DNA from: Telmatospirillum siberiense
GTDB taxonomy: Bacteria > Pseudomonadota > Alphaproteobacteria > Rhodospirillales > Magnetospirillaceae
Direction of reading: 5' to 3'
Assembly (NCBI RefSeq): GCF_002845745.1
Contig: NZ_PIUM01000015.1
Location: 62,001-126,000 of the forward strand
Length of the DNA: 64,000 nucleotides
The notes beneath the pieces are model-generated. The model saw nothing but the letters and a program-made list of their open reading frames with translations. It was not told the origin of the DNA and ran no database searches. Both the position numbers and the translations under genes were made by a program. Below, piece after piece: positions 1 through 64,000 of the stretch. Position 1 is the first letter of the stretch. Each line of letters starts with the position of its first letter.

Positions 1-724
1 GCAGGGCGGCTATCCCCAGGCCACTCTGCACGGCGCGCAGGATTCCATAAATGTTGTTGACCTTGAGGACCGGACGGCGCGGCGCGTCGGCACGGGCGCC
101 GGCCTCCAGCAACCAGTTGATGTTGTCGACCGGCGGCTTCGATTCGTCGCCATAGACGACGATCCGATGATCGTCCAATTCCTCGATGGTCTTCGGCGTC
201 CCGTGGCGTTTCAAATAGTCGGCCGTGCCGTAAAGCTTGTAATGCATATCCATCAGATGGCGCTGCACCAGATCCGGCTGGCGCGGGGGCATCAGGCGGA
301 TCGCCACGTCGGCCTGGCGCATCGCCAGATCCAATTCTCCGTCGTCGAGGACGACGGACATCTGGATTTCCGGATAAAGATCAAGAAATTCGCGGATTCG
401 CGGGGTCAGCCAGAGCGAGCCGAAAGCGACGGTGGTGGTGACCTTGAGCGGGCCGCGCGGCCGTTCCCGGCTTTCCGACAATTGCGCTTCCGTCATCGCC
501 AGCTTGGTAAAGACGTCGCGGGCGGTCCGGTTCAGCAGTTCGCCTTGCTCGGTCAGGATCAAGCCGCGGGCATGACGGTGGAAGAGCGGAACGCTGAGGC
601 TTTCCTCAAGCGCGCTGATCTGACGGCTGACCGCCGACTGGCTGAGATTGAGCGATTCCCCTGCATGGGTGAAGCTGCCGGCTTCAGCGACGGCATGGAA
701 CACCCTAAGCTTATCCCAGTCCAT
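1..724 (-). CDS. LysR-family transcriptional regulator, 3' end cut by the window edge
   Basis: Reading the - strand from an ATG at 724 gives an open frame to the window edge, about 241 residues. The N-terminus (MDWDKLRVFHAVAEAGSFTH) is a typical LysR winged helix-turn-helix, with a SQSAVSRQISALE recognition helix, followed by the start of the substrate-binding effector domain. A ribosome site (AGGAAAG) lies just upstream. It sits 71 bp downstream of trxB on the same strand, with a hairpin between them. The target genes and ligand cannot be inferred. The family call is firm; only the C-terminal part of the effector domain is missing from view. Confidence 0.9.
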   Translation of the reverse strand, partial: MDWDKLRVFHAVAEAGSFTHAGESLNLSQSAVSRQISALEESLSVPLFHRHARGLILTEQGELLNRTARDVFTKLAMTEAQLSESRERPRGPLKVTTTVAFGSLWLTPRIREFLDLYPEIQMSVVLDDGELDLAMRQADVAIRLMPPRQPDLVQRHLMDMHYKLYGTADYLKRHGTPKTIEELDDHRIVVYGDESKPPVDNINWLLEAGARADAPRRPVLKVNNIYGILRAVQSGLGIAAL

Positions 725-751
725 AAATCTTTCCTGGCCGAATTATCATTG

Positions 752-781
752 CCTGCCTATCGTGCGGCCCCGATAGGCAGG
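752..781 (-). terminator. Hairpin between trxB and the LysR gene
   Basis: An 11-bp perfect inverted repeat (arms 752-762 and 771-781, loop of 8) lies just after the trxB stop codon. No run of T follows on the - strand, so a terminator role is inferred from position only. Confidence 0.5.
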
Positions 782-795
782 TCACAAATAGTTTT

Positions 796-2575
<1,780 letters not shown>

Positions 2576-2845
2576 CTTCAAACTCCTCGTGGGATACGGG
2601 AACGGGGAAAATGTAGGGACAATGAGTGGTCCATACAAGTTTAAACTATTATAAACTTTGGTCGAGACGCCGGTAAAACAATGACTTTAAAATGCAATGT
2701 TGCGTCTTCGGAAAGGGTGGCTACCTTGCCGCCCGCCGGTTCCCCATCCCGGTCCGGCTCCCCTATGAGATTGAGCCTTGGCGGGGTGGGGTGGGCTCTG
2801 TAATATAATTGCTCAAATGCGTCGAATATTGGAGTTATAGAAGAT
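2576..2845. promoter_or_regulatory. Divergent intergenic region between peroxiredoxin and Lrp-type gene
   Basis: This 270-bp gap separates two divergent genes and must hold both promoters. It is more AT-rich than its surroundings at both ends (near 2635-2660 and 2800-2845). No clear operator or consensus promoter was identified by eye. Confidence 0.4.
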
Positions 2846-3355
2846 ATGCAGCGGGTCAAGCTTGACCGCATCGATCGGCACATTCTGCACGATTTGCAGA
2901 GCGATGGCCGTATGACCAACGTCGATCTGGCCCGACGGGCAGGGATTTCGGCGCCACCCTGCCTGCGGCGCGTGCGTGCGCTTGAGGAAGCCGGTTTCAT
3001 CAGGGGCTACCATGCCAATGTCGATGCCGTCGCACTGGGTTTCAACGTCACCGTGTTCGCCCATGTCGGCCTTTCCAGCCAGGCGGAAAGCGATCTGAAG
3101 GCGTTCGAGGAACTGGTTCAGGGCTGGCCGGAGGTTCGCGAATGCCACATGCTGGCCGGGGAGACCGATTTCCTGCTGAAGATCGTGGCGGCCAACTGGG
3201 ATGCCTATCAGCGTTTCCTGACCAGCAAACTGACGGCGGCGCCCAATATCAGCCACGTCAAGTCGGCCCTGGCGATCCGGACGTCAAAGTTGCAACCGGG
3301 GGTGCCGATCGCCCTTGAGGAGGATGACGCGATCGAGGCCGGCGCCGAGGAGTAG
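2846..3355 (+). CDS. Lrp/AsnC-family transcriptional regulator
   Basis: This 169-residue protein has an N-terminal winged helix (LDRIDRHILHDLQSDGR, then the helix RRAGISAPPCLRRVRALE) and a C-terminal RAM (ligand-binding, oligomerisation) domain with the usual GETDFLLKIV strand. The family senses amino acids and often controls neighbouring metabolic genes. It ends with an acidic tail of about 20 residues after the RAM domain. It is divergent from the peroxiredoxin gene, which it might regulate, but nothing in the sequence proves that. Confidence 0.92.
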   Translation: MQRVKLDRIDRHILHDLQSDGRMTNVDLARRAGISAPPCLRRVRALEEAGFIRGYHANVDAVALGFNVTVFAHVGLSSQAESDLKAFEELVQGWPEVRECHMLAGETDFLLKIVAANWDAYQRFLTSKLTAAPNISHVKSALAIRTSKLQPGVPIALEEDDAIEAGAEE

Positions 3356-3419
3356 GCCGGGTCGCTTTCAAGGTGTGGGTTGCGGGGGTCGGGAAGGGAC
3401 TCCTGTGCGACCCGAACGG

Positions 3420-3456
3420 GCCGGCATTCGCATGCCGGCGGGTCCCTTTCTTTTTT
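3420..3456 (+). terminator. Rho-independent terminator after the Lrp-type gene
   Basis: An 8-bp GC-rich stem (3420-3427 with 3432-3439) closed by a TCGC loop is followed by a pyrimidine-rich run of mostly T at 3446-3456. It lies about 65 bp after the stop codon and just before the end of the convergent purN. Confidence 0.75.
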
Positions 3457-3472
3457 CCAAAGTCACGCGGGG

Positions 3473-4138
3473 TCAGACGCCGGACAGGCCATGAGGTTCC
3501 ATCAGCATCTCCTGTCCCGTGGGGAAGGTATCGCTCAGGATGACCCGATCGCCGTCGAGGCGCGCCCGCCCGGAGGCCAACATCGACAGCGCCAGCGGAT
3601 AAAGGCGATGTTCCGCTTCCAATACCCGTGCGGCCAGGCTCTCCTCGTCATCATTGGCGCCGACGGGAACCGCCGCCTGCGCGATGATCGGCCCGGCATC
3701 GAGATCGGCGGTGACGAAATGCACCGTGCAACCGTGGATGCGGACCCCCGCCGCGAGGGCCTGACGATGGGTGTGCATCCCTTTGAAGCTGGGCAGCAGC
3801 GACGGATGGATATTGATCAGCCGCCCTTGCCAGGCGGTGACGAAGCCCGGGGTCAGCAACCGCATGAAGCCGGCCAGGCAGACCAACTCGATCCCGGCGG
3901 CGCGCAAGGCCTGATCGAGCGCCGCGTCGAACCTTTCCCGATCCGGATAATTCCGATGGTCGATGACGAGGCTCGTCACGCCGGTATCCCCGGCATGGCG
4001 CAAGCCCTCGGCGTCGGCGCGGTTGGAAATGACGAGGGCGACGCGTGCCGGAAAATGGGACGCGGCGCAGGCCGTCAGCAGGGACTGGAGATTGCTGCCG
4101 CGTCCGGAGATGAGGACGCCGACCTTCAGTCCGGCCAT
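3473..4138 (-). CDS. purN: Phosphoribosylglycinamide formyltransferase
   Basis: The 221-residue enzyme transfers the formyl group of 10-formyltetrahydrofolate to GAR, the third step of purine synthesis. It shows the glycine-rich start ([16 protein letters not shown]), the catalytic [13 protein letters not shown] segment with Asn and His, and the [18 protein letters not shown] motif with the catalytic Asp. Its start overlaps the purM end by 13 bp, so the pair is translationally coupled. Length is normal for the family. Confidence 0.96.
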
Positions 4139-5250
4139 GCGCGATCCGTGTTGAGTACCTGGGTCTGCGGCTCATCACCCTGTCGGGCCGCGATATAGCC
4201 GATGGGGAAGACCGTTTCGCCATGGGCTGAGAGAATCTTCATGGTTTCCTCGGCGTCGGAGGCGGCGACCACCGCGATCATGCCGATTCCGCAATTGAAG
4301 ACGCGGCTCAGCTCGTGGCCGTCGATTTTGGCCTGTTCCTTCAGCCAGCCGAAAACCGGAGGCAGCGGCCAACTGCTGGCGTCGATCTCGGCTTTGGCCC
4401 GGGGCGGCAGCACGCGCGGCACGTTTTCCACCAGCCCGCCTCCGGTGATATGGGCGAGCGCCTTGATCTTGCCGGCCTTGATGGCGGCCATGCAGCTTTT
4501 CACATAGATGCGCGTCGGCGTCAGCAGGGCTTCGCCCAGGCTGCGGCCGATGGCGAACGGTGCCGGGTCCGAATAGGCGAGACCGGAGCGTTCGACCACC
4601 TTGCGGACCAGCGAGAAGCCATTGGAATGGACGCCGGTCGAGGCGAGGCCCAGAACGACGTCGCCCGGGGTGACGGCGGATCCGTCGATCAGACGTCCGC
4701 GCTCGGCCGCGCCGACTGAAAAGCCGGCCAAATCGTAGTCGCCCTTGGCGTACATGCCGGGCATTTCGGCGGTTTCGCCGCCGACCAGCGCGCAGCCGGC
4801 CTGGCGGCATCCTTCCGCGATACCGGCGACGATCTGCTTGCCGGCCGCCACGTCCAGCTTGGCCGTCGCGAAATAATCGAGGAACAGCAGGGGTTCCGCC
4901 CCCTGGACGACCAGATCGTTGACACACATGGCGACGAGATCGATGCCGACGGTGTCATGACGTCCGGCATCGATGGCGACCTTGAGCTTGGTGCCGACGC
5001 CGTCGGTGGTGGCGACCAGGATGGGGTCGGCAAAGCCGGCCTCGCGCAGGTCGAACAGGGCGCCAAAACCGCCGAGACCGGCGGTGCTGCCGGAACGGGC
5101 GGTGGATTTGGCAAGCGGCTTGATGGCTTCGACCAGAGCTTCGCCGGCGTCGATGTCGACACCGGCATCCCGATAGGTCAGACCATCGGAGTTCTTTGCG
5201 TCGCTAATGGCTTCCTCGCAGGATTGGCTGCGCCACGCCTTGGCAGGCAA
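4126..5250 (-). CDS. purM: Phosphoribosylformylglycinamidine cyclo-ligase (start uncertain)
   Basis: This enzyme closes the imidazole ring of AIR, step five of purine synthesis, using ATP. It has the family signatures [43 protein letters not shown]-like and [14 protein letters not shown]. The start is unusual. No ATG or GTG precedes the conserved region in frame. A TTG at 5250 has no ribosome site and gives 374 residues. An ATT at 5208 has GAGGAA four bases upstream and gives 360 residues, closer to the family. The coordinate given is the TTG; initiation at 5208 is quite possible. Confidence 0.93.
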
Positions 5251-5447
5251 GGGGCGCAGAATGATGGCCAGGGCGTTGATCGGCCCGAAGATACTTGATC
5301 CGGGATGGTTTTCAATGCTCCTTTCTGCGCGCGCGGGCCAAGCCTGATGTTCTGGTCGGCGTCGTAATGGCTTTTCGCCGCTTGCGATCGTGCTATGGTA
5401 CCGGCGTTATGAACCTGCCTAGACCATCCCATCGGGGACCTTTTCCC

Positions 5448-6575
5448 ATGCCCAATTCCGGCAAAAATTCAGGGACGGGCCTCGCCGTCGTCCTTTTTTG
5501 GGCCGTTTTCGCCCTGTTTTGCGGCCCAGCCGTGGCGCAGACCGCCGATACCTACACGGTCCGCAACGTCTCGGTCGATATTTCCGCCGAGAACGTCAAC
5601 GTCGCCCGAGACCGCGCCTTGGCTGAAGGACAGCGACAGGCCTTCGAAACCTTGATGCAGCGCCTGACCTCTTCGGCCGATTGGCCCCGGCTACCGCATC
5701 CGTCGGACGCCGATCTCATCAATGCGGTGCTCGACGTCGGGATCGATCAGGAGAAGCGCTCCGCCGTGCGCTATCTGGCGACCATGTCCGTGCGTTTCAA
5801 ACCCGATGCGATCCGCCGGCTGCTGCGGGGCGCCAATATCGCCTATGTGGAATGGCGCGGTCGTCCGGTGGTGGTGCTGCCGGTCTATCAGTCCGACAAC
5901 GGCCCGCAACTTTCGGAATCGCCCAATCCGTGGCGTGACGCCTGGCGCAGCGGCGCGGCACAGGGTGTGGTGCCGTTGAGCGTGCCCACACCCGAGCAGA
6001 TCGAAGGAACGGTGACGACGGCCCAGGCGGCGGCCGGCGCCCCCGAGACCCTGGCAGCCGTCGGGCAGCGATTCAATACGCAGGACGTTCTTTTGGCGGT
6101 GGCCACCCCGATCAGGCAGGATGGCGGCAAGGTCAAGGTCGATGTCGTGCTGACCGGGACTGGGCCGGTCGCCTCGCCTCTGGCGGGATCGCGCAGTTAC
6201 GACGGCGAGATCGGCGAGACCCTGGAGATGGTCTTGCACCGTGCCGTCGAAGACATCGCGAAGATCGCCAACGACACCTGGAAGAGCGGCAATATGCTGC
6301 AGTTCGACAAACAGGCCAATCTGCCGGTCATGGTGCCGCTGGCGGGATTCGACGATTGGCTGTCGGTGCGCGAAAAGCTGACCCGCTCGACGCCGGTGCG
6401 GTCTTATGAGGTGGCGGCCCTGTCGAAGACCGAGGCCGCGCTGGTCCTGCATTTCGTGGGTGAGCAGTCGCAATTGGAATCGGTGTTTCTCCAGAACGGT
6501 CTGGTGCTGAGTTGGGCCTCCGATCATTGGATTTTGCAGCCCGTGGCGAGCCGACCGAATACCGGGACCAGGTGA
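5448..6575 (+). CDS. DUF2066 domain-containing exported protein
   Basis: The 375-residue protein begins with a Sec signal peptide (hydrophobic stretch LAVVLFWAVFALFCGPAVA, cleavage expected before Gln) and continues as a DUF2066 protein, a family of unknown function in Proteobacteria. DUF2066 genes commonly precede a CDP-alcohol phosphatidyltransferase and an AI-2E permease, as here. The ATG at 5448 follows GGGGA; an ATG at 5409 would lengthen the signal peptide by 13 residues. The stop overlaps the next start (GTGA), marking the beginning of an operon that runs through the CDF transporter gene. Confidence 0.85.
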   Translation: MPNSGKNSGTGLAVVLFWAVFALFCGPAVAQTADTYTVRNVSVDISAENVNVARDRALAEGQRQAFETLMQRLTSSADWPRLPHPSDADLINAVLDVGIDQEKRSAVRYLATMSVRFKPDAIRRLLRGANIAYVEWRGRPVVVLPVYQSDNGPQLSESPNPWRDAWRSGAAQGVVPLSVPTPEQIEGTVTTAQAAAGAPETLAAVGQRFNTQDVLLAVATPIRQDGGKVKVDVVLTGTGPVASPLAGSRSYDGEIGETLEMVLHRAVEDIAKIANDTWKSGNMLQFDKQANLPVMVPLAGFDDWLSVREKLTRSTPVRSYEVAALSKTEAALVLHFVGEQSQLESVFLQNGLVLSWASDHWILQPVASRPNTGTR

Positions 6576-7123
6576 AGGCGCTTCGGCATCTGCCGAACGT
6601 CATTACCCTGTTGCGGCTGGTGGCGGCGCCAGCCGCCTTCTGGCTGATCGGGGTGGGGGAGATGGCCCCGGCCTTTTGGCTGTTCGTCATCGCCGCAGCG
6701 ACGGACGCGGTCGACGGGGCGCTGGCCCGTCTGACCGGAGCGCAGTCGGTGATCGGCAGCTACCTGGATGCCCTGGCCGACAAGGTTCTGTTGGTCGGGA
6801 TCTATCTTTCGCTGGGTTTGCAGGGTTTTTTGGGCGTTTGGCTGGTTTCACTGGTGGTCGGGCGAGACCTGCTGCTGATCGTCTTCGCCGCCGTCTTGCA
6901 TTTTCAGGGTGTCCAAAAGAAGATCGAGCCCCTGCGGATCAGCAAGGTCAATACGTTCGTGCAGATCCTTCTGGCGGCGGTCGTTCTCGGCCATCATGGC
7001 CTGGGATGGTTTCCCGCCGCCGCCGTCGGGCCGCTGTGCGGCATTGTCGCGGTGAGCACGGTTCTGTCGGCCGTGGCCTATCTGGTCGCATGGTGGCCGC
7101 GTCTGCTGTGGTGGAGAGAGTGA
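6572..7123 (+). CDS. CDP-alcohol phosphatidyltransferase family membrane enzyme
   Basis: The 183-residue membrane protein carries the complete CDP-alcohol phosphatidyltransferase motif: D-x2-DG-x2-AR-x8-G-x3-D-x3-D, seen as DAVDGALAR followed by GSYLDALAD. The family joins a CDP-activated lipid to an alcohol such as glycerol phosphate, serine or inositol phosphate. The exact substrate is unknown; the size is PgsA-like, but another pgsA may exist elsewhere. Several hydrophobic segments fill the rest. The GTG at 6572 has GGGA upstream and overlaps the DUF2066 stop codon. Confidence 0.88.
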   Translation: MKALRHLPNVITLLRLVAAPAAFWLIGVGEMAPAFWLFVIAAATDAVDGALARLTGAQSVIGSYLDALADKVLLVGIYLSLGLQGFLGVWLVSLVVGRDLLLIVFAAVLHFQGVQKKIEPLRISKVNTFVQILLAAVVLGHHGLGWFPAAAVGPLCGIVAVSTVLSAVAYLVAWWPRLLWWRE

Positions 7124-7128
7124 AGCGA

Positions 7129-8211
7129 ATGGCGATGTCGCGGGAAAACAAGCTGTGGTTCTGGCTGATCGGCCTGATCGTCTGCTGTCTGCTGCTATAT
7201 TTCCTGCGCGGCATGCTGTTGCCGTTCGTCGCCGGCATGGCCGTGGCCTATCTGCTGGATCCGCTGGCTCGCCGGCTGGAGCGTCTCGGCCTGTCGCGGG
7301 TTTTCGCGACCGTTATCATCACGCTCAGTTTCTTTTTGTGCGTCGTTTTGCTGATCGGCATCGTGGGGCCGCTGGTCGAAGACCAGTTGATCGGTTTCGG
7401 GCACCGCGTCCCCAACTACGTCCATCAACTGATCAATCGCGGCGAACCGGTGTGGCGTGCCGCCAAATCCTATTTGTCGACCAAGGATATCGAGCAGTTG
7501 CGCACCGCCGGCGGCGAATACGCTGGTACTTTGGCAACCTGGGCGGCGGGGATGTTTTCGCGGTTGCTGACCGGTTCCCTGGTGGTGGTCAACCTGCTCT
7601 CGCTGATCTTCATCACGCCGGTGGTGACGTTTTATCTGCTGCGTGATTGGCACGGCGTGACCCAGAGATTCGATTCCTGGCTGCCCCGCGCCCATGCCGA
7701 GACGATTCGCCAGCAATTGCATGAGATCGATACCATCCTCGCCGGCTTCGTCCGCGGCCAGGCGCTGGTCTGTCTGTCTCTGGGAGCCTTCTACGCCCTC
7801 GGCCTGACGGTGGTCGGCCTCGATCTGGGGCTGGTGGTCGGCTTCGCCGCAGGCCTAGGGTCCTTCATTCCCTATCTGGGCACCATCTCGGGCTTTCTCG
7901 TCGGGACGGGGCTGGCCATCGCGCAGTCTCAGGACTGGACTCTGGCGGCCATGGTGGCCGGAGTCTTCGTGGTGGGCAATCTGATGGAGGGCAATATCCT
8001 GGCCCCGAAACTGGTCGGGGAAAAAATCGGGCTGCATCCGGTCTGGGTGATTTTCGCCCTGCTGGCCGGCGGGACGTTGTTCGGTTTTCTGGGGATCCTG
8101 CTGGCGCTGCCCGTCGCCGCCGTCATCGGTGTGCTGACCCGCTTCGGCCTGCGCCGTTATCTCGACAGTTCGCTCTACAGCGGCGAGACGGACGAAGGAA
8201 CCACCCCGTGA
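7129..8211 (+). CDS. AI-2E family transporter (PerM/YhhT-like)
   Basis: This is a 360-residue polytopic membrane protein of the AI-2E transporter (UPF0118) family. Two hydrophobic helices at the N-terminus (residues about 10-50), a third near 65-85, a soluble loop to about 150 and four to five C-terminal helices match the family. The conserved FIPYLGTISGF and EGNILAPKLVGEKIGLHP segments are present. Family members act as autoinducer-2 exporters or as ion/proton antiporters; no substrate can be assigned here. The ATG at 7129 sits nine bases after GGAGAG; a GTG at 7120 overlapping the previous stop is an alternative. Confidence 0.88.
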   Translation: MAMSRENKLWFWLIGLIVCCLLLYFLRGMLLPFVAGMAVAYLLDPLARRLERLGLSRVFATVIITLSFFLCVVLLIGIVGPLVEDQLIGFGHRVPNYVHQLINRGEPVWRAAKSYLSTKDIEQLRTAGGEYAGTLATWAAGMFSRLLTGSLVVVNLLSLIFITPVVTFYLLRDWHGVTQRFDSWLPRAHAETIRQQLHEIDTILAGFVRGQALVCLSLGAFYALGLTVVGLDLGLVVGFAAGLGSFIPYLGTISGFLVGTGLAIAQSQDWTLAAMVAGVFVVGNLMEGNILAPKLVGEKIGLHPVWVIFALLAGGTLFGFLGILLALPVAAVIGVLTRFGLRRYLDSSLYSGETDEGTTP

Positions 8212-8897
8212 CGTCGGCGCCGAAGCAGGTCCCTTTCGACTTCGGACATCAGCCGGGGTTTTCCGCGGTCGATTTCCTGATCGCCGGCAACAACGGCGAT
8301 GCCCACGACTGGATCGCCCGCTGGCCGTCCTGGCCGTCTTTCGCCTTGGGGCTGTGGGGGCCTCCGGGGTGCGGGAAAAGTCATCTCGCCCACATCCACT
8401 GCGAAGCCAGTGCCGGTATCCTGCTGCCGGCACAGGCCTTGACCAAGGACGACGTGCCGACGCTCGCCGATTATCCGTCCGTGGTGGTCGAGGATGCCGA
8501 CCGGGGCGTCGATGAGGCGGCGCTTTTCCATCTGTTCAATCTGCTGCGGGAAAATCGCGGATTTCTGCTGTTGACCGGCCGCGACGCGCCGGCCCGCTGG
8601 AAAATCGCGTTGCCGGATTTGCGGTCGCGGTTGTCGGCCATTCCGGTGGCGGCCATTCGCTCGCCCGAGGACGATTTGCTCGAAGCATTGCTGGTGAAAT
8701 TGTTTTCCGATCGTCAATTGCGCGTCGGCCCGGATGTCCTGGCTTTCATCCTGCCGCGCATGGAGCGGTCCTTCGCGGCGGCACGCGCCCTGGTGGCGGC
8801 CATCGACGAGGCCGCGTTGGCGCAGCGCCGCGAGATCAGCGTGGCCCTGGCGCGGGTGGTGATGGCCGCCACTTCCGCCGATGGAGAGAACTCATGA
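8208..8897 (+). CDS. hdaA: HdaA/DnaA-like replication regulatory ATPase
   Basis: The 229-residue protein resembles the AAA+ part of DnaA without its DNA-binding domain. It has an N-terminal clamp-binding type start (QVPFDFGH), a Walker A motif (GPPGCGKSH), a degenerate Walker B (VVVEDAD) and a LPDLRSRL segment. In alphaproteobacteria such proteins (HdaA in Caulobacter) bind the sliding clamp and inactivate DnaA-ATP to prevent over-initiation. The GTG start overlaps the end of the transporter gene, and the stop overlaps the next ATG, so it is translated within the operon. The symbol is by family and is well supported. Confidence 0.88.
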   Translation: MTSAPKQVPFDFGHQPGFSAVDFLIAGNNGDAHDWIARWPSWPSFALGLWGPPGCGKSHLAHIHCEASAGILLPAQALTKDDVPTLADYPSVVVEDADRGVDEAALFHLFNLLRENRGFLLLTGRDAPARWKIALPDLRSRLSAIPVAAIRSPEDDLLEALLVKLFSDRQLRVGPDVLAFILPRMERSFAAARALVAAIDEAALAQRREISVALARVVMAATSADGENS

Positions 8898-10273
8898 CCG
8901 ATGTCCACGCCAAGAAATCGGCGGCTCTCAACTCGGTTTGGGCCAGTGCCTTCCTGACATTGATCAAACTGGTGGTCGGCCTGTTGACCGGCAGTCTCGG
9001 CATTCTTTCCGAAGCGGCCCATTCATTGCTCGATCTGGGGGCGGCCGGCCTGACTTATTTTGCCGTCCGGGTCAGCGACCAACCGGCCGACAGCCGCCAT
9101 CCCTACGGTCACGGCAAGATCGAAAGCGTCTCGGCTCTGGCCGAAACCGCCCTGTTGTTCCTGACGTCGGCCTGGATCATCCGCGAGGCGGTGATCCGTC
9201 TGCTTTCGGCCGAAGCCCGGGTCGAGGTCACCTGGTATTCGATCGCCGTGGTCCTGGTCTCCATGGCCGTGGACTTCACCCGTTCGCGCGCCTTGATGAA
9301 GGTGGCCAAGGCGACGCGGAGCCAGGCCCTGGAAGCCGACGCGTTGCATTTCAGTTCGGATATCCTGTCTTCGGCGGTGGTGCTGGTCGGCTTGGGATGC
9401 GTGGCCGCCGGCTTCACCAAGGGCGACGCCATCGCCGCCATCGGCGTGTCGCTGTTCGTCCTGCATGTCGGCTACCGCCTCGGCAAGCGGACCATCGAGG
9501 TTCTGATCGATACGGCGCCCGAAGGGGTGGCCGCCGAGGTCGAGAGGATCGCCGCGACCATCGACGATATCGCCAGGGTCGATCGGGTGCGGGCGCGGCC
9601 GGCGGGAACCACCACCTATGTCGAGGTTTTGATCCGTGTCGGGCGCAGCACGCCGCTGGCCCGGGTACAGGACGTCTGCGACACGCTCTCCCTCGCGATC
9701 GCCGGGCGGATGCCGGGGACGGACGCCTTCGTGAAGGCCGAGCCGCTGGCCCTCGACGACGAATCGATCATCGATACGGTGCGGGTCATCGCCAACAAGC
9801 GCCAGGTGATGGTGCACGACATCGTCGTCGAGGCGTTGGAGGGACGCCGTCACGTCAGTTTCGACATCGAGCTCGACGAGACGATGAACATTCACGACGC
9901 CCATGATGTGGCAAGCGGCGCCGAGCAGGCCGTCCGCGAGGAACTGGGCGACGATGTGTTGGTCGAGACGCACATCGATCCGAAGCGGGTCTCCATGCTG
10001 ACCGGCCAGCCCATCGCGGCCGGGGAGCACAGGCGTCTGGAGGCCGAGGTCATTCGGGTTTCCGAGGCGGTCGAGGCGGTCGAGGAGGCGCACGGCGTCC
10101 ATATCCGGCATGGCGAGGATGGACTTTATATCTCTTTACACTGTCTGTTCGATCCGACGACGCCGGTGCGCGTGGCCCATCGCGCGACCGCCATCGTCGA
10201 GCAGCGGATTCGCGAAAAAATCCCCGACGTCGGCCGTGTGGTCGTCCATGCGGAGCCTCTGGGCGAGGAGTAA
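8894..10273 (+). CDS. Cation diffusion facilitator (zinc/iron-type) with extended C-terminus
   Basis: This 459-residue inner-membrane cation/proton antiporter has six predicted helices in the first 210 residues. Two HxxxD metal sites are visible, HSLLD (His43, Asp47) and HFSSD in helix 5, a pattern typical of zinc-transporting members. The cytoplasmic C-terminus is about 250 residues, much longer than the single ~90-residue dimerisation domain of YiiP, and seems to hold two or three tandem copies of that fold (about 205-285, 290-365 and 370-455). Such long CDF proteins exist in alphaproteobacteria. It ends the operon that begins with DUF2066; the ATG overlaps the hdaA stop. Confidence 0.9.
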   Translation: MTDVHAKKSAALNSVWASAFLTLIKLVVGLLTGSLGILSEAAHSLLDLGAAGLTYFAVRVSDQPADSRHPYGHGKIESVSALAETALLFLTSAWIIREAVIRLLSAEARVEVTWYSIAVVLVSMAVDFTRSRALMKVAKATRSQALEADALHFSSDILSSAVVLVGLGCVAAGFTKGDAIAAIGVSLFVLHVGYRLGKRTIEVLIDTAPEGVAAEVERIAATIDDIARVDRVRARPAGTTTYVEVLIRVGRSTPLARVQDVCDTLSLAIAGRMPGTDAFVKAEPLALDDESIIDTVRVIANKRQVMVHDIVVEALEGRRHVSFDIELDETMNIHDAHDVASGAEQAVREELGDDVLVETHIDPKRVSMLTGQPIAAGEHRRLEAEVIRVSEAVEAVEEAHGVHIRHGEDGLYISLHCLFDPTTPVRVAHRATAIVEQRIREKIPDVGRVVVHAEPLGEE

Positions 10274-10280
10274 GCCGCCC

Positions 10281-10805
10281 TCATTCGGCAGGGTCGAGAT
10301 CCCGGGGGCGGATGAAGGCTTCGAGGGTGCAGGTCCCATCCTTCAGGAGGGGCCACTCCTCGATCGGAGCGGACAGGCTGACCAGTCCGCCGGTGGGAAA
10401 TTTCTCGGCCAGCCGTGGTCTTTCCGGATTTTCCCGTCCCGGATCGCTGAGGGCGAGGGCCAATTGCTGCAATCCGGGATTATGCCCGATCAGCAGGACC
10501 GACAGGCATCGTCGGGGAAGTTCGGCCAGCAGGGCGTGCAACGTCATCGGCGCGGCATCGTAAAGCCGCCGATCGCAAGTCACGGGGACGTCGTGGAACG
10601 ACGCCCGGAGCGCATCGAGCGTCTGGCGGGTCCGTTTCGCGGGCGAGCAGAGCACGATGTCGGGCCGGATCCGCTGCCGGCGGAAATAGTCGGCCAGCAA
10701 GACCGCGGTTTTATGGCCGCGTTTGTTGAGCGGTCGTTCGAAATCGTCGATATCGGGGTCGTCCCAACTGGATTTCGCATGGCGAAGGAGATGGATCAGC
10801 TTCAT
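10281..10805 (-). CDS. sixA: SixA-like histidine phosphatase
   Basis: This 174-residue member of the histidine phosphatase superfamily has the catalytic RHAKSSWDD motif with His9, and a second conserved His in LLIGHNPGLQQL. SixA proteins dephosphorylate phosphohistidine on Hpt domains or on PTS proteins. It converges on the CDF gene with only 7 bp between stops and is divergent from ppk1. The ATG at 10805 has AGAAGG upstream; a longer frame is open but shows no similarity. Confidence 0.88.
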   Translation of the reverse strand: MKLIHLLRHAKSSWDDPDIDDFERPLNKRGHKTAVLLADYFRRQRIRPDIVLCSPAKRTRQTLDALRASFHDVPVTCDRRLYDAAPMTLHALLAELPRRCLSVLLIGHNPGLQQLALALSDPGRENPERPRLAEKFPTGGLVSLSAPIEEWPLLKDGTCTLEAFIRPRDLDPAE

Positions 10806-10928
10806 GGACCAAACCTTCTGCTGTTTTTTGTTAAGTGCGGATGACAGATCGGGCCTCTCCATGACATCGACGTTCCAAGCATATATAAATGAGCAAGGCG
10901 AAACTATGTCCCGGACGGGAGAGCCCTG
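10806..10928. promoter_or_regulatory. Divergent promoter region of sixA and ppk1
   Basis: The 123-bp gap contains an AT-rich stretch on the + strand around 10880 (TATATAAAT) that would serve as a -10 region for ppk1. No convincing -35 or operator was seen. Confidence 0.35.
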
Positions 10929-13115
10929 GTGAACGATACCGAATTTGTGGAAACAGCCCCGGAAACCCCGGTGGAGACTTTGGCCCCCCGGCCGATCGGC
11001 ATGCACGACACGGAGCGCTTCATCAATCGCGAGCTGTCCTGGCTGTCCTTCAATACGCGGGTTTTGGAGGAAGCCGACAATCTGAACCATCCCTTGTTGG
11101 AGCGGGTGCGGTTCCTGTCCATCTCGGCGGCCAATCTCGATGAATTCTATATGGTCCGCGTCGCCGGCCTCAAGGGGCAGGTGGAAAACGGCGTCATCAA
11201 TGCGAGCCAGGACGGTCTGACGCCGGCCCAGCAACTGGTGGCGATCAACAGGGAGGCCGGTTTGCTGCTCGACAAGCAGCAGGATTGCTGGCGCGGGCTG
11301 CGCGGCGAATTGCGCACCAACGGAATCGCCGTGATCGATATTTCGGAATTGACCCGGGTCGACCGCAAGTGGCTCGACACCCGGTTCATGGAGCATGTCT
11401 TTCCGGTGCTGACGCCGCTGGCGGTCGATCCGGCCCATCCGTTCCCCTTCATTCCCAATCTCGGCTTCGCCATGGTGCTGCATCTTACCCGTCTGGACGA
11501 CGGTGAGGTGATGCGCGCCTTGCTGCCGCTGCCGCATCAGATCCAGCGTTTCGTCCGTCTGCCGGGAGACGATATCCGGTTCCTGCCCATCGAAGACATG
11601 GTCGGGTTGTTCCTCGACCGGCTCTTCCCCGGCTTCCGGGTCGATGGTCTTGGCGTGTTCCGCGTCATTCGCGATTCCGAAATGGAAATCGACGAGGAGG
11701 CCGAGGATCTGGTGCGCGTTTTCGAATCGGCCTTGAAGCGCCGCCGCCGTGGGCATTGCATCCGCCTGACGGTGAACGGAAGCATGCCGGAGGATCTGCT
11801 TGCCCTGATCATGCAGGACATGCAACTGGTTCCGTCCGACGTCTTCCCGCTGGACGGCCTGATCGGTACCGTCGACATCAAGCAACTCATCATCGATGAG
11901 CGTCCCGACCTTCAGTTCCCGCCCTACAATGCCCGCTTTCCCGAACGGGTCCGCGATTTCGGAGGCGATTGCTTCGCCGCCATCAACAAAAAGGACATCC
12001 TGGTCCACCATCCCTTCGAAAGCTTCGACGTGGTGGTGCAATTCCTTCGCCAGGCGGCGCGGGATCCGAACGTGGTGGCGATCAAGCAGACCCTTTATCG
12101 CACCAGCAAGGACAGTCCCATCGTCAAGGCCCTGGTCGAGGCGGCCGAGATGGGGAAATCGGTCACCGCGATGATCGAGTTGAAGGCCCGTTTCGACGAG
12201 GAGGCCAATATCGGCTGGGCTCGCGATCTGGAGCGGGCCGGGGCTCAGGTGGTCTACGGTTTCCTCGAACTGAAGACGCATGCCAAGATCTCGCTGGTGG
12301 TGCGTCGCGAGGGGGGGGGCTTGCGGTCCTATGTGCATTTCGGGACCGGCAATTACCATCCGATCACTGCGAAGATCTACACGGATCTGAGCTTTTTCAC
12401 CACCGATCCGGCGCTTTGCCGCGACGCCAACCGAACTTTCAATTTCATGACCGGTTACGCCCGGCCGGAAAAGATGGAAAAGCTGGCCATCGCCCCCCTG
12501 ATGCTCCGCGACCGCCTGTTGGCATGCATCGACGCGGAAATCGAAAACGCCAAGGCCGGCCGGCCGGCCGCCATTTGGGCCAAAATGAATTCCCTGGTCG
12601 ATTCCAAATTGATCGATGCGCTTTATCGAGCCTCGCAGGCCGGCGTGCCGATCGACCTGGTCATCCGCGGCATTTGCTGCCTGCGGCCGGGGGTGGCCGG
12701 ACTGTCGGAAAACATCCGGGTCAAGAGCATCGTCGGACGGTTCCTCGAACATGGCCGCGTCGTCTGCTTCGGCAACGGCCATCGGTTGCCGTCCCGGCAT
12801 GCCAAGATTTACATTTCCTCGGCCGATTGGATGACCCGCAATATGGATTGGCGCGTCGAATCGCTGGTGCCGATCGAAAATCCGACGGTGCAACGCCAAA
12901 TCCTCGAGCAGATCATGGCGGCCAATCTGAAGGACAATGTGCAAAGCTGGGTCTTGGGCCCGGACGGCAATTACGTTCGCGTCACGCCGCCGTCCGATGA
13001 AAAGCCGTTCAGCGCGCATACCTATTTCATGACCAATCCCAGCCTGTCCGGACGGGGCAGCGCCTTGGAACGCGGGCGCCCCTTGCCCAAGCTGGTCTTG
13101 AGAGGTCTCGCTTAA
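10929..13115 (+). CDS. ppk1: Polyphosphate kinase 1
   Basis: The 728-residue enzyme polymerises the gamma phosphate of ATP into inorganic polyphosphate, reversibly. It has the PPK1 N-terminal segment ([19 protein letters not shown]), the middle domain, and C-terminal phospholipase-D-like domains with the autophosphorylated histidine region ([14 protein letters not shown], then [11 protein letters not shown]) and the second histidine motif [17 protein letters not shown]. Length fits the family. The GTG start has GGAGA seven bases upstream. ppx follows after 3 bp, giving a synthesis/degradation pair in one operon. Confidence 0.97.
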
Positions 13116-13118
13116 ACG

Positions 13119-14624
13119 ATGGTCGCAACGATCGTTCCGGCCGGAAACGCGGCCCATCGGCATCTGGCCATCATCGATATCGGCTCGAATTCCATCCGTC
13201 TGGTCGTCTATGACGGGCGGATCAGGACACCCGTCGCCCTCTTCAATGAAAAGGCGGTCTGCGCCCTGGGCCAGGGGCTCGGGCAAAGCGGCAGGCTCAA
13301 TCCCCAAGGGGCGGAGGAGGCCATCGGCGTTTTGGCCCGGTTCGTTCGGCTGGCTCGGGCGATGGCGGTGGATGTCCTGGATATCCTGGCCACCGCCGCG
13401 GTCCGCGACGCGCTCGACGGCGCCGAGTTCGTCGCCGCCGTCGAGCGGCGGTGCGGTGCTCCGGTCACCGTCCTGACCGGCGAGGAGGAGGCTCATCTGG
13501 CGGCCATGGGCGTGCTGTGCAGCGCGCCCCAGGCCGATGGGATGGTCGCCGACCTGGGGGGCGGCAGCCTGGAACTGGTGGCCCTCGACCATGGGCGTTT
13601 CGCCGGACCGCATGCCACCATGCCGCTCGGGGTCCTGCGTCTTTCCGAGGCGTCGGGAAATGTGCGGAGCCGGGCCGAGGACCTCATCGAAAAGCAGTTC
13701 CGCAATATCGATTGGTGGCAATGGGCCAAGGACCGGCCGCTTTACGCCGTCGGCGGGGCCTGGCGAGCCCTGGCCAGGCTTTGTCTGGCGCAGACCGGCC
13801 ATCCCTTGCACGTTCTCGACAATTACAGTCTGGAACGAAACGAATCGCTGCGTCTGATCGAACTGATCTCCAACCAGAGCCGGAAATCCCTCGAAAAGAT
13901 CCCCGGTCTCTCCAAGAAGCGGGTCCCGCATCTGCCGGTGGCGGCTTTGCTCCTTGAAAAGGTGATCGAATATGCCAGGCCATCCCGGCTGATCTTCTCG
14001 GTCTACGGCATGCGCGAGGGGCAGTTCTACAAACGCCTGCCGCCCGACGTGCAGTGGCAGGATCCCCTGATCGCCTCCTGTTCCGACATGGCGCAGACGG
14101 CGGGACGCTTTCCCGAGCATGGCGAAGAGATGCTGGAATGGATGGCGGCGCTGTTTCGCAACGAAACGGAGAGCCAGGGCCGGCTGCGCTACGCGGCCTG
14201 CCTGTTGGGCGACGTGTTCTGGAACGAGCATCCCGACTATCGGGCCGAGCAGGCCTTCCTCAGGGTTTTCCGTCTGCCCTTCATGGGCCTCGGCCATCAG
14301 GATCGCGCCGCCCTGGCCTTGGCCATCCATGCCCGCTACGAGGGTGACGGCGACCTGCCGGAGGCGGCTGACGCCCGCAACCTGCTCTCCGAGGAGGAGC
14401 AGCGTCGCGCCCGGATCATCGGGCTGGCGCTCAGGCTCGGTCATTCCATTTCCGGTGGCGTGCCGGGGTTGTTGCGGACGACCCGGCTGTTCGGCGACGG
14501 CGATGTGCTGGTGCTGGAGGTGCCGGCCGGCGACCCCGCCTTCCAACCCGATCTCATGGATCGGCGTTACGATCGTCTCGCCAAGACGGCCGGATTCGAT
14601 CACTTCGAGATCAGGAAGGTCTGA
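13119..14624 (+). CDS. ppx: Exopolyphosphatase
   Basis: This 501-residue Ppx/GppA family enzyme removes terminal phosphates from polyphosphate. It has the ASKHA-fold start (IIDIGSNSIRLVVYD), the glycine-rich MVADLGGGSLELV phosphate-binding loop, and a long C-terminal HD-like region. It lies 3 bp after ppk1. A second, shorter Ppx/GppA protein is encoded near 46 kb. In related genomes rnd usually follows convergently; here a 12.5-kb block separates the two. Confidence 0.95.
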   Translation: MVATIVPAGNAAHRHLAIIDIGSNSIRLVVYDGRIRTPVALFNEKAVCALGQGLGQSGRLNPQGAEEAIGVLARFVRLARAMAVDVLDILATAAVRDALDGAEFVAAVERRCGAPVTVLTGEEEAHLAAMGVLCSAPQADGMVADLGGGSLELVALDHGRFAGPHATMPLGVLRLSEASGNVRSRAEDLIEKQFRNIDWWQWAKDRPLYAVGGAWRALARLCLAQTGHPLHVLDNYSLERNESLRLIELISNQSRKSLEKIPGLSKKRVPHLPVAALLLEKVIEYARPSRLIFSVYGMREGQFYKRLPPDVQWQDPLIASCSDMAQTAGRFPEHGEEMLEWMAALFRNETESQGRLRYAACLLGDVFWNEHPDYRAEQAFLRVFRLPFMGLGHQDRAALALAIHARYEGDGDLPEAADARNLLSEEEQRRARIIGLALRLGHSISGGVPGLLRTTRLFGDGDVLVLEVPAGDPAFQPDLMDRRYDRLAKTAGFDHFEIRKV

Positions 14625-14640
14625 GCGGACAGGGACGAGG

Positions 14641-14661
14641 GAGGCGAGGCGCTCTCGCCTC
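14641..14661 (+). terminator. Hairpin after ppx
   Basis: An 8-bp perfect stem (GAGGCGAG with CTCGCCTC, loop of 5) lies 16 bp after the ppx stop. It has no T-tract. It directly touches the left direct repeat of the inserted block. Confidence 0.45.
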
Positions 14662-14693
14662 TCACTCCAGCGGGATCAGTCGCGGGCTCTTGC
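14661..14693 (-). repeat. Left direct repeat: displaced copy of the rnd 3' end
   Basis: These 33 bases match the end of rnd at 27187-27219 in 31 of 33 positions and in the same orientation. Read on the - strand they encode KSPRLIPLE followed by a stop, against KSLRLIPLE and stop in the intact gene. No other part of rnd is present, so this is a remnant or attachment-like duplication that brackets the sulfonate block. Confidence 0.85.
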
Positions 14694-14855
14694 AGACCGG
14701 GTTCGGCGACAAGGGCCGGTCGTTCTTGATCGAAAAACAACACCTATTAGTTGTTTAATTTTCATATCTACAAAAATTTCCATCAATTCTCTCTCGATAG
14801 TTTATTGATTTGATGTAGAATTTCATGTGGATAACATTTTTTTCCTGGAGAACAG
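14694..14855 (+). promoter_or_regulatory. AT-rich leader of the TauA-like transporter operon
   Basis: This stretch is strikingly AT-rich from about 14730 to 14850 compared with the surrounding high-GC genes. It lies directly inside the left repeat and must carry the promoter for the downstream transporter genes. No reliable consensus sites were picked out. Confidence 0.45.
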
Positions 14856-16133
14856 ATGTCCGGAATCAGATTGAGCCGTCGGGCCTTGTTGGCCGGAGTC
14901 GCGGCGGCAGCCGTTTCGATGTCTTTCGGGGAATGGGCCCTGGCCGCCGAACAAACCGCCGAATGGGGGTGGCCGCTTCCCTATGAGCACATTTCCGAGA
15001 AGTCTATCGCCTGGCTCAAGGAAAAGGGCTGGTGGCCGCTGTCCCTCGGCTATCAGCCGCCGTGGACGGGGCACAACGCGCTCAATATCGTCGCCGATCG
15101 TCAGCAATTGCTGCAGAAGCGCGGTCTGGACGCCAAATTCGTGGCGTTCGAGGCCGGTCCGCCGCTGATCGAAGCTTTCACCGCCGGGCGGATCCAGGTC
15201 GGCGGCACCGGCAATTTTCCCTATCTTTCCCTGATCGATCGCAAGGTGCCGGCCAAGGGTATCATCAACTATTCCCTGCTGACCCACGGCGTGGTGGTGC
15301 CCAACGACAGCCCCTTCAAGACGCTGAAGGATCTGAAAGGCGCGGCGACGCCGCACACCATCGGTATCGTTACAGGATCGTCCGCGGAATTCTATTTCCA
15401 GGCCGCCGCCGTCGCCAACGGGCTTGAGATCGGCAAGGACGTCATCCTCAAGAACATCCCCTTGTCCGAGCAGCTGCAATTGCCCAAGGGCGTTGCCGCC
15501 GTCGTCCCGTGGGATCATACCCTGTCCCTGTTGACAGATTCCCGCAAGACCGGGCGCCTGATCGATTCCAGCCACGCTTACAGCATTTACGAGGGAATCG
15601 GTTTCGTCCGGCAGGAGTTGATCGACAACGCCCCCGACGTGGTGCAGGCGATCACTGACGCCTTCGTCGAAGCGGCCCTGTGGTTGCGTCTCAAGCCCAC
15701 CGAGGCTGTGGAGCTGTTGAAGCAGGATCCCGCGCTGAAGACGCTTGACGATGCCTTCCTGGCGGCGCAGATCGCCAACAACAACAACCTCTTCAAGCCG
15801 ACGGCATTGATTCCGTTGCCGAAATTCTGGGCGGCGGAGGATCGTCGCGTCCGTGCCTGGTTGAAGGACCGCAATCGCCTGACCCGCGATATCGGCGAGG
15901 AGGAATATGCGGCGACCTATGCTCCGGATTTTGCCGCCAATACGGCTCGGAAGCTGGGGTGGAAGGTGCCGGAACGTCCCGTATTCCTGCCGGAAGGTTG
16001 GACCGGGGTGATCGGAACCGTTCCCTATCCGGCCTACTTCAATCAGACCACGGCCAAGGGACCGCAGCCGTTCCCCGAAAAGGGCGATCTGGTCAAGCCC
16101 TGGAGCTTTGGCGGAACGAGCTATCAGCCGTGA
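14856..16133 (+). CDS. Tat-exported ABC substrate-binding protein, TauA/NitT-like
   Basis: The 425-residue periplasmic binding protein starts with a twin-arginine signal (LSRRALLAGVAAAAVSM) and an Ala-x-Ala cleavage region, so it is probably exported folded. The mature part is of the nitrate/sulfonate/taurine (NMT1/TauA) class, longer than SsuA. A GGAG site lies upstream of the ATG. The next two genes encode the matching permease and ATPase. Its place in a sulfonate-degradation block suggests an organosulfonate ligand such as taurine, isethionate or sulfoacetate, but nitrate- or pyrimidine-type ligands also occur in this class. Confidence 0.85.
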   Translation: MSGIRLSRRALLAGVAAAAVSMSFGEWALAAEQTAEWGWPLPYEHISEKSIAWLKEKGWWPLSLGYQPPWTGHNALNIVADRQQLLQKRGLDAKFVAFEAGPPLIEAFTAGRIQVGGTGNFPYLSLIDRKVPAKGIINYSLLTHGVVVPNDSPFKTLKDLKGAATPHTIGIVTGSSAEFYFQAAAVANGLEIGKDVILKNIPLSEQLQLPKGVAAVVPWDHTLSLLTDSRKTGRLIDSSHAYSIYEGIGFVRQELIDNAPDVVQAITDAFVEAALWLRLKPTEAVELLKQDPALKTLDDAFLAAQIANNNNLFKPTALIPLPKFWAAEDRRVRAWLKDRNRLTRDIGEEEYAATYAPDFAANTARKLGWKVPERPVFLPEGWTGVIGTVPYPAYFNQTTAKGPQPFPEKGDLVKPWSFGGTSYQP

Positions 16134-16963
16134 GAAGCGCAGCCATAGCCGAGGCGACCATCCCGATGGCCCCGCCGGTCACCCGCACCGCCGCCTTCGG
16201 GCGGCGGTTGCGGCCGTTCGCCTTTCTGGCGACCCTGGTCGCCGCCTGGGAGCTCGTCTGTCGTTTCTGGCTGCCCGTTCTCGACCCGCAGTTCTCCATC
16301 CTATTGCCCAGTCCGTCGGTCCTTCTGCTCACCGCCGGAAAGATGATCGCCACGGGTGAGTTGCTGCACCATCTGGCCGATAGCCTCAGGCGCGAGGCCA
16401 TCGCCTTCCTGTTGGCGCTGGTGGCCGTGCCTGTCGGCATCGGCATGGGATGGTGGCGCGGTCTGCACGAACAGCTTTATCCCGTGTTCGAAATCCTGCG
16501 TCCGATCCCGCCCCTGGCTTGGATACCGCTCAGCATCCTGTGGTTTGGCCTGGGCGATGTGCAGAACGAATTCATCATCTTTCTCGGCATGGTGTTCCCC
16601 ATCCTGCTGAACACCGTGGCCGGGGTGCGCCAGGTCGACCGCAATCTGATCCGCGCCGCGCGCTCGCTGGGGGCGGGGCAGGCGGCGCTGTTGCGCCGGG
16701 TGGTTCTGAAGGCGGCCTTGCCGCAGATCGTCATCGGCCTCAGGGTCGGCCTGGGCTTCGGATGGATGGCCCTGGTGGCGGCGGAACTGGTGGGGGCCAA
16801 TTCCGGCTTGGGCTTCCTGATCAACGATGCGCGTTCGCTGCTGCGCACCGACATCGTGATCGTGGGCATGCTGGCCATCGGCATTACCGGTCTGATCATC
16901 GATCTCGCCCTGCGGCGTTTGGCCCGAGGGCTGCTTCCCTGGTCTCGCGAGTTACGGGGGTAG
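16130..16963 (+). CDS. ABC transporter permease, TauC/SsuC-like
   Basis: The 277-residue inner-membrane permease has about six hydrophobic helices and the binding-protein-dependent transport signature (AARSLGAGQAALLRRVVLKAALP). It belongs to the nitrate/taurine/sulfonate permease group. The chosen GTG overlaps the previous stop (GTGA); an ATG at 16166 is an alternative with a weak GAGG site. It works with the flanking binding protein and ATPase. Confidence 0.88.
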   Translation: MRSAAIAEATIPMAPPVTRTAAFGRRLRPFAFLATLVAAWELVCRFWLPVLDPQFSILLPSPSVLLLTAGKMIATGELLHHLADSLRREAIAFLLALVAVPVGIGMGWWRGLHEQLYPVFEILRPIPPLAWIPLSILWFGLGDVQNEFIIFLGMVFPILLNTVAGVRQVDRNLIRAARSLGAGQAALLRRVVLKAALPQIVIGLRVGLGFGWMALVAAELVGANSGLGFLINDARSLLRTDIVIVGMLAIGITGLIIDLALRRLARGLLPWSRELRG

Positions 16964-16965
16964 CC

Positions 16966-17715
16966 ATGGGTCATCTTTCTTTCAATGGCGTCAGCAAGGT
17001 CTATGACGATCGAGGCGCCCCCGTCACCGCCCTGGCCAATGTGACGTTCGACATCGCCGATGGGGAGTTCTGCGCCATCCTCGGTCATTCCGGTTGCGGC
17101 AAGACCACCCTGCTCAATATGGTCGCGGGTTTCGAAACCCCGACCGGCGGGGCGATCTCCCTGGATGGCAGGGCCGTCGCCGGTCCGGGATGGGACCGCA
17201 CGATGATCTTCCAGGACTACGCGTTGTTTCCCTGGGCGACGGTGCGCGAAAACATCGCCTTCGGGCTGGAAATGAAGAAGGTTCCCGCAGCGGAGCGTAC
17301 CGAGATCATCGACCACCATGTCGATCTGGTCGGCCTTTCCGGTTTCGCCGACCGTTATCCCGACGAGTTGTCGGGCGGCATGCGCCAGCGCGTCGCCATT
17401 GCCCGGGCGCTGGCGGTCAGTCCGCGAGTTCTTCTGATGGATGAGCCGTTCGCCGCGCTGGACGACCAGAACCGCCGTTCCATGCAGAACGAACTGGTTC
17501 GCATCTGGCGGCGGGAACCGAAGACGGTGATGCTCGTCACCCATTCCATCGACGAGGCGATTCTGCTGGCCGACTATGTGGTGGTCTTAAGCAGCCGTCC
17601 GGGGCGGATCAAGCAGGTGGTCCCGATCCGTCTCGACCGTCCGCGTGACGAGGACGATCCCGATTATCTGGCCCTCAAACGCCAACTGCGGGGGCTTATC
17701 CATGATGGAGAGTAA
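16966..17715 (+). CDS. ABC transporter ATP-binding protein, TauB/SsuB-like
   Basis: The 249-residue ATPase has Walker A (GHSGCGKTT), the signature LSGGMRQRVAIARAL, Walker B (VLLMDEPFAALDD) and the switch histidine (VTHSIDEA). It belongs to the nitrate/sulfonate/taurine class and energises the upstream permease. A GGGGG site lies close to the ATG, 3 bp after the permease stop. It converges on islB. Confidence 0.92.
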   Translation: MGHLSFNGVSKVYDDRGAPVTALANVTFDIADGEFCAILGHSGCGKTTLLNMVAGFETPTGGAISLDGRAVAGPGWDRTMIFQDYALFPWATVRENIAFGLEMKKVPAAERTEIIDHHVDLVGLSGFADRYPDELSGGMRQRVAIARALAVSPRVLLMDEPFAALDDQNRRSMQNELVRIWRREPKTVMLVTHSIDEAILLADYVVVLSSRPGRIKQVVPIRLDRPRDEDDPDYLALKRQLRGLIHDGE

Positions 17716-17792
17716 TTCCGGGCGAGGCCGCGTCTGAACGAGCATATGACGCCTACGCTCCGCTGTGGCGGGCGAGAAGCGCCGCTCGGGCT

Positions 17793-17832
17793 TAAGCGCC
17801 CGTTGATTCGATAATTTATCAACGGGCGCTTA
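17793..17832. terminator. 15-bp perfect hairpin between two convergent operons
   Basis: Arms 17793-17807 and 17818-17832 are exact reverse complements with a 10-nt AT-rich loop. The islB stop codon lies inside the right arm. There is no T-tract on either strand. Its place between convergent genes suggests a bidirectional terminator. Confidence 0.6.
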
Positions 17833-18759
17833 CTCCGCTTGCCGATTGCCGGCGGCGAAATTCCGCAGTTCCTCGAATTTCCGGTTGTCCAGCCGGGCAT
17901 CGCCCATCGGGAAGTCCCGGTCGAGGAAGGCGTATTTCTGCGCTCCCAGACGATGATAGGGCAGAAGTTCGTAGGTGACGTGCGGAAATGGCCGGATGAA
18001 GTCGAGGATGGCGGCAATGTCGTCCCGGCTGTCGTTGACCCCCGGAATGACCGGGGTACGGACCCGGACGGCCAGCCGGGGAAACTCCGTCAGCAGCCGG
18101 CGCAGATTATCGGTGATCAGCCGGTTGTCCACGCCGGTCTGCTCCTTGTGCTTCACCGGGTCCATCACCTTGAGATCGAAGAACAATTCCCGCAACAACC
18201 CGCAGGCCCGGGACAGGGCGGTCCAGGAGACATGGCCGCAGGTTTCCATGGCGCAATCCACATGCCGGCGCGCGGCCTCCCGCAGCAGGGCGAGGGCGAA
18301 TGCCGGTTGCGTCAGCGGTTCTCCCCCCGACAGGGTCATGCCGCCCTCCGAGCGGGAATAGAACGGAGAATCCTTTTCGACGGCGTCGAGGACCTGGCGC
18401 GCCGTCCGCACCGAGCCGTAAGGCTGCATGGCTTGCGCCGGACAGGTGGCGGCACAGGCCATGCAGTCGCGGCAAATCCCCCGGTCCACCACGGGGGCGC
18501 CGGCTTCAGGGAGGCCGAGCGCCCCATTCGCGCAGATCTCCTTGCAGTAATCGCAGATCTCGACGCCGAGGCATCGTCCGGCATTCCGGGCCAGTTCGGG
18601 ATGCGGCCCCTGCGATTCCGGATTGCTGCACCATCGGCACCGCAATGGGCAGCCTTTCAGGAACACGACGGTCCGGATGCCCTGCCCGTCATGCACCGAA
18701 TAGCGCTGGATGTTGAAGACGACGCCGCTTTCCTCGCGGTCGGGCTGGTCCATATCCAT
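17830..18759 (-). CDS. islB: Isethionate sulfite-lyase activating enzyme (radical SAM)
   Basis: The 309-residue glycyl-radical activase makes the glycyl radical on its partner using S-adenosylmethionine. It has the radical-SAM cluster motif CPLRCRWC (Cys37, 41, 44), a ferredoxin-like insert with two further Cys sets (63/69/72/76 and 96/99/102/106) for auxiliary 4Fe-4S clusters, and the SGGEPL motif. It is the last gene of the - strand operon, 3 bp after islA, as expected for a dedicated activase. The partner assignment rests on this adjacency and on the clear identity of islA. Both proteins need anaerobic conditions. Confidence 0.9.
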   Translation of the reverse strand: MDMDQPDREESGVVFNIQRYSVHDGQGIRTVVFLKGCPLRCRWCSNPESQGPHPELARNAGRCLGVEICDYCKEICANGALGLPEAGAPVVDRGICRDCMACAATCPAQAMQPYGSVRTARQVLDAVEKDSPFYSRSEGGMTLSGGEPLTQPAFALALLREAARRHVDCAMETCGHVSWTALSRACGLLRELFFDLKVMDPVKHKEQTGVDNRLITDNLRRLLTEFPRLAVRVRTPVIPGVNDSRDDIAAILDFIRPFPHVTYELLPYHRLGAQKYAFLDRDFPMGDARLDNRKFEELRNFAAGNRQAE

Positions 18760-18762
18760 TCT

Positions 18763-21255
18763 TCACAAGGTGTCGTGGGCCGTGCGGGCGATCAGGTCGT
18801 TCTGCAAATCGGGTGACAGATCGACGAAATAGGCGCTGTAGCCGGCGATCCGCACGATCAGGCTTCGGTATTTCTCCGGCTCGCGCTGGGCCGCCAGCAG
18901 GGTCTCCCTGTTCACCACATTGAATTGCACATGCCAGAGCTTGAGATCGCAGAAGGTTCGGATCAGAGACACCAGTTTGCGGGTCCCCTCGGTTCCCTCC
19001 AGGCATTTGGGGGTGAATTTGATATTCAAGAGTCGCGCCGCTCTTTCGCGGAAGCCATGGTTTTTCGTCTCGTAGTTGGACAGCAGGATGGCGGTGGGAC
19101 CATTGACGTCGGCCCCGTGGGACGCCGAGGAGCCATCCGAAAGCGGGGTGAAGGCCTTGCGCCCGTTGGGGGTGGCGCTGACCACTTTTCCGAAGGGGAC
19201 GTGCGAGGTGAAGGGGACATAGCGGATGTCGTTGTGGATCCCCAGTTCCCGTGAATATTTCCGGGCGTAATCGACGAAGACGCGATCGATGTCGAGGGCG
19301 ATCCGGTCTGCGTAAGGATCGTTGTTACCGTAGCAGGGCGCCGACCTCAGCAGGCGGCGCAAAGGTTCCCTGCCTTCGAAGTCGGTCTTCAGCGCCTCGA
19401 TCAGCTCCGTCGTCGAGACCTTTTTGTCCTCGAAGACCAGCTTCTTGATCGCGGCGAGCGAATCGACCACGGTGCCGAAGCCGATGCATTCGAAGTAGCC
19501 GAGGTTGATGCCGTCGGGGATCTGCGGCGTATGCAAATCGAGGCAATGCTTCATGCAGAGATCATGCAGGGCCGATCCCATGGGCTGGGCGAAATGGCGT
19601 GCGCGCAAGGCGCAGACGATATGCTGCTGGGTGAACGCCGCCTTGCAGAACAAGAGCTGCTGGCGCTTGTAGGCCTCCCACAGTTCCTCCCAGGTTTCGA
19701 ATGTGGCGGGATCACCGGTTTCCAGTCCCAGCGGGCGATCGCCGTATTTCAACATGCGGCCGTTGAACAGGGTCATTTCCAGGGCGGCGGCGAAATTCAC
19801 ATAGGCTCCGCCCGAGGTATAGGTGTCGCGGTTAGGCATGCGGGCTTCCGAGCAGCCGGAGACGGCGTAGTCGTAGGCCTCTTCGAAGGTCGCGCCTTTC
19901 GATACGTAAAGCGGCACCACCTCCTCGTCGTTGATCAGCTTGGGAAAACCCGATCCCTCCTTGATGGTTTCGGCGACTTCCCACAGGAAGCGCTGGGGCG
20001 AGCGGGAGTGGATGCGGGCCGCCAGATCCGGGTAATGCAGGGGAAATTCCCGTTTTGACTTGAGGAACAGATAGGAGAGCTCGTTGGTGGCGTCGCGTCC
20101 GTCACGGGTCTGGCCGCCGATGGTGACCGCCTCCCAGTGGGCATAGCCTTCGTTGAAGGCGCCGCCGGCCGGCGAAATGTAGAGATCGACGAATTGGGCC
20201 AGCCCCACCCACATGCATTCGATCAGTTCCAGCGCCCGATCCTCGGTCAGGACACCCCTTTCGATATCGGCCTTGAAATAGGGATAGAGATACTGGTCCA
20301 TCCGGCCGTTCGAAATGATGGTTCCTGTCTTTTGTTCCAGCCTGGAGAACATCTGGGTGAACCACTGGCTCTGCACCGCCTCCTGAAAGCTGCGCGCCGG
20401 CCGTTCCGGCACCCATTCGCAGATCTCGGCCAACTCCAGCAGTTCCTTACGTCTTTGCGGATCGGATTCGGCCAGGGCCTGTTCGCGGGCCAGGGCGGCG
20501 TGGCGCTGGGCCCAATGGACGATGGCGTCGGCAATGATGACCACCGCCTGCAGGAACGGCTTCTTTTCCACCTCGTCCCGGGGGCTCAAGGGGTCGAGCG
20601 CCGCCAGGCGTGCCTCCGCCTCGTGACGGATGTCGCCGAATCCCCGCGTCAGGACCTTCTCGTAGTCGTGCACCCATTGGATCGAGGATCGGAAGGACGA
20701 GGTTTCGTTGACGATGAACCGTGAGATCAGTCCTTCCGGGTCGTCATAGGTCAGCTTGTGGATATCGGGCGGCAGGGCGGCGTTCAGCGCCTCGTGGTAG
20801 GTTTTCCCCTTCCAGTAGGGGGCGATTTCCTCGACGACGATTTGCACCTCGTCGGCGGTGATGCCGAAAGGCGCTCCCACCCGATGGGGCAGTTCGGCCA
20901 CAGCCTGGTCGAGGAAGTCTCCGTCCAGTTCCGGATAAAGGATTCCGTAGCGTCCGGGTTTTCCCACGCGGCCGGCCAGCAACTGGTGGTCGTCGATATA
21001 GACGGTGATATTGGCGGCGATGTGCTGCAGGGCCTTCGCCCAGCGCAGGACCAGGGGCTGCCCCTCGGTCTCCTTGAACGACTGGGTGAAATAAAGAGCC
21101 CGCTCGACGTCGATCGAGGGGCGGCTTGCCTCGAATTCGTCCAGGATGGTGAACGCCCGGGAGTGGGACTGGCGAAAGCGATCCTCCTTCCCGTCGATTC
21201 GGTCCTTGATCCGTTGTTCGTGGGGCGACAGCGTTTCGCAGCAATCCAGGGTCAC
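18763..21255 (-). CDS. islA: Isethionate sulfite-lyase (glycyl radical enzyme)
   Basis: This 830-residue glycyl radical enzyme cleaves the C-S bond of isethionate to give sulfite and acetaldehyde. Counting from the GTG at 21255 (GGGAGA seven bases upstream), the radical glycine is G805 in [10 protein letters not shown], the thiyl cysteine is C468 and the general base is E470 in [14 protein letters not shown]. Residues I recall as substrate-binding in the Bilophila wadsworthia enzyme fall at identical numbers: R189 and Q193 (FRSSIQW), W374 (YAHW), R678 and F682 (IRYVPF). The length is also the same. This separates it from pyruvate formate-lyase, choline lyase and diol dehydratase. It lies in an operon with its activase and a sulfonate importer. 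The open frame continues upstream into the ligase gene, but that part is an out-of-frame shadow. Confidence 0.94.
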
Positions 21256-21269
21256 GGCTCGTTCTCCCG

Positions 21270-22865
21270 TCAGGAAAGGTGGCGTCGGTCCGTCCCGGCG
21301 GACCGCGTGGGGTGGGGGTGGCCGGCGCCTTGCAGGAGCCGCAGGCGTTGCACCTTGCCTGACGGACCCTTGGGCAGTTCGGTCATGATTCTGATGACGC
21401 GGGGCGTTTTGAAACGGCCCAACCGATCCTCGCAGAAGATCTTGAGTTCCTCTTCGGTCGCCGTCATTCCCGGCTTGAGGACCACGCCCGCCTCGATTTC
21501 CTGTCCGTAGAGCGGATCGGGAACGCCGACGGCGGCGGCCTCCAGCAGGGCGGGGTGTTTCAGCAATGTCTCGTCGATTTCGCGCGGAGCGATGTTTTCG
21601 CCCCCCTTGATGATCAGTTCCTTGAGCCGGCCGGTGACGAAATAGAACCCTTCGTCGTCGCGATAGCCGAGATCGCCGGTCTTCAGCCAGCCGTCGGCGG
21701 TGAAGGCGGACGCCGTTTCGGCCGGATCCTTGTGGTATCCGCTCATCACATTGGGGCCCGAGATCTGGATTTCGCCCACCATGCCGGCCGGTTGGGGCCG
21801 CTCGGTGCCGGGGGCGGCGATCCGGGCCAGGTTGCCGAACGCCCGGCCCGGGCTGCCGATCTTGCGCAAGGCCGGATTCAGCGGATTGGTGAACACGGGG
21901 GCCGCCGTTTCGGTCAGTCCCATGGTCTCGATGATGCCGATGCCGAAGCGCTGTTCGAAGGCCCGATGATGTTCGGGCGCCAGCGGCGCCGAAGCGGAGC
22001 GGCAGAACCGCACCGCTCCGAGATCCAGGTCGGCGCGCAGGTTCTCCTCGCCGTTCAGCAGATAGGCGATGATGGTCGGTACCACATTGAGCCAGGTGCA
22101 GCGGTGTTCGGCCGCCAGCGACCAGAAGCGTCCCGCGCTGAAGCGGCGCGGCATCACCAGGCTGCCTCCGTGGTATAGAGGGGCGAGAACGGTCACGATC
22201 TGGGCGTTGATGTGGTAAAGCGGAAGCACCGCCAGCACCCGGTCGGACGGTCCCAGCCCGTGGGCCTGGCTGACGAAACGGGCCCCGGATAGCACGTTTC
22301 CGTGGCTGAGACGGACCCCCTTGGGTCGGCCGGTGGTGCCGGAGGTATACATCAGAAGGGCGTTCGAACCGTTGGCGGGCGCCGCCAACGGCCACGCCGC
22401 ATCGGGCGTCCCGGCGCCGTCGTCGCTCCCGCACTCGGCATCGATCACGCGGACGGCGACGGCGCCGGGAATGGGAAGCCGCGCCAGCGCCTGTTCCAAT
22501 TCCCTCCTGTGCTCGGTGGTGGTGAACACCAGCCGGCAATCCGAATGTGTCAGAACGAACGCCAATGGCTCCGGTTGCAGGAGCAGGCTGAGGGGGGTGG
22601 CGACGCACCCGGCGGCCATGATGCCGACGAACAGGCCGGCGGCCTGCAAGCCGTTGGGCAGGAACAATCCCACCCGGTCCCCCCGCTGGATGCCGAGGCC
22701 GGCCAAATCCCTCGCCAAGGTCAGGCATCGCCCGTGCAACTCTCCAAAGGTCAGGGTGCTGCCGGTCTCGGGGGCGATCAGATAAACGGCCTCCGGCGTC
22801 TCAATGGCCCGCCTGGTTACCAAGTCGCGCACCGTCGGGGCGGAATCGGAGAAATCAGCGGCCAT
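21270..22865 (-). CDS. AMP-forming acyl-CoA ligase, possible sulfoacetate-CoA ligase (SauT-like)
   Basis: The 531-residue enzyme belongs to the acyl-adenylate (ANL) superfamily. It shows the phosphate loop [12 protein letters not shown], the adenine motif [11 protein letters not shown], the hinge [12 protein letters not shown] and [14 protein letters not shown], and the C-terminal catalytic Lys in PSGKVQRL. It would join a carboxylate to CoA. In Cupriavidus the pair SauT (ligase) and SauS (dehydrogenase) handles sulfoacetate, and this gene follows directly after a SauS-like gene. Acetate or another short acid is an alternative substrate. The ATG at 22865 overlaps the upstream gene by 11 bp; a GTG at 22901 with an AGGA site is another possible start. 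islA begins 14 bp after its stop. Confidence 0.82.
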
Positions 22866-24264
22866 AGCGTTGCCAATAGTCATGAAAGATGGTCTCGACA
22901 CCCACGGTCCTGGGGGGAATTGGCCGCACGATGCGGGTGACGTTCAGGAAATGGAGGTAATTCAGGTTTTCCGAGAATCCGTTGCCGCCCCAGGTGCCGC
23001 AGCCCATGGACAGAGAAAAGGGCAGGCCGTTGTCGAATGAGCCGCCGGTGGCGATGCAATGGGGCTGGTCGACGATCACCCGGCAGACCGGCAATTCCAG
23101 GCCGAGCCTTAAGATCTGTTCGGGCGTGGCGCCGTGCACGCCGACCGAATGTCCCTTTCCCTGATAGTCGTAGATGGCTCGCACCTGGGCGAGGCCGGCG
23201 TCGAAATCGGGGACATGGTAAATCGTCAGGACGGGGCTCAGTTTTTCTCCCGAGAACGGCCGGTCCGGGCCCGCCGTGCCGGAGGGTTCCTCCACCATGA
23301 TGAAGCGGCAGCTGTCGAATCCGTTGCGTTCCAGGCCGGCCAACCGCGCAAGCCGGGGGGCGGTCTGGGCGACGAAAGCCGGATTCAGCTTGCCGTCCGG
23401 GAACATGGCGGCCTCCAAGGCGGCCTTTTCCCCGGGGGTGGCGAGAATGCCTCCTTCCTTCTCGAGACAAGATAGCAAGGGAGGCCATATGTCGCCGATG
23501 ACCACCAGGCTGTTTTCCGACGAACAGCTGGTGGCGTTGTCGAAGGTTTTGGAAAGGGCGATATGCGTTGCCGTTCGGGCCGGATCGGCCTCTGCGGCGA
23601 CAATGACCGCCGCATTGCCCACCCCGACCCCGAGGGCTGGTGTGCCGCTGGAGTAAGCGGCGCGGACGTTGGCCCGCGACCCGGTGGCGACCACCAGATT
23701 GGCCTGACGCATCAATTCGAGCGTTTGCGCCTTGGTGGCCGGCGGCGGCAACATCTGGACGAGGTCGGCCGAAACGCCGACCTTTGCCAGTTCCCGGTGG
23801 ATGAACCCGAGCAGCGTGGCGCAAACCCCGGCCCCCTTCGGCGAGGGAGCCAGGATGATGGCGTTGCGGCCCTTCAGCGCGTTGATGATGTTGTTGGCCG
23901 GCGTTGCCGCCGGATTGGTCGAGGGCGTGATGGCCGCCACCACGCCCACCGGATTGGCGATTTCGGTGATGCCGGTGGCGGGATCGTCGCGAATCACCCC
24001 GACCGACGGCGTGCCGCGCAAATCCCCAAGCAGGCCCAGCGTCTTGCGGTGGTTTTTGCGGATCTTGTCGGCCACGTTGCCGAGCCCGGTCTCGCGCACC
24101 GCCTGTTCGGCCAGGATACGGTTTCTGTCGGGATCCAGGATGGCCCAGCCGGCGGCGGCGACCGCCAGGTCGACCTTTTCCTGATCGTTCCGGGCGTATT
24201 GCCGCTGCGCGTTCCGCGCCCGCGCGATCAGGGCCTGCACGGTACGCTCTTCCTCGCCGCTCAT
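22855..24264 (-). CDS. CoA-acylating aldehyde dehydrogenase, (sulfo)acetaldehyde type (SauS-like)
   Basis: The 469-residue enzyme resembles CoA-acylating acetaldehyde dehydrogenases, interconverting an aldehyde and its acyl-CoA with NAD(P). The catalytic Cys247 lies in [17 protein letters not shown]. The nucleotide-binding [12 protein letters not shown] segment and a C-terminal [18 protein letters not shown] segment are present; from memory, these resemble SauS sulfoacetaldehyde dehydrogenase more than AdhE or EutE. It could oxidise acetaldehyde from islA to acetyl-CoA, or reduce sulfoacetyl-CoA made by the ligase. No encapsulation signal or microcompartment shell gene is seen. ATG overlaps the ssuB stop (ATGA). 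Confidence 0.86.
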
Positions 24265-25049
24265 TGCCGGTTCCCGTCGTGGTGTGTCAGAACGCGTTTC
24301 AGCACCAGCCCCTCCATGCGGGCAAAGTCCGCGACCCCCCGTTCCCTGGGACGCGGCAGGGTGATCGGCAGATCGAGCGCCACCGCGCCGTTTTCGATCA
24401 GGATCACCCGGTCGGCAAGGGCCACGGCTTCGGCCACGTCGTGGGTCACCAGGAGTGCGGTGAACCCCTGTTCGAGCCAAAGCCGCTCGATCAGTTCCTG
24501 CATCTCGATGCGGGTCAAGGCATCGAGCGCTCCCAGGGGTTCGTCGAACAGAAGCAGTCGCGGCGAATGAACCAGGGCGCGAGCCAGAGCCACCCTCTGG
24601 CGCTGTCCTCCCGACAAGGTGAAGGGCCAGTCTCCGGCTCGGTCGGCCAGCCCCACCTGGGAGAGAGCCGCCAACGCCCGGGCGCGCCAGTCCCCCTTCA
24701 GCCCGACGCCGACATTGCCCAGCACGGTTTTCCAAGGCAGCAGGCGTGCTTCCTGGAACATCACCCGGGTGTTGCCATGCACGCGGTTGCGCTCTTCCCC
24801 ATTCACCAGGGCCAATCCCGCATCCGGTGTTTCAAGGCCGGCGAGGTGCCGGAGCAGAGTGCTTTTGCCGCATCCGCTGCGGCCGACGATACAGACGAAC
24901 TGGCCGGCCTCGATGGTCAGATCCAGGCGGCGCAGTACCTGAAGCGCGCCGAAGGACCGGCTCAAGGCCTGAACGGAAACACCGACGCCGCGCCCGTTTT
25001 CACCGGCGGTGTCCGGCAGTGGCCGTTCCAGTGCGGAATTGCGGTTCAT
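24261..25049 (-). CDS. ssuB: Aliphatic sulfonate ABC transporter ATP-binding protein
   Basis: The 262-residue ATPase has Walker A (GRSGCGKST), the signature [15 protein letters not shown], Walker B ([13 protein letters not shown]) and the [15 protein letters not shown] switch region typical of SsuB. It has a ~25-residue N-terminal extension before the ABC fold. The ATG at 25049 lies 1 bp after the ssuC stop with a GGGAG site; the frame is open further upstream only as a shadow. It energises the SsuC permease. Confidence 0.9.
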
Positions 25050-25050
25050 C

Positions 25051-25923
25051 CTATGCTCCCGTCTTGGCGAATTCCGGGTGCCATTTGAGCCAGCGGCGTT
25101 CCAGCCCCCTGGCCGCCATGTCGGCCAGCTTGCCGAGCAGGGCATAAAGCAGGATGGCGATGACAACGATGTCGGTCTGGAAGAATTCACGGGCATTCAT
25201 CGCCATGTAGCCGAGCCCGCTGCTGGCCGCGATGGTCTCCGCGACGATCAGCGTCAGCCACATTACGCCCAGGGAGAAGCGGATTCCGACCAGGATCGAG
25301 GGCAGCGTGCCGGGCAGGATCACATCGCGGAACAGTCCCCAGCCGGACAGGCCATAGACGCGGCCCATCTCGATCAATTGCCGGTCCACCGAGCGGATGC
25401 CGTGGAACGTATTGAGATAGATGGGAAACATTACGCCGAGGGCGATCAGGAAAACCTTGGAATCCTCGCCGATGCCGAACCATAGGATGACCAGGGGCGT
25501 CAGGGCCAGATGGGGGATGTTGCGCACCATCTGCACGGAGGTGTCGAGGAGACGTTCCATGCGTCGCGACGTTCCCGTCCAGAAGCCCAGAACGAGGCCG
25601 ATGACCGCGCCGATGAAGAAGCCGCTGAACGCCCGTCCGCAACTGATCTGCAAATTCTTGAGAAGCTGTCCCGACTTCACCAGCTCGACGAAGCTCGCGC
25701 CGATGTCGCGGGGCGCCGGCAATACGCGCGAGGAGATCCAGCCGAGCGACGCGCCCGCCTGCCAGAGCACCAGCAGAAGAAGCGGCAGCAGCCAAGGCTC
25801 CAGGTGCCGTCCGCCGGCGGCAACGGACAGCCGCAACCGTCGGCCGAAGCCGGCGTCCGGCGCGGCCGTGCGCATTTGCGCCGGTTGCGGCAGGGTCAGC
25901 GCCTCTTTCCCCGATCCGCTCAT
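25051..25923 (-). CDS. ssuC: Aliphatic sulfonate ABC transporter permease
   Basis: The 290-residue inner-membrane protein has about six hydrophobic helices and the permease signature loop ([23 protein letters not shown]). The IWFGIGE-like [16 protein letters not shown] and [17 protein letters not shown] segments are characteristic of SsuC. Start overlaps the ssuA stop (ATGA). It forms the channel for the sulfonate delivered by SsuA. Confidence 0.92.
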
Positions 25924-26894
25924 TTTCCGCCTGTCCAGACGGCACTGTCCCGCACATTGATTTTCTTCGGCAGCAGTTTGGCGTCGAGGAAGGCATCGGC
26001 GATCCTCTGTTGTTCGCTCACCGCCTCGTCGTCGACCAGGGCGACCGCGTAGCTGCGCCGGCTGTTGGCCTGCTCGACGGTGTCCACGTCCAGTCCGATC
26101 AACGGCGCATGGACCTGGGCCGCCTCCCTCGGCTGCGCCTTGATCCAGGTTCCGGTCTTGACGAGTTCATCCACCACGATCTTCAACACGTCTGGATGGC
26201 GTTGCACGTAAGGAGTGGCCGCCAGGTAATAGCGGCGATAGTTGACCCCGACCTGGCTGCCGTCAGTGAGCACACGGGCGCCGCTCTTGTTCCGCACGGT
26301 GGCCAGGAAGGGATCCCAGATCGCCCATGCGTCGATGGCTCCCTTTTCGAAAGCCGCCCGGCCATCGGCCGGTTGGAGATAGACGATCTCGACATCCTTC
26401 AGCGGCAAGGTGGAGCGCTCAAGGGCCTGCAGGGTCAGATAATGGGCGCCGGCGGCCTTGGCCACGCCGATCTTGCGTCCCTTCAGGTCGGAGACCGTCT
26501 TGATCGGCGAATCCTTGGCGACGACGATGGCCTGGGCGGTGGGCGAGGGCTTTTCCTGGACCAGATAGGTCAGGTCGGCGCCGGCTGCCTGGGCGAACAG
26601 CGGGACGGTGTCCGCCACATCCGCCGAAAGGTCGATGCTGCCCACGTTGACCCCTTCCAGCAACGGCAGGCCGGACGAGAACTCATGCCATTCGACCTTG
26701 ACGCCGAGCGGTGCCAGGGCCTTTTCCAAAGTCCCCTGGCCTTTCAGGATCACCAGGAGTGACGAGGACTTTTGGAATCCGATGCGCAGGACGTCGTCGG
26801 CCGCCCGCGACGGTCCGCCGAGCGCCATGACTCCCAATGCTGCCACCGTCCCGAGAACGGCCCGTGCCCATACCGCCCTATACGCCATCGCCAT
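25920..26894 (-). CDS. ssuA: Aliphatic sulfonate-binding periplasmic protein
   Basis: The 324-residue protein has a Sec signal peptide (AVLGTVAALGVMALGGPSRAA) and a mature part of the SsuA type: LRIGFQKSSSLLVILKGQGTLEKAL, VEWHEFSSGLPLLEGVNVGSIDL and the AGADLTYL strand. It captures sulfonates in the periplasm for SsuBC. It is the first gene of the seven-gene operon. The ATG at 26894 has AAGGTGA nearby; a GTG one codon upstream is equally possible. Unlike standard ssuEADCB operons, no ssuD or ssuE monooxygenase genes follow. (The quoted motifs are separate short pieces.). Confidence 0.92.
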   Translation of the reverse strand: MAMAYRAVWARAVLGTVAALGVMALGGPSRAADDVLRIGFQKSSSLLVILKGQGTLEKALAPLGVKVEWHEFSSGLPLLEGVNVGSIDLSADVADTVPLFAQAAGADLTYLVQEKPSPTAQAIVVAKDSPIKTVSDLKGRKIGVAKAAGAHYLTLQALERSTLPLKDVEIVYLQPADGRAAFEKGAIDAWAIWDPFLATVRNKSGARVLTDGSQVGVNYRRYYLAATPYVQRHPDVLKIVVDELVKTGTWIKAQPREAAQVHAPLIGLDVDTVEQANSRRSYAVALVDDEAVSEQQRIADAFLDAKLLPKKINVRDSAVWTGGK

Positions 26895-27186
26895 CACTCA
26901 CCTTTCATGTAGAAAACCATCAAAATGGCAATTTTTTTTGTGAAATAAGTCGCCTGATGTTTCCGCGTGTTCGTTCCAACCGTCGGAAATTTTCACCCGA
27001 ATGAATCGAAGGCGGGAAACGCTATCCCATATTGCCTATGCAGTCCACCGGCTAATAAGTTTATTGGAATATATAACATTTATTTATTGTTATATATGGG
27101 TATGCCATTTCCCGGAGCGGGGTTGACCCGCTCGGCCGGCGGAGGCGCATGGATCGATAGGGAGTGGGGTCGGGGCTCGGCCCGGC
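26895..27186 (-). promoter_or_regulatory. Upstream region of the ssu-isl operon, with an AT-rich inverted repeat
   Basis: This 292-bp region holds no gene. It should contain the promoter of the seven-gene operon. A 10-bp perfect inverted repeat of A and T-rich sequence lies at 27069-27078 and 27088-27097 (ATATATAACA and complement), inside an AT-rich patch at 27050-27100; it could be an operator or a border structure. No clear FNR box or sigma-54 site was found. Confidence 0.45.
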
Positions 27187-27219
27187 CTCACTCCAGCGGG
27201 ATCAGCCGCAGGCTCTTGC
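27187..27219 (-). repeat. Right direct repeat, within the intact rnd 3' end
   Basis: This is the partner of 14661-14693 (31 of 33 bases identical, same orientation). It forms the last codons of rnd plus one base past the stop codon and marks the right border of the sulfonate block. Confidence 0.85.
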
Positions 27220-28345
27220 CGTTCTTGGCCAGGCCGACGCCGATGTTGCCGTGCTTCAGACGAAGGGCATCCTCGCCGAAGATGGTCCGGCGCCAGCCTT
27301 GCAGCGCCGGCACTTCGGCGTCGTCATCGGCGGCGATGGCCTCGATGTCGGCCGAGGAGGCGACCAGCTTCTGGGCGACGTCGTGTTCGTCGCATTTCAG
27401 CTTCAGCAGCACCTTCAGAAGATCGACCACCGGCCCCAGGCCCCGCGGCAGGTCGTTGCGCTCGGCCGGTTCCGGCCAAGCCGATTCCGGCGCCGCCAGG
27501 GCTTTGGCGACGGCTTCCAGCAGGGCGGTGCCTTGCCGGCCTTCGGCCAGGCCCTTCGACAGGCCCCGGGTGCGGGCCAGATCGTCGGCGGTGGTCGGGG
27601 CCTGGGCGGCGATTTCCATCAGGGCTTCGTCGCGAATCACCCGCTGGCGGGGCAGGTCGCGGTCCTGGGCCTCCCTTTCGCGCCAAGCGGCCAGTTCCTT
27701 GAGGACCATCAGGAAGCGAGGGCTGGAGGAACGGGGTTTCAGGCGGTGCCAGGCCTCGTCCGGTTCGACGCAATAGGTCTTGGGATTGGTCAGCACGGCC
27801 ATTTCCGCGACCAGCCACTCCGCCCGGCTGTCACGCTCAAGACGCTTCTTCAGTTTTTCGTAGACCGGGCGCAAATGGGTCACGTCCGACAGGGCGTAAT
27901 GCAATTGCTTGCCGGTGAGCGGGCGCGCCGCCCAGTCGGTGAAGCGCAGCGACTTGTCGATCTTGGCGTGGGCCAGCTGCGAAGCCAGGGTCTCATAAGA
28001 GACGGAATCACCGAATCCGCAGACCATCGCCGCCACCTGGGTGTCGAACAGCGGGGTGGGGATGGCGCCGGCCAGATGCTGGAAGATTTCCACGTCCTGC
28101 CGGGCCGCGTGAAAGACCTTCAGAACCCGAGTGTCGGCCATCAGCGCGTAAAGCGGCGAAAGGTCCATGCCGGGCGCCAAGGGGTCGATCGCCCAGGCCT
28201 CGTCGGGACCGGCGACCTGCACCAGGCACAACACCGGCCAATAGGTTTTTTCCCGCACGAACTCGGTGTCGACGGTGATGAAGGGAGCGCTTTGCAGGCG
28301 CTGGCATAAGGCGGCGAGGGATGCCGTATCGGCGATGAGACTCAT
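27188..28345 (-). CDS. rnd: Ribonuclease D
   Basis: The 385-residue 3'-5' exonuclease acts in tRNA 3' maturation. It has the DEDD exonuclease start (FITVDTEFVREKTYWPVLCLVQ), a second acidic motif (VLKVFHAARQDVEIF), and HRDC helices in the C-terminal half. Length is normal and the gene is intact, though it lies at the border of an inserted block and its final codons are duplicated at 14.66 kb. It is divergent from aspS. Confidence 0.95.
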   Translation of the reverse strand: MSLIADTASLAALCQRLQSAPFITVDTEFVREKTYWPVLCLVQVAGPDEAWAIDPLAPGMDLSPLYALMADTRVLKVFHAARQDVEIFQHLAGAIPTPLFDTQVAAMVCGFGDSVSYETLASQLAHAKIDKSLRFTDWAARPLTGKQLHYALSDVTHLRPVYEKLKKRLERDSRAEWLVAEMAVLTNPKTYCVEPDEAWHRLKPRSSSPRFLMVLKELAAWREREAQDRDLPRQRVIRDEALMEIAAQAPTTADDLARTRGLSKGLAEGRQGTALLEAVAKALAAPESAWPEPAERNDLPRGLGPVVDLLKVLLKLKCDEHDVAQKLVASSADIEAIAADDDAEVPALQGWRRTIFGEDALRLKHGNIGVGLAKNGKSLRLIPLE

Positions 28346-28472
28346 GACGCCCTGCTATACACGCTTCTTTTTGTATTTTAAATAGCCCACCCTTGACAAA
28401 GCCCCCCTCGCGTGGCCCTTTTTCGGCTTTCCATCCAGCCTTTTCGCGGCCCAGAATCTCAGGACGACGCAT
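28346..28472 (+). promoter_or_regulatory. Divergent promoter region of rnd and aspS
   Basis: A TTGACA hexamer at 28393-28398 on the + strand is a good -35 candidate for aspS, but no matching -10 is evident at normal spacing. The rnd side near 28350-28380 is AT-rich. Confidence 0.4.
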
Positions 28473-30284
28473 ATGCATTGCTATAGAACGCACAATTGCG
28501 GCCAACTTCGCAGCCAGGACGCCGGATCTGCGGCCAGGCTTTCCGGGTGGGTCCATCGCAAACGCGATCACGGCAATCTGCTGTTCGTCGATCTGCGCGA
28601 CCATTACGGCATCACGCAATGCGTCGTCGACGTCTCCAGCCCGGTCTTCAAGGTGCTCGAAGCGGCCCGGCCGGAAAGCGTGGTGACGCTGACCGGCAAG
28701 GTGGTGAACCGCAGCGCCGATACGATCAATCTCAAGCTGCCCACCGGCGAAATCGAAGTGCAGGTGGCCGAAGCCGTGCAGCAGTCGACCGCCGACGTGT
28801 TGCCGATGCAGGTGGCCGGCGAGCAGGAATTCCCCGAGGACATGCGCCTGCGTTATCGCTATCTCGATCTGCGCCGCGAAAAGGTGCATGCCAATATGCT
28901 GTTGCGCAGCAAGGTGATCGCCTCGCTGCGCCGGCGGATGATCGAGCAGGATTTCGTCGAATATCAGACGCCGATCCTCACCGCCTCCAGTCCGGAAGGC
29001 GCCCGCGACTATCTGGTGCCGAGCCGTATCCACCCCGGCAAGTTCTACGCCCTGCCGCAGGCGCCGCAGCAGTTCAAGCAGCTTCTGATGGTCGCCGGCT
29101 TCGACAAATATTTCCAGGTGGCGCCCTGTTTCCGCGACGAGGACGGCCGGGCCGACCGGTCGCCGGGCGAGTTCTACCAGCTCGATTTCGAGATGAGCTT
29201 CGTGACGCAAGAGGACGTCTTCGCCGCCATCGAGCCGGTTCTGCAAGGCGTGTTCGAGGAATTCGGCGGCGGACGCAAGGTGACCCCGGCGCCGTTCCCG
29301 CGCATCACCTACGACGACGCCATGCTGAAATACGGCTCCGACAAGCCGGATTTGCGCAATCCCCTGCTGATTTCCGACGTGACGGAAGCCTTCCGGGGAT
29401 CCAGCTTCGGCATTTTCGCCAAGGGCATCGAGATCAACAAGGCCGTCGTCCGCGCCATTCCGGCGCCGGGGGCGGCGGCCAAGCCCCGCAGCTTCTTCGA
29501 CAAGCTGAATGAATGGGCCCGCGAGCAGGGGGCTGGCGGATTGGGCTATATCATCTTCGCCGCCGAAGGGCCGAAGGGGCCGATCGCCAAGAATCTCGAC
29601 GAGGCCCGGATCGCCCGGATCCGCGAGGCCACCGGGGCCAAGGACGGCGACGCGGTGTTCTTCTGTTGCGACAAGAAGGGCGTCGCCGAAAAGTTCGCCG
29701 GCGCCGTCCGCACGCGCATCTGCAACGAACTTGAGCTTCTGGAACAGGACATCTTCAAGTTCTGCTGGACCATCGACTTCCCGATGTACGAGCGCGACGA
29801 GGAAACCGGCCAGATCATCTTCTCGCACAACCCCTTCTCCATGCCCCAGGGCGGCATGGAGGCGCTGCTGGAGAAGGATCCGCTGGAGATCAAGGCCTAC
29901 CAGTACGACATCGTCTGCAACGGCGTCGAACTGTCCTCGGGAGCCATCCGCAACCATCGCCCCGACATCATGCTGAAGGCCTTCGAGATCGCCGGCTATC
30001 CCAACGAGGAGGTCGAACGCCGCTTCGGCGGCATGCTGAACGCCTTCCGTTACGGCGCGCCGCCGCATGGCGGGTCGGCGCCGGGCATCGATCGTATCGT
30101 CATGCTGTTGGCCGACGAGCCCAACATCCGCGAGGTGATCCTCTTCCCGATGAACCAGCAGGCGCAGGATCTGCTGATGCAGGCGCCCGCCGACATCACG
30201 CCGGAGCGGCTTCGCGAGCTGCATATCAAGCTTGATCTGCCCAAGCCGAAGAAGCCGGTGGCCGAGGGCGGCGCCCAGGGCTGA
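28473..30284 (+). CDS. aspS: Aspartate--tRNA ligase
   Basis: The 603-residue class II aminoacyl-tRNA synthetase charges tRNA-Asp, and in many alphaproteobacteria tRNA-Asn as well. It has the N-terminal anticodon-binding OB domain ([13 protein letters not shown] region), motif 2 ([22 protein letters not shown]), the bacterial GAD insert and motif 3 (GIDRIVMLL). The ATG has AGGACG upstream. Length is typical. Whether it is discriminating cannot be told from the window alone. Confidence 0.97.
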
Positions 30285-30320
30285 CGTCCTGGGGCGGCAA
30301 CGGCTGACGTTTGAGGAGGC

Positions 30321-30348
30321 GGGGCGGTCGCATGGGTGCGGCCGCCCC
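30321..30348 (+). terminator. Hairpin after aspS
   Basis: A 12-bp stem (30321-30332 with 30337-30348, one G-U pair, loop TGGG) lies 36 bp after the aspS stop and 21 bp before the next ATG. No T-tract is present. Confidence 0.5.
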
Positions 30349-30368
30349 GTTCGAATGAAGGCGATCCC

Positions 30369-31898
30369 ATGCGCAAGCTCGATCTGGCACAGGCTTTGAC
30401 CGAAGCGTTCGGTCATCTCGACGCCGGCCGGACCGCCGATGCCGGACGGCTGGCGCGGGACATCGAACGCGCCCGGCCGGCGGCGCCCGGCCTTCGCTAT
30501 CTGCAAGGGCTTCTGGCCCTGGCCGGGGGGGACGGGCGGAAGGCCACGCAGCATCTTCTCAAGGCCCTGGCGCAGACGCCCGATGCGCCGCCGGCCCTGC
30601 TGGCCTTGGCGCGCGCCCAGGCCGCGCAGGGCCGGACGGTGGCCGCCGAAGCCGTCTACCGGAGACTGCTCGCCTTGTCTCCCGCCATGGCCGAGGCCTA
30701 TGGGGAATGGGGCGTTTTGCTGGCCGCGTCGGAAAAGACGGCGGCGGCCTCGGCGCTTTTCGCCCGCGCCGTCGCCTTGCGGCCCGACTGGAGTTGGGCC
30801 TGGACTCATTTGGGGGTAACCCAGCGGTCGCTGGGAAAATGGGATGGGGCGGCGCTGTCCTTTGCCAGGGCGGTCGATCTCGATGAGGCATCCGCCCAGG
30901 CTCTCGCCAATCTGGCCGGCGTGCTGCGCCGTCTGAAACGCCCGGCGGAAAGCGTCGCCTTGGCGCGACGGGCCGTGTCGCTGGAACCCGCCGCCGCCGG
31001 CCATTGGCTGGAGCTCGCTCAGGCGGAGCGTGACGCCGACGACCTGGGAGCCGCCATCGGCGCCGTCGCCGAGGCGTCGCGTCTGGATCCGGACAATGCC
31101 GAGGCGGCCTGGCTGGAAGGCGAATGCCTGGCGGCGGAGGGCCGGGCCGGGGACGCCCGGGCGGCCTATCGTCGTGTCCTGGCGCTGGACCCCGCCGATC
31201 GTTTCGGGGCCCGCCTGGCGCTTTCCCGTCTGGGGGCCGATCCTTTGCCGAGCGAAGCCCCCGCCGCCTTCGTCCAAACCCTGTTCGATCAATATGCCGA
31301 CGGTTTCGACCGTGATCTGGTTGACGGTTTGCATTACCGGGGGCCGGCGATCCTGTCCGACGCCATTTTCCGCGCCTTAGGCTCAGGCCCGTTCGCGGTA
31401 TGCGACGCGGGGTGCGGGACGGGCCTGATGGGATTGGCCCTGCGATCGGCGGCCAGTCGTCTCGACGGCGTCGACCTGAGCCCCCGGATGGTCGAAAAAG
31501 CCCGTGCGCGGGGGATCTACGACGATCTTCAGGCGGGCGGGCTGGTTCAGTCGCTGCTTGCCCGGCCGGGGGCCTACGATCTGGTAAGCGCGGCCGACGT
31601 CCTGATCTATGTGGGGGATCTCCAGCCCGTTTTCGCGGCCGTCCGGACGGCGTTGCGTCCCGATGGAGCCTTCGCCTTCACGGTGGAGACCCATGCGGGC
31701 AAGGGATATATCGTCCAGGAATCGCGGCGTTTCGCCCATGCCGAGTCCTATTTGCGCGAAGAGGCGGCCGTGGCCGGTTTCACCTTGCTGTCGATGGAAA
31801 GCGCCTGGGCGCGTCATGACCGGGGGCAACCGGTGCCGGGTTTGGTCGTGGTGTTGCGCAAGACGGCGCCGGCAGGAGCCGTGCCGCCAAATCCATAG
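30369..31898 (+). CDS. TPR-repeat protein fused to a SAM-dependent methyltransferase
   Basis: The 509-residue protein has about eight tetratricopeptide repeats in residues 1-290 (for example AEAVYRRLLALSPAMAEAYGEWG and SALFARAVALRPDWSWAWTHLG) followed by a class I methyltransferase domain (VCDAGCGTGLMGLALR, then LDGVDLSPRMVEKAR). Such fusions are common in alphaproteobacteria; substrates are generally unknown. The start at 30369 follows GAAGG. The methyltransferase half resembles small-molecule or protein methylases of the UbiE/TPMT-like type. It is transcribed in the same direction as aspS but separated by a hairpin. Confidence 0.86.
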   Translation: MRKLDLAQALTEAFGHLDAGRTADAGRLARDIERARPAAPGLRYLQGLLALAGGDGRKATQHLLKALAQTPDAPPALLALARAQAAQGRTVAAEAVYRRLLALSPAMAEAYGEWGVLLAASEKTAAASALFARAVALRPDWSWAWTHLGVTQRSLGKWDGAALSFARAVDLDEASAQALANLAGVLRRLKRPAESVALARRAVSLEPAAAGHWLELAQAERDADDLGAAIGAVAEASRLDPDNAEAAWLEGECLAAEGRAGDARAAYRRVLALDPADRFGARLALSRLGADPLPSEAPAAFVQTLFDQYADGFDRDLVDGLHYRGPAILSDAIFRALGSGPFAVCDAGCGTGLMGLALRSAASRLDGVDLSPRMVEKARARGIYDDLQAGGLVQSLLARPGAYDLVSAADVLIYVGDLQPVFAAVRTALRPDGAFAFTVETHAGKGYIVQESRRFAHAESYLREEAAVAGFTLLSMESAWARHDRGQPVPGLVVVLRKTAPAGAVPPNP

Positions 31899-31925
31899 TC
31901 TATTTTTCGGTGGAGGAAACGTCGG

Positions 31926-32100
31926 CGAGCCAAAGACGAAGCAATCCGACGAGTGGCACCGGCGTCCCTGCCGGTGTTCCGGCGGGAGCCGGAAAGGGTC
32001 CGCCTTCGGCGGATCACCGGCACGGAGGCCGGTGCCACTGTTCTATCGATGGCGGGCAATGCCCTGATAAGACGACAAAATCAGCGATGTGTGAATCCGG
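31926..32100. repeat. Dispersed structured repeat, copy 1
   Basis: About 175 bp that recur at 44633-44808 with only scattered differences. The core (31953-32038) folds as a 24-bp outer stem with two mismatches (arms begin GTGGCACCGGC and end GCCGGTGCCAC) enclosing two small hairpins, TTCCGGC/GCCGGAA and TCCGCC/GGCGGA. Both flanks are also conserved. It has no coding frame of note and lies between the methyltransferase gene and the small - strand gene. Confidence 0.85.
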
Positions 32101-32143
32101 GAGCCTGCAAGGGGCGAGGGTTTATCGGTACCGCCGGAGTGTT

Positions 32144-32395
32144 CTATTTGGACAGCCGGTCCTCGGCGGGTGGATTGATCAGCACGCAATTGGTCCGGCC
32201 CTGGATCGCGCAATTCTGGATCCAGATCATGTCGCCCAGCCGATGGGCGAGGAAACAGCTTGCGCCGAGCAGAAAGGCCACGACCAGCAGGATGACGAAA
32301 CCGGACGGCCCCTCACCCGCGGCGGGTGGCGGCGGTTGGACGGGTTCGCCCTCGGGAGCGTCGTCGGGACCCCATCGCCAATTGGATCCGTCCAT
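32144..32395 (-). CDS. Small conserved membrane protein of unknown function
   Basis: This 83-residue protein has a Pro-rich N-terminus, one hydrophobic segment (GFVILLVVAFLLGASCFLA, about residues 32-50) and a C-terminal tail with two cysteines (QNCAIQGRTNCV). A strong GGAGGAAG site precedes the ATG, which argues that the gene is real. Short membrane proteins with a similar Cys-x(6)-Cys tail occur in other alphaproteobacteria from memory, but no function is known. Confidence 0.7.
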   Translation of the reverse strand: MDGSNWRWGPDDAPEGEPVQPPPPAAGEGPSGFVILLVVAFLLGASCFLAHRLGDMIWIQNCAIQGRTNCVLINPPAEDRLSK

Positions 32396-32527
32396 TTCTT
32401 TCTTCCTCCCACCCCGAAATTATATCGCCCGCCGGGACGATTGTCGTGACGGCCATAAGTGGTGTCCGGAGCCTATCCATCCGGCCTGCCATTTACCTCC
32501 CCGGCGGGCAGGAGCATAGTAAGGGCC

Positions 32528-34198
32528 ATGTCCGACTCCGCGCCGCGCCGCCGGTCCGATTCCTATCATCGCCAGCTCGACCTTATCGCCGAGATGAGCC
32601 ACGAGTTCGCCACGACGCGCGATCTGCACGGCACGTTTCAGCGTGGCCTGAAGCGTGTCGCCGATTTCATCGAGGCCGAGGCGGCCAGTCTGTTCCTGGT
32701 CGACGATTCTTCCGGGGAACTGGTTTGCCAGGCGTGCGTCGGGCCGGTCGACATCATCGGATTGCGTCTGGCGCCGGGGCAGGGGGTGGTGGGCCGGGTG
32801 GTCGAGCAGAATGTGGCGACCATCGTCAAGGATGCCCGCGCCGATCCGCATTTCGGCGCCCTGGTCGACGCCAAGACCGGCTTCGTCACCCGTTCGATCC
32901 TGTGCGCGCCGCTTTCGGTGCGCGGACAGCGGCTGGGCGCCATCGAACTGATCAATAAAACGGATGGCGGCCTGTTCCATCCGGGCGATCGTCAGCTTCT
33001 GCGCGCCCTGGGCGCCTCCGCCGCCCTGGCGGTGGTCAATGCGCGCCTCAACAAGGCGATGGTCGATCAGGAACGGATGGCCCGGGAACTGGAACTGGCC
33101 GCCGGCATACAGCGGGCCATGCTGCCGCCCGAGATGCCCGATGATTTTCCCATCCATGGCATCAACCATCCGGCCCACGAGGTTTCCGGCGATTTCTTCG
33201 ATGTTCTGAAACTCGCCGACGGACGCATCGCCTTCGCCATCGGGGATGTTTCAGGCAAGGGATTCAACGCCTCGCTGCTGATGACCAAGACCTGCAGCCT
33301 GTTCCGTTGCCTGGCCAAGAGCGAACGAAGGCCCGGCCGGCTGCTGTCCGTGATCAATGCCGAATTGTGCGAAACGGCCTCCGCCGGCGGCATGTTCGTC
33401 ACCATGGCGGCTGGGGTCTTCGATCCCGTCAGTGGTTCGGTATTGCTGGCCAATGCCGGGCACGAGCCGCCGCTTCTCCTGCAAGATGGGATCTTCACAT
33501 CCTTTGCCGCCGCGGTCCCGCCGCTCGGCATCGCTGTCGACATGGTGCCCCCCGACATGACGGAAACCTGGATCGGCCTGGCCGGCGGCTGCCTTTATCT
33601 ATTCACCGACGGTCTGACGGAAGCGCGCTGCCAGGATGCGCTGCTGGGTGCCGAAGGCGTGCGCCGGTTGCTGAGCGAAGCCGCCGGATTGCCGCCCCGG
33701 GAGCGGCTGGCGGCGGTGGTCGATCGTCTTGCCCCGCCCGGCAGCTCGCCCCGCGACGACCTGACCCTTCTGATGGTCGAGGACCGCCGGGAACGGCCGT
33801 GCCTGGCCGTGCGTTTCGAGGCGACGCCGGAGTGTCTTTGCGATTTGCGCCACCGGGTCGCCGCCGCCGTCCGGAGTGCCGGTTGCGGTCCCGAGGCCGC
33901 CGCCGACATCGTCCTGGCGGTCGACGAGGCCTGTCAGAACATCATCCGTCACGGATATGGCGGCAAGGGCGAGGTGGTGCTGGAAATCCGCAAAAACGCG
34001 GCCGGCGTGCTGGAGGTGCAATTGATCGACTTCGCGCCCGCCGTCGATCTGGCTAAAATAAAATCCCGCTGTCTTGATGATATCCGGCCCGGTGGTCTGG
34101 GGACCCATTTCATCCGGGCGGTGATGGACAACGTGGCCTTTCTGCCGCCGCCGGTGGGGGCCGGGAATTTCTTGAAAATGACCAAGGCGATCCGATGA
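32528..34198 (+). CDS. GAF-PP2C(SpoIIE/RsbU)-HATPase fused partner-switch regulator
   Basis: The 556-residue protein combines a GAF sensor domain (about 30-175), a PP2C-type serine phosphatase domain (about 190-410; HEVSGDFFD and AIGDVSGKG metal-binding motifs) and a C-terminal GHKL anti-sigma kinase domain (about 420-556; VDEACQNIIRHG and GGLGTHFI). Such fusions both phosphorylate and dephosphorylate STAS antagonists. The STAS gene follows with a 4-bp overlap, so the two form a partner-switching module. No sigma factor gene is nearby. Its downstream neighbours encode an Mla-type lipid transporter, an unusual pairing. The ATG at 32528 matches the domain start. Confidence 0.9.
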   Translation: MSDSAPRRRSDSYHRQLDLIAEMSHEFATTRDLHGTFQRGLKRVADFIEAEAASLFLVDDSSGELVCQACVGPVDIIGLRLAPGQGVVGRVVEQNVATIVKDARADPHFGALVDAKTGFVTRSILCAPLSVRGQRLGAIELINKTDGGLFHPGDRQLLRALGASAALAVVNARLNKAMVDQERMARELELAAGIQRAMLPPEMPDDFPIHGINHPAHEVSGDFFDVLKLADGRIAFAIGDVSGKGFNASLLMTKTCSLFRCLAKSERRPGRLLSVINAELCETASAGGMFVTMAAGVFDPVSGSVLLANAGHEPPLLLQDGIFTSFAAAVPPLGIAVDMVPPDMTETWIGLAGGCLYLFTDGLTEARCQDALLGAEGVRRLLSEAAGLPPRERLAAVVDRLAPPGSSPRDDLTLLMVEDRRERPCLAVRFEATPECLCDLRHRVAAAVRSAGCGPEAAADIVLAVDEACQNIIRHGYGGKGEVVLEIRKNAAGVLEVQLIDFAPAVDLAKIKSRCLDDIRPGGLGTHFIRAVMDNVAFLPPPVGAGNFLKMTKAIR

Positions 34199-34530
34199 GC
34201 GCAAATTTCTCCACCCGGCATGTCAAGGGGGGCGTGGTGGTCGCCCTGCAAGGGGAAATCGATCTGCAGAACAGTCCCGAGCTCCGCAAGGAATTGTTGT
34301 CGTGGCTGGCCGAGCGCCGGGACGTCGTGGTCGATCTCCAGGGAGTCGCCTATATCGACAGTTCGGGCATCGCCAGTCTGGTCGAGGCCTATCAGACGGC
34401 CCGTCATCAGGGAGGCAGGTTTCGTCTGGCCGCGGTCAGCCCTGCGGCGTTGCGGGTTCTGAAGCTTGCCCGTCTCGATGAGGTCTTCGTCATCCGCGAG
34501 ACCGTCGAGCAGGCCCTGAAGGGAGACTGA
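34195..34530 (+). CDS. STAS-domain anti-sigma factor antagonist
   Basis: The 111-residue single-domain protein has the SpoIIAA/RsbV fold with the conserved phosphorylation motif VAYIDSSGIASLVEA. Its Ser is the expected target of the upstream fused kinase/phosphatase. STAS domains also occur as MlaB in lipid transporters, and mlaE starts 5 bp after this gene, so a role with the transporter is an alternative. Confidence 0.92.
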   Translation: MSANFSTRHVKGGVVVALQGEIDLQNSPELRKELLSWLAERRDVVVDLQGVAYIDSSGIASLVEAYQTARHQGGRFRLAAVSPAALRVLKLARLDEVFVIRETVEQALKGD

Positions 34531-34535
34531 CCCCT

Positions 34536-35336
34536 TTGCGAAGCGGATATCTCCATCTGGCGGAGCGTCTGGGGCGGGCGACGGTCAGCGGCCTCGACGA
34601 GATGGGCTTCGCCGCCCATCTTCTCGGCAAAAGCCTTTATTGGCTGGTCCTCGGCCGGCGTCGCCGCCAGCCCGTGCGGCTCGACAGCGTGGTCGCCCAG
34701 GCCTTCGAAATCGGGGTGCTGGCCATCCCGATCCTGACGGTATTGACCTTCACCATCGGCGTCATGCTGGCCATTCAGGGGATCTATATGCTGAAGACCT
34801 TCGGCGCCGAATCGCGAGTCACCACCGGCATTTCCCTTTCCCTGGTCCGCGAGTTCTCCTCCCTGATCACCGGCATTCTGGTCGCCGGCCGGTCGGGGTC
34901 GGCGTTGGCGGCGCGTCTCGGCACAATGACCATCAATCAGGAGATCGACGCCCTGACGGTGATGGGAATCGATCCGGTCCGCTTCCTGGTGGTGCCGCCG
35001 CTGCTGGCCATGCTGGTGATGGTTCCGGCTTTGACCCTGTGGTCGCACCTCGTTTCGCTGTTCGGCGCCGGCCTTTACGTCTCGGCCCAACTCGATATCA
35101 GCATGGGCGCCTTCGCCCAGCAGGTGCTCGATGCCTTGCGGCTGGCCGATCTGGCGCACGGGCTTTCGAAGAGCGCCATCTTCGCCGTATTGATTACCCT
35201 GGTCGGCGTGGTTAACGGCGCTGCCGTCACCGGCGGCGCCGAGGGCGTCGGCCGGATGACCACCCGTTCGGTGGTGCAGGCGATTTCGGCCATCGTCGTC
35301 ACCGACATGATCTTCGCCTTCATGGTGACCCGGTGA
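34536..35336 (+). CDS. mlaE: MlaE-family ABC transporter permease
   Basis: The 266-residue inner-membrane permease of the MlaE (YrbE) family has the conserved REFSSLITGILVAGRSGSA and LGTMTINQEIDALTVMGIDP segments, and five hydrophobic helices. It forms the transmembrane part of a phospholipid transport complex between the membranes. It starts with TTG eight bases after GGGAG. mlaF follows with overlap. Confidence 0.92.
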   Translation: MRSGYLHLAERLGRATVSGLDEMGFAAHLLGKSLYWLVLGRRRRQPVRLDSVVAQAFEIGVLAIPILTVLTFTIGVMLAIQGIYMLKTFGAESRVTTGISLSLVREFSSLITGILVAGRSGSALAARLGTMTINQEIDALTVMGIDPVRFLVVPPLLAMLVMVPALTLWSHLVSLFGAGLYVSAQLDISMGAFAQQVLDALRLADLAHGLSKSAIFAVLITLVGVVNGAAVTGGAEGVGRMTTRSVVQAISAIVVTDMIFAFMVTR

Positions 35337-36130
35337 ACGGGGCTGAGGTCAGCATCGAGGTGCGGGGGCTCGTTTCCTATTACGGCACGCGCAAGGTGCT
35401 GAAGGGCATCGATCTTAGCGTGCTGGACGGCGAGATCATGGTGATCATGGGGGGCTCGGGCTCGGGCAAGAGCACGCTGCTCAATCATCTTCTGGGGCTC
35501 CTGTCGCCGGCCGAGGGCTCGGTCCGCCTGCTGGGTCGCGACCTGGCGCGCCTGACGCCGATGGAAATGCTGGATCTGCGCCGCCATATCGGGGTCGCCT
35601 TCCAGAGCGGGGCGCTGTTCAGTTCGCTCTCGGTGGCCGAGAACATCATGCTGCCGCTGCGGGAACACTCCGATCTCGATCGGAAAACCATGGAGATCAT
35701 CGCCCGGCTGAAGCTCGAAGTGGTGAGCTTGGCCGGCTTCGGCGACCTGATGCCGGCGGAATTGTCGGGCGGCATGATCAAGCGGGCCGCCCTGGCGCGG
35801 GCCATCGTCATGGATCCCAAGCTGCTGTTCTGCGACGAGCCTTCGGCCGGCCTCGATCCCGTCGTGTCGTCGTCGATCGACGAGCTGATCCTGCGCTTGC
35901 GCGACGCCATGGGCATGACCACCGTGGTGGTCACCCACGATCTCGACAGCGCCTTCAAGATTGCCGATCGCATCTGCGTGCTCGACGATGGTGAAATCAT
36001 CGCGCTCGGCAGCAAGGACGAGATCCGCGCCAGTTCCAACGAAAGGGTGCAAAATCTGCTGAACCGCCGCAGCGAGGAGGTTACACTCGACACCGACGCC
36101 TATCTGCGCCGGCTGCTCGGTGAAAGTTGA
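35333..36130 (+). CDS. mlaF: MlaF-family ABC transporter ATP-binding protein
   Basis: The 265-residue ATPase has Walker A (GGSGSGKST), the signature LSGGMIKRAALARAI characteristic of MlaF, Walker B (LLFCDEPSAGLDP) and the switch VTHDLDSA. It begins with a GTG overlapping the mlaE stop. It drives the MlaE permease. Confidence 0.93.
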   Translation: MNGAEVSIEVRGLVSYYGTRKVLKGIDLSVLDGEIMVIMGGSGSGKSTLLNHLLGLLSPAEGSVRLLGRDLARLTPMEMLDLRRHIGVAFQSGALFSSLSVAENIMLPLREHSDLDRKTMEIIARLKLEVVSLAGFGDLMPAELSGGMIKRAALARAIVMDPKLLFCDEPSAGLDPVVSSSIDELILRLRDAMGMTTVVVTHDLDSAFKIADRICVLDDGEIIALGSKDEIRASSNERVQNLLNRRSEEVTLDTDAYLRRLLGES

Positions 36131-36200
36131 GTTATCGCCTGTGAAAAAGGTCGTTCGTTCCCTTGGGGGCGCCTTTTCCACGAATGGTTAGATTGGGGAA

Positions 36201-37175
36201 ATGCGAGACAGTCGGATCAATTACGTCCTGGTGGGCAGCTTTGTCCTGGCCATGCTGGTGGCCTTGGTGGTGTCGATCGCCCTGCTGTCCGGACGCACCG
36301 GACGGACCCAGGCCTATTACGTCGTCTATGACAACGTGGGCGGGGTGAAATACGGCACCAAGGTTCTGTTCGAGGGCTTTACCATCGGTCAGGTCGAAGA
36401 CATCACGCCGCAGCGGGACGGCGGCAAGGTAAAATTCAAATTGCGGCTGGGGGTGACCGACGGCTGGCAGGTTCCCGAGGACAGCGTCGCCCGCATCGCG
36501 GCATCCGGTCTTCTGGCGGCGGTGGCCATTGACATCAAGGGGGGATCCAGCGCCACCCTGCTGCAACCGGGCGAGCAGATCAGAAGCCAGTCGGGCGGCA
36601 ATCTGTTCACCGCCATGGCCGATATCGCCTCGGAGGTGACCAATCTCAGCCAGACCGGCTTGCGCCCCCTGATCGAGGCGCTCAACCGGACGGTCGGCGC
36701 CTTCGGACCCATCCTCGAACAGCGGGCGCCCCAGCTTTTCGACAATCTGGTGTCGCTGTCCGCCGATCTGGCCGCCAAGACCCCGAAGATTTCCTCCAAC
36801 GTCGAGCAGATGACGTCGGGCATGAACAAGCTGTTCAGTCCCGACAACACCCGCAAGATGGAAGACACCATCGGCAACGTCGACCGTACCGCGGCCAATC
36901 TCGCCGAATTGACCGGCGCGCTGCATTCCAGCAAGGCCAAGGTCGACAGCCTGCTGGCCACGCTGGACAAGGCGGCCGCCGACAACAGCGAAACCGTCGG
37001 GCAGGGACTCAAGGATCTGCGCTACAGTTTGCAGGCGGTGGCCCGCAATATCGATTCGGTGACCTACAATCTTGAAGGGACGGCCCGCAACATGAACGAA
37101 TTCAGCCGTGAGATCCGCCAGGATCCCGGCCTGCTGCTGGGCGGCGGTCGCCCGCGCGACGAGGGGCCGAAATGA
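36201..37175 (+). CDS. mlaD: MlaD-type MCE-domain lipid-binding protein
   Basis: The 324-residue protein has an N-terminal anchor helix (NYVLVGSFVLAMLVALVVSIALL), one MCE domain (about 38-120) and a long helical C-terminal part with coiled-coil character. It is anchored in the inner membrane and forms the periplasmic hexameric ring. It is longer than E. coli MlaD (about 180), closer to alphaproteobacterial members. A 70-bp gap follows mlaF. No mlaC gene is present in the operon. Confidence 0.9.
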   Translation: MRDSRINYVLVGSFVLAMLVALVVSIALLSGRTGRTQAYYVVYDNVGGVKYGTKVLFEGFTIGQVEDITPQRDGGKVKFKLRLGVTDGWQVPEDSVARIAASGLLAAVAIDIKGGSSATLLQPGEQIRSQSGGNLFTAMADIASEVTNLSQTGLRPLIEALNRTVGAFGPILEQRAPQLFDNLVSLSADLAAKTPKISSNVEQMTSGMNKLFSPDNTRKMEDTIGNVDRTAANLAELTGALHSSKAKVDSLLATLDKAAADNSETVGQGLKDLRYSLQAVARNIDSVTYNLEGTARNMNEFSREIRQDPGLLLGGGRPRDEGPK

Positions 37176-37771
37176 CGCGCGTCATCCTCGCCCTGGCCCT
37201 GCTTCTGCCGCTTGGCGGCTGTTTCGGCGGCGGCGCGCCATCCGATCAGTTCTATCGGCTGGCCGTTCCGGCGCCGGTCGTTTCGCCGTCGCCCATCCTG
37301 CCCGGCGTCGTCGAGGTGGGGCGTTTCGCCGCCGAGGGGCTGACCGGCGAGCGGGCGCTTCTCTACAGCTACCGGGACAAGCCGGATCAGGTGGCGCGCT
37401 ATGGCTATCACCTGTGGGTCGAGGCGCCGCCCGTGCTGCTGCAGAACCAGCTGGTGCGGCTGCTGCGCGAGACCCGCGCGGCCTCGACCGTGGTTACCGC
37501 CGATTTGCGGGTGCCCCCCGATATCCTGATCGAGGGTCGCCTGCGCCGTTTCGAACAGCTGGTCGGCGCGGCGCCCTCGGTGGTGGTGGAAATGGATCTG
37601 GGCGTGATCCGGGTGCGTGGCGGCGGGCTTTTGCTGTTGCGTAACTACCGGGTGGAAAAACCGATGGTCGGCGATCAGCCGGCCGATGCCGTCGTCGCCT
37701 TCCAGGGCGCGGTTGGCGAAGTCTTCGGCCATTTCCTGGCCGATCTGGCGGAAAAGACAGAAATTCGATGA
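37172..37771 (+). CDS. ABC-type transport auxiliary lipoprotein (PqiC-like)
   Basis: The 199-residue protein starts with a lipoprotein signal (ILALALLLPLGGC, lipidated Cys17) and matches the ABC-type transport auxiliary lipoprotein family related to PqiC (DFYRL-like start, GVVEVGRF strand). Such lipoproteins accompany MCE transporters and probably contact the outer membrane, taking the place of MlaA/MlaC. It overlaps mlaD by 4 bp. Confidence 0.86.
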   Translation: MTRVILALALLLPLGGCFGGGAPSDQFYRLAVPAPVVSPSPILPGVVEVGRFAAEGLTGERALLYSYRDKPDQVARYGYHLWVEAPPVLLQNQLVRLLRETRAASTVVTADLRVPPDILIEGRLRRFEQLVGAAPSVVVEMDLGVIRVRGGGLLLLRNYRVEKPMVGDQPADAVVAFQGAVGEVFGHFLADLAEKTEIR

Positions 37772-39081
37772 GCCGAAAACCCCGTTTCGTCCGGCCGCGC
37801 GGCAAGCCGGCCTCCGCCTTGCCGCGCACCCTGGAGATCGATATCGACGAGTTGGGCGGTCGCGGCGACGGCATCGGCCGTCACGACGGTCAATCCGTCT
37901 TCGTTCCCTGCACGGTTCCGGGCGATCGGGTCCTCGCCCGTGTCGACGGCCGGAAAAGCGATGGGCTGGCGGCAAGCTGTCTAGAGCTGTTGTCGCCCGG
38001 CCCGGGGCGGGTCACGCCGGTCTGCCGCCATTTCGGCGAGTGCGGCGGCTGTTCGCTTCAGCATTTCGAGGAGGAGCGCTACCGCGCCTGGAAGCGGGGC
38101 CTGCTGGTCATCGCCCTGCGTCGGGCGGGCTTCGATGAGGACCGGGTGGCGCCGATGATCGCCGTCGCGCCGGGATCGCGCCGCCGCGCCACCTTCGCTT
38201 TTCAGCGGCGGCGCGGCGAGGTGACGCTGGGGTTTCATGCGCGGGCCAGTCATCAGGTCGTCGATATCGCGGGCTGTCCGTTGCTGGTTTCGCCCTTGCT
38301 CGATCTGCTGGCGCCGCTTCGCGCCCTGTTGCGCGACGTCGTCGAGGACGGACGGGAGGGCGATGTCGTCGCCACCCTTACCGAGACCGGCATCGATCTG
38401 CTGATTGACGCCGATGCGCGGCTCGATCTTTTCGATCGTGAACGTCTGGCGGCCTTCGCCGAAGAAATCGATCTGGCACGCCTGTCCTGGCGGCGGCCGG
38501 GTGTCGGCATGGTCGAACCGCTATCCCATCGGCGGGCCGCCCAGGTCCGTTTCGGCGACATCGCCGTCGATCTGCCGCCGGGCTCTTTCCTGCAGCCCAG
38601 TATCGAGGGCGAGCGTGCGCTGAGCGCCCTGGTCATCGAGGCCGTCGGCGCCGCGACGCCCGTTGCCGATCTGTTTTCAGGTTGCGGCAGCTTTACCTTT
38701 CCCTTGGCGGCGAAGTCCTTCGTCCATGCCGTCGAGGGCGAGGCCGCCGCCGCGCAGGCGTTGAAATCGGCGGCCGAACGCATAGGCGCGCGCGTCAGCG
38801 TCGAATGCCGGGACCTGGCTCACCGGCCGCTGTTGTCCGATGAGCTGAAACGCTTCCATGCCGTGGTTTTCGATCCCCCCCGGGTCGGCGCCGCCGCCCA
38901 GGCCGAACAACTGGCCGCGGCCGGCCCGCCGCTGGTGGTGGCCGTGTCCTGCAATCCGGCGACCCTGGCCCGCGACGCCAAGACCCTGGTCAAGGGCGGC
39001 TATCGCCTGATCCGGGCGACGCCGGTCGACCAATTCCCCTGGTCGGCCCATCTGGAGGCGGTTGCCGTGTTCGAGCGGTAG
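37768..39081 (+). CDS. Class I SAM-dependent RNA methyltransferase (RlmD/TrmA family)
   Basis: The 437-residue enzyme has an N-terminal TRAM-like domain (LGGRGDGIGRHDG), a 4Fe-4S cysteine set (CRHFGECGGC and a later Cys), the SAM fold (VADLFSGCGSFTFPLA) and the catalytic VVAVSCNPATLARD motif with its nucleophilic Cys. It forms 5-methyluridine in rRNA or tRNA; which one is not clear from sequence. Start overlaps the lipoprotein stop by 4 bp, so it is co-translated with the lipid-transport operon. Confidence 0.9.
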   Translation: MSRKPRFVRPRGKPASALPRTLEIDIDELGGRGDGIGRHDGQSVFVPCTVPGDRVLARVDGRKSDGLAASCLELLSPGPGRVTPVCRHFGECGGCSLQHFEEERYRAWKRGLLVIALRRAGFDEDRVAPMIAVAPGSRRRATFAFQRRRGEVTLGFHARASHQVVDIAGCPLLVSPLLDLLAPLRALLRDVVEDGREGDVVATLTETGIDLLIDADARLDLFDRERLAAFAEEIDLARLSWRRPGVGMVEPLSHRRAAQVRFGDIAVDLPPGSFLQPSIEGERALSALVIEAVGAATPVADLFSGCGSFTFPLAAKSFVHAVEGEAAAAQALKSAAERIGARVSVECRDLAHRPLLSDELKRFHAVVFDPPRVGAAAQAEQLAAAGPPLVVAVSCNPATLARDAKTLVKGGYRLIRATPVDQFPWSAHLEAVAVFER

Positions 39082-39222
39082 GACCGTTCGGCGTCCTGCC
39101 GTCAGTTACCGCTCTTCCGGTATTTTGGTTTCGCGATTCAATCAAAAGACGTCATGCCCGGCCTTGAGCCATGGCTGTCCGGCACAGTTTGTGCCTCGCC
39201 TCTATTTGAGTGGTGAGCACAG

Positions 39223-39279
39223 CCCAAAACCGTCATTGCCGGACAGCCGTGTGTCGAGCACGGCCACGACGGTTTTGGG
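39223..39279. terminator. Nested palindrome between convergent genes
   Basis: A 12-bp stem (39223-39234 with 39268-39279) encloses a 6-bp stem (GCCGTG with CACGGC). A second 12-bp pair (39172-39183 with 39236-39247) offers an alternative fold. It lies between convergent genes, so a bidirectional terminator or a short repeat element is likely. Confidence 0.5.
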
Positions 39280-39313
39280 GGCCACTTCAGCACGATACTG
39301 CTGACAGGCCCCA

Positions 39314-39991
39314 TCAGCCGGCCGTCGCGGGGACCTTCGCCAGTTCGAGCAGGGCCGCGACCAGATTGTCCGCCCCTTCGGCGATTTGACTGATGGAGGC
39401 GTCCAGCATGTAGCAAGGGGTGGTGACCACCTTGTTGACGCGGTCGATCGCCACTTCGCCATGCCCTTTTTGCTGATGCCTGGCCCCCATGCTTTCGATG
39501 GCGGCGGCGGTGCCGGGATCGTTGCCGATGGTGACCTCGATCTTGCCCAGGACCTTGGCCAGGATGACCGGCGCGATGCATAGGGCGCCGATGGGCTTGC
39601 CGGCCTGATGCATGGTCTTGATCGCCGCGACCACCGAGGGCTCGACATTGCAGTCCGGCCCGTCGACGGCGAAGCTGCACAGGTTTTTCGCGGCCCCGAA
39701 GCCGCCCGGAAAGACCAGGGCGTCAAAATTACCGGCCTCGAAGGTGGCCAGGTCGCGGATATGGCCCCGCGCGATCCGGGCCGATTCGACCAGAACGTTG
39801 CGCGTCTCCCCGGTCGCCTTACCGGCGGCGTGGTCGACGACGTCCCGCTGCAGGATGCTGGGGGCGAAACAGTGGGCGGCGGCGCCATGGCGGTCGATGG
39901 CCAGCAAGGTCAGCACGGCTTCGTGGATTTCCGAGCCGTCCTTCACACCACATCCCGACAGAACGACGGCGATCCTCTTTTTCGTGTTCAT
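39314..39991 (-). CDS. elbB: ElbB-type glyoxalase III-like protein (DJ-1/PfpI superfamily)
   Basis: The 225-residue protein has the ElbB pattern: VVLSGCGVKDGSEIHEAV at the start, FPGGFGAAKNLCSFA, and the nucleophile-elbow Cys in PIGALCIAPV. ElbB (isoprenoid biosynthesis protein, also described as a glyoxalase) belongs to the DJ-1/PfpI superfamily; its physiological role is not settled. The ATG at 39991 gives the standard length. It converges on the RNA methyltransferase gene. Confidence 0.92.
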   Translation of the reverse strand: MNTKKRIAVVLSGCGVKDGSEIHEAVLTLLAIDRHGAAAHCFAPSILQRDVVDHAAGKATGETRNVLVESARIARGHIRDLATFEAGNFDALVFPGGFGAAKNLCSFAVDGPDCNVEPSVVAAIKTMHQAGKPIGALCIAPVILAKVLGKIEVTIGNDPGTAAAIESMGARHQQKGHGEVAIDRVNKVVTTPCYMLDASISQIAEGADNLVAALLELAKVPATAG

Positions 39992-40182
39992 GATTTTCTT
40001 CCTCTGTCCCCTTCGCGCCGCCCGGATGGCGTGGGCGAAGGGTGCTTCTGCTGGAACCAGCGTAGTTTTCCTCCGGTGTCCGGGCAACAGGTCTTAGGGC
40101 ATTGTGCTGGGCGGCCGGCATCGCCACTATGATAGGAGAAACGATTTCAATCGAAGACTTTTTCCCCGAATTTGGAGGTGAA

Positions 40183-41676
40183 ATGGCCCTTTGTCCGGCC
40201 TACGCCCGTCTGGAGCGGATTTTCCATCGGCTGACGCTGCTTGAGCAGGCGCAGGGACTTTTGCATTGGGACATGGCGGCGATGATGCCGCCCGGCGGAG
40301 CGGAAAGCCGTGGAGAACAACTGGCGACGCTGAAGGCGCTGTCCCATGAACTTCTGACGGCCGCCGAGGTCAAGCCGCTGCTCGATGCGGCGGTGGAGGA
40401 GGATCTGGACGATTGGCAGCGGGCCAATCTTTCCGAAATGCGCCGCGATTGGGTGCATGCCGCCGCCGTGCCCTCCCGTCTTGTCGAGGATTTGTCCCGC
40501 GCCGGGTCGGCATGCGAGACGGTCTGGCGCAAGGCCCGCGCCGCCGCCGATTTTTCCCGGGTGGCCCCTTCTCTCGCCGAGGTGCTGCGGCTGACCCGCG
40601 AGATGGCGGAAATCAAAAGTCAGGCCCTTGGCGTTTCGCGCTATGACGCGTTGCTCGACCAGTACGAGCCCGGCGGGCGGTCGGCGGTCATCGATGTCGT
40701 CTTCGACGATCTGGCGGCCTTTCTGCCCGGCTTTTTGCAACAGGTCCTGTCGAGGCAGGCGCCCCCGCCGCAGGGGCCGCGCGGGCCTTTCCCGGTCGAG
40801 CGGCAAAAGGCGCTGGGCTTGCGCATGATGGAGGTTCTGGGGTTCGATTTCGAGCATGGTCGCCTCGATGTCAGCCAGCACCCTTTCTGCGGCGGTACTC
40901 CCGACGATGTGCGAATCACCACCCGCTATGACGAGAACGCCTTCATCAAAAGCATGATGGGGGTGATCCACGAAACTGGACATGCCCTTTACGAGCGCGG
41001 CCTTCCCGCCGCCTGGCGGACCCAGCCGGTGGGACGGGCCCGTGGCATGAGCCTGCACGAAAGCCAAAGTCTTCTGATGGAGATGCAGGCATGTCGGTCG
41101 CGGGAATTTCTGAGCTTCGCAGCCCCGGTGATGGCCGAGGCCTTCGGTGCCGTGGGGCAGTCCGGTTGGGACGCCGGCACCTTGTTCGCGCTCAATGTCC
41201 GGGTGGCGCCGGCCTTCATCCGCGTCGACGCCGACGAGGTGACCTATCCCGCCCATGTGATCCTGCGCTACCGCCTGGAGAAGGCCCTGATCGCCGGCGA
41301 GATCGATGTCGCCGACATCCCGGCGGCCTGGAACGACGGGATGGACGCCCTGCTCGGCGTCCGGCCGCCGGACGACGCGCAAGGCTGTCTGCAGGATATT
41401 CACTGGTACGATGGAGCCTTCGGCTATTTCCCGACCTATACTCTGGGAGCGATGATCGCCGCCCAACTGTTCGAGGCGGCGGGCAGGGCGCTGCCCGATT
41501 TGCCGGCGTCGATCGGCCGGGGCGATTTCCGCCCGTTGCTCGGCTGGCTGCGCGAGGCGGTGCATGGGCAGGCCTCGCGGTACGGGACCGACGAGCTGCT
41601 GACCCGGGCCACCGGCCGGCCGCTCGACCCTTCGGTGTTCAAGACGCACCTTCGCCGACGGTATCTGGACGGATGA
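40183..41676 (+). CDS. M32-family carboxypeptidase (thermostable carboxypeptidase 1 type)
   Basis: This 497-residue zinc metallo-carboxypeptidase has the M32 active site HETGHALYE (His263, Glu264, His267) and the ESQSLLMEMQ segment that supplies the third ligand. It removes C-terminal residues from peptides in the cytoplasm. The ATG at 40183 follows GGAGGTGA and was preferred over an open-frame extension to 40102. Length is normal for the family. Confidence 0.95.
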   Translation: MALCPAYARLERIFHRLTLLEQAQGLLHWDMAAMMPPGGAESRGEQLATLKALSHELLTAAEVKPLLDAAVEEDLDDWQRANLSEMRRDWVHAAAVPSRLVEDLSRAGSACETVWRKARAAADFSRVAPSLAEVLRLTREMAEIKSQALGVSRYDALLDQYEPGGRSAVIDVVFDDLAAFLPGFLQQVLSRQAPPPQGPRGPFPVERQKALGLRMMEVLGFDFEHGRLDVSQHPFCGGTPDDVRITTRYDENAFIKSMMGVIHETGHALYERGLPAAWRTQPVGRARGMSLHESQSLLMEMQACRSREFLSFAAPVMAEAFGAVGQSGWDAGTLFALNVRVAPAFIRVDADEVTYPAHVILRYRLEKALIAGEIDVADIPAAWNDGMDALLGVRPPDDAQGCLQDIHWYDGAFGYFPTYTLGAMIAAQLFEAAGRALPDLPASIGRGDFRPLLGWLREAVHGQASRYGTDELLTRATGRPLDPSVFKTHLRRRYLDG

Positions 41677-41704
41677 AGGTCGTCCGTCGACCGGGGCGGG
41701 ATAT

Positions 41705-41744
41705 TAGAGTATCCGAGCGTCAAATCTGACGCTCGGATACTCTA
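41705..41744 (+). terminator. 18-bp perfect hairpin after the M32 peptidase gene
   Basis: Arms 41705-41722 and 41727-41744 are exact reverse complements with a 4-nt loop, 28 bp after the stop. There is no T-tract. The remaining gap to thrC shows no gene. Confidence 0.6.
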
Positions 41745-41920
41745 GAAGTGGCCATTGAGGCCGCGGCCAAGCACGCGGATGCGTGCGCCCGGAGAGGGCT
41801 AAAAACAAACCGGAGCGTGATGCCTTAAATCTGCATCACGCTAAAGACGGCGTAATGCTTGTTCCGCCTGACCCCGGTGGTTAATGTGTGCCCTTCATTT
41901 TGTCAGGTTCTGGTCGCGCA

Positions 41921-43321
41921 ATGAGCTATCACAGCACACGGGGGCAAGCGCCCGCTCTCGCTTTCGATGACGTTCTTCTGGCGGGCCTCGCCCGGGACGG
42001 GGGTCTTTATCTGCCCGAGGCCTGGCCGCGTTTCTCCGAGGCGGATCTCGCGGGTCTTGCCGGGCTGTCCTATCAACAGGTCGCGGTGCGGGTGATGCAG
42101 CCCTTCCTCGACGGCAGCATCGCCGAGGACGATTTCGCCGCCCTGGTCGCCGAGACCTATGCCGGATTCGACCACGCCGCCGTCGCGCCCTTGACGCAAC
42201 TCGGGCGCAACGACTGGCTGCTCGAACTGTTCCACGGTCCGACGCTGGCCTTCAAGGACTATGCCCTGCAATTGCTGGGGCGCCTGTTCGACCATGTGCT
42301 GACCAAGAAGGGACGGCGGGTGACCATCGTCGGGGCGACGTCGGGCGATACCGGCTCGGCGGCCATCGAGGCCTGCCGCGATCGCGCCGCGGTCGATATC
42401 GTGATTCTGCATCCCAAGGGGCGGACCTCCGAGGTGCAGCGCCGCCAGATGACCACGGTGACCTCGGCCAATGTGCGCAATATCGCCATCGAAGGCACTT
42501 TCGACGATTGCCAGGACATGGTGAAGGCCATGTTCAACGACCAGCCGTTCCGTGACCAGCTCAATCTGTCGGCGGTGAATTCGATCAACTGGGCCCGCAT
42601 CATGGCCCAGATCGTCTACTATTTTGCCGCGGGAACGGCATTGGGCGCGCCGCACCGTCCCATCTCCTTCGCCGTTCCGACAGGCAATTTCGGCAATGTC
42701 TACGCCGCCTTCGCCGCCCGGCGCATGGGGTTGCCGATCCGGCAACTGGTGGTCGGTTCCAATTCCAACGACATCCTGACCCGTTTCTTCGAAAGCGGGG
42801 TGATGAGCAAAAACAAGGTGGTGCCGACGTTGAGCCCCAGTATGGACATCCAGGTTTCCAGCAATTTCGAACGCTATCTGTTCGATTTGTTCGGCGAGGA
42901 CGCGGCGCGTGTCGTCGATTTCATGGAACGGTTCCGCCGCGACGGCCGGTTCGAAGTGGGCGAGACCATGCTCGCCAACATCAACAGCCTGTTCCAGGGC
43001 TACCGCCTGGACGACGAGGCGACCAGCGGGGTCATCCGTAAGCTTTACGAGGAAACCGGAGAGCTGCTCGATCCGCATACGGCCATCGGCGTGGCGGCGG
43101 GCCGCGCCCGCCGGCGGGACGCCTCGACGCCCATGGTGGCCCTGGCCACCGCCCATGCCGCGAAGTTCCCCGACGCCGTCGAGGCGGCGACGGGCATAAG
43201 GCCGGCTCTGCCGTCCCGCCTGGGCGATCTTTTCGAACGGCCGGAGCGCTACGACGTTCTGCCCAACGATCTGGAAACGGTGAAGGACTATGTCCGGCAA
43301 GTCGCACGGGTGAACGCATGA
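41921..43321 (+). CDS. thrC: Threonine synthase
   Basis: The 466-residue PLP enzyme converts O-phosphohomoserine to threonine. It has the PLP-lysine motif HGPTLAFKDYALQ, GATSGDTGSAAIEA, and the FAVPTGNFGNVYA loop. Length and layout match the proteobacterial class. The ATG at 41921 fits the family N-terminus (MSYHSTRGQAP); a GTG at 41888 is less likely. The M16 protease gene starts within its stop codon region. Confidence 0.96.
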   Translation: MSYHSTRGQAPALAFDDVLLAGLARDGGLYLPEAWPRFSEADLAGLAGLSYQQVAVRVMQPFLDGSIAEDDFAALVAETYAGFDHAAVAPLTQLGRNDWLLELFHGPTLAFKDYALQLLGRLFDHVLTKKGRRVTIVGATSGDTGSAAIEACRDRAAVDIVILHPKGRTSEVQRRQMTTVTSANVRNIAIEGTFDDCQDMVKAMFNDQPFRDQLNLSAVNSINWARIMAQIVYYFAAGTALGAPHRPISFAVPTGNFGNVYAAFAARRMGLPIRQLVVGSNSNDILTRFFESGVMSKNKVVPTLSPSMDIQVSSNFERYLFDLFGEDAARVVDFMERFRRDGRFEVGETMLANINSLFQGYRLDDEATSGVIRKLYEETGELLDPHTAIGVAAGRARRRDASTPMVALATAHAAKFPDAVEAATGIRPALPSRLGDLFERPERYDVLPNDLETVKDYVRQVARVNA

Positions 43322-44589
43322 GCAGTCTCGACAGCATCCGCCAGACCCGTCTGGCCAACGGCCTGACCGTGTTGACCGATCGCATGGAAACGGTGGAGAC
43401 GGCGTCGCTGGGCGTCTGGGTCAACGCCGGGACCCGCCATGAGACGCCCGAGATCAACGGCGTGTCGCATTTGCTCGAGCATATGGCGTTCAAGGGCACC
43501 GAGCGGCGTTCGGCACGGGCCATCGCCGAGGAGATCGAGGCGGTCGGCGGTCATCTGAACGCCTATACCTCGCGCGAGCATACGGCCTATTACGCCAAGA
43601 TCCTGAAAGAGGACGTCGGACTGGCCCTGGATATCATCGCCGACATCCTGCAGCACTCGACCATCGATGCCGAGGAACTGGCCCGCGAGCAGGCGGTGGT
43701 TGTTCAGGAGATCAGCCAGTCCATCGATACTCCCGACGACATCATCTTCGATCATTTCCAGGCCACCGCCTATCCTGACCAGGCCGTCGGGCGGCCCGTC
43801 CTGGGGACGGCCGATCTGGTGCGCGGCATGTCGCGCAACACCTTGTCCGGCTATATGCGCAATAACTACGGCGCCGAGCGGATGATCCTGGCGGCGGCTG
43901 GAAATCTCCATCACGACGACGTGGTCGCCATGGCGGAAAGCCATTTCAACGCCCTGCCGAAAACCAGCGCGGCGGTCGAGGACGTGGCCCGTTATGTGGG
44001 GGGGGAATACCGCGAATCCCGTGACCTCGAACAGGTGCATCTGGTTCTGGGTTTCGACGGCGTCTGCTATGACGATCCCGACTATTACGCGGCATCGGTT
44101 CTGTCGACCCTGCTGGGCGGCGGCATGTCGTCCCGGCTGTTCCAGGAGGTTCGCGAGAAGCGGGGCTTGGTCTATTCGATCTATTCCTTCACCTCGTCCT
44201 ATACCGATGGCGGCCTGTTCGCCATCTATGCCGGAACCGGGGAGGAAGAGGCGGCCGAGGTGATCCCCGTGGTCTGCGACGAGGTGATGAAGGTCACCCA
44301 GTCCATCGGCGCCGACGAGGTGCAGCGGGCCCGCGCCCAGTTGAAGGCCTCGATCCTGATGGCCATGGAAAGCACCAGTGCCCGCTGCGAGCAGTTGGCC
44401 CGCCAGATCCAGGCCCATGGCCGTTTGGTGCCGGTCGAGGAAATGGTCGCCAAGGTCGAGGCGATCGACGCCGAGGCGGTGATCGCGGCGGCCCGCCGCC
44501 TGTTCGTCGGTACCCCGACCTTCGCCGCCATCGGACCGCTCGACAAGGTCGAGGGTTTCGACTCGGTGAAGCGCCGGCTTGTTTTATAA
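43318..44589 (+). CDS. M16-family zinc processing peptidase
   Basis: The 423-residue protein has the inverted zinc motif HLLEH (His51, Glu54, His55) and a downstream Glu in EELAREQAVVVQEI, so it is catalytically complete. It resembles mitochondrial processing peptidase beta and bacterial PepR/YmxG types. It is often found next to thrC in alphaproteobacteria, as here (4-bp overlap). Its natural substrates are unknown. Confidence 0.93.
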   Translation: MSSLDSIRQTRLANGLTVLTDRMETVETASLGVWVNAGTRHETPEINGVSHLLEHMAFKGTERRSARAIAEEIEAVGGHLNAYTSREHTAYYAKILKEDVGLALDIIADILQHSTIDAEELAREQAVVVQEISQSIDTPDDIIFDHFQATAYPDQAVGRPVLGTADLVRGMSRNTLSGYMRNNYGAERMILAAAGNLHHDDVVAMAESHFNALPKTSAAVEDVARYVGGEYRESRDLEQVHLVLGFDGVCYDDPDYYAASVLSTLLGGGMSSRLFQEVREKRGLVYSIYSFTSSYTDGGLFAIYAGTGEEEAAEVIPVVCDEVMKVTQSIGADEVQRARAQLKASILMAMESTSARCEQLARQIQAHGRLVPVEEMVAKVEAIDAEAVIAAARRLFVGTPTFAAIGPLDKVEGFDSVKRRLVL

Positions 44590-44632
44590 GCCCCTGGCCA
44601 CAGGCGCTCGGATAAGAAAAATCTGTCGTTCG

Positions 44633-44808
44633 CGAGCCAAAAACGAAGCAATCCTAAGAGTGGCACCGGCGTCCCTGCCGGTGTTCCGGCGGGAGCCGGA
44701 AAGGGTCCGCCTGTCGGCGGATCACCGGCACGGAGGCCGGTGCCACTGTTTTATCAAAAGCGGACAATGCGCTGATAAAACTACAAAATTTACGATGTGT
44801 GAATCCGG
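44633..44808. repeat. Dispersed structured repeat, copy 2
   Basis: This copy matches 31926-32100 almost throughout. The core (44660-44746) keeps both outer-stem arms and both inner hairpins. One inner loop differs in length (TGTC here, TTC in copy 1) while its stem is unchanged. It lies between the convergent M16 peptidase and rlmE genes. Confidence 0.85.
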
Positions 44809-44854
44809 TGGCCCTCGCCCGCTTTGCGGGAGAGGGCTTACCCGAACGCCGGTC

Positions 44855-45565
44855 TCACTTCGGCCGGAACCCCATGGCGACGACATAGGTTTCCGCAGAT
44901 TCGGCGCGGCTGGCCGGCGGTTTGGCGTGGCGGACCTGTTCGAAGCTTTTCTTCAACAGGTCGAGCAGGGTGCGTTCGGTGCCGCCCTTGAAGACCTTGG
45001 CGACGAAGGTGCCGCCGGGGGCTAGCACCTCCATGGCGAAATCGAGCGCCACCTCGCACATATGGACGATGCGGGCATGATCCGTGGGCGGATGGCCGGT
45101 GGTCGGCGCCGCCATGTCGGACAAGACGATATCGGCCGGACCGCCCAGCGCGTCCTTCAGGATGCCCGGCGCCGCGTCGTCGAGGAAATCGTGGGTGAGC
45201 ACGATCGCCCCGGCCACCGGGGCCCACTCCAGAATGTCGATGCCGACCACCTTGCCGCCCTTGGCGTCAAGCGCCTTGACCCTTTGTACCGCCACTTGGG
45301 TCCAGCCGCCGGGGGCGGCGCCGAGGTCAACGACGCGCTTGCCCGGCCTCAGGAAATGGAAGCGATCGTCGAGCTGTATCAGCTTGAAGGCGGCGCGGGA
45401 CCGATAGCCTTGCCGCTTGGCCTCGATGACGAAAGGATCGTTCAGTTGCCGCTGCAGCCAGCGGGTGGAGGAAACCGTCCGTTTGCGCGCCGTGAGCACC
45501 CGTTCGTTGAGCATGTGGCTGCCGGTCTTGCGCGGGCCTCCGGTCGGTTTTTTCCCTTGGCTCAT
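44855..45565 (-). CDS. rlmE: 23S rRNA (uridine-2'-O-)-methyltransferase
   Basis: The 236-residue RlmE/FtsJ (RrmJ) enzyme methylates the 2'-OH of a uridine in the 23S A-loop. It has the SRAAFKLIQLDDRF segment, the SAM motif VVDLGAAPGGWTQVA, the catalytic DMAAPTTGH region and VAKVFKGG. An N-terminal extension of about 35 residues before the core is common in alphaproteobacteria. It overlaps the Ppx/GppA stop (ATGA), so the two are co-translated. Confidence 0.95.
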   Translation of the reverse strand: MSQGKKPTGGPRKTGSHMLNERVLTARKRTVSSTRWLQRQLNDPFVIEAKRQGYRSRAAFKLIQLDDRFHFLRPGKRVVDLGAAPGGWTQVAVQRVKALDAKGGKVVGIDILEWAPVAGAIVLTHDFLDDAAPGILKDALGGPADIVLSDMAAPTTGHPPTDHARIVHMCEVALDFAMEVLAPGGTFVAKVFKGGTERTLLDLLKKSFEQVRHAKPPASRAESAETYVVAMGFRPK

Positions 45566-46563
45566 GATCTCGCCGCCAAACGGTCGGCTTGCATCATCGA
45601 CAACAATACGCCCTCCCTTACGCCGCGATCGGCGACCGTCAGTCGGTCGGCCGGCCATAGGCGGCAAATAGCTTCCAGAATAGCGCAGCCGGCCACCACA
45701 AGGTCGGCGCGGACCTCGCCGATGCACGGATGCTGGGCGCGTTCCCGCGCGTCGGCCGTGACCAGGCGCCGGCTGATCGCCGCCACCTCTGAATACTCCA
45801 TGACCAGGCCGTCGACCAGGGCCCGGTCATAACGGGGTAGGTCGAGATGGACGCCGGCCAGCGTGGTTACCGTGCCCGAGGTTCCCAGCATCTGCACCAA
45901 ACCCCGCGCGACCAGCGGTCCGAACCCGCTTCGCTGGTCAAACGGACGGAGCCGCTCGACCAGTAAATCCACCACGCTCGCATATCCGAGGGCCTCGTGA
46001 AGCCGTTCCCCCGCCTCTTCGGCCAGGGTGACCACGCCGAGCGGCAGGGAGACCACGGTTTCCACGCCATCCTCGGCGGGGGTCTCTCCCAACCTCACCT
46101 TGATCAATTCGGTGCTGCCGCCGCCGATATCGAAGACCAGGGCGAAGGGGTGGCTGCGGTCGAGCAGGGGGGCGCAGCCCGCCAGGGCCAGTTTCGCCTC
46201 GTCCTCCGCCGAGATGGTCTCCAGAACCAGGCCGGTGTTTTCGAAGACCCGGCGCAGGAAATCGACACCGTTGGAGGCGCGGCGGCAGGCTTCCGTGGCC
46301 ACCGAGCGCAGGCGGCGCACCTCGCGGCGTTCGACACGCTGCGCGCATTGGCGCAGGGCGCACAGGGTCCGTTCGATGGCCGCTTCCGAGAGAAGTCCGC
46401 TGTTGGCCAATCCCTCGCCTAGACGGGTGACGCGGGAAAAGGCTTCGACGACGCGGAAACCGTCTTCGTTCGGGGTGGCCAGCAACAGCCGGCAATTGTT
46501 GGTGCCAAGATCGAGGGCGCCGTAAAGAGGCTGATGCGAGGACTCGTCCCGGCGACCTGACAT
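45562..46563 (-). CDS. Ppx/GppA-family phosphatase
   Basis: This 333-residue ASKHA-fold protein has the start YGALDLGTNNCRLLLA, the catalytic AEDEAKLAL and FDIGGGSTELI loops, and lacks the long C-terminal domain of the ppx gene at 13 kb. It may act on guanosine pentaphosphate (GppA-like) or polyphosphate. Its pairing with rlmE is common in alphaproteobacteria. The ATG at 46563 lacks a clear ribosome site; an in-frame ATG at 46752 would add 63 unconserved residues. Confidence 0.9.
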   Translation of the reverse strand: MSGRRDESSHQPLYGALDLGTNNCRLLLATPNEDGFRVVEAFSRVTRLGEGLANSGLLSEAAIERTLCALRQCAQRVERREVRRLRSVATEACRRASNGVDFLRRVFENTGLVLETISAEDEAKLALAGCAPLLDRSHPFALVFDIGGGSTELIKVRLGETPAEDGVETVVSLPLGVVTLAEEAGERLHEALGYASVVDLLVERLRPFDQRSGFGPLVARGLVQMLGTSGTVTTLAGVHLDLPRYDRALVDGLVMEYSEVAAISRRLVTADARERAQHPCIGEVRADLVVAGCAILEAICRLWPADRLTVADRGVREGVLLSMMQADRLAARS

Positions 46564-46898
46564 TTGGCAGCGCGTTCGTTCGCCGGCGCCGGCCTGTTCC
46601 AATGATTCCAACTCCCTCGTCGTCCGAAATGGACGGACATGATTCTTCAGCCGATCGTAGCGGAGACGCAATGCCTGCGGAAGGGTCTCGTGGCGCCGCC
46701 AGTGGTTCTCACCATAGCATTTTTCGCGCTCTTCCCCTGTGGGCAACGGCATTCGCACATCTTTATTTCTCGGCGGATCACCGGCAGGGGCGCTTTTATA
46801 CCGGGCGGGCGAAACGGGGACTGGAAATCGCCATGGCCGCGTGTTAGAAGACCCGCCTCTCGTCGGCACCGGATAAGGCCCGATACCGATGAGCAAGG
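46564..46898. other. Intergenic region upstream of the Ppx/GppA gene and tRNA-Gln
   Basis: This stretch holds no supported gene. It must contain the promoter of the - strand phosphatase-rlmE operon. The open frames present here have atypical composition and no recognisable similarity. Confidence 0.4.
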
Positions 46899-46927
46899 TT
46901 GACAGTCTGATACAAACAGATTAGACA
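46899..46927 (+). promoter_or_regulatory. Sigma-70-type promoter of tRNA-Gln
   Basis: A perfect -35 hexamer TTGACA (46899-46904) is followed after 17 bp by TAGACA (46922-46927) as the -10. This places the transcription start about 10 bp before the tRNA. Confidence 0.7.
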
Positions 46928-46943
46928 CGCCAACGCCCGCTGA

Positions 46944-47017
46944 TGGGGGATCGTCTAGCGGTAGGACAGCAGACTCTGACTCTGCTTACCGTGGTTCGAA
47001 TCCACGTCCCCCAGCCA
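46944..47017 (+). tRNA. tRNA-Gln (anticodon CTG)
   Basis: The sequence folds as a complete cloverleaf: acceptor stem TGGGGGA with TCCCCCA, D-arm with GTCTAGCGGTAGGAC, anticodon stem GCAGA/TCTGC with loop CTCTGAC (anticodon CTG) and T-arm GTGG TTCGAAT CCAC. The CCA end is encoded at 47015-47017. Confidence 0.96.
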
Positions 47018-47055
47018 AAAAACCCGGTTCCAAATTTTTTGGAGCCGGGTTTTTC
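47017..47055. terminator. Bidirectional Rho-independent terminator
   Basis: A 12-bp stem with one G-U pair (47021-47032 with 47040-47051) is preceded by an A-run and followed by a T-run. It ends tRNA-Gln on the + strand and can end the HD-GYP gene on the - strand. Confidence 0.85.
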
Positions 47056-47091
47056 CATCCTTGGAGATCGCCCTCCGATCGGCCTCTTGGG

Positions 47092-48051
47092 TTAATCCGG
47101 CAACCCGGCGCGAATGGCCTCGAACGCATCGACGTTTGCCAGGAACAGGTCGACCAGTTCCGGGTCGAAATGTTTTCCCGATTGTTCTCGCAAATGCCCG
47201 ACGACCCGATCGAGGGGCCATGGCTCCTTGTAGGGGCGCCGTGACATCAGCGCATCATAGACGTCGGCAATGGCGACGATGCGGCCGACGACGGGGATTT
47301 CCTCGCCGGGGATCCCCTCGGGATAGCCGCCGCCGTCCCACTTCTCGTGATGACTGAGCGCGATTTGGGCGGCCATCCGCATCAGCGACGAACCATTGGC
47401 GCCGATGATGGCAGCGCCTCGCTCGGCGTGGCTCCGCATGACCGTCCATTCCGCGGCATCAAACTTTCCCGGTTTCAACAGGATGTTGTCGGGAATGGCG
47501 ATCTTGCCGATATCGTGCATCGGCGCGGTCCTGGCGATCGCCTGACAGGCGGCGTCGTTCCACCCCAGGCGCCGGGCCAGGATTTCGGCGTAGCGTCCCA
47601 TCCTGCGCACATGGGCACCGGTTTCATTGTCCTTGAACTCGCCCGCGATCCCCAGACGGTCGAGCACCACGCCCTGATCCACCTGCGCGATGTGGGTGCG
47701 GACCCGCGCCCGCACGATGGGGGCCGAAACCGGCTTGGTGATATAGTCGGCGCCGCCGACGGCGAAGCCCGCGGCCTCGTCCTCGACCTCCCCCATGGCG
47801 GTGACGAAGATTACCGGGATGCGGCGTAAATCGTCGTCGTCTTTCAGGCGCCGGCAAACTTCGTAGCCGTCCATATCCGGCATCATGACGTCGAGCAGGA
47901 TCAGATCGGGGCGATGGCGGCGCGCGGCCTCCAACGCCTCGCGTCCGTTTTTGCTGAAAGAGAGCGTGTAGGTGTCGTCAAGAATATCGCGCAACAGCCA
48001 AAGATTATGGGTCTGGTCGTCGACCACCAGCACTTTCCAGAGCTTGTTCAT
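47092..48051 (-). CDS. Response regulator with HD-GYP domain (c-di-GMP phosphodiesterase type)
   Basis: The 319-residue protein has a receiver domain (about 1-120; phosphoacceptor Asp in DLILLDVMMPDMDG) and an HD-GYP output domain with HDIGKIAIPDNILLKPGKF and HHEKWDGGGYPEG. HD-GYP proteins hydrolyse cyclic di-GMP. The conserved metal ligands look intact. A GAGGAG site precedes the ATG. The large hybrid kinase is encoded just upstream on the same strand and could phosphorylate it. Confidence 0.93.
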   Translation of the reverse strand: MNKLWKVLVVDDQTHNLWLLRDILDDTYTLSFSKNGREALEAARRHRPDLILLDVMMPDMDGYEVCRRLKDDDDLRRIPVIFVTAMGEVEDEAAGFAVGGADYITKPVSAPIVRARVRTHIAQVDQGVVLDRLGIAGEFKDNETGAHVRRMGRYAEILARRLGWNDAACQAIARTAPMHDIGKIAIPDNILLKPGKFDAAEWTVMRSHAERGAAIIGANGSSLMRMAAQIALSHHEKWDGGGYPEGIPGEEIPVVGRIVAIADVYDALMSRRPYKEPWPLDRVVGHLREQSGKHFDPELVDLFLANVDAFEAIRAGLPD

Positions 48052-48101
48052 GCGTTCTCCTCTAGTGGTCTGGATAAGTTGGCCCACCAACTAATTGAAT
48101 T

Positions 48102-48153
48102 GTGCTGAAAATCTGACGGATGGCGGGGGCACCATCCGTCAGATTTTCAGCAC
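48102..48153 (-). terminator. 22-bp perfect hairpin after the hybrid kinase gene
   Basis: Arms 48102-48123 and 48132-48153 are exact reverse complements with an 8-nt loop. The kinase stop codon touches the arm. It lies between the kinase and the HD-GYP gene, so it may limit read-through between them. Confidence 0.6.
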
Positions 48154-51100
48154 TAGGACATACCCTCGTGGGGCGGTGACGTCGACGCCGCGATCGTGGC
48201 GACCAACGCCCTTGCCTGCTCGAATTCGAACTCATTGACCAGATCGTGCAACTGCCCGGCGGTGCCCGGGGGCAGCTCCTGTGCGAACCGCTTCAGAAGC
48301 GGCGTGACGACCATCGGGTCGTCGGCTTCCAACGCGGTCAAGAGTTCCGCCAGGGCGGTCGATGCCTCGATATTGATCTCCCTGGCGTCGGTCGAGGGCC
48401 GGGTTTCCCGGCCCGGCTGTTCCCAATCCCGGACGGCTGCTCCCCGATTTGCCGGAACGACTTTTTCCATGGTCCGGAACAACTCTTCGAAATCCATCGG
48501 TTTGGCGACGAAGGCCGTCATTCCGGCTTCGAAGCATTGATTTTTTTGCTCGGCCAGCACGCTGGCGGTCAGGGCGATGATCGGCACCGAACGTTTTTCG
48601 GCATCTTTCATGCGGCGGATTTCGCGGCTCGCCTCCAGGCCATCCATCACCGGCATTTGGACGTCCATGAGAATCACATCGAAGTTTTCTTCGCCCATCC
48701 GGTCCACGGCTTCCCGGCCGTTCCGGACGGTGACCACGTCATGGCCCTGTTTCGCCAGGAGGATTTCCGCCAGGGTCGCATTCGCTCCGATGTCCTCGGC
48801 CAGAAGGACGCGAAAGCGGCGTTTCGGTTGGAACGGATTGTCGGCGGCGTCTCCGTCGCCGTCGCCACGGCCGGCATCATCGTCGGCGGGACCGATGAGC
48901 GAGGCCGGCAAGAGGCGCAAGACGACATGGAAGGTGCTCCCCTTTCCCGGCTGGCTTTCCACTCCGATGCGTCCCCCCATGAGTTCCGCGAGTTCCTTGC
49001 AGATGGAAACGCCAAGACCGGTTCCGCCGAACCGGCGGGTTGTCGAACTATCGGCTTGAACGAAGGGTTTGAAGATGCGGTCGAGTTGTTCGGCGGTCAT
49101 GCCGATGCCGGTATCGGTCACCGACAATTCGATCAGGCCGGGCTCGCCCGCGTCGGCAACCGAAACGGTGACCGTTCCCACCTGGGTAAATTTGACGGCG
49201 TTACCGACAAGGTTGGTTATGATTTGACGAATACGCATCGGATCGCCGACGAAAGAGCGCGGCAAATCGGCGGAGTAATGAAGCCGCAGGCCAAGATTGG
49301 CGTCGCGCGCCTTGATTTGGAACATTGCCAGCGCATCACGCAGAAGCGCCGGAAAATCGAACAGAATTTCTTCGATTCCCAGATTGCCGCTTTGCATCCT
49401 GGAGAGATCGAGAATGTCGTTGATCAGAACCAGCAACGACTTGGCGGCGTTGTGCGCGATCACCAGTTGCCGATGGACCGTGGCGGGAAGTTCGTGCCCC
49501 AGCGCCAAGCCGAGAAACCCGAGAACCGCGTTCATCGGCGTTCGGATTTCATGGCTCATATTGGCCAGGAACTGACTTTTCACCAGACTGCCCATCTTGG
49601 CTTCGGCCAATGCCTCTTCGAGTTTTTCGTTCATCTCGCGCAACTGGATTTCCGCGACTTTGATCGGGGTCACGTCGCTCACCACCGCAAAAAAGCCGAT
49701 CACGCGCTGGGAATCGAAGTCCGGGATGTAATGGGCCAGCACATGGCCGAGTTCCCCGGAAGGCTTCCGAATCGTTCTTTCAAATTGTTGCGGCTGTCCG
49801 CTCAATGCCGCGTCGATGATCGGACGATTGCTCCGGGTGAATTCGTCGCCGAGCGCGCTTTCCAGCGTGATGCCGATCATTTTCTCGTTATCGAGGCCAA
49901 ACCATTCGAGATAGCCCCGGTTGGCGAAGCGACAACGCAGATCACGATCCCAATAGCCGACGATGCCGGGCAGGTTGTCGGTCACCGTCGTGATGAATTT
50001 GTCCCGTTCCCGGAGCCGTTCGTTTGCCTCCTCGATCTGGCGGGTTCGTTCCTCGACGAGTTCCTCCAAGTGATTGCGGTATCGTTCGAGTTCGATCGCC
50101 GAGCGTTTGCGCCTGGTGATGTCCCTGGCGATTTTCGAGGCGCCGGACACGCGCCCGGTGCTGTCCCGGATTGGCGAGATGGAGACGGAGACATCGACGA
50201 GCGTGCCGTCCTTCCGGCGCCGCAGGGTGTCGAAAGGGGCAATGCCCTTGCCCTGACGAAGTCTTTCGAGAAGCAGATTCTCGTCCTGCTCCCGGCCGGG
50301 CGGAAACAGCATCGTCACCGGCTGGCCTATCGCTTCCTCGGCGCGATAGCCGAACAATGCCTCCGCCCCCGGATTCCAACTGCTGATGATCCCGTCGAGG
50401 GTCTTGCTGATGATGGCGTCGCGCGATCCCTCGACGATCGCGGTCAATATGGCGCGCGTCTCGTTTGCCGCTTCCAGTTCGGCGATCCGCCGCTGCTTTT
50501 CGGCACTCGCCGCCTCCGCCTTGGCGCTGGCCAGAAGCGCCTCGCTTCGCGCTCTCGACCGGATCGCGATTTGCCAACTCAGCCCCGCGATGATCAGGAT
50601 GGCGAGCGCGCCGAGCGCGACCGTCGGCTTCCACACCGCGCCATATACGTTTTGAACGCTGTTTTCCGGCAGGTGGGAGAGAACCAGCCAATATGGTTCT
50701 TCGCGCGGTTCCGGAGTGGGGAAAACGCTCTGCGGGGTCACCGCCTTCCATACCCATAATCCGTCCCGATTGAAAAAATGGCCTGAATCGGCGTGGCTGA
50801 TTTTCGCCCATGCCTCCGGATCGCGTTTTCCCAAGCCGTTATCGCGTCCGAACATGAAGCCCCATTGATCGTCCGCATTCGGGCTGAGGAGCCAGTACCC
50901 CGTCCGGTTGAGCAGCATGATGTCGCGGCGTCCACGGTCGACTTGTATCAAGTGCTCGATGATCGTTCTGCCCAGGACGTTGACGACCAGGATGCCCCGG
51001 TGTCTGCCGGAGGAGTCGGCGACCGGCGTGGACAGGCGCAATGTCGGCTTGAAAGGGGTTTCGATCTTGTCGTTTTCAACATTGAGATCGAATGCCGAGA

Positions 51101-51578
51101 CGGTGATCTTTCCGGGTTCTTCGCGGATGGCCTCCGTGAAATAGGGCATGCCGGATTTGTCCTGGAGCATTTTATCGTCGACGATCAGGGGGGCGGCGTC
51201 ATCCGCCGTCCTGTCGACCCTGACCCGTTCCCGGCCCATTTCGTCGACCCAACACACCTGGTCATAGCCGGAATTGCGCTGAAGCAGGGAAACAAAGGCG
51301 TCCCCCATGCCTCTCAGGGCTGTGGGCGTCGGATTGTCGATGCCTTCGCGAATGGGCGCCTCCCGTCGCAGAGACATCAGGTGGCGCGACGGCACCCGCA
51401 TCTCGGCGATCAACTCGGATGCCCCCAGTTCGACCCGGCTGACCTCCGCCGCCACCATGCGGTCCAGTTCGGTTTGAATGCGCTGGTAGCCCCCAACCGC
51501 GGCAACCGCAACCACCAAACCCGCCAAAGGCAGAAACAGAGTCAGAAAGACAGAGTGTCGTCCGCCATTTTTCTTCAT
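48153..51578 (-). CDS. Hybrid sensor histidine kinase with Cache and PAS sensors
   Basis: This 1141-residue membrane kinase has an N-terminal helix (FLTLFLPLAGLVVAVAAVGG), a periplasmic double-Cache-like sensor (about 35-325), a second helix (ALGALAILIIAGLSW), a PAS domain (about 385-505), a coiled coil, a second PAS (about 540-665), HisKA with FLANMSHEIRTPMNAVLG, a HATPase domain, and a receiver domain (MDVQMPVMDG). The last ~90 residues resemble an Hpt helical bundle but show no phospho-accepting histidine. The ATG at 51578 has a GGAG site. The ligand is unknown; Cache domains often bind small organic acids or amino acids. Confidence 0.92.
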   Translation of the reverse strand: MKKNGGRHSVFLTLFLPLAGLVVAVAAVGGYQRIQTELDRMVAAEVSRVELGASELIAEMRVPSRHLMSLRREAPIREGIDNPTPTALRGMGDAFVSLLQRNSGYDQVCWVDEMGRERVRVDRTADDAAPLIVDDKMLQDKSGMPYFTEAIREEPGKITVSAFDLNVENDKIETPFKPTLRLSTPVADSSGRHRGILVVNVLGRTIIEHLIQVDRGRRDIMLLNRTGYWLLSPNADDQWGFMFGRDNGLGKRDPEAWAKISHADSGHFFNRDGLWVWKAVTPQSVFPTPEPREEPYWLVLSHLPENSVQNVYGAVWKPTVALGALAILIIAGLSWQIAIRSRARSEALLASAKAEAASAEKQRRIAELEAANETRAILTAIVEGSRDAIISKTLDGIISSWNPGAEALFGYRAEEAIGQPVTMLFPPGREQDENLLLERLRQGKGIAPFDTLRRRKDGTLVDVSVSISPIRDSTGRVSGASKIARDITRRKRSAIELERYRNHLEELVEERTRQIEEANERLRERDKFITTVTDNLPGIVGYWDRDLRCRFANRGYLEWFGLDNEKMIGITLESALGDEFTRSNRPIIDAALSGQPQQFERTIRKPSGELGHVLAHYIPDFDSQRVIGFFAVVSDVTPIKVAEIQLREMNEKLEEALAEAKMGSLVKSQFLANMSHEIRTPMNAVLGFLGLALGHELPATVHRQLVIAHNAAKSLLVLINDILDLSRMQSGNLGIEEILFDFPALLRDALAMFQIKARDANLGLRLHYSADLPRSFVGDPMRIRQIITNLVGNAVKFTQVGTVTVSVADAGEPGLIELSVTDTGIGMTAEQLDRIFKPFVQADSSTTRRFGGTGLGVSICKELAELMGGRIGVESQPGKGSTFHVVLRLLPASLIGPADDDAGRGDGDGDAADNPFQPKRRFRVLLAEDIGANATLAEILLAKQGHDVVTVRNGREAVDRMGEENFDVILMDVQMPVMDGLEASREIRRMKDAEKRSVPIIALTASVLAEQKNQCFEAGMTAFVAKPMDFEELFRTMEKVVPANRGAAVRDWEQPGRETRPSTDAREINIEASTALAELLTALEADDPMVVTPLLKRFAQELPPGTAGQLHDLVNEFEFEQARALVATIAASTSPPHEGMS

Positions 51579-51776
51579 CGCCGAGCTCCGGCAGATCGGA
51601 TGGGCGTTGTTCCCGGTTGTGTTGTTATCGAGATGATGCCGATCGCGCGCAATAGTCAATGGGGTGAGGGACAGTTAACCTATTGGTTATGTCCTCGGGC
51701 GAAACGCGCGGGCGCGGTCCGCTTTCGCCGAAGACCTTAGAACCAGTGTTCCGGTGAGGCCGCAGGCGAAGGCCCC

Positions 51777-53108
51777 CTATCTCTCCAATCCGTATTTGCG
51801 GATCTTATCGTGCAACGTGGTCTTGGCCAGTTGCAGTTCCTCGGCCGTGCGCGTCAGGCTTCCGCCGTTGCGGCGCAGGGCTTCGGCGATCAGCGAGCGT
51901 TCGAAGCGTTCGACCTCTTCGGCCAGCGGGCTTGGCCCGGCGCCGTTGGGTTGGGCCCGCGCGGGGAAATCGCCCTCGATGCCCAGGACGCAGCGGTCGG
52001 CCACGTTGCGCAATTCGCGGACATTTCCGGGCCAGTCATAGGACATCAGCCGGCGCATGCGTTCGGGATCGGGCGGGGGGACCTCCCGCTGGTGGCGGGC
52101 GGCGGCCAGCATGGAAAAATGCTCGAACAGCAGGGGCGTGTCCTCGCGGCGGTCGCGCAGCGGCGGCAGGGGAAGGGTGGCGACGGCGAGGCGGTAATAG
52201 AGGTCCGCGCGGAATTGGCCCTGGTCCACCAGATCGCGCAGATCGACCTTGGTCGCGGCGATCACCCGGCAGTCGACGGGAACGGGCGTGTTGGACCCCA
52301 AACGCTCGACCGTGCGTTCCTGCAGGACGCGCAGCATCTTGATCTGCATGGACATCGGCATGCTCTCGATCTCGTCGAGGAACAGCGTTCCGCCCGAGGC
52401 ATGCTCGACCTTGCCGATCCGGCGTTTGCCGGCGCCGGTGAAAGCCCCGGCTTCATGTCCGAAGATTTCGCTTTCAAACAGGGCTTCCGGCAGACCGCCG
52501 CAATTGATCGCCACGAAATTGCCATCGCGCCGGGCGCTGGCGTCATGCAGGCAACGGGCCGCCAGTTCCTTGCCGACCCCCGTTTCGCCCAGGATGAGCA
52601 CGTCGGCGGCCGAACTGGCCAGGTCGACGATCAGCCGGCGGACCTTTTCGATGGTCGCGGAAACACCCAGAATCCGCGCCTCGATACCGGGCCGGTTGTT
52701 GAGCTTTTCGCGAAGGTCGCGGACCTCGAGGACCAGTTTGCGTTTTTCCAGGGCGCGGCGCACCACTTCGACCAGATAGTCCGGCGAAAACGGCTTCTCG
52801 ATGAAATCCTGGGCGCCGTTCTTCATCGCCTGGACGGCCAGCGAAATGTCGCCGTGCCCGGTGATCAGCACCACCGGCAAATCGGCGTCCATCGCCTGAA
52901 GTTCGCCGAGCAGGGTCATGCCGTCGATCCCCGGCAGCCGGATGTCGCTGACCACGACGCCGGGGAAATTGACCGAAACCAGCTTGCGGGCCTTTTCGGC
53001 GGTCGAAACGCCTTCTGTCGGAATACCTTCGAGTTGCAAGGCCTGTTCGCAGCCCAGAAGGACATTGGGGTCGTCTTCGACGATGAGGACCTTCAGGTCT
53101 TGCTGCAT
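51777..53108 (-). CDS. dctD: C4-dicarboxylate sigma-54-dependent response regulator
   Basis: The 443-residue NtrC-family protein has a receiver domain (Asp in VVVSDIRLPGIDG), an AAA+ domain with Walker A (GETGVGKE) and the sigma-54 contact loop GAFTGA, and a Fis-type helix-turn-helix (GGSLTRTAEELQLAKTTLHDKI). It overlaps dctB by 16 bp. With dctA upstream and a sigma-54 promoter before aspA, its role as DctD is well supported. Confidence 0.94.
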   Translation of the reverse strand: MQQDLKVLIVEDDPNVLLGCEQALQLEGIPTEGVSTAEKARKLVSVNFPGVVVSDIRLPGIDGMTLLGELQAMDADLPVVLITGHGDISLAVQAMKNGAQDFIEKPFSPDYLVEVVRRALEKRKLVLEVRDLREKLNNRPGIEARILGVSATIEKVRRLIVDLASSAADVLILGETGVGKELAARCLHDASARRDGNFVAINCGGLPEALFESEIFGHEAGAFTGAGKRRIGKVEHASGGTLFLDEIESMPMSMQIKMLRVLQERTVERLGSNTPVPVDCRVIAATKVDLRDLVDQGQFRADLYYRLAVATLPLPPLRDRREDTPLLFEHFSMLAAARHQREVPPPDPERMRRLMSYDWPGNVRELRNVADRCVLGIEGDFPARAQPNGAGPSPLAEEVERFERSLIAEALRRNGGSLTRTAEELQLAKTTLHDKIRKYGLER

Positions 53109-54976
53109 TCGTCTTCCCCTTCCGGAACGATGGGAATTTCCATGGTGAACACCGCCCCTCCGCCGGGATGGTTGTCTCCGCTCAGCGTGCCGCCGAAATC
53201 ACGAACGATGCCGGCTGAAATGGCAAGCCCCAGGCCGAGACCGCCCCCGTCGTCCTTGGTGGTGAAAAACGCTTCGAACAGCCGCCCCCGCACATGGTCG
53301 GTGAGGCCGTGGCCATGATCGCGGACCAGCAGGCGGATTCGCTCGCCCTGTCTCGCGGCGCCGATCTCGATAAGGGGGGACGACAGCCCTTCCATGGCGT
53401 CCAGCGCGTTGGTGATCAGATTGACCAGCACCTGTTCCAGCCTGTTGGGGTCGCACAGCGCCCACAAGGGGGCCTCCGGCATGTCGATGATCCGCCGGGC
53501 GTTCATCCGGCGCAGGCGTTGGTCCAGCAGGGACAGGGCGTTGTCGACGGCCTTCTGCACGATGACGGGGCGCGGATGGCCGGAAGACTTGCGGACGAAT
53601 GATTTGAGCTGTCCGGTCAGGGTCCCCATGCTGTCGACCAGCTGATCGATGCGGTCCAGATTGGAGCAGGCGGTCTTGATGTCGCCGCGCTGGAGGAATT
53701 TCACCGTATTGCCCGAAAGCGTCCGCATGGCCGTCAGCGGTTGGTTCAACTCGTGGGCGATCCCGGCCAGCAACTGACCGATGACGGCCAGCTTGCCGGC
53801 CTGCACCAGTTCGTCCTGGGCGGAGCGCAGGGTCCGTTCTGCGCGGATCCGTTCGGCCACCTCCTCCTGGAGACGGGTATTGGTGGCGGACAGATCGGCG
53901 GTGCGTTCCTGCACCTTGCGTTCCAGTTCGTCGTAGGCTTGCTGCAGCGCTTCGCGGGCCGCCACCCGGTCGCGTTGATGCAGACGCCACTGGTTCATCA
54001 TCACCAGCAGGATGAACAGGAAGGCTGTGCCGACGGTGGCCAGGGCCGCGTGGCTGCGGGCCATGTCGTCGATCTGCTCGCGATGGGAAAACACGGTCAG
54101 ATTCCAGGCGGTGCCGGGCAGGGGATGGGTTTCGGCGAGAAACTGCCCGGAAACGGGAAAGAGCGAGGCCGCGTCGGTCTGCGACCGGGAAAGCTGGACC
54201 AGGCTGGCCGTATCGCTCAAATAACTGATCCGCTCTATGCCGAGCGGCAGCAGGGCGCGCCGGTTATATTGCAAGGTGCTGTCGAAGTGCCGCCGCGTTT
54301 CCTCGTCCAGTGGGCGCAGGGTGGTGAACTTCCAGGCGGGGACCGAGGCCAGGATGACGACGCCGTTCTCGTCGGCCACCAGCGCCGGGGCCTCGACCAG
54401 GTCCCAGGTCTTCTCCAATTGCTCCAGGCTGACCTTGACCACCGCCACGCCTTGCAGAACCCCGTTCCTGACGAGAGCCGAAGACAGGTAGTAGCCGGGT
54501 TCACCCTTCGTGGTGCCGATTCCGAAGAAGCGGCCCGATCCGCTTTCCACGGCATCCTTGAAATATTGGCGGTAGGAGAGATCCTCGCCCATGAAGCTGT
54601 CCGGCTGGCGCCAGTTGCTGGTGGCCAGGACCGTTCCGTGGCGATCGAGCACATAGATCGACAAGGTGCCGGCCCGCTGATTCAACTGTTCGAGATAGCC
54701 GTTGACCCGTTCGACCAAATGCGGTGTCGAGGGCGACGTCAGAAGCTCGAGAACGTCGCGTTCCAACCCCAATGTGGCCGGGAAATAGGCGTATTTGTCG
54801 ATCTCGCGTTCCAGGCTGGCGGTGTAGAGATCCAGACGGTGCTGCCCGGTCGCCTGCAACTCGGCCAATCCGATCGACAGGCTGAGGCGGTAGGTGGCCA
54901 TGCCCGCCATGACGGCGAGAACGACAAGGCCGAGGAAAAGGGGGGCCAGAGTGCGGACACGGCGGGTGAGGGGCAT
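53093..54976 (-). CDS. dctB: C4-dicarboxylate sensor histidine kinase
   Basis: The 627-residue membrane kinase has two helices (about 15-30 and 300-320) flanking a periplasmic Cache sensor of the DctB type (segment FMGEDLSYRQYFKDAVESG), a coiled coil, HisKA with AHELNQPLTAMRTLSGN, and a HATPase domain (GGGLGLGLAISAGIV). DctB senses succinate, fumarate or malate and phosphorylates DctD. It is encoded directly before dctD. Confidence 0.94.
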   Translation of the reverse strand: MPLTRRVRTLAPLFLGLVVLAVMAGMATYRLSLSIGLAELQATGQHRLDLYTASLEREIDKYAYFPATLGLERDVLELLTSPSTPHLVERVNGYLEQLNQRAGTLSIYVLDRHGTVLATSNWRQPDSFMGEDLSYRQYFKDAVESGSGRFFGIGTTKGEPGYYLSSALVRNGVLQGVAVVKVSLEQLEKTWDLVEAPALVADENGVVILASVPAWKFTTLRPLDEETRRHFDSTLQYNRRALLPLGIERISYLSDTASLVQLSRSQTDAASLFPVSGQFLAETHPLPGTAWNLTVFSHREQIDDMARSHAALATVGTAFLFILLVMMNQWRLHQRDRVAAREALQQAYDELERKVQERTADLSATNTRLQEEVAERIRAERTLRSAQDELVQAGKLAVIGQLLAGIAHELNQPLTAMRTLSGNTVKFLQRGDIKTACSNLDRIDQLVDSMGTLTGQLKSFVRKSSGHPRPVIVQKAVDNALSLLDQRLRRMNARRIIDMPEAPLWALCDPNRLEQVLVNLITNALDAMEGLSSPLIEIGAARQGERIRLLVRDHGHGLTDHVRGRLFEAFFTTKDDGGGLGLGLAISAGIVRDFGGTLSGDNHPGGGAVFTMEIPIVPEGEDECSKT

Positions 54977-55278
54977 TGTGTCTTGGAAGATCCTTCAAGG
55001 GCGCGCGCGGGGCGAGGGGGAGCATATGACAGCCCGGGGCGGGGGATACAGGCTTTTCCGCTGCCCTGGCTATTGATCAGGGCCCTCAAACGCCGGGCGC
55101 GGCATCCGCCGGCTTGGGCTTTCCTCCGCTGGCGCTTCGGGGCGCTTAAGCGCGCCAACGCCGATGAGGCATCGAGTGGACAAATCAATGGTCGCGCGGT
55201 CGTCCAATTGCCCTGCTCGTCCTGCCTCCCACCCCTGACGGGGCGGGAGGTTCGAGACGCCTGAAGGATGGAAGGTCT
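54977..55278 (-). other. Gap between dctA and dctB
   Basis: This 302-bp stretch holds no supported gene. Near the dctA end there is a hairpin (55225-55235 with 55240-55250, one mismatch) that may terminate the aspA-dctA transcript. The promoter of dctBD should lie in the remainder. Confidence 0.45.
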
Positions 55279-56577
55279 TCAGCCTTCGACCAGTTCCGCT
55301 TCGGGCAGAGGCTCGGTGGCCTCGCCGTTCAGAACCTGGAGCATCCGCCGGTCGTCGCGCTGGCGTTCCCATTTCGCGATGACCATGGTGGCGACGCCAT
55401 TGCCCAGCAGGTTGGTCGCCGTGCGCATGGAATCCATGAAACGCTCGATGCCCAGCAAAAGACCCAGGCCGACCAGCGGAATGTCCGGGAAGATCGACAG
55501 GGTGCCGGCCAGCACCACGAAGCCGCCGGCGGTGACGCCCGCCACGCCCTTCGAGGTGAGCAGGAAGATGCCGAGCAGGCCGAGCTGCTGGGCCATGCTG
55601 AGATCGATGTTGGTGGCCTGGGCGATGAAGATCGCGCTCATCGTCAGATAGATGTAGGAGCCGTCCAGATTGAAGGAATAACCGGTGGGCACCACGAAGC
55701 CGACCACGGGAACCGAACAGCCGGCGTTTTCCAGCTTGCGGATCAGACGGGGCAACGCCGCTTCGGACGAGGCCGTGCAGAAAACCAGCACCAGTTCCTC
55801 GCTCAGATATTTGATGAACTTCCAGAGATTGAAGCCCGACAGATAGGCGATGGCGCCCAGGATGACGACCATGAAGAAGATGTTGGTCAGATAGAACAGG
55901 GCGACCAGCTTGCCCAGCGCGATCAGCGAGGCGATGCCGAACTTTCCGATGGTGTAGCCGACCGCGCCGAAGACGGCCAACGGGGCCAGTTTCATGATGG
56001 CGCCGACGATGGCGAAGATCACTTCCGACCAGCGTTCGATGGTGTCGACCAGCGGCTGGGCCCGCTTGCCGATGTGCAGCAGGGCGAAGCCGACGAACAG
56101 AGCGAACAGCAGAACCTGCAGGATGTTGCCCTGCGCGAAGGCGTTGACCGCGCTTGCCGGAATGATGTTGAGGATGAAGTCGACCACGCTCAGGGACTGG
56201 GCGTTGGTCGCGTAGCCGGCGACCAGTTTGGCATCCAGTTCCGCCGGATTGATGTTCATGCCGACGCCGGGTTTGAAGAGATTGACCACCAGCAGGCCGA
56301 AGGCCAGGGCGATGGTGCTGACGATCTCGAAATAGACCAGCGACTTGATGCCGATGCGGCCGACCTTCTTGATGTCGCCCAGCTTGGCGACGCCGACGCT
56401 TACGGTGGCGAAGATCAGCAGAACGACGATCATCTTGATCAGCTTGATGAATCCGCCGGCCAGGGGATTGAGCGCCACTCCGATATCCGGATACTTGTAT
56501 CCGACCAACGATCCGATCACCACGGCGACCAGCATCTGGAAGATCAGGCTGCGGTAAAAAGGCGTGCCATTAGACAT
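55279..56577 (-). CDS. dctA: C4-dicarboxylate transport protein
   Basis: The 432-residue inner-membrane symporter takes up succinate, fumarate, malate and aspartate with protons or sodium. It shows the dicarboxylate/amino acid:cation symporter motifs: CTASSEAALPRLIRKLE, the VPTGYSFNLDGSYIYL signature, and GVAGVTAGGFVVLAGTL. About eight helices are visible plus re-entrant loops. AAGGA precedes the ATG. It follows aspA by 50 bp, so both probably share the sigma-54 promoter upstream of aspA. Confidence 0.96.
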   Translation of the reverse strand: MSNGTPFYRSLIFQMLVAVVIGSLVGYKYPDIGVALNPLAGGFIKLIKMIVVLLIFATVSVGVAKLGDIKKVGRIGIKSLVYFEIVSTIALAFGLLVVNLFKPGVGMNINPAELDAKLVAGYATNAQSLSVVDFILNIIPASAVNAFAQGNILQVLLFALFVGFALLHIGKRAQPLVDTIERWSEVIFAIVGAIMKLAPLAVFGAVGYTIGKFGIASLIALGKLVALFYLTNIFFMVVILGAIAYLSGFNLWKFIKYLSEELVLVFCTASSEAALPRLIRKLENAGCSVPVVGFVVPTGYSFNLDGSYIYLTMSAIFIAQATNIDLSMAQQLGLLGIFLLTSKGVAGVTAGGFVVLAGTLSIFPDIPLVGLGLLLGIERFMDSMRTATNLLGNGVATMVIAKWERQRDDRRMLQVLNGEATEPLPEAELVEG

Positions 56578-56627
56578 TTTCTTTTCCTTCACGTTCGCAT
56601 TTTTGATTTTGATTTTTGCCGTGCGGC

Positions 56628-58052
56628 TCACGCTCCGGCGTGTTGCTTGGGCAGGGGATGGGGCCGGGTCAGCACTTCCGGTTGCAGGACGCCGTCCAGT
56701 TCCTTCTTCGTCATCAGCTTCATCTCGAGGACCAGCTCATAAACGCTGCGTCCGCTGCTCAGCGCCGCCTGTGCGACTTCGGTGGCATGGGCGTAGCCGA
56801 TATAGGGATTGAGCGCGGTCACCACGCCGATGGAGTTCTCGACGATCGCGCGCAGGCGTTCGCGGTTGGCGGTGATGCCTTCCACGCAATGGTCGGCCAG
56901 AATCGTGCAGCCTTGCCGCAGATGGGTGACGCTTTTGAACAGGCTGTGCGCGATGATCGGCTCGAAGGCGTTGAGCTGGAGTTGGCCCGCCTCGGCGGCG
57001 AAGGTGACCGTCATGTCGTTGCCGATAACTTCGAAGGCGATCTGGTTGACCACTTCCGGTATCACCGGGTTGACCTTGCCCGGCATGATCGACGACCCCG
57101 CCTGGCGCGGCGGCAGATTGATCTCGCCCAGTCCGGCCCGGGGGCCGCTGGACAGCAGCCGCAGGTCGTTACAGGTCTTCGACAGCTTGACGGCGACCCG
57201 TTTGAGGACCCCGGACAGTTGGACGAAACTGCCGCAGTCCTGGGTGGCCTCCACCAGATTGGGCGAGGTGATGACCGGAACGCCGCTGACCTCGGCCAGC
57301 AGGCGGCAAACCAGCGCGGTGTAGTCGGGATGCGCGTTGATGCCGGTGCCGATGGCCGTGGCGCCCAGATTGATTTCGCGGATCAGGAGGGCGGCCTCCT
57401 TCAGCCGCTCCTCGTCCTCGCCCAGCATCACGGCATAGGTCGAGAATTCCTGGCCCAGGGTCATCGGAACGGCGTCCTGGAGCTGGGTGCGGCCCATTTT
57501 CAGCACGTCGCGGAATTCCTCGGCCTTGCGCTCGAAGGCGCGGCGCAGATAGGCCATCGCCTCGACCAGGCGGAAAATCCCGACATAGGTGGCGAGCTTG
57601 AGCGCCGTCGGATAGACGTCGTTGGTCGACTGGCCCATGTTGACGTGCTCGTTGGGATGCAGTTCGTGATAGTCGCCGCGCCGGTGGCCGAGAATTTCCA
57701 GCGCCCGGTTGGCCACCACCTCGTTGGCGTTCATGTTGGTCGAGGTGCCGGCTCCGCCCTGGATCACATCGACGACGAACTGATCATGCAGCTTGCCCGC
57801 CTGGATTTCCTTGCAGGCGGCGACGATGGCGTCGGCGCGTTTGTCGTCCAGCAGGCCCAGTTCCTGGTTGGCCCGGGCTGCCGCCTGCTTGATCTGGGCC
57901 AGGGCGCGGATCAGGTCCGGATAGATCGAGATGTTGGTGCCGGTGACGGGGAAATTTTCCAGGGCGCGCAAGGTGTGCACGCCGTAATAGACCTCGGCGG
58001 GAATCTGCCGGTCGCCCAACAGATCATGTTCGGTGCGGTATTCTGTTTTCAT
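56628..58052 (-). CDS. aspA: Aspartate ammonia-lyase
   Basis: The 474-residue enzyme of the fumarase/aspartase superfamily has GSSIMPGKVNP, the HPNEHVNMGQSTNDVYPTA segment and GGAGTSTNMNANEV. The start MKTEYRTEHDLLGDRQIPA is of aspartase type rather than fumarase C. It releases ammonium and fumarate from aspartate. Linkage with dctA suggests that imported aspartate is split to fumarate, or the reverse. The ATG at 58052 has GGGGAG upstream. Confidence 0.94.
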   Translation of the reverse strand: MKTEYRTEHDLLGDRQIPAEVYYGVHTLRALENFPVTGTNISIYPDLIRALAQIKQAAARANQELGLLDDKRADAIVAACKEIQAGKLHDQFVVDVIQGGAGTSTNMNANEVVANRALEILGHRRGDYHELHPNEHVNMGQSTNDVYPTALKLATYVGIFRLVEAMAYLRRAFERKAEEFRDVLKMGRTQLQDAVPMTLGQEFSTYAVMLGEDEERLKEAALLIREINLGATAIGTGINAHPDYTALVCRLLAEVSGVPVITSPNLVEATQDCGSFVQLSGVLKRVAVKLSKTCNDLRLLSSGPRAGLGEINLPPRQAGSSIMPGKVNPVIPEVVNQIAFEVIGNDMTVTFAAEAGQLQLNAFEPIIAHSLFKSVTHLRQGCTILADHCVEGITANRERLRAIVENSIGVVTALNPYIGYAHATEVAQAALSSGRSVYELVLEMKLMTKKELDGVLQPEVLTRPHPLPKQHAGA

Positions 58053-58128
58053 GGCTCGTTCGCTCCCCAATGGCCGCTTGGTGCGGCATAGCCCCCTTCG
58101 CGGATAGGGACTCGGTCGATAGGGATGA

Positions 58129-58143
58129 GCAACCCGCATGCCA
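58129..58143 (-). promoter_or_regulatory. Sigma-54 promoter for aspA-dctA
   Basis: On the - strand the sequence TGGCATGCGGGTTGC matches the sigma-54 consensus (GG at -24 and GC at -12 separated by exactly 10 bases). It lies 77 bp before the aspA start. A DctD-type activator is encoded in the same cluster. Confidence 0.75.
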
Positions 58144-58210
58144 GCCTTGCAGGCGTTTGTGTCTTGATAACTTATTGAAATGAAACTTATTTTTTTTCCG
58201 AAAAAGGAGC

Positions 58211-58263
58211 CTGTTCGGATTTCCGGATGGGGGCGCCATAATGGCGTTCGGAAATCCGAACAG
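58211..58263 (-). terminator. Hairpin after kup
   Basis: A 15-bp perfect stem (58211-58225 with 58249-58263) encloses a small 6-bp stem (CGCCAT/ATGGCG). It lies 15 bp after the kup stop. On the + strand side a T-run at about 58190-58197 precedes it, which reads as an A-run on the - strand. Confidence 0.6.
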
Positions 58264-58278
58264 AATTGGGGCGGGGCG

Positions 58279-60186
58279 TCAGATTTCGATTTGATCGCCC
58301 AATTCGACGACCCGGTTGACCGGCAAGGCGAAGAACTCCATGGCCGAGGAGGCGCTGCGTGACATCCAGGCGAAAAGGGCTTCGCGCAGGGGGTCCATGC
58401 CGGGCCGATCGCTGGCGATGATGGTCTCCCGACTGAGGAAATAAGAGATCTTCATCGGTTCGTAGAAGAAACCGAGCTGTTGTTCGGAGGCGTTGGCGAG
58501 GGCGCGCGGGATGTTGGTCTCGTCCATGAAGCCGTAGCGGATGATCATCCGGTAGATGCCGTCCGTCACATGCTCGCTGGTGATTCGCCGGCTTTGGTCC
58601 ACATGGGGGATGTCCTCGACGACGATGGTCAGCAGCACCGTGACTTCATGCAGCACCTGATTGTGCTTCAGATTGTGCATCAGGGCCGGCGGGATATGGT
58701 CCCTGAGCGTGCTGGTCAGGAAGATGGCGGTGCCTTTGGGCCGCGTTATGTTCTTGCTGCCGATCACCGAGGCGACGAAGTCGCCGATCGGCATGGCGCC
58801 GTCCTCTCTCCGGGCGAAAACCAGGGAACGACCGCGTTTCCACGTCATGAGAAGCAGAAAGATGATGGCGCCCAGGGCCAGCGGGAACCACCCGCCATGG
58901 ATGATCTTGGCGGCGTTGGCCGCGAAGAAGGAAATGTCGACGATCAGAAAGAGCCCGAGAAGCGCGTAGGCGAGCTTGTTTTTCCAGCCCCAGATGAAGG
59001 CCGCCACCATGGTAACCATGATGGTGGTGATGCCCATGGTGCCGGTCACGGCGATTCCGTAGGCGGCGGCCAGGTTGCTCGATGTGCGGAAACCCAGGAC
59101 CAGGGCGATGACGAAAAGCGCCACCAGGCTGTTGAGAAAGGGAATGTAGATCTGGCCTTTTTCCTTGGCCGAGGTGTGCAGGATGCGCATGCGGGGAAGA
59201 TAGCCCAATTGCATGGCCTGCGCGGTGACCGAAAAGGCCCCGGATATCACGGCTTGCGAGGCGATCACCGTGGCGATGCCGGCCAGGATCACCAACGGGA
59301 CCAAGGCCCATGTCGGCGCCATCAGGAAGAAGGGATTCTCCAGCGACTTCGGATCGCTGAGCAGCAGGGCGCCCTGGCCGAAATAGTTGAGGATGAGGGC
59401 GGGCAGCACCAGAAGATACCAGGCCAGTGCGATCGGTGGACGGCCAAAATGACCCATGTCGGCGTAGAGCGCCTCGCCGCCGGTGACGGACAGCACCACG
59501 GCACCCAGCGAAAGGAAGCCGACCAGTCCGTGGTCGGCCATGAAAAGGAAGGCGTAATGCGGACTGAGCGCGGCCAGCACCAGCGGCGCCTTGGCAATGT
59601 TGCGCAGTCCCAGGATGGCCAGGATGACGAACCAGACGATCATCACCGGCCCGAACATCGAGCCGACCAGTGCCGTGCCTTTACGCTGAATGGCGAAAAG
59701 GCCCACCAGAATCGCCAGTGTGATGGGCAGCACGTAATCTTCCAGGGCGGGGGCCGCGACCTGCAGGCCTTCGATGGCCGACAAGACCGAGACCGCCGGC
59801 GTGATGGTCGAATCTCCGTAGAACAGGGCCGCCGCGGCGATGCCCAGGGTGGCGACCAGCGGCGGTAGCCAGGGGCGTCCCTCCCCCGCCTGATTGAGCA
59901 TGGCGAGCAGCGCCAGGCTTCCGCCTTCGCCCCGATTGTTGGCGCGCATGGTGACGATCACATACTTGACCGAAACGATGATCGTGATGGACCAGAAAAT
60001 CAGCGAGAGAATGCCCAGGATGTTCGCCTTGTCGACGACCAGCGGGTGTTCTCCGGCGAAGCATTCGTGCAGGGTGTAAAGGGGGCTTGTCCCGATATCA
60101 CCGTAAACGATCCCCAACGCTCCGACCAACAAGGCGCCAAAGGAAGATTTTTCACAGCCTTCCGGTTTGGTCATCTGCTCCGTCAT
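58279..60186 (-). CDS. kup: Low-affinity potassium transport protein
   Basis: The 635-residue K+/H+ symporter has the Kup start (LGIVYGDIGTSPLYTL) with the conserved GDIGTSPLY signature, about twelve helices in the first 440 residues and a cytoplasmic C-terminal domain (DIPHVDQSRRI, FMDETNIPRAL). It is a complete member of the family and lies alone between hairpins. Confidence 0.96.
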   Translation of the reverse strand: MTEQMTKPEGCEKSSFGALLVGALGIVYGDIGTSPLYTLHECFAGEHPLVVDKANILGILSLIFWSITIIVSVKYVIVTMRANNRGEGGSLALLAMLNQAGEGRPWLPPLVATLGIAAAALFYGDSTITPAVSVLSAIEGLQVAAPALEDYVLPITLAILVGLFAIQRKGTALVGSMFGPVMIVWFVILAILGLRNIAKAPLVLAALSPHYAFLFMADHGLVGFLSLGAVVLSVTGGEALYADMGHFGRPPIALAWYLLVLPALILNYFGQGALLLSDPKSLENPFFLMAPTWALVPLVILAGIATVIASQAVISGAFSVTAQAMQLGYLPRMRILHTSAKEKGQIYIPFLNSLVALFVIALVLGFRTSSNLAAAYGIAVTGTMGITTIMVTMVAAFIWGWKNKLAYALLGLFLIVDISFFAANAAKIIHGGWFPLALGAIIFLLLMTWKRGRSLVFARREDGAMPIGDFVASVIGSKNITRPKGTAIFLTSTLRDHIPPALMHNLKHNQVLHEVTVLLTIVVEDIPHVDQSRRITSEHVTDGIYRMIIRYGFMDETNIPRALANASEQQLGFFYEPMKISYFLSRETIIASDRPGMDPLREALFAWMSRSASSAMEFFALPVNRVVELGDQIEI

Positions 60187-60624
60187 ATCTTTAATCGTCC
60201 AAGTTGCTCTTTTTCACTCTTCAACGAGGGTGATTCTTTCAATTCGGCAGTGAGTTGAGTTTGTTTGGCGGAAGGGCTCGCAAGTCCAGCCTCCGCCCGG
60301 CGATGTTCACCCTCGCCCCCAAGAGTCATGCCTTTAGACCTTCCTGTCGAATTCCGCAAGCTTGAGGGCGGTCCGGACACTGTTGAAAAGTTTTATGACA
60401 GCAAAAGCGATGACCGGATTCTGTGTATTAGCCTATGCCCAGTCGTCGTGGACGGCAATTACAGATATTTTAATCCGTCTTTAAATTACACTGAAACGCG
60501 GCTTCCGATCCGCTTGTGAATTGCTTGCCGGCGACGCTCGGCATTGATCTTGTTGTTTGCCCCGAGGCGTTCCGAAGGCCCTCCTTTCACCTGTCGTTCG
60601 CCGGGAGGGGACTCGCGGAAACAG
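60187..60624. other. Intergenic stretch without a supported gene
   Basis: This region should hold the kup promoter. Short open frames exist on both strands (for example 60265-60519 +), but none has a good ribosome site or recognisable similarity. The part around 60390-60500 is less GC-rich than its surroundings. Confidence 0.4.
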
Positions 60625-60759
60625 ATGAGATTGAAACGGGCACTGCGCAACCATGCCGGCCGGATGGAAGACGCCTTGCGAACATTGAACGATGGCAAGG
60701 ACGCGCCATGTTCCTTTCGGGAGGCCTGCCGTGATGTCCGCGGCCGGACGGTTGGATAA
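60625..60759 (+). CDS. Possible small basic protein, 44 residues
   Basis: An ATG at 60625 opens a 44-residue frame (begins MRLKRALRNHAGRMEDALR) rich in Arg. It ends 20 bp before the DUF2237 gene on the same strand. The ribosome site (GCGGAAACAG) is weak. I do not recognise it; it may be non-coding leader sequence. Confidence 0.25.
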   Translation: MRLKRALRNHAGRMEDALRTLNDGKDAPCSFREACRDVRGRTVG

Positions 60760-60779
60760 ACGATTGGGAGGGTGACGCG

Positions 60780-61184
60780 ATGCCAAGAGATGGAGGCGGC
60801 GGCAGCGGCGGCGATCGACCGGCGCGGAATGTTCTGGGGGGGCATCTCGAATCCTGTTCCACTGATCCGATGACCGGTTTTTTTCGAAATGGCTGCTGCG
60901 ATACGTCACCGCAAGATGTTGGCAGCCATACCGTCTGTGTCGTGATGACGAAGGAGTTTCTCGCCTTTTCGAAGGCGCGGGGCAACGACCTGTCGACCCC
61001 GGTGCCGGCGGTTGGGTTCGCCGGTTTGAAGCTCGGCGACCGCTGGTGTCTGTGCGCGCCGCGATGGCAGGAGGCGTTTTTGGTCAATCAGGCGCCGCGG
61101 GTGGTGCTGCGCGCCACTCACGAGGGGGCGCTGGCCTATTGCAATCTGGCCGACCTTAAGCGTCTTGCCATCGACTTGTCCTGA
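60780..61184 (+). CDS. DUF2237 family protein
   Basis: The 134-residue protein shows the DUF2237 pattern: NVLGGHLESCSTDPMTGFF, NGCCDTSPQDVGSHTVCVVM, FLAFSKARGNDLSTP and GDRWCLCAPRWQEA. Seven cysteines include conserved CC and CxC pairs, which may bind metal or form disulfides; the function is unknown. A GGAGGGTG site lies upstream of the ATG. The N-terminal Gly-rich start (GGGGSGGD) is not part of the domain. Confidence 0.88.
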   Translation: MPRDGGGGSGGDRPARNVLGGHLESCSTDPMTGFFRNGCCDTSPQDVGSHTVCVVMTKEFLAFSKARGNDLSTPVPAVGFAGLKLGDRWCLCAPRWQEAFLVNQAPRVVLRATHEGALAYCNLADLKRLAIDLS

Positions 61185-61426
61185 ACGGAATCCGCGGCGA
61201 ACGATGGCGGAGCGCTCCGGCGCTGAGATTGGGCTGTTTCAATGAAAGGGAACAGTCTAGATCAAGTAAATTTTCAAGAAGAATCAACAATCCGTAGTTT
61301 CTGTTTCTGTTTGATTCTGGCTGTCTATGGTTGGGGTGGGTTTTTGCCCGGCGAATTCCCTTGACAACTTTAAGGGTTTTGTTCGCCAATTCCCGTCTTT
61401 CGTTCTGGCAGCCGGGGAGGCCGTTC

Positions 61427-63502
61427 GTGTTCCGTTCATCCGTGACTGGTCTGATCAGCGCCCTGCAGGGGTTGATCGGCATCGTGTTGTTGGCGTCGAC
61501 GGGTTATCTGGCCTTTTACGCCATCGGCAACTGGCGCATGGCGGAGGATGCCGATTCCCTGGCCAGGGTCGATCGGATCATGTTCGACGGCACGGTGGCG
61601 GTGCGTGGTCTGGTCGCGCCGGCGCAAACGGCCTTGCAAAGCGAGGACGACCCGCGTGCGACGGTGCAGAAACTGCGCCAGGCCACCAAGGCGAAATATG
61701 ACGAGGCGAGGCGGGCTTTGGAACAGGCCGATGTGCCGGATCGTATCAGACAGGTTTCCATGATCGAGGCGGCTTGGGCCGAGTTGGTCGCGGCCGACGG
61801 CGCCTTCGACGGCGAGATGGCCAAGCCGCGCGACCAGCGCGATCTGCATAAAACCGATCCGTGGAAGGTCGCGGCCTACAAAGTCGTCGATAGTCTTTCC
61901 ACCGCTTCCGGGGTGGTCAGCAACAGGGTCCGGATGATCGATCCCGCCATTTCCGAAATGGTGCAGTTGCGTCGTGCCGCTTGGCGGGTACGCGACGTTT
62001 ATGGTGCGCAATGCGCGATGTTGCGTTCGGAAGTGCCGAAAAATCAGAAGATCGATGCCAAGACCCTGGCTAAATGGGAAGCCGGGAGGGGCGGCTATAT
62101 GGGGGCCTGGGGCGAGATCGATGAACTGATCGCCCGTCCGGGCATGCTGCCCTCGCTCGTCGAGAAGGTGAAGACCGCCCGACAGGCGACCGATAAGGCG
62201 CAGGCGCGCATCGATCAGGTGGTCGGCGGACTGGGGGACGAGACGAAGCCCGCGCTGTCGGCCAAGGATTGGACGGCGTTGTGCAATGGACCGTTCGATT
62301 CGATCGTGGCATTGGCCTATGGCGCGCTCGATCAGGCCAATCAAATTGCCGGGGCCATGCGCGGCGAGGCGCTTAAACTCGCCATCGGAGCCGCCCTGGC
62401 CGGCATTTTGGCCGTGGTTGGCATCGCCTATGGCATCTATGCCCTCAGCCGGCGATTCACCGGGCCGGTGAGGCAATTGATGATTTCCATCGACCATCTG
62501 GCGGCCCGTCGTTTCGACCATCCAGTGGCGGCCACCGCCTATCCCGATGAACTGGGCTCGATGGCGACGGCTCTCGAAAGCCTGCGCAAGAGCGCCCAGG
62601 AGGCCGAACGTCTGGAGCGTGCCGCCGCCGAGCGCCGGGAGGCCGACGCCTCGCGAGGCAAGGCTTTGCAGAGCCTGTGCGGAAAGTTCGAGACGGTTTC
62701 GGGAACCGCTCTCGGCACCATCGAGGACTCCGCGCAATCCCTCCACACGACGGCGAGCGACGTACGCGACCTGGCGGCGGAATCCGCGCAGCGCGCCGAT
62801 ACGGTGGCGGAAACCGCGCGCGAGGCGACGCAAAGCGTCGAGATCGTCGCCGCCGCGACCGAGGAGTTGTCTGCGTCGATCGGTGAAATCGCCAAGCGGG
62901 TTCAGGCCAGCGCCGACGGTGCCCACGAGGCGGTGGATCAGGCCGAAAAGACCCGCCAGACGGTCGATGCGCTGAGCGCGGCCGCCGAGCAGATCGGCGA
63001 CGTGGTCCAGGCCATCAATGCCATCGCCGCGCAAACCAATATGCTCGCCCTGAACGCGACCATCGAGGCGGCGCGGGCCGGCGAGGCCGGCAAGGGCTTC
63101 GCCGTGGTGGCCGGCGAAGTCAAGGGATTGGCGCAGCAGACCGCCAAGGCGACCGAGGATATCAGCCGTCACGTCGGCGAGATTCAGAACACCACGGTGA
63201 CCGCCGTCTCGGCAATTCGCGCCATCGCTCAGACGATCGGCACCATCAGCGAAAGCGTTTCGGCCATTTCGGCCGCAGTCGAAGAGCAGGGGGCCGCGAC
63301 CCGCGAGATTGCGCTCAATGTGCAAAAGGCCGCGACGGGAACCCGGAATGTCACGGATAATATCGCCAGCGTGGCGGGGCTCAGCCATCGTACCGGCGAC
63401 GCCGCCGAAGCCGTATCGCGTTCCGTCTCCACCGTGGTCGGTCAACAGGAGGCCCTGAAGACCGCGGTGCAGGGGTTCCTCCAGGATGTTAAAGTGGTGT
63501 GA
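61427..63502 (+). CDS. Methyl-accepting chemotaxis protein
   Basis: The 691-residue receptor has an N-terminal helix ([21 protein letters not shown]), a periplasmic helical sensor region of about 290 residues, a second helix ([23 protein letters not shown]), a HAMP domain (about 355-405) and a signalling domain with the invariant hairpin tip around [36 protein letters not shown]. It relays an unknown signal to CheA/CheW. No CheR-docking pentapeptide is seen at the C-terminus. The GTG at 61427 was chosen for its strong GGGGAGG site; the frame is open to 61331 but with no ribosome site. Confidence 0.93.
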
Positions 63503-63508
63503 GCCTCA

Positions 63509-63558
63509 CGGCGTCGGCCAGGGCAAGCGCGTTCACTCGATTGCCCTGGCCGACGCCG
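63509..63558 (+). terminator. 18-bp perfect hairpin after the chemoreceptor gene
   Basis: Arms 63509-63526 and 63541-63558 are exact reverse complements with a 14-nt loop, 7 bp after the stop. No T-tract follows directly, though a TTTT run lies at about 63573. Confidence 0.6.
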
Positions 63559-63596
63559 GCTGACAGACGAGGTTTTGCCCCCTATATTCTGTGACC

Positions 63597-64000
63597 ATGA
63601 ATGCAGAGATCAAAACGGTCATCCTGACCGGTGCCAGCCAGGGTATCGGTCACGCCACGGTGCAGCGTTTCATGAGCGAAGGCTGGCGCGTCATCACCTG
63701 CGCCCGCCAGGAGATCCCGTCTCATTGCCGACGCGATCCCTTATGGACCCATCATATCGTCACCGACCTCACCGATCCGGCCAGTCTCGACGCCTTCGTG
63801 CGGGGCGCCAACGAGATTCTGGCCGGTGAACCCCTGCATGCCCTGATCAATAACGCCGGTGTGAGCCCGAAAACGGCGTTCCAGGAACGCTTGGGGGTGC
63901 TGAACGGTCCGATCGACGGATGGAAGCAGGTCTTCGAATTGAACTTTTTCGCCCCGCTGAAATTGGCCCGAGGCTTCGCATCGGCCCTGCATCGGGGCAA
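63597..64000 (+). CDS. Short-chain dehydrogenase/reductase, 3' end beyond the window
   Basis: The frame gives the first 134 residues of an SDR enzyme: nucleotide-binding VILTGASQGIGHATV, the HIVTDLTDPASL acidic segment and the structural LINNAGVSPKT motif. The catalytic Tyr-x3-Lys lies outside the window. Substrate unknown. Confidence 0.9.
   Translation, partial: MNAEIKTVILTGASQGIGHATVQRFMSEGWRVITCARQEIPSHCRRDPLWTHHIVTDLTDPASLDAFVRGANEILAGEPLHALINNAGVSPKTAFQERLGVLNGPIDGWKQVFELNFFAPLKLARGFASALHRG

Follow-up and report, generated by a model that had tools for sequence, protein, structure and literature searches.

A predicted isethionate sulfite-lyase within a likely sulfoacetate operon of Telmatospirillum siberiense

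Isethionate sulfite-lyase (IslA) is best known as the sulfite supplier of sulfide-producing respirers. The window analysed here, a stretch of 64,000 nucleotides from Telmatospirillum siberiense, carries a gene that an earlier note read as islA, followed by the gene for its activase, islB. What would such an enzyme do in a facultatively anaerobic alphaproteobacterium whose genome has no DsrA over the cut-off?

Identity of the glycyl radical enzyme

The islA product has R189, Q193, W374, C468, E470, R678, F682 and G805 at exactly those numbers, as the earlier note had given for the Bilophila wadsworthia enzyme, and both proteins are indeed 830 amino acids long (7KQ3). The two numberings stay in step: an initial shift of one residue is cancelled near position 98, where there is one residue fewer. 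PFL-like and Gly_radical domains are present, with the catalytic Cys468, Glu470 and Gly805. All eight residues are kept by the window and the 80 IslA reference loci, except for one truncated locus (L061) that ends before G805. Distant glycyl radical enzymes (L010, L102, L104-L106, L108-L114; 29-38% identical) retain two to four of the eight. Judged from these alignments, the register of the eight residues is not a chance match.

The available part of PMC8473560 describes R189, Q193, R678 and W374, the sulfonate-binding residues, as specific to IslA among the glycyl radical eliminases. The window enzyme has all four, yet so does the DHPS sulfite-lyase HpsG (6LON), and they are thus not diagnostic. 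HpsG (of HpsG/HpsH) has the same fold and also carries C468, E470 and G805. F682 alone of the eight differs, being Ile in HpsG, and Thr312 of the window enzyme is Ala there. The eight residues are all present, but they fall short of proving IslA.

Could the enzyme be HpsG, or another sulfonate lyase? In addition to the common active-site residues, the NCBIfam HpsG model NF048011 names the window enzyme HpsG (1564 bits, cut-off 1000), and isethionate cleavage is attributed to both HpsG and IslA in the portion of PMC13219744 that was available. The same model, however, scores 1507-1579 bits on three Desulfovibrionaceae proteins and therefore does not separate IslA from HpsG. Two of these three (L034 and L054) group with the solved IslAs in a 45-row tree, as does L070. 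Since the model passes IslA proteins, public annotation probably labels IslAs as DHPS enzymes. The window enzyme is identical to 5YMR at 616 of 805 positions (77%), to 7KQ3 at 576 of 824 (70%) and to HpsG 6LON at 513 of 819 (63%). In the tree, for which 45 rows were chosen from 101 aligned sequences, the window and both crystallised IslAs fall in one 24-row set (SH-aLRT 99), and 6LON lies outside on a separate branch. FastTree support for the node that unites the window with both solved IslAs is only 0.72 (60 rows). At 15 signature positions, fixed (at least 97%) in the 80 IslA references and differing in two HpsG rows, the window enzyme agrees with IslA at 14 and with HpsG at none. The tree, F682, T312, the signature positions and neighbouring genes that match sulfoacetate genes make HpsG or another sulfonate lyase very improbable; the HpsG identity was rejected on the tree position and the absence of any HpsG state at the signature positions. 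By identity, tree and signature positions, the enzyme is assigned as isethionate sulfite-lyase. The tree that the earlier note had suggested as a check places the window enzyme with the solved IslAs and outside HpsG, and the reading of an IslA in an alphaproteobacterial host holds.

The nearest IslA relatives carry the names Rhodospirillaceae and Acetobacteraceae. Among 385 sampled genomes of the class, IslA occurs in one, the window's own, and it occurs in 2 of 55 genomes of the family, own included. This rarity agrees with the earlier note, which had described the enzyme as known mainly from sulfite-respiring or fermenting anaerobes. The G+C content of islA (61.3%, compared with 63.5% for the window) gives no clear signal of recent transfer.

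A probable operon that extends beyond islAB

The earlier note correctly placed the activase gene 3 bp past the islA stop, and its reading of islAB was right. It ended there and overlooked the adjoining ssuACB-sauS-sauT, which indicates imported sulfoacetate rather than external isethionate. The gene order is ssuA-ssuC-ssuB-sauS-sauT-islA-islB, and all seven genes overlap or sit at most 14 bp apart (Table 1). They appear to form one operon and would be co-transcribed.

Table 1. Features of the islA locus, in window coordinates
Feature	Position	Strand	Details
Perfect 15-bp inverted repeat, 10-nt loop	17793..17832	.	Overlaps islB stop
islB, radical-SAM glycyl-radical activase	17830..18759	(-)	309 aa; NF048010 433.8 bits (cut-off 430), TIGR02494 313.9 (cut-off 174.35), Radical_SAM
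islA, isethionate sulfite-lyase (glycyl radical enzyme)	18763..21255	(-)	830 aa + stop, GTG start
sauT-like AMP-forming CoA ligase	21270..22883	(-)	AMP-binding, AMP-binding_C; ATG at 22883 or 22865 preferred over GTG at 22901
sauS, CoA-acylating sulfoacetaldehyde dehydrogenase	22855..24264	(-)	469 aa; NF047625 691.4 bits (cut-off 600)
ssuB-like sulfonate ABC transporter ATPase	24261..25049	(-)	262 aa; NF008420 364 bits, under cut-off 395, best of 171 families
ssuC-like sulfonate ABC transporter permease	25051..25923	(-)	290 aa; NF008470 363 bits (cut-off 347)
ssuA-family sulfonate-binding protein	25920..26897	(-)	325 aa; TIGR01728 219.5 bits (cut-off 163.5), NF008588 256 (under cut-off 299)
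Perfect 10-bp inverted repeat, 9-nt spacer, ATATATAACA-N9-TGTTATATAT	27069..27097	.	Upstream of ssuA

The IslB protein has a CX3CX2C motif at residue 37 and more clustered cysteines beyond it. The repeat at the islB stop is a possible 3' boundary of the operon; it is absent from the output of a terminator scan that takes loops of 3-8. The repeat upstream of ssuA is a possible operator. Its 7-bp-arm core matches once in the window (0.01 expected) and has no second perfect copy in the genome, where one site has one mismatch. A regulon behind this palindrome was rejected on the lack of a further perfect copy, and the control, the pattern written backward, likewise had one match. No sigma-70-type site came out of the promoter scan, and no regulatory sign of a response to sulfur starvation or anoxia turned up. 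The substrate range of SsuABC is not predictable.

The window aldehyde dehydrogenase exceeds the SauS cut-off and reaches 271 bits on the acetaldehyde dehydrogenase model TIGR02518 (cut-off 620.1). As a control, aldehyde dehydrogenases encoded no more than 8 kb from islA in four other loci score 605-645 bits on the acetaldehyde model, two of the four exceeding its cut-off of 620, and 324-375 on the SauS model. The control used the matched stretches from four of the five other loci with such a hit; the fifth (L066) was left out. Given these scores, an acetaldehyde dehydrogenase reading of the window protein is unlikely.

The AMP-forming ligase lies beside SauS and carries an 11-letter motif. 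Its assignment as SauT, and with it the substrate, is taken from this adjacency because no model reaches its cut-off among the 25 listed of 103 families. Among 19 other alphaproteobacterial SauS loci, a SauT-type ligase adjoins in nine (one partly aligned), a SauCD type in eight and, as far as the available DNA extends, neither in two. In the SauS tree, the window, L011 and all nine SauT-linked rows form one set (98), and L012 and the eight SauCD-linked rows lie outside it. L011 has the same sauS-sauT-islA order, followed by the start of islB. L012, an Acetobacteraceae MAG, has an IslA that belongs to the same clade (83%), a SauS of 743 bits and SsuABC homologues. Its ligase is of the succinyl-CoA-synthetase type, with ADP-forming subunits at 299 and 292 bits, both below their cut-offs of 370 and 336. 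L012 and the window pair close IslAs with sauS and unrelated ligases; therefore, one IslA clade joined two sulfoacetate-activation cassettes.

These neighbours bear on another use of the operon, in which the substrate would be isethionate from outside the cell, or a mixture of C2 sulfonates, with IslA as the main step. SauS would then act on the acetaldehyde that IslA releases, and the CoA ligase would act on acetate or be accessory. Characterised IslAs do act on isethionate, and in some other genomes islA has an acetaldehyde dehydrogenase gene nearby. The window dehydrogenase, however, scores as SauS, and the two ligase types found beside SauS in 17 of the 19 other loci would have no clear role in such a scheme, which we consider unlikely.

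Proposed pathway and probable fate of sulfite

It is likely that ssuACB-sauS-sauT-islA-islB encodes sulfoacetate uptake and oxygen-free C-S cleavage. The genes, their order, the families they belong to and both kinds of ligase are seen directly, and the reactions are predicted. The Ssu-type ABC transporter would import sulfoacetate, which SauT would activate with ATP to sulfoacetyl-CoA, and SauS would reduce this to sulfoacetaldehyde. A putative reductase encoded elsewhere may then form isethionate. IslB would give IslA its glycyl radical, and IslA would cleave isethionate to acetaldehyde and sulfite. The sulfite may pass mainly to an assimilatory sulfite reductase, a form of sulfur scavenging, and the acetaldehyde may be converted to acetyl-CoA or ethanol.

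A Pfam scan of 40 window ORFs revealed no sulfoacetaldehyde reductase, and none of the eight of nine iron-type alcohol dehydrogenases of the genome that were scored reaches the SarD cut-off (NF050025; best 233 bits, cut-off 700). An Xsc route for sulfoacetaldehyde was rejected, since the best match in the genome has 306 bits against a cut-off of 676; this model also gives sub-cut-off matches in 14 of 14 control genomes. Sulfite respiration was likewise rejected, with no DsrA over the cut-off (best 50 bits, cut-off 392.85). No CysI proper exceeds its cut-off. On contig C80, a NIR_SIR protein precedes a pair of PAPS-reductase-domain proteins, interpreted as CysH and CysD, and then a CysNC-type fusion; because of these neighbours the NIR_SIR protein is taken as the assimilatory sulfite reductase. 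The islA cluster contains no BMC shell genes; all nine BMC hits are on contig C5, in a cluster that holds a diol dehydratase, and the window is on C6. A microcompartment at this locus was rejected on this basis.

Sulfur scavenging is favoured because no DsrA, Xsc or SarD (in eight of nine candidates) exceeds its cut-off and assimilatory sulfate-reduction genes are present. Tentatively, the locus could be a dedicated anoxic sulfur-scavenging operon, an O2-independent counterpart of SsuD/TauD. It would have arisen from two kinds of alphaproteobacterial sulfoacetate-activation cassette, whose ligases are unrelated, joined to islAB acquired from Desulfovibrionaceae-like bacteria, and would feed sulfonate sulfur into cysteine in peat in a facultative anaerobe that lacks DsrA.

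The same pathway to acetaldehyde and sulfite may instead serve mainly for carbon or electron disposal, as a growth substrate or fermentative sink, and this role may coexist with scavenging. The available text of PMC12625764 gives sauST as the sulfoacetate degradation cluster of Cupriavidus necator, where sulfoacetate is a carbon and energy source. Acetaldehyde can give acetyl-CoA, and the genome paper of T. siberiense 26-4b1 names mixed acid fermentation. The lack of DsrA and Xsc over the cut-off, the Ssu-type transporter and the assimilatory sulfite reductase genes point the other way, and the AMP-forming ligase consumes ATP, which counts against an energy role. We regard this use as quite possible, short of probable.

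Relation to known IslA and sulfoacetate systems

IslA/IseG-IslB of Desulfovibrio-type bacteria and B. wadsworthia (5YMR, 7KQ3) resemble the window in enzyme and activase, active-site residues, length and adjacency. According to the part of PMC6386719 at hand, these hosts respire sulfite by Dsr; Desulfovibrio carries genes for a TRAP transporter, and Bilophila has a taurine cluster located separately. T. siberiense differs in its Ssu-type ABC transporter, the lack of BMC genes at the locus and the lack of DsrA over the cut-off. Its genome paper describes it as facultatively anaerobic, with dsrEFH as the only dsr genes, in line with the different lifestyle that the earlier note had supposed.

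B. wadsworthia is reported to convert sulfoacetate to isethionate and sulfite via SauCD, SauS, TauF and IseG (available portion of PMC12890257, citing Liu 2023). The proposed chemistry is the same, from sulfoacetate through sulfoacetyl-CoA, sulfoacetaldehyde and isethionate to sulfite and acetaldehyde. The window has an AMP-forming SauT-type ligase in place of ADP-forming SauCD, and an Ssu-type importer in place of the TTT-type SauXYZ (PMC12625764, in part). Moreover, the import, activation and cleavage genes adjoin in the window, and the sulfite reductase genes are assimilatory, not respiratory.

In C. necator, sulfoacetaldehyde goes to Xsc. The T. siberiense genome has no Xsc over the cut-off, and IslA would be the C-S cleaving step. 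C. necator H16 has the same pairing of SauS with a SauT-type ligase for sulfoacetate (Weinitschke 2010, as told in the available part of PMC12625764), and its transporter SauU is described there as MFS, in contrast to the Ssu-type ABC transporter of the window.

If the proposed pathway is correct, sulfoacetate could be desulfonated in anoxic soils without leading to sulfide respiration. The T. siberiense type strain (DSM 18240) is cultured and open to direct test.

Identity of the glycyl radical enzyme

The best structure matches of the islA product are 5YMR (1479 bits; 616/805 residues identical) and the isethionate sulfite-lyase (IslA) 7KQ3 (1383 bits; 576/824), followed by 6LON (1210 bits; 513/819) and choline trimethylamine-lyase (554 bits). 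5YMR is deposited under the name formate acetyltransferase, and we take it to be the IslA of D. vulgaris; 6LON is presumably HpsG, the sulfopropanediol sulfite-lyase. All eight active-site residues that the earlier note had placed in register (R189, Q193, W374, C468, E470, R678, F682 and G805) are present. 6LON has the same letters as IslA at 189, 193, 374, 468, 470, 678 and 805 and departs from it at 682 (Ile) and 312 (Ala). The residue list is unable to tell IslA from HpsG. According to the accessible part of PMC8473560, the active-site residues are unconserved in other glycyl radical enzymes and the Trp is exclusive to IslA; the seven listed residues shared by 6LON are at odds with this claim of IslA-specific residues.

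The separation of IslA from HpsG rests on a tree and on 15 positions at which 80 IslA references are fixed (97% or more) and two HpsG rows differ. The window enzyme matches the IslA state at 14 of them and the HpsG state at none, and it carries another state at one. The tree check named in the earlier note came out in favor of IslA: the enzyme groups with both solved IslAs and 6LON falls outside, though the 60-row node uniting them has a support of only 0.72 in the larger FastTree run. In a 45-row tree of chosen rows, built by a quick method, the window enzyme forms one set (support 100) with the IslAs of a Rhodospirillaceae MAG (L011, 86% identical) and an Acetobacteraceae MAG (L012, 83%). 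A Desulfovibrio sp. sequence (L013) joins next (support 97), and the enclosing 24-row set (support 99) holds both solved IslAs, 11 Desulfovibrionaceae rows, and 4 Planctomycetaceae rows. The IslAs of four MAGs named Planctomycetaceae (L018, L021, L037 and L073) are a separate branch with support 100.

NCBIfam names the islA product HpsG (model NF048011). This name carries no weight because the model scores three Desulfovibrionaceae IslAs (1507-1579 bits) and a 6LON-branch protein (1509 bits) alike, and the label was rejected as non-discriminating. The same model passes 5/5 scanned IslA or HpsG-branch proteins, and the HpsH model NF048010 passes both scanned Desulfovibrio-type IslB proteins. 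Therefore, public annotation probably gives IslA the wrong name, that of a sulfopropanediol enzyme.

Telmatospirillum siberiense 26-4b1 is a facultative anaerobe from peat, and its genome announcement does not mention islA (PMC5786683). IslA is rare around this host. At E up to 1e-100, it occurs in 2/55 genomes of the family, this one included, and in 0/4 further members of the genus; among 385 genomes sampled from the class, this one is the only holder at E up to 1e-200. The accessible main text of Peck 2019 (PMC6386719) names Deltaproteobacteria, Clostridia, Negativicutes, several Gammaproteobacteria, and Bacteroidetes as holders; Alphaproteobacteria are not among them. The terms alphaproteobacteria, sulfoacetate, and assimilation are absent from the accessible main text of Xing 2019 (PMC6453916).

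A second glycyl radical enzyme of the genome (L010, contig C11, 1468-3834, +) is CutC-like, with 747 bits against a CutC cut-off of 1050 and a Val aligned with the catalytic Glu470. L102 repeats its states at the nine sites, and L104 nearly so. In L107, a 44% identical IslA/HpsG relative in the genome of the Desulfovibrio sp. An276 locus L070 (G440), a Ser aligns with the catalytic Cys468 and a Phe with R678; L107 lies 4.2 kb from the relative L103 on one contig.

Gene order and a proposed route to the substrate

Seven minus-strand genes run from about 27.1 to 17.8 kb of the window, with overlaps or gaps of at most 14 bp. By Pfam domains, the run is flanked most closely by rnd and aspS at one end and, at the other, by a second sulfonate-type ABC transporter, ppx, and ppk.

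Features of the islA operon and its surroundings (window coordinates)
Feature	Position	Strand	Remark
Perfect inverted repeat, AT-rich	27069-27097		upstream of ssuA
Sulfonate-binding protein	25920-26897	-	first gene of seven-gene run
ABC permease	25051-25923	-	
ABC ATPase	24261-25049	-	
Aldehyde dehydrogenase (SauS)	22855-24264	-	passes curated SauS cut-off
AMP-forming CoA ligase	21270 to about 22883	-	
Glycyl radical enzyme (islA)	18763-21255	-	
Activase (islB)	17830-18759	-	last gene of run
Perfect inverted repeat	17793-17832		overlaps islB stop
Second sulfonate/taurine-type transporter	14856-17715	+	convergent with operon

The AT-rich repeat is a candidate operator; it has no second perfect copy elsewhere in the genome, and the scanned genes adjoining the run include no evident regulator gene. 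The second transporter consists of an SsuA-like binding protein, a TauC-like permease, and an ATPase; none of them reaches the cut-off of any model shown, and no obvious enzyme gene lies alongside.

The SauS model gives the aldehyde dehydrogenase 691 bits (cut-off 600), and the model for acetylating acetaldehyde dehydrogenases gives it 271. As a control, aldehyde dehydrogenases lying no more than 8 kb from islA were scored at four other loci: their matched stretches reach 605-645 on the acetaldehyde model (cut-off 620; two above it, two slightly below) and 324-375 on the SauS model. The window SauS is thus not a counterpart of these aldehyde dehydrogenases near islA elsewhere.

A nearby SauS homologue of more than 50% identity was found only at L011 and L012 among 80 islA loci, a lower bound given many short contigs; five more of the 80 have matches of 32-36%. 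In L011, sauS is followed by the ligase, islA, and the beginning of islB, as in the window. Directly upstream lies a TauD-like dioxygenase (273-1217, +; 206 bits against a cut-off of 313), a possible oxic partner of the anoxic route. At L012, islA-islB (8001-11524, +) is divergent from a block of ssu, ligase, and sauS (1198-7312, -) that includes homologues of the window SsuABC. Its SauS scores 743 bits, and its ligase consists of two succinyl-CoA-synthetase-type (ADP-forming) subunits (299 and 292 bits, under the succinate-model cut-offs). L012 is the ADP-forming-ligase version of the window assembly.

Both ligase types recur in the class, where 26/385 genomes, this one included, have a SauS relative. 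Beside SauS at 19 other class loci, the window ligase type was found at nine (one partly aligned), the ADP-forming pair at eight, and neither type in the available DNA of two. A SauS tree built by a quick method, in which the distant rows L156 and L158 drew long-branch warnings, accords with the ligase found beside SauS: the window, L011, and nine rows linked to the window ligase form one set (support 98), and L012 falls outside it together with the eight rows of the ADP type and both undecided ones. Gene order thus suggests that one IslA clade joined two distinct cassettes known for sulfoacetate activation, whose shared sense would be the delivery of sulfoacetaldehyde. This pattern is the strongest argument for a sulfoacetate pathway, and the operon content would indicate the substrate route of the enzyme.

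Proposed pathway and fate of its products

In B. wadsworthia, sulfoacetate is reportedly converted to isethionate via SauCD, SauS, and TauF, followed by IseG (review PMC12890257, on Liu 2023). Unlike the SauCD route, the proposed pathway would combine AMP-type sulfoacetate activation with a radical lyase, a combination for which no description was found in the accessible portion of the open-access literature searched. The accessible part of PMC12625764 sets sauST of C. necator beside sauSCD of B. wadsworthia and reports both kinds, with TTT transporters, in sponge symbionts. No sulfoacetaldehyde reductase was found in the operon or among 40 scanned window ORFs, and none of eight of the nine iron-type alcohol dehydrogenases of the genome comes near the SarD cut-off (best 233 vs 700). 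SarD of B. wadsworthia is likewise encoded away from islA, as given in the accessible text of PMC6386719.

Neither DsrA nor Xsc is over cut-off in the genome; a partial sox set is reported for it, and no dsr genes except dsrEFH (PMC5786683). On contig C80, a NIR_SIR protein is followed by two PAPS-reductase-domain proteins, interpreted as CysH and CysD, and then by a fusion of the CysNC type; a CysA-type ATPase lies farther upstream. We favor sulfur assimilation as the fate of sulfite because of these genes and the Ssu-type transporter. The ligase costs ATP, which speaks slightly against an energy role; a carbon or redox use may also apply.

Shell genes lie on another contig only. Contig C5 has a microcompartment cluster with a diol dehydratase large subunit and reactivase (L162 and L163). 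According to PMC8667426, the PduT homologue in the IslA cluster of Bilophila has its nearest relative in T. siberiense.
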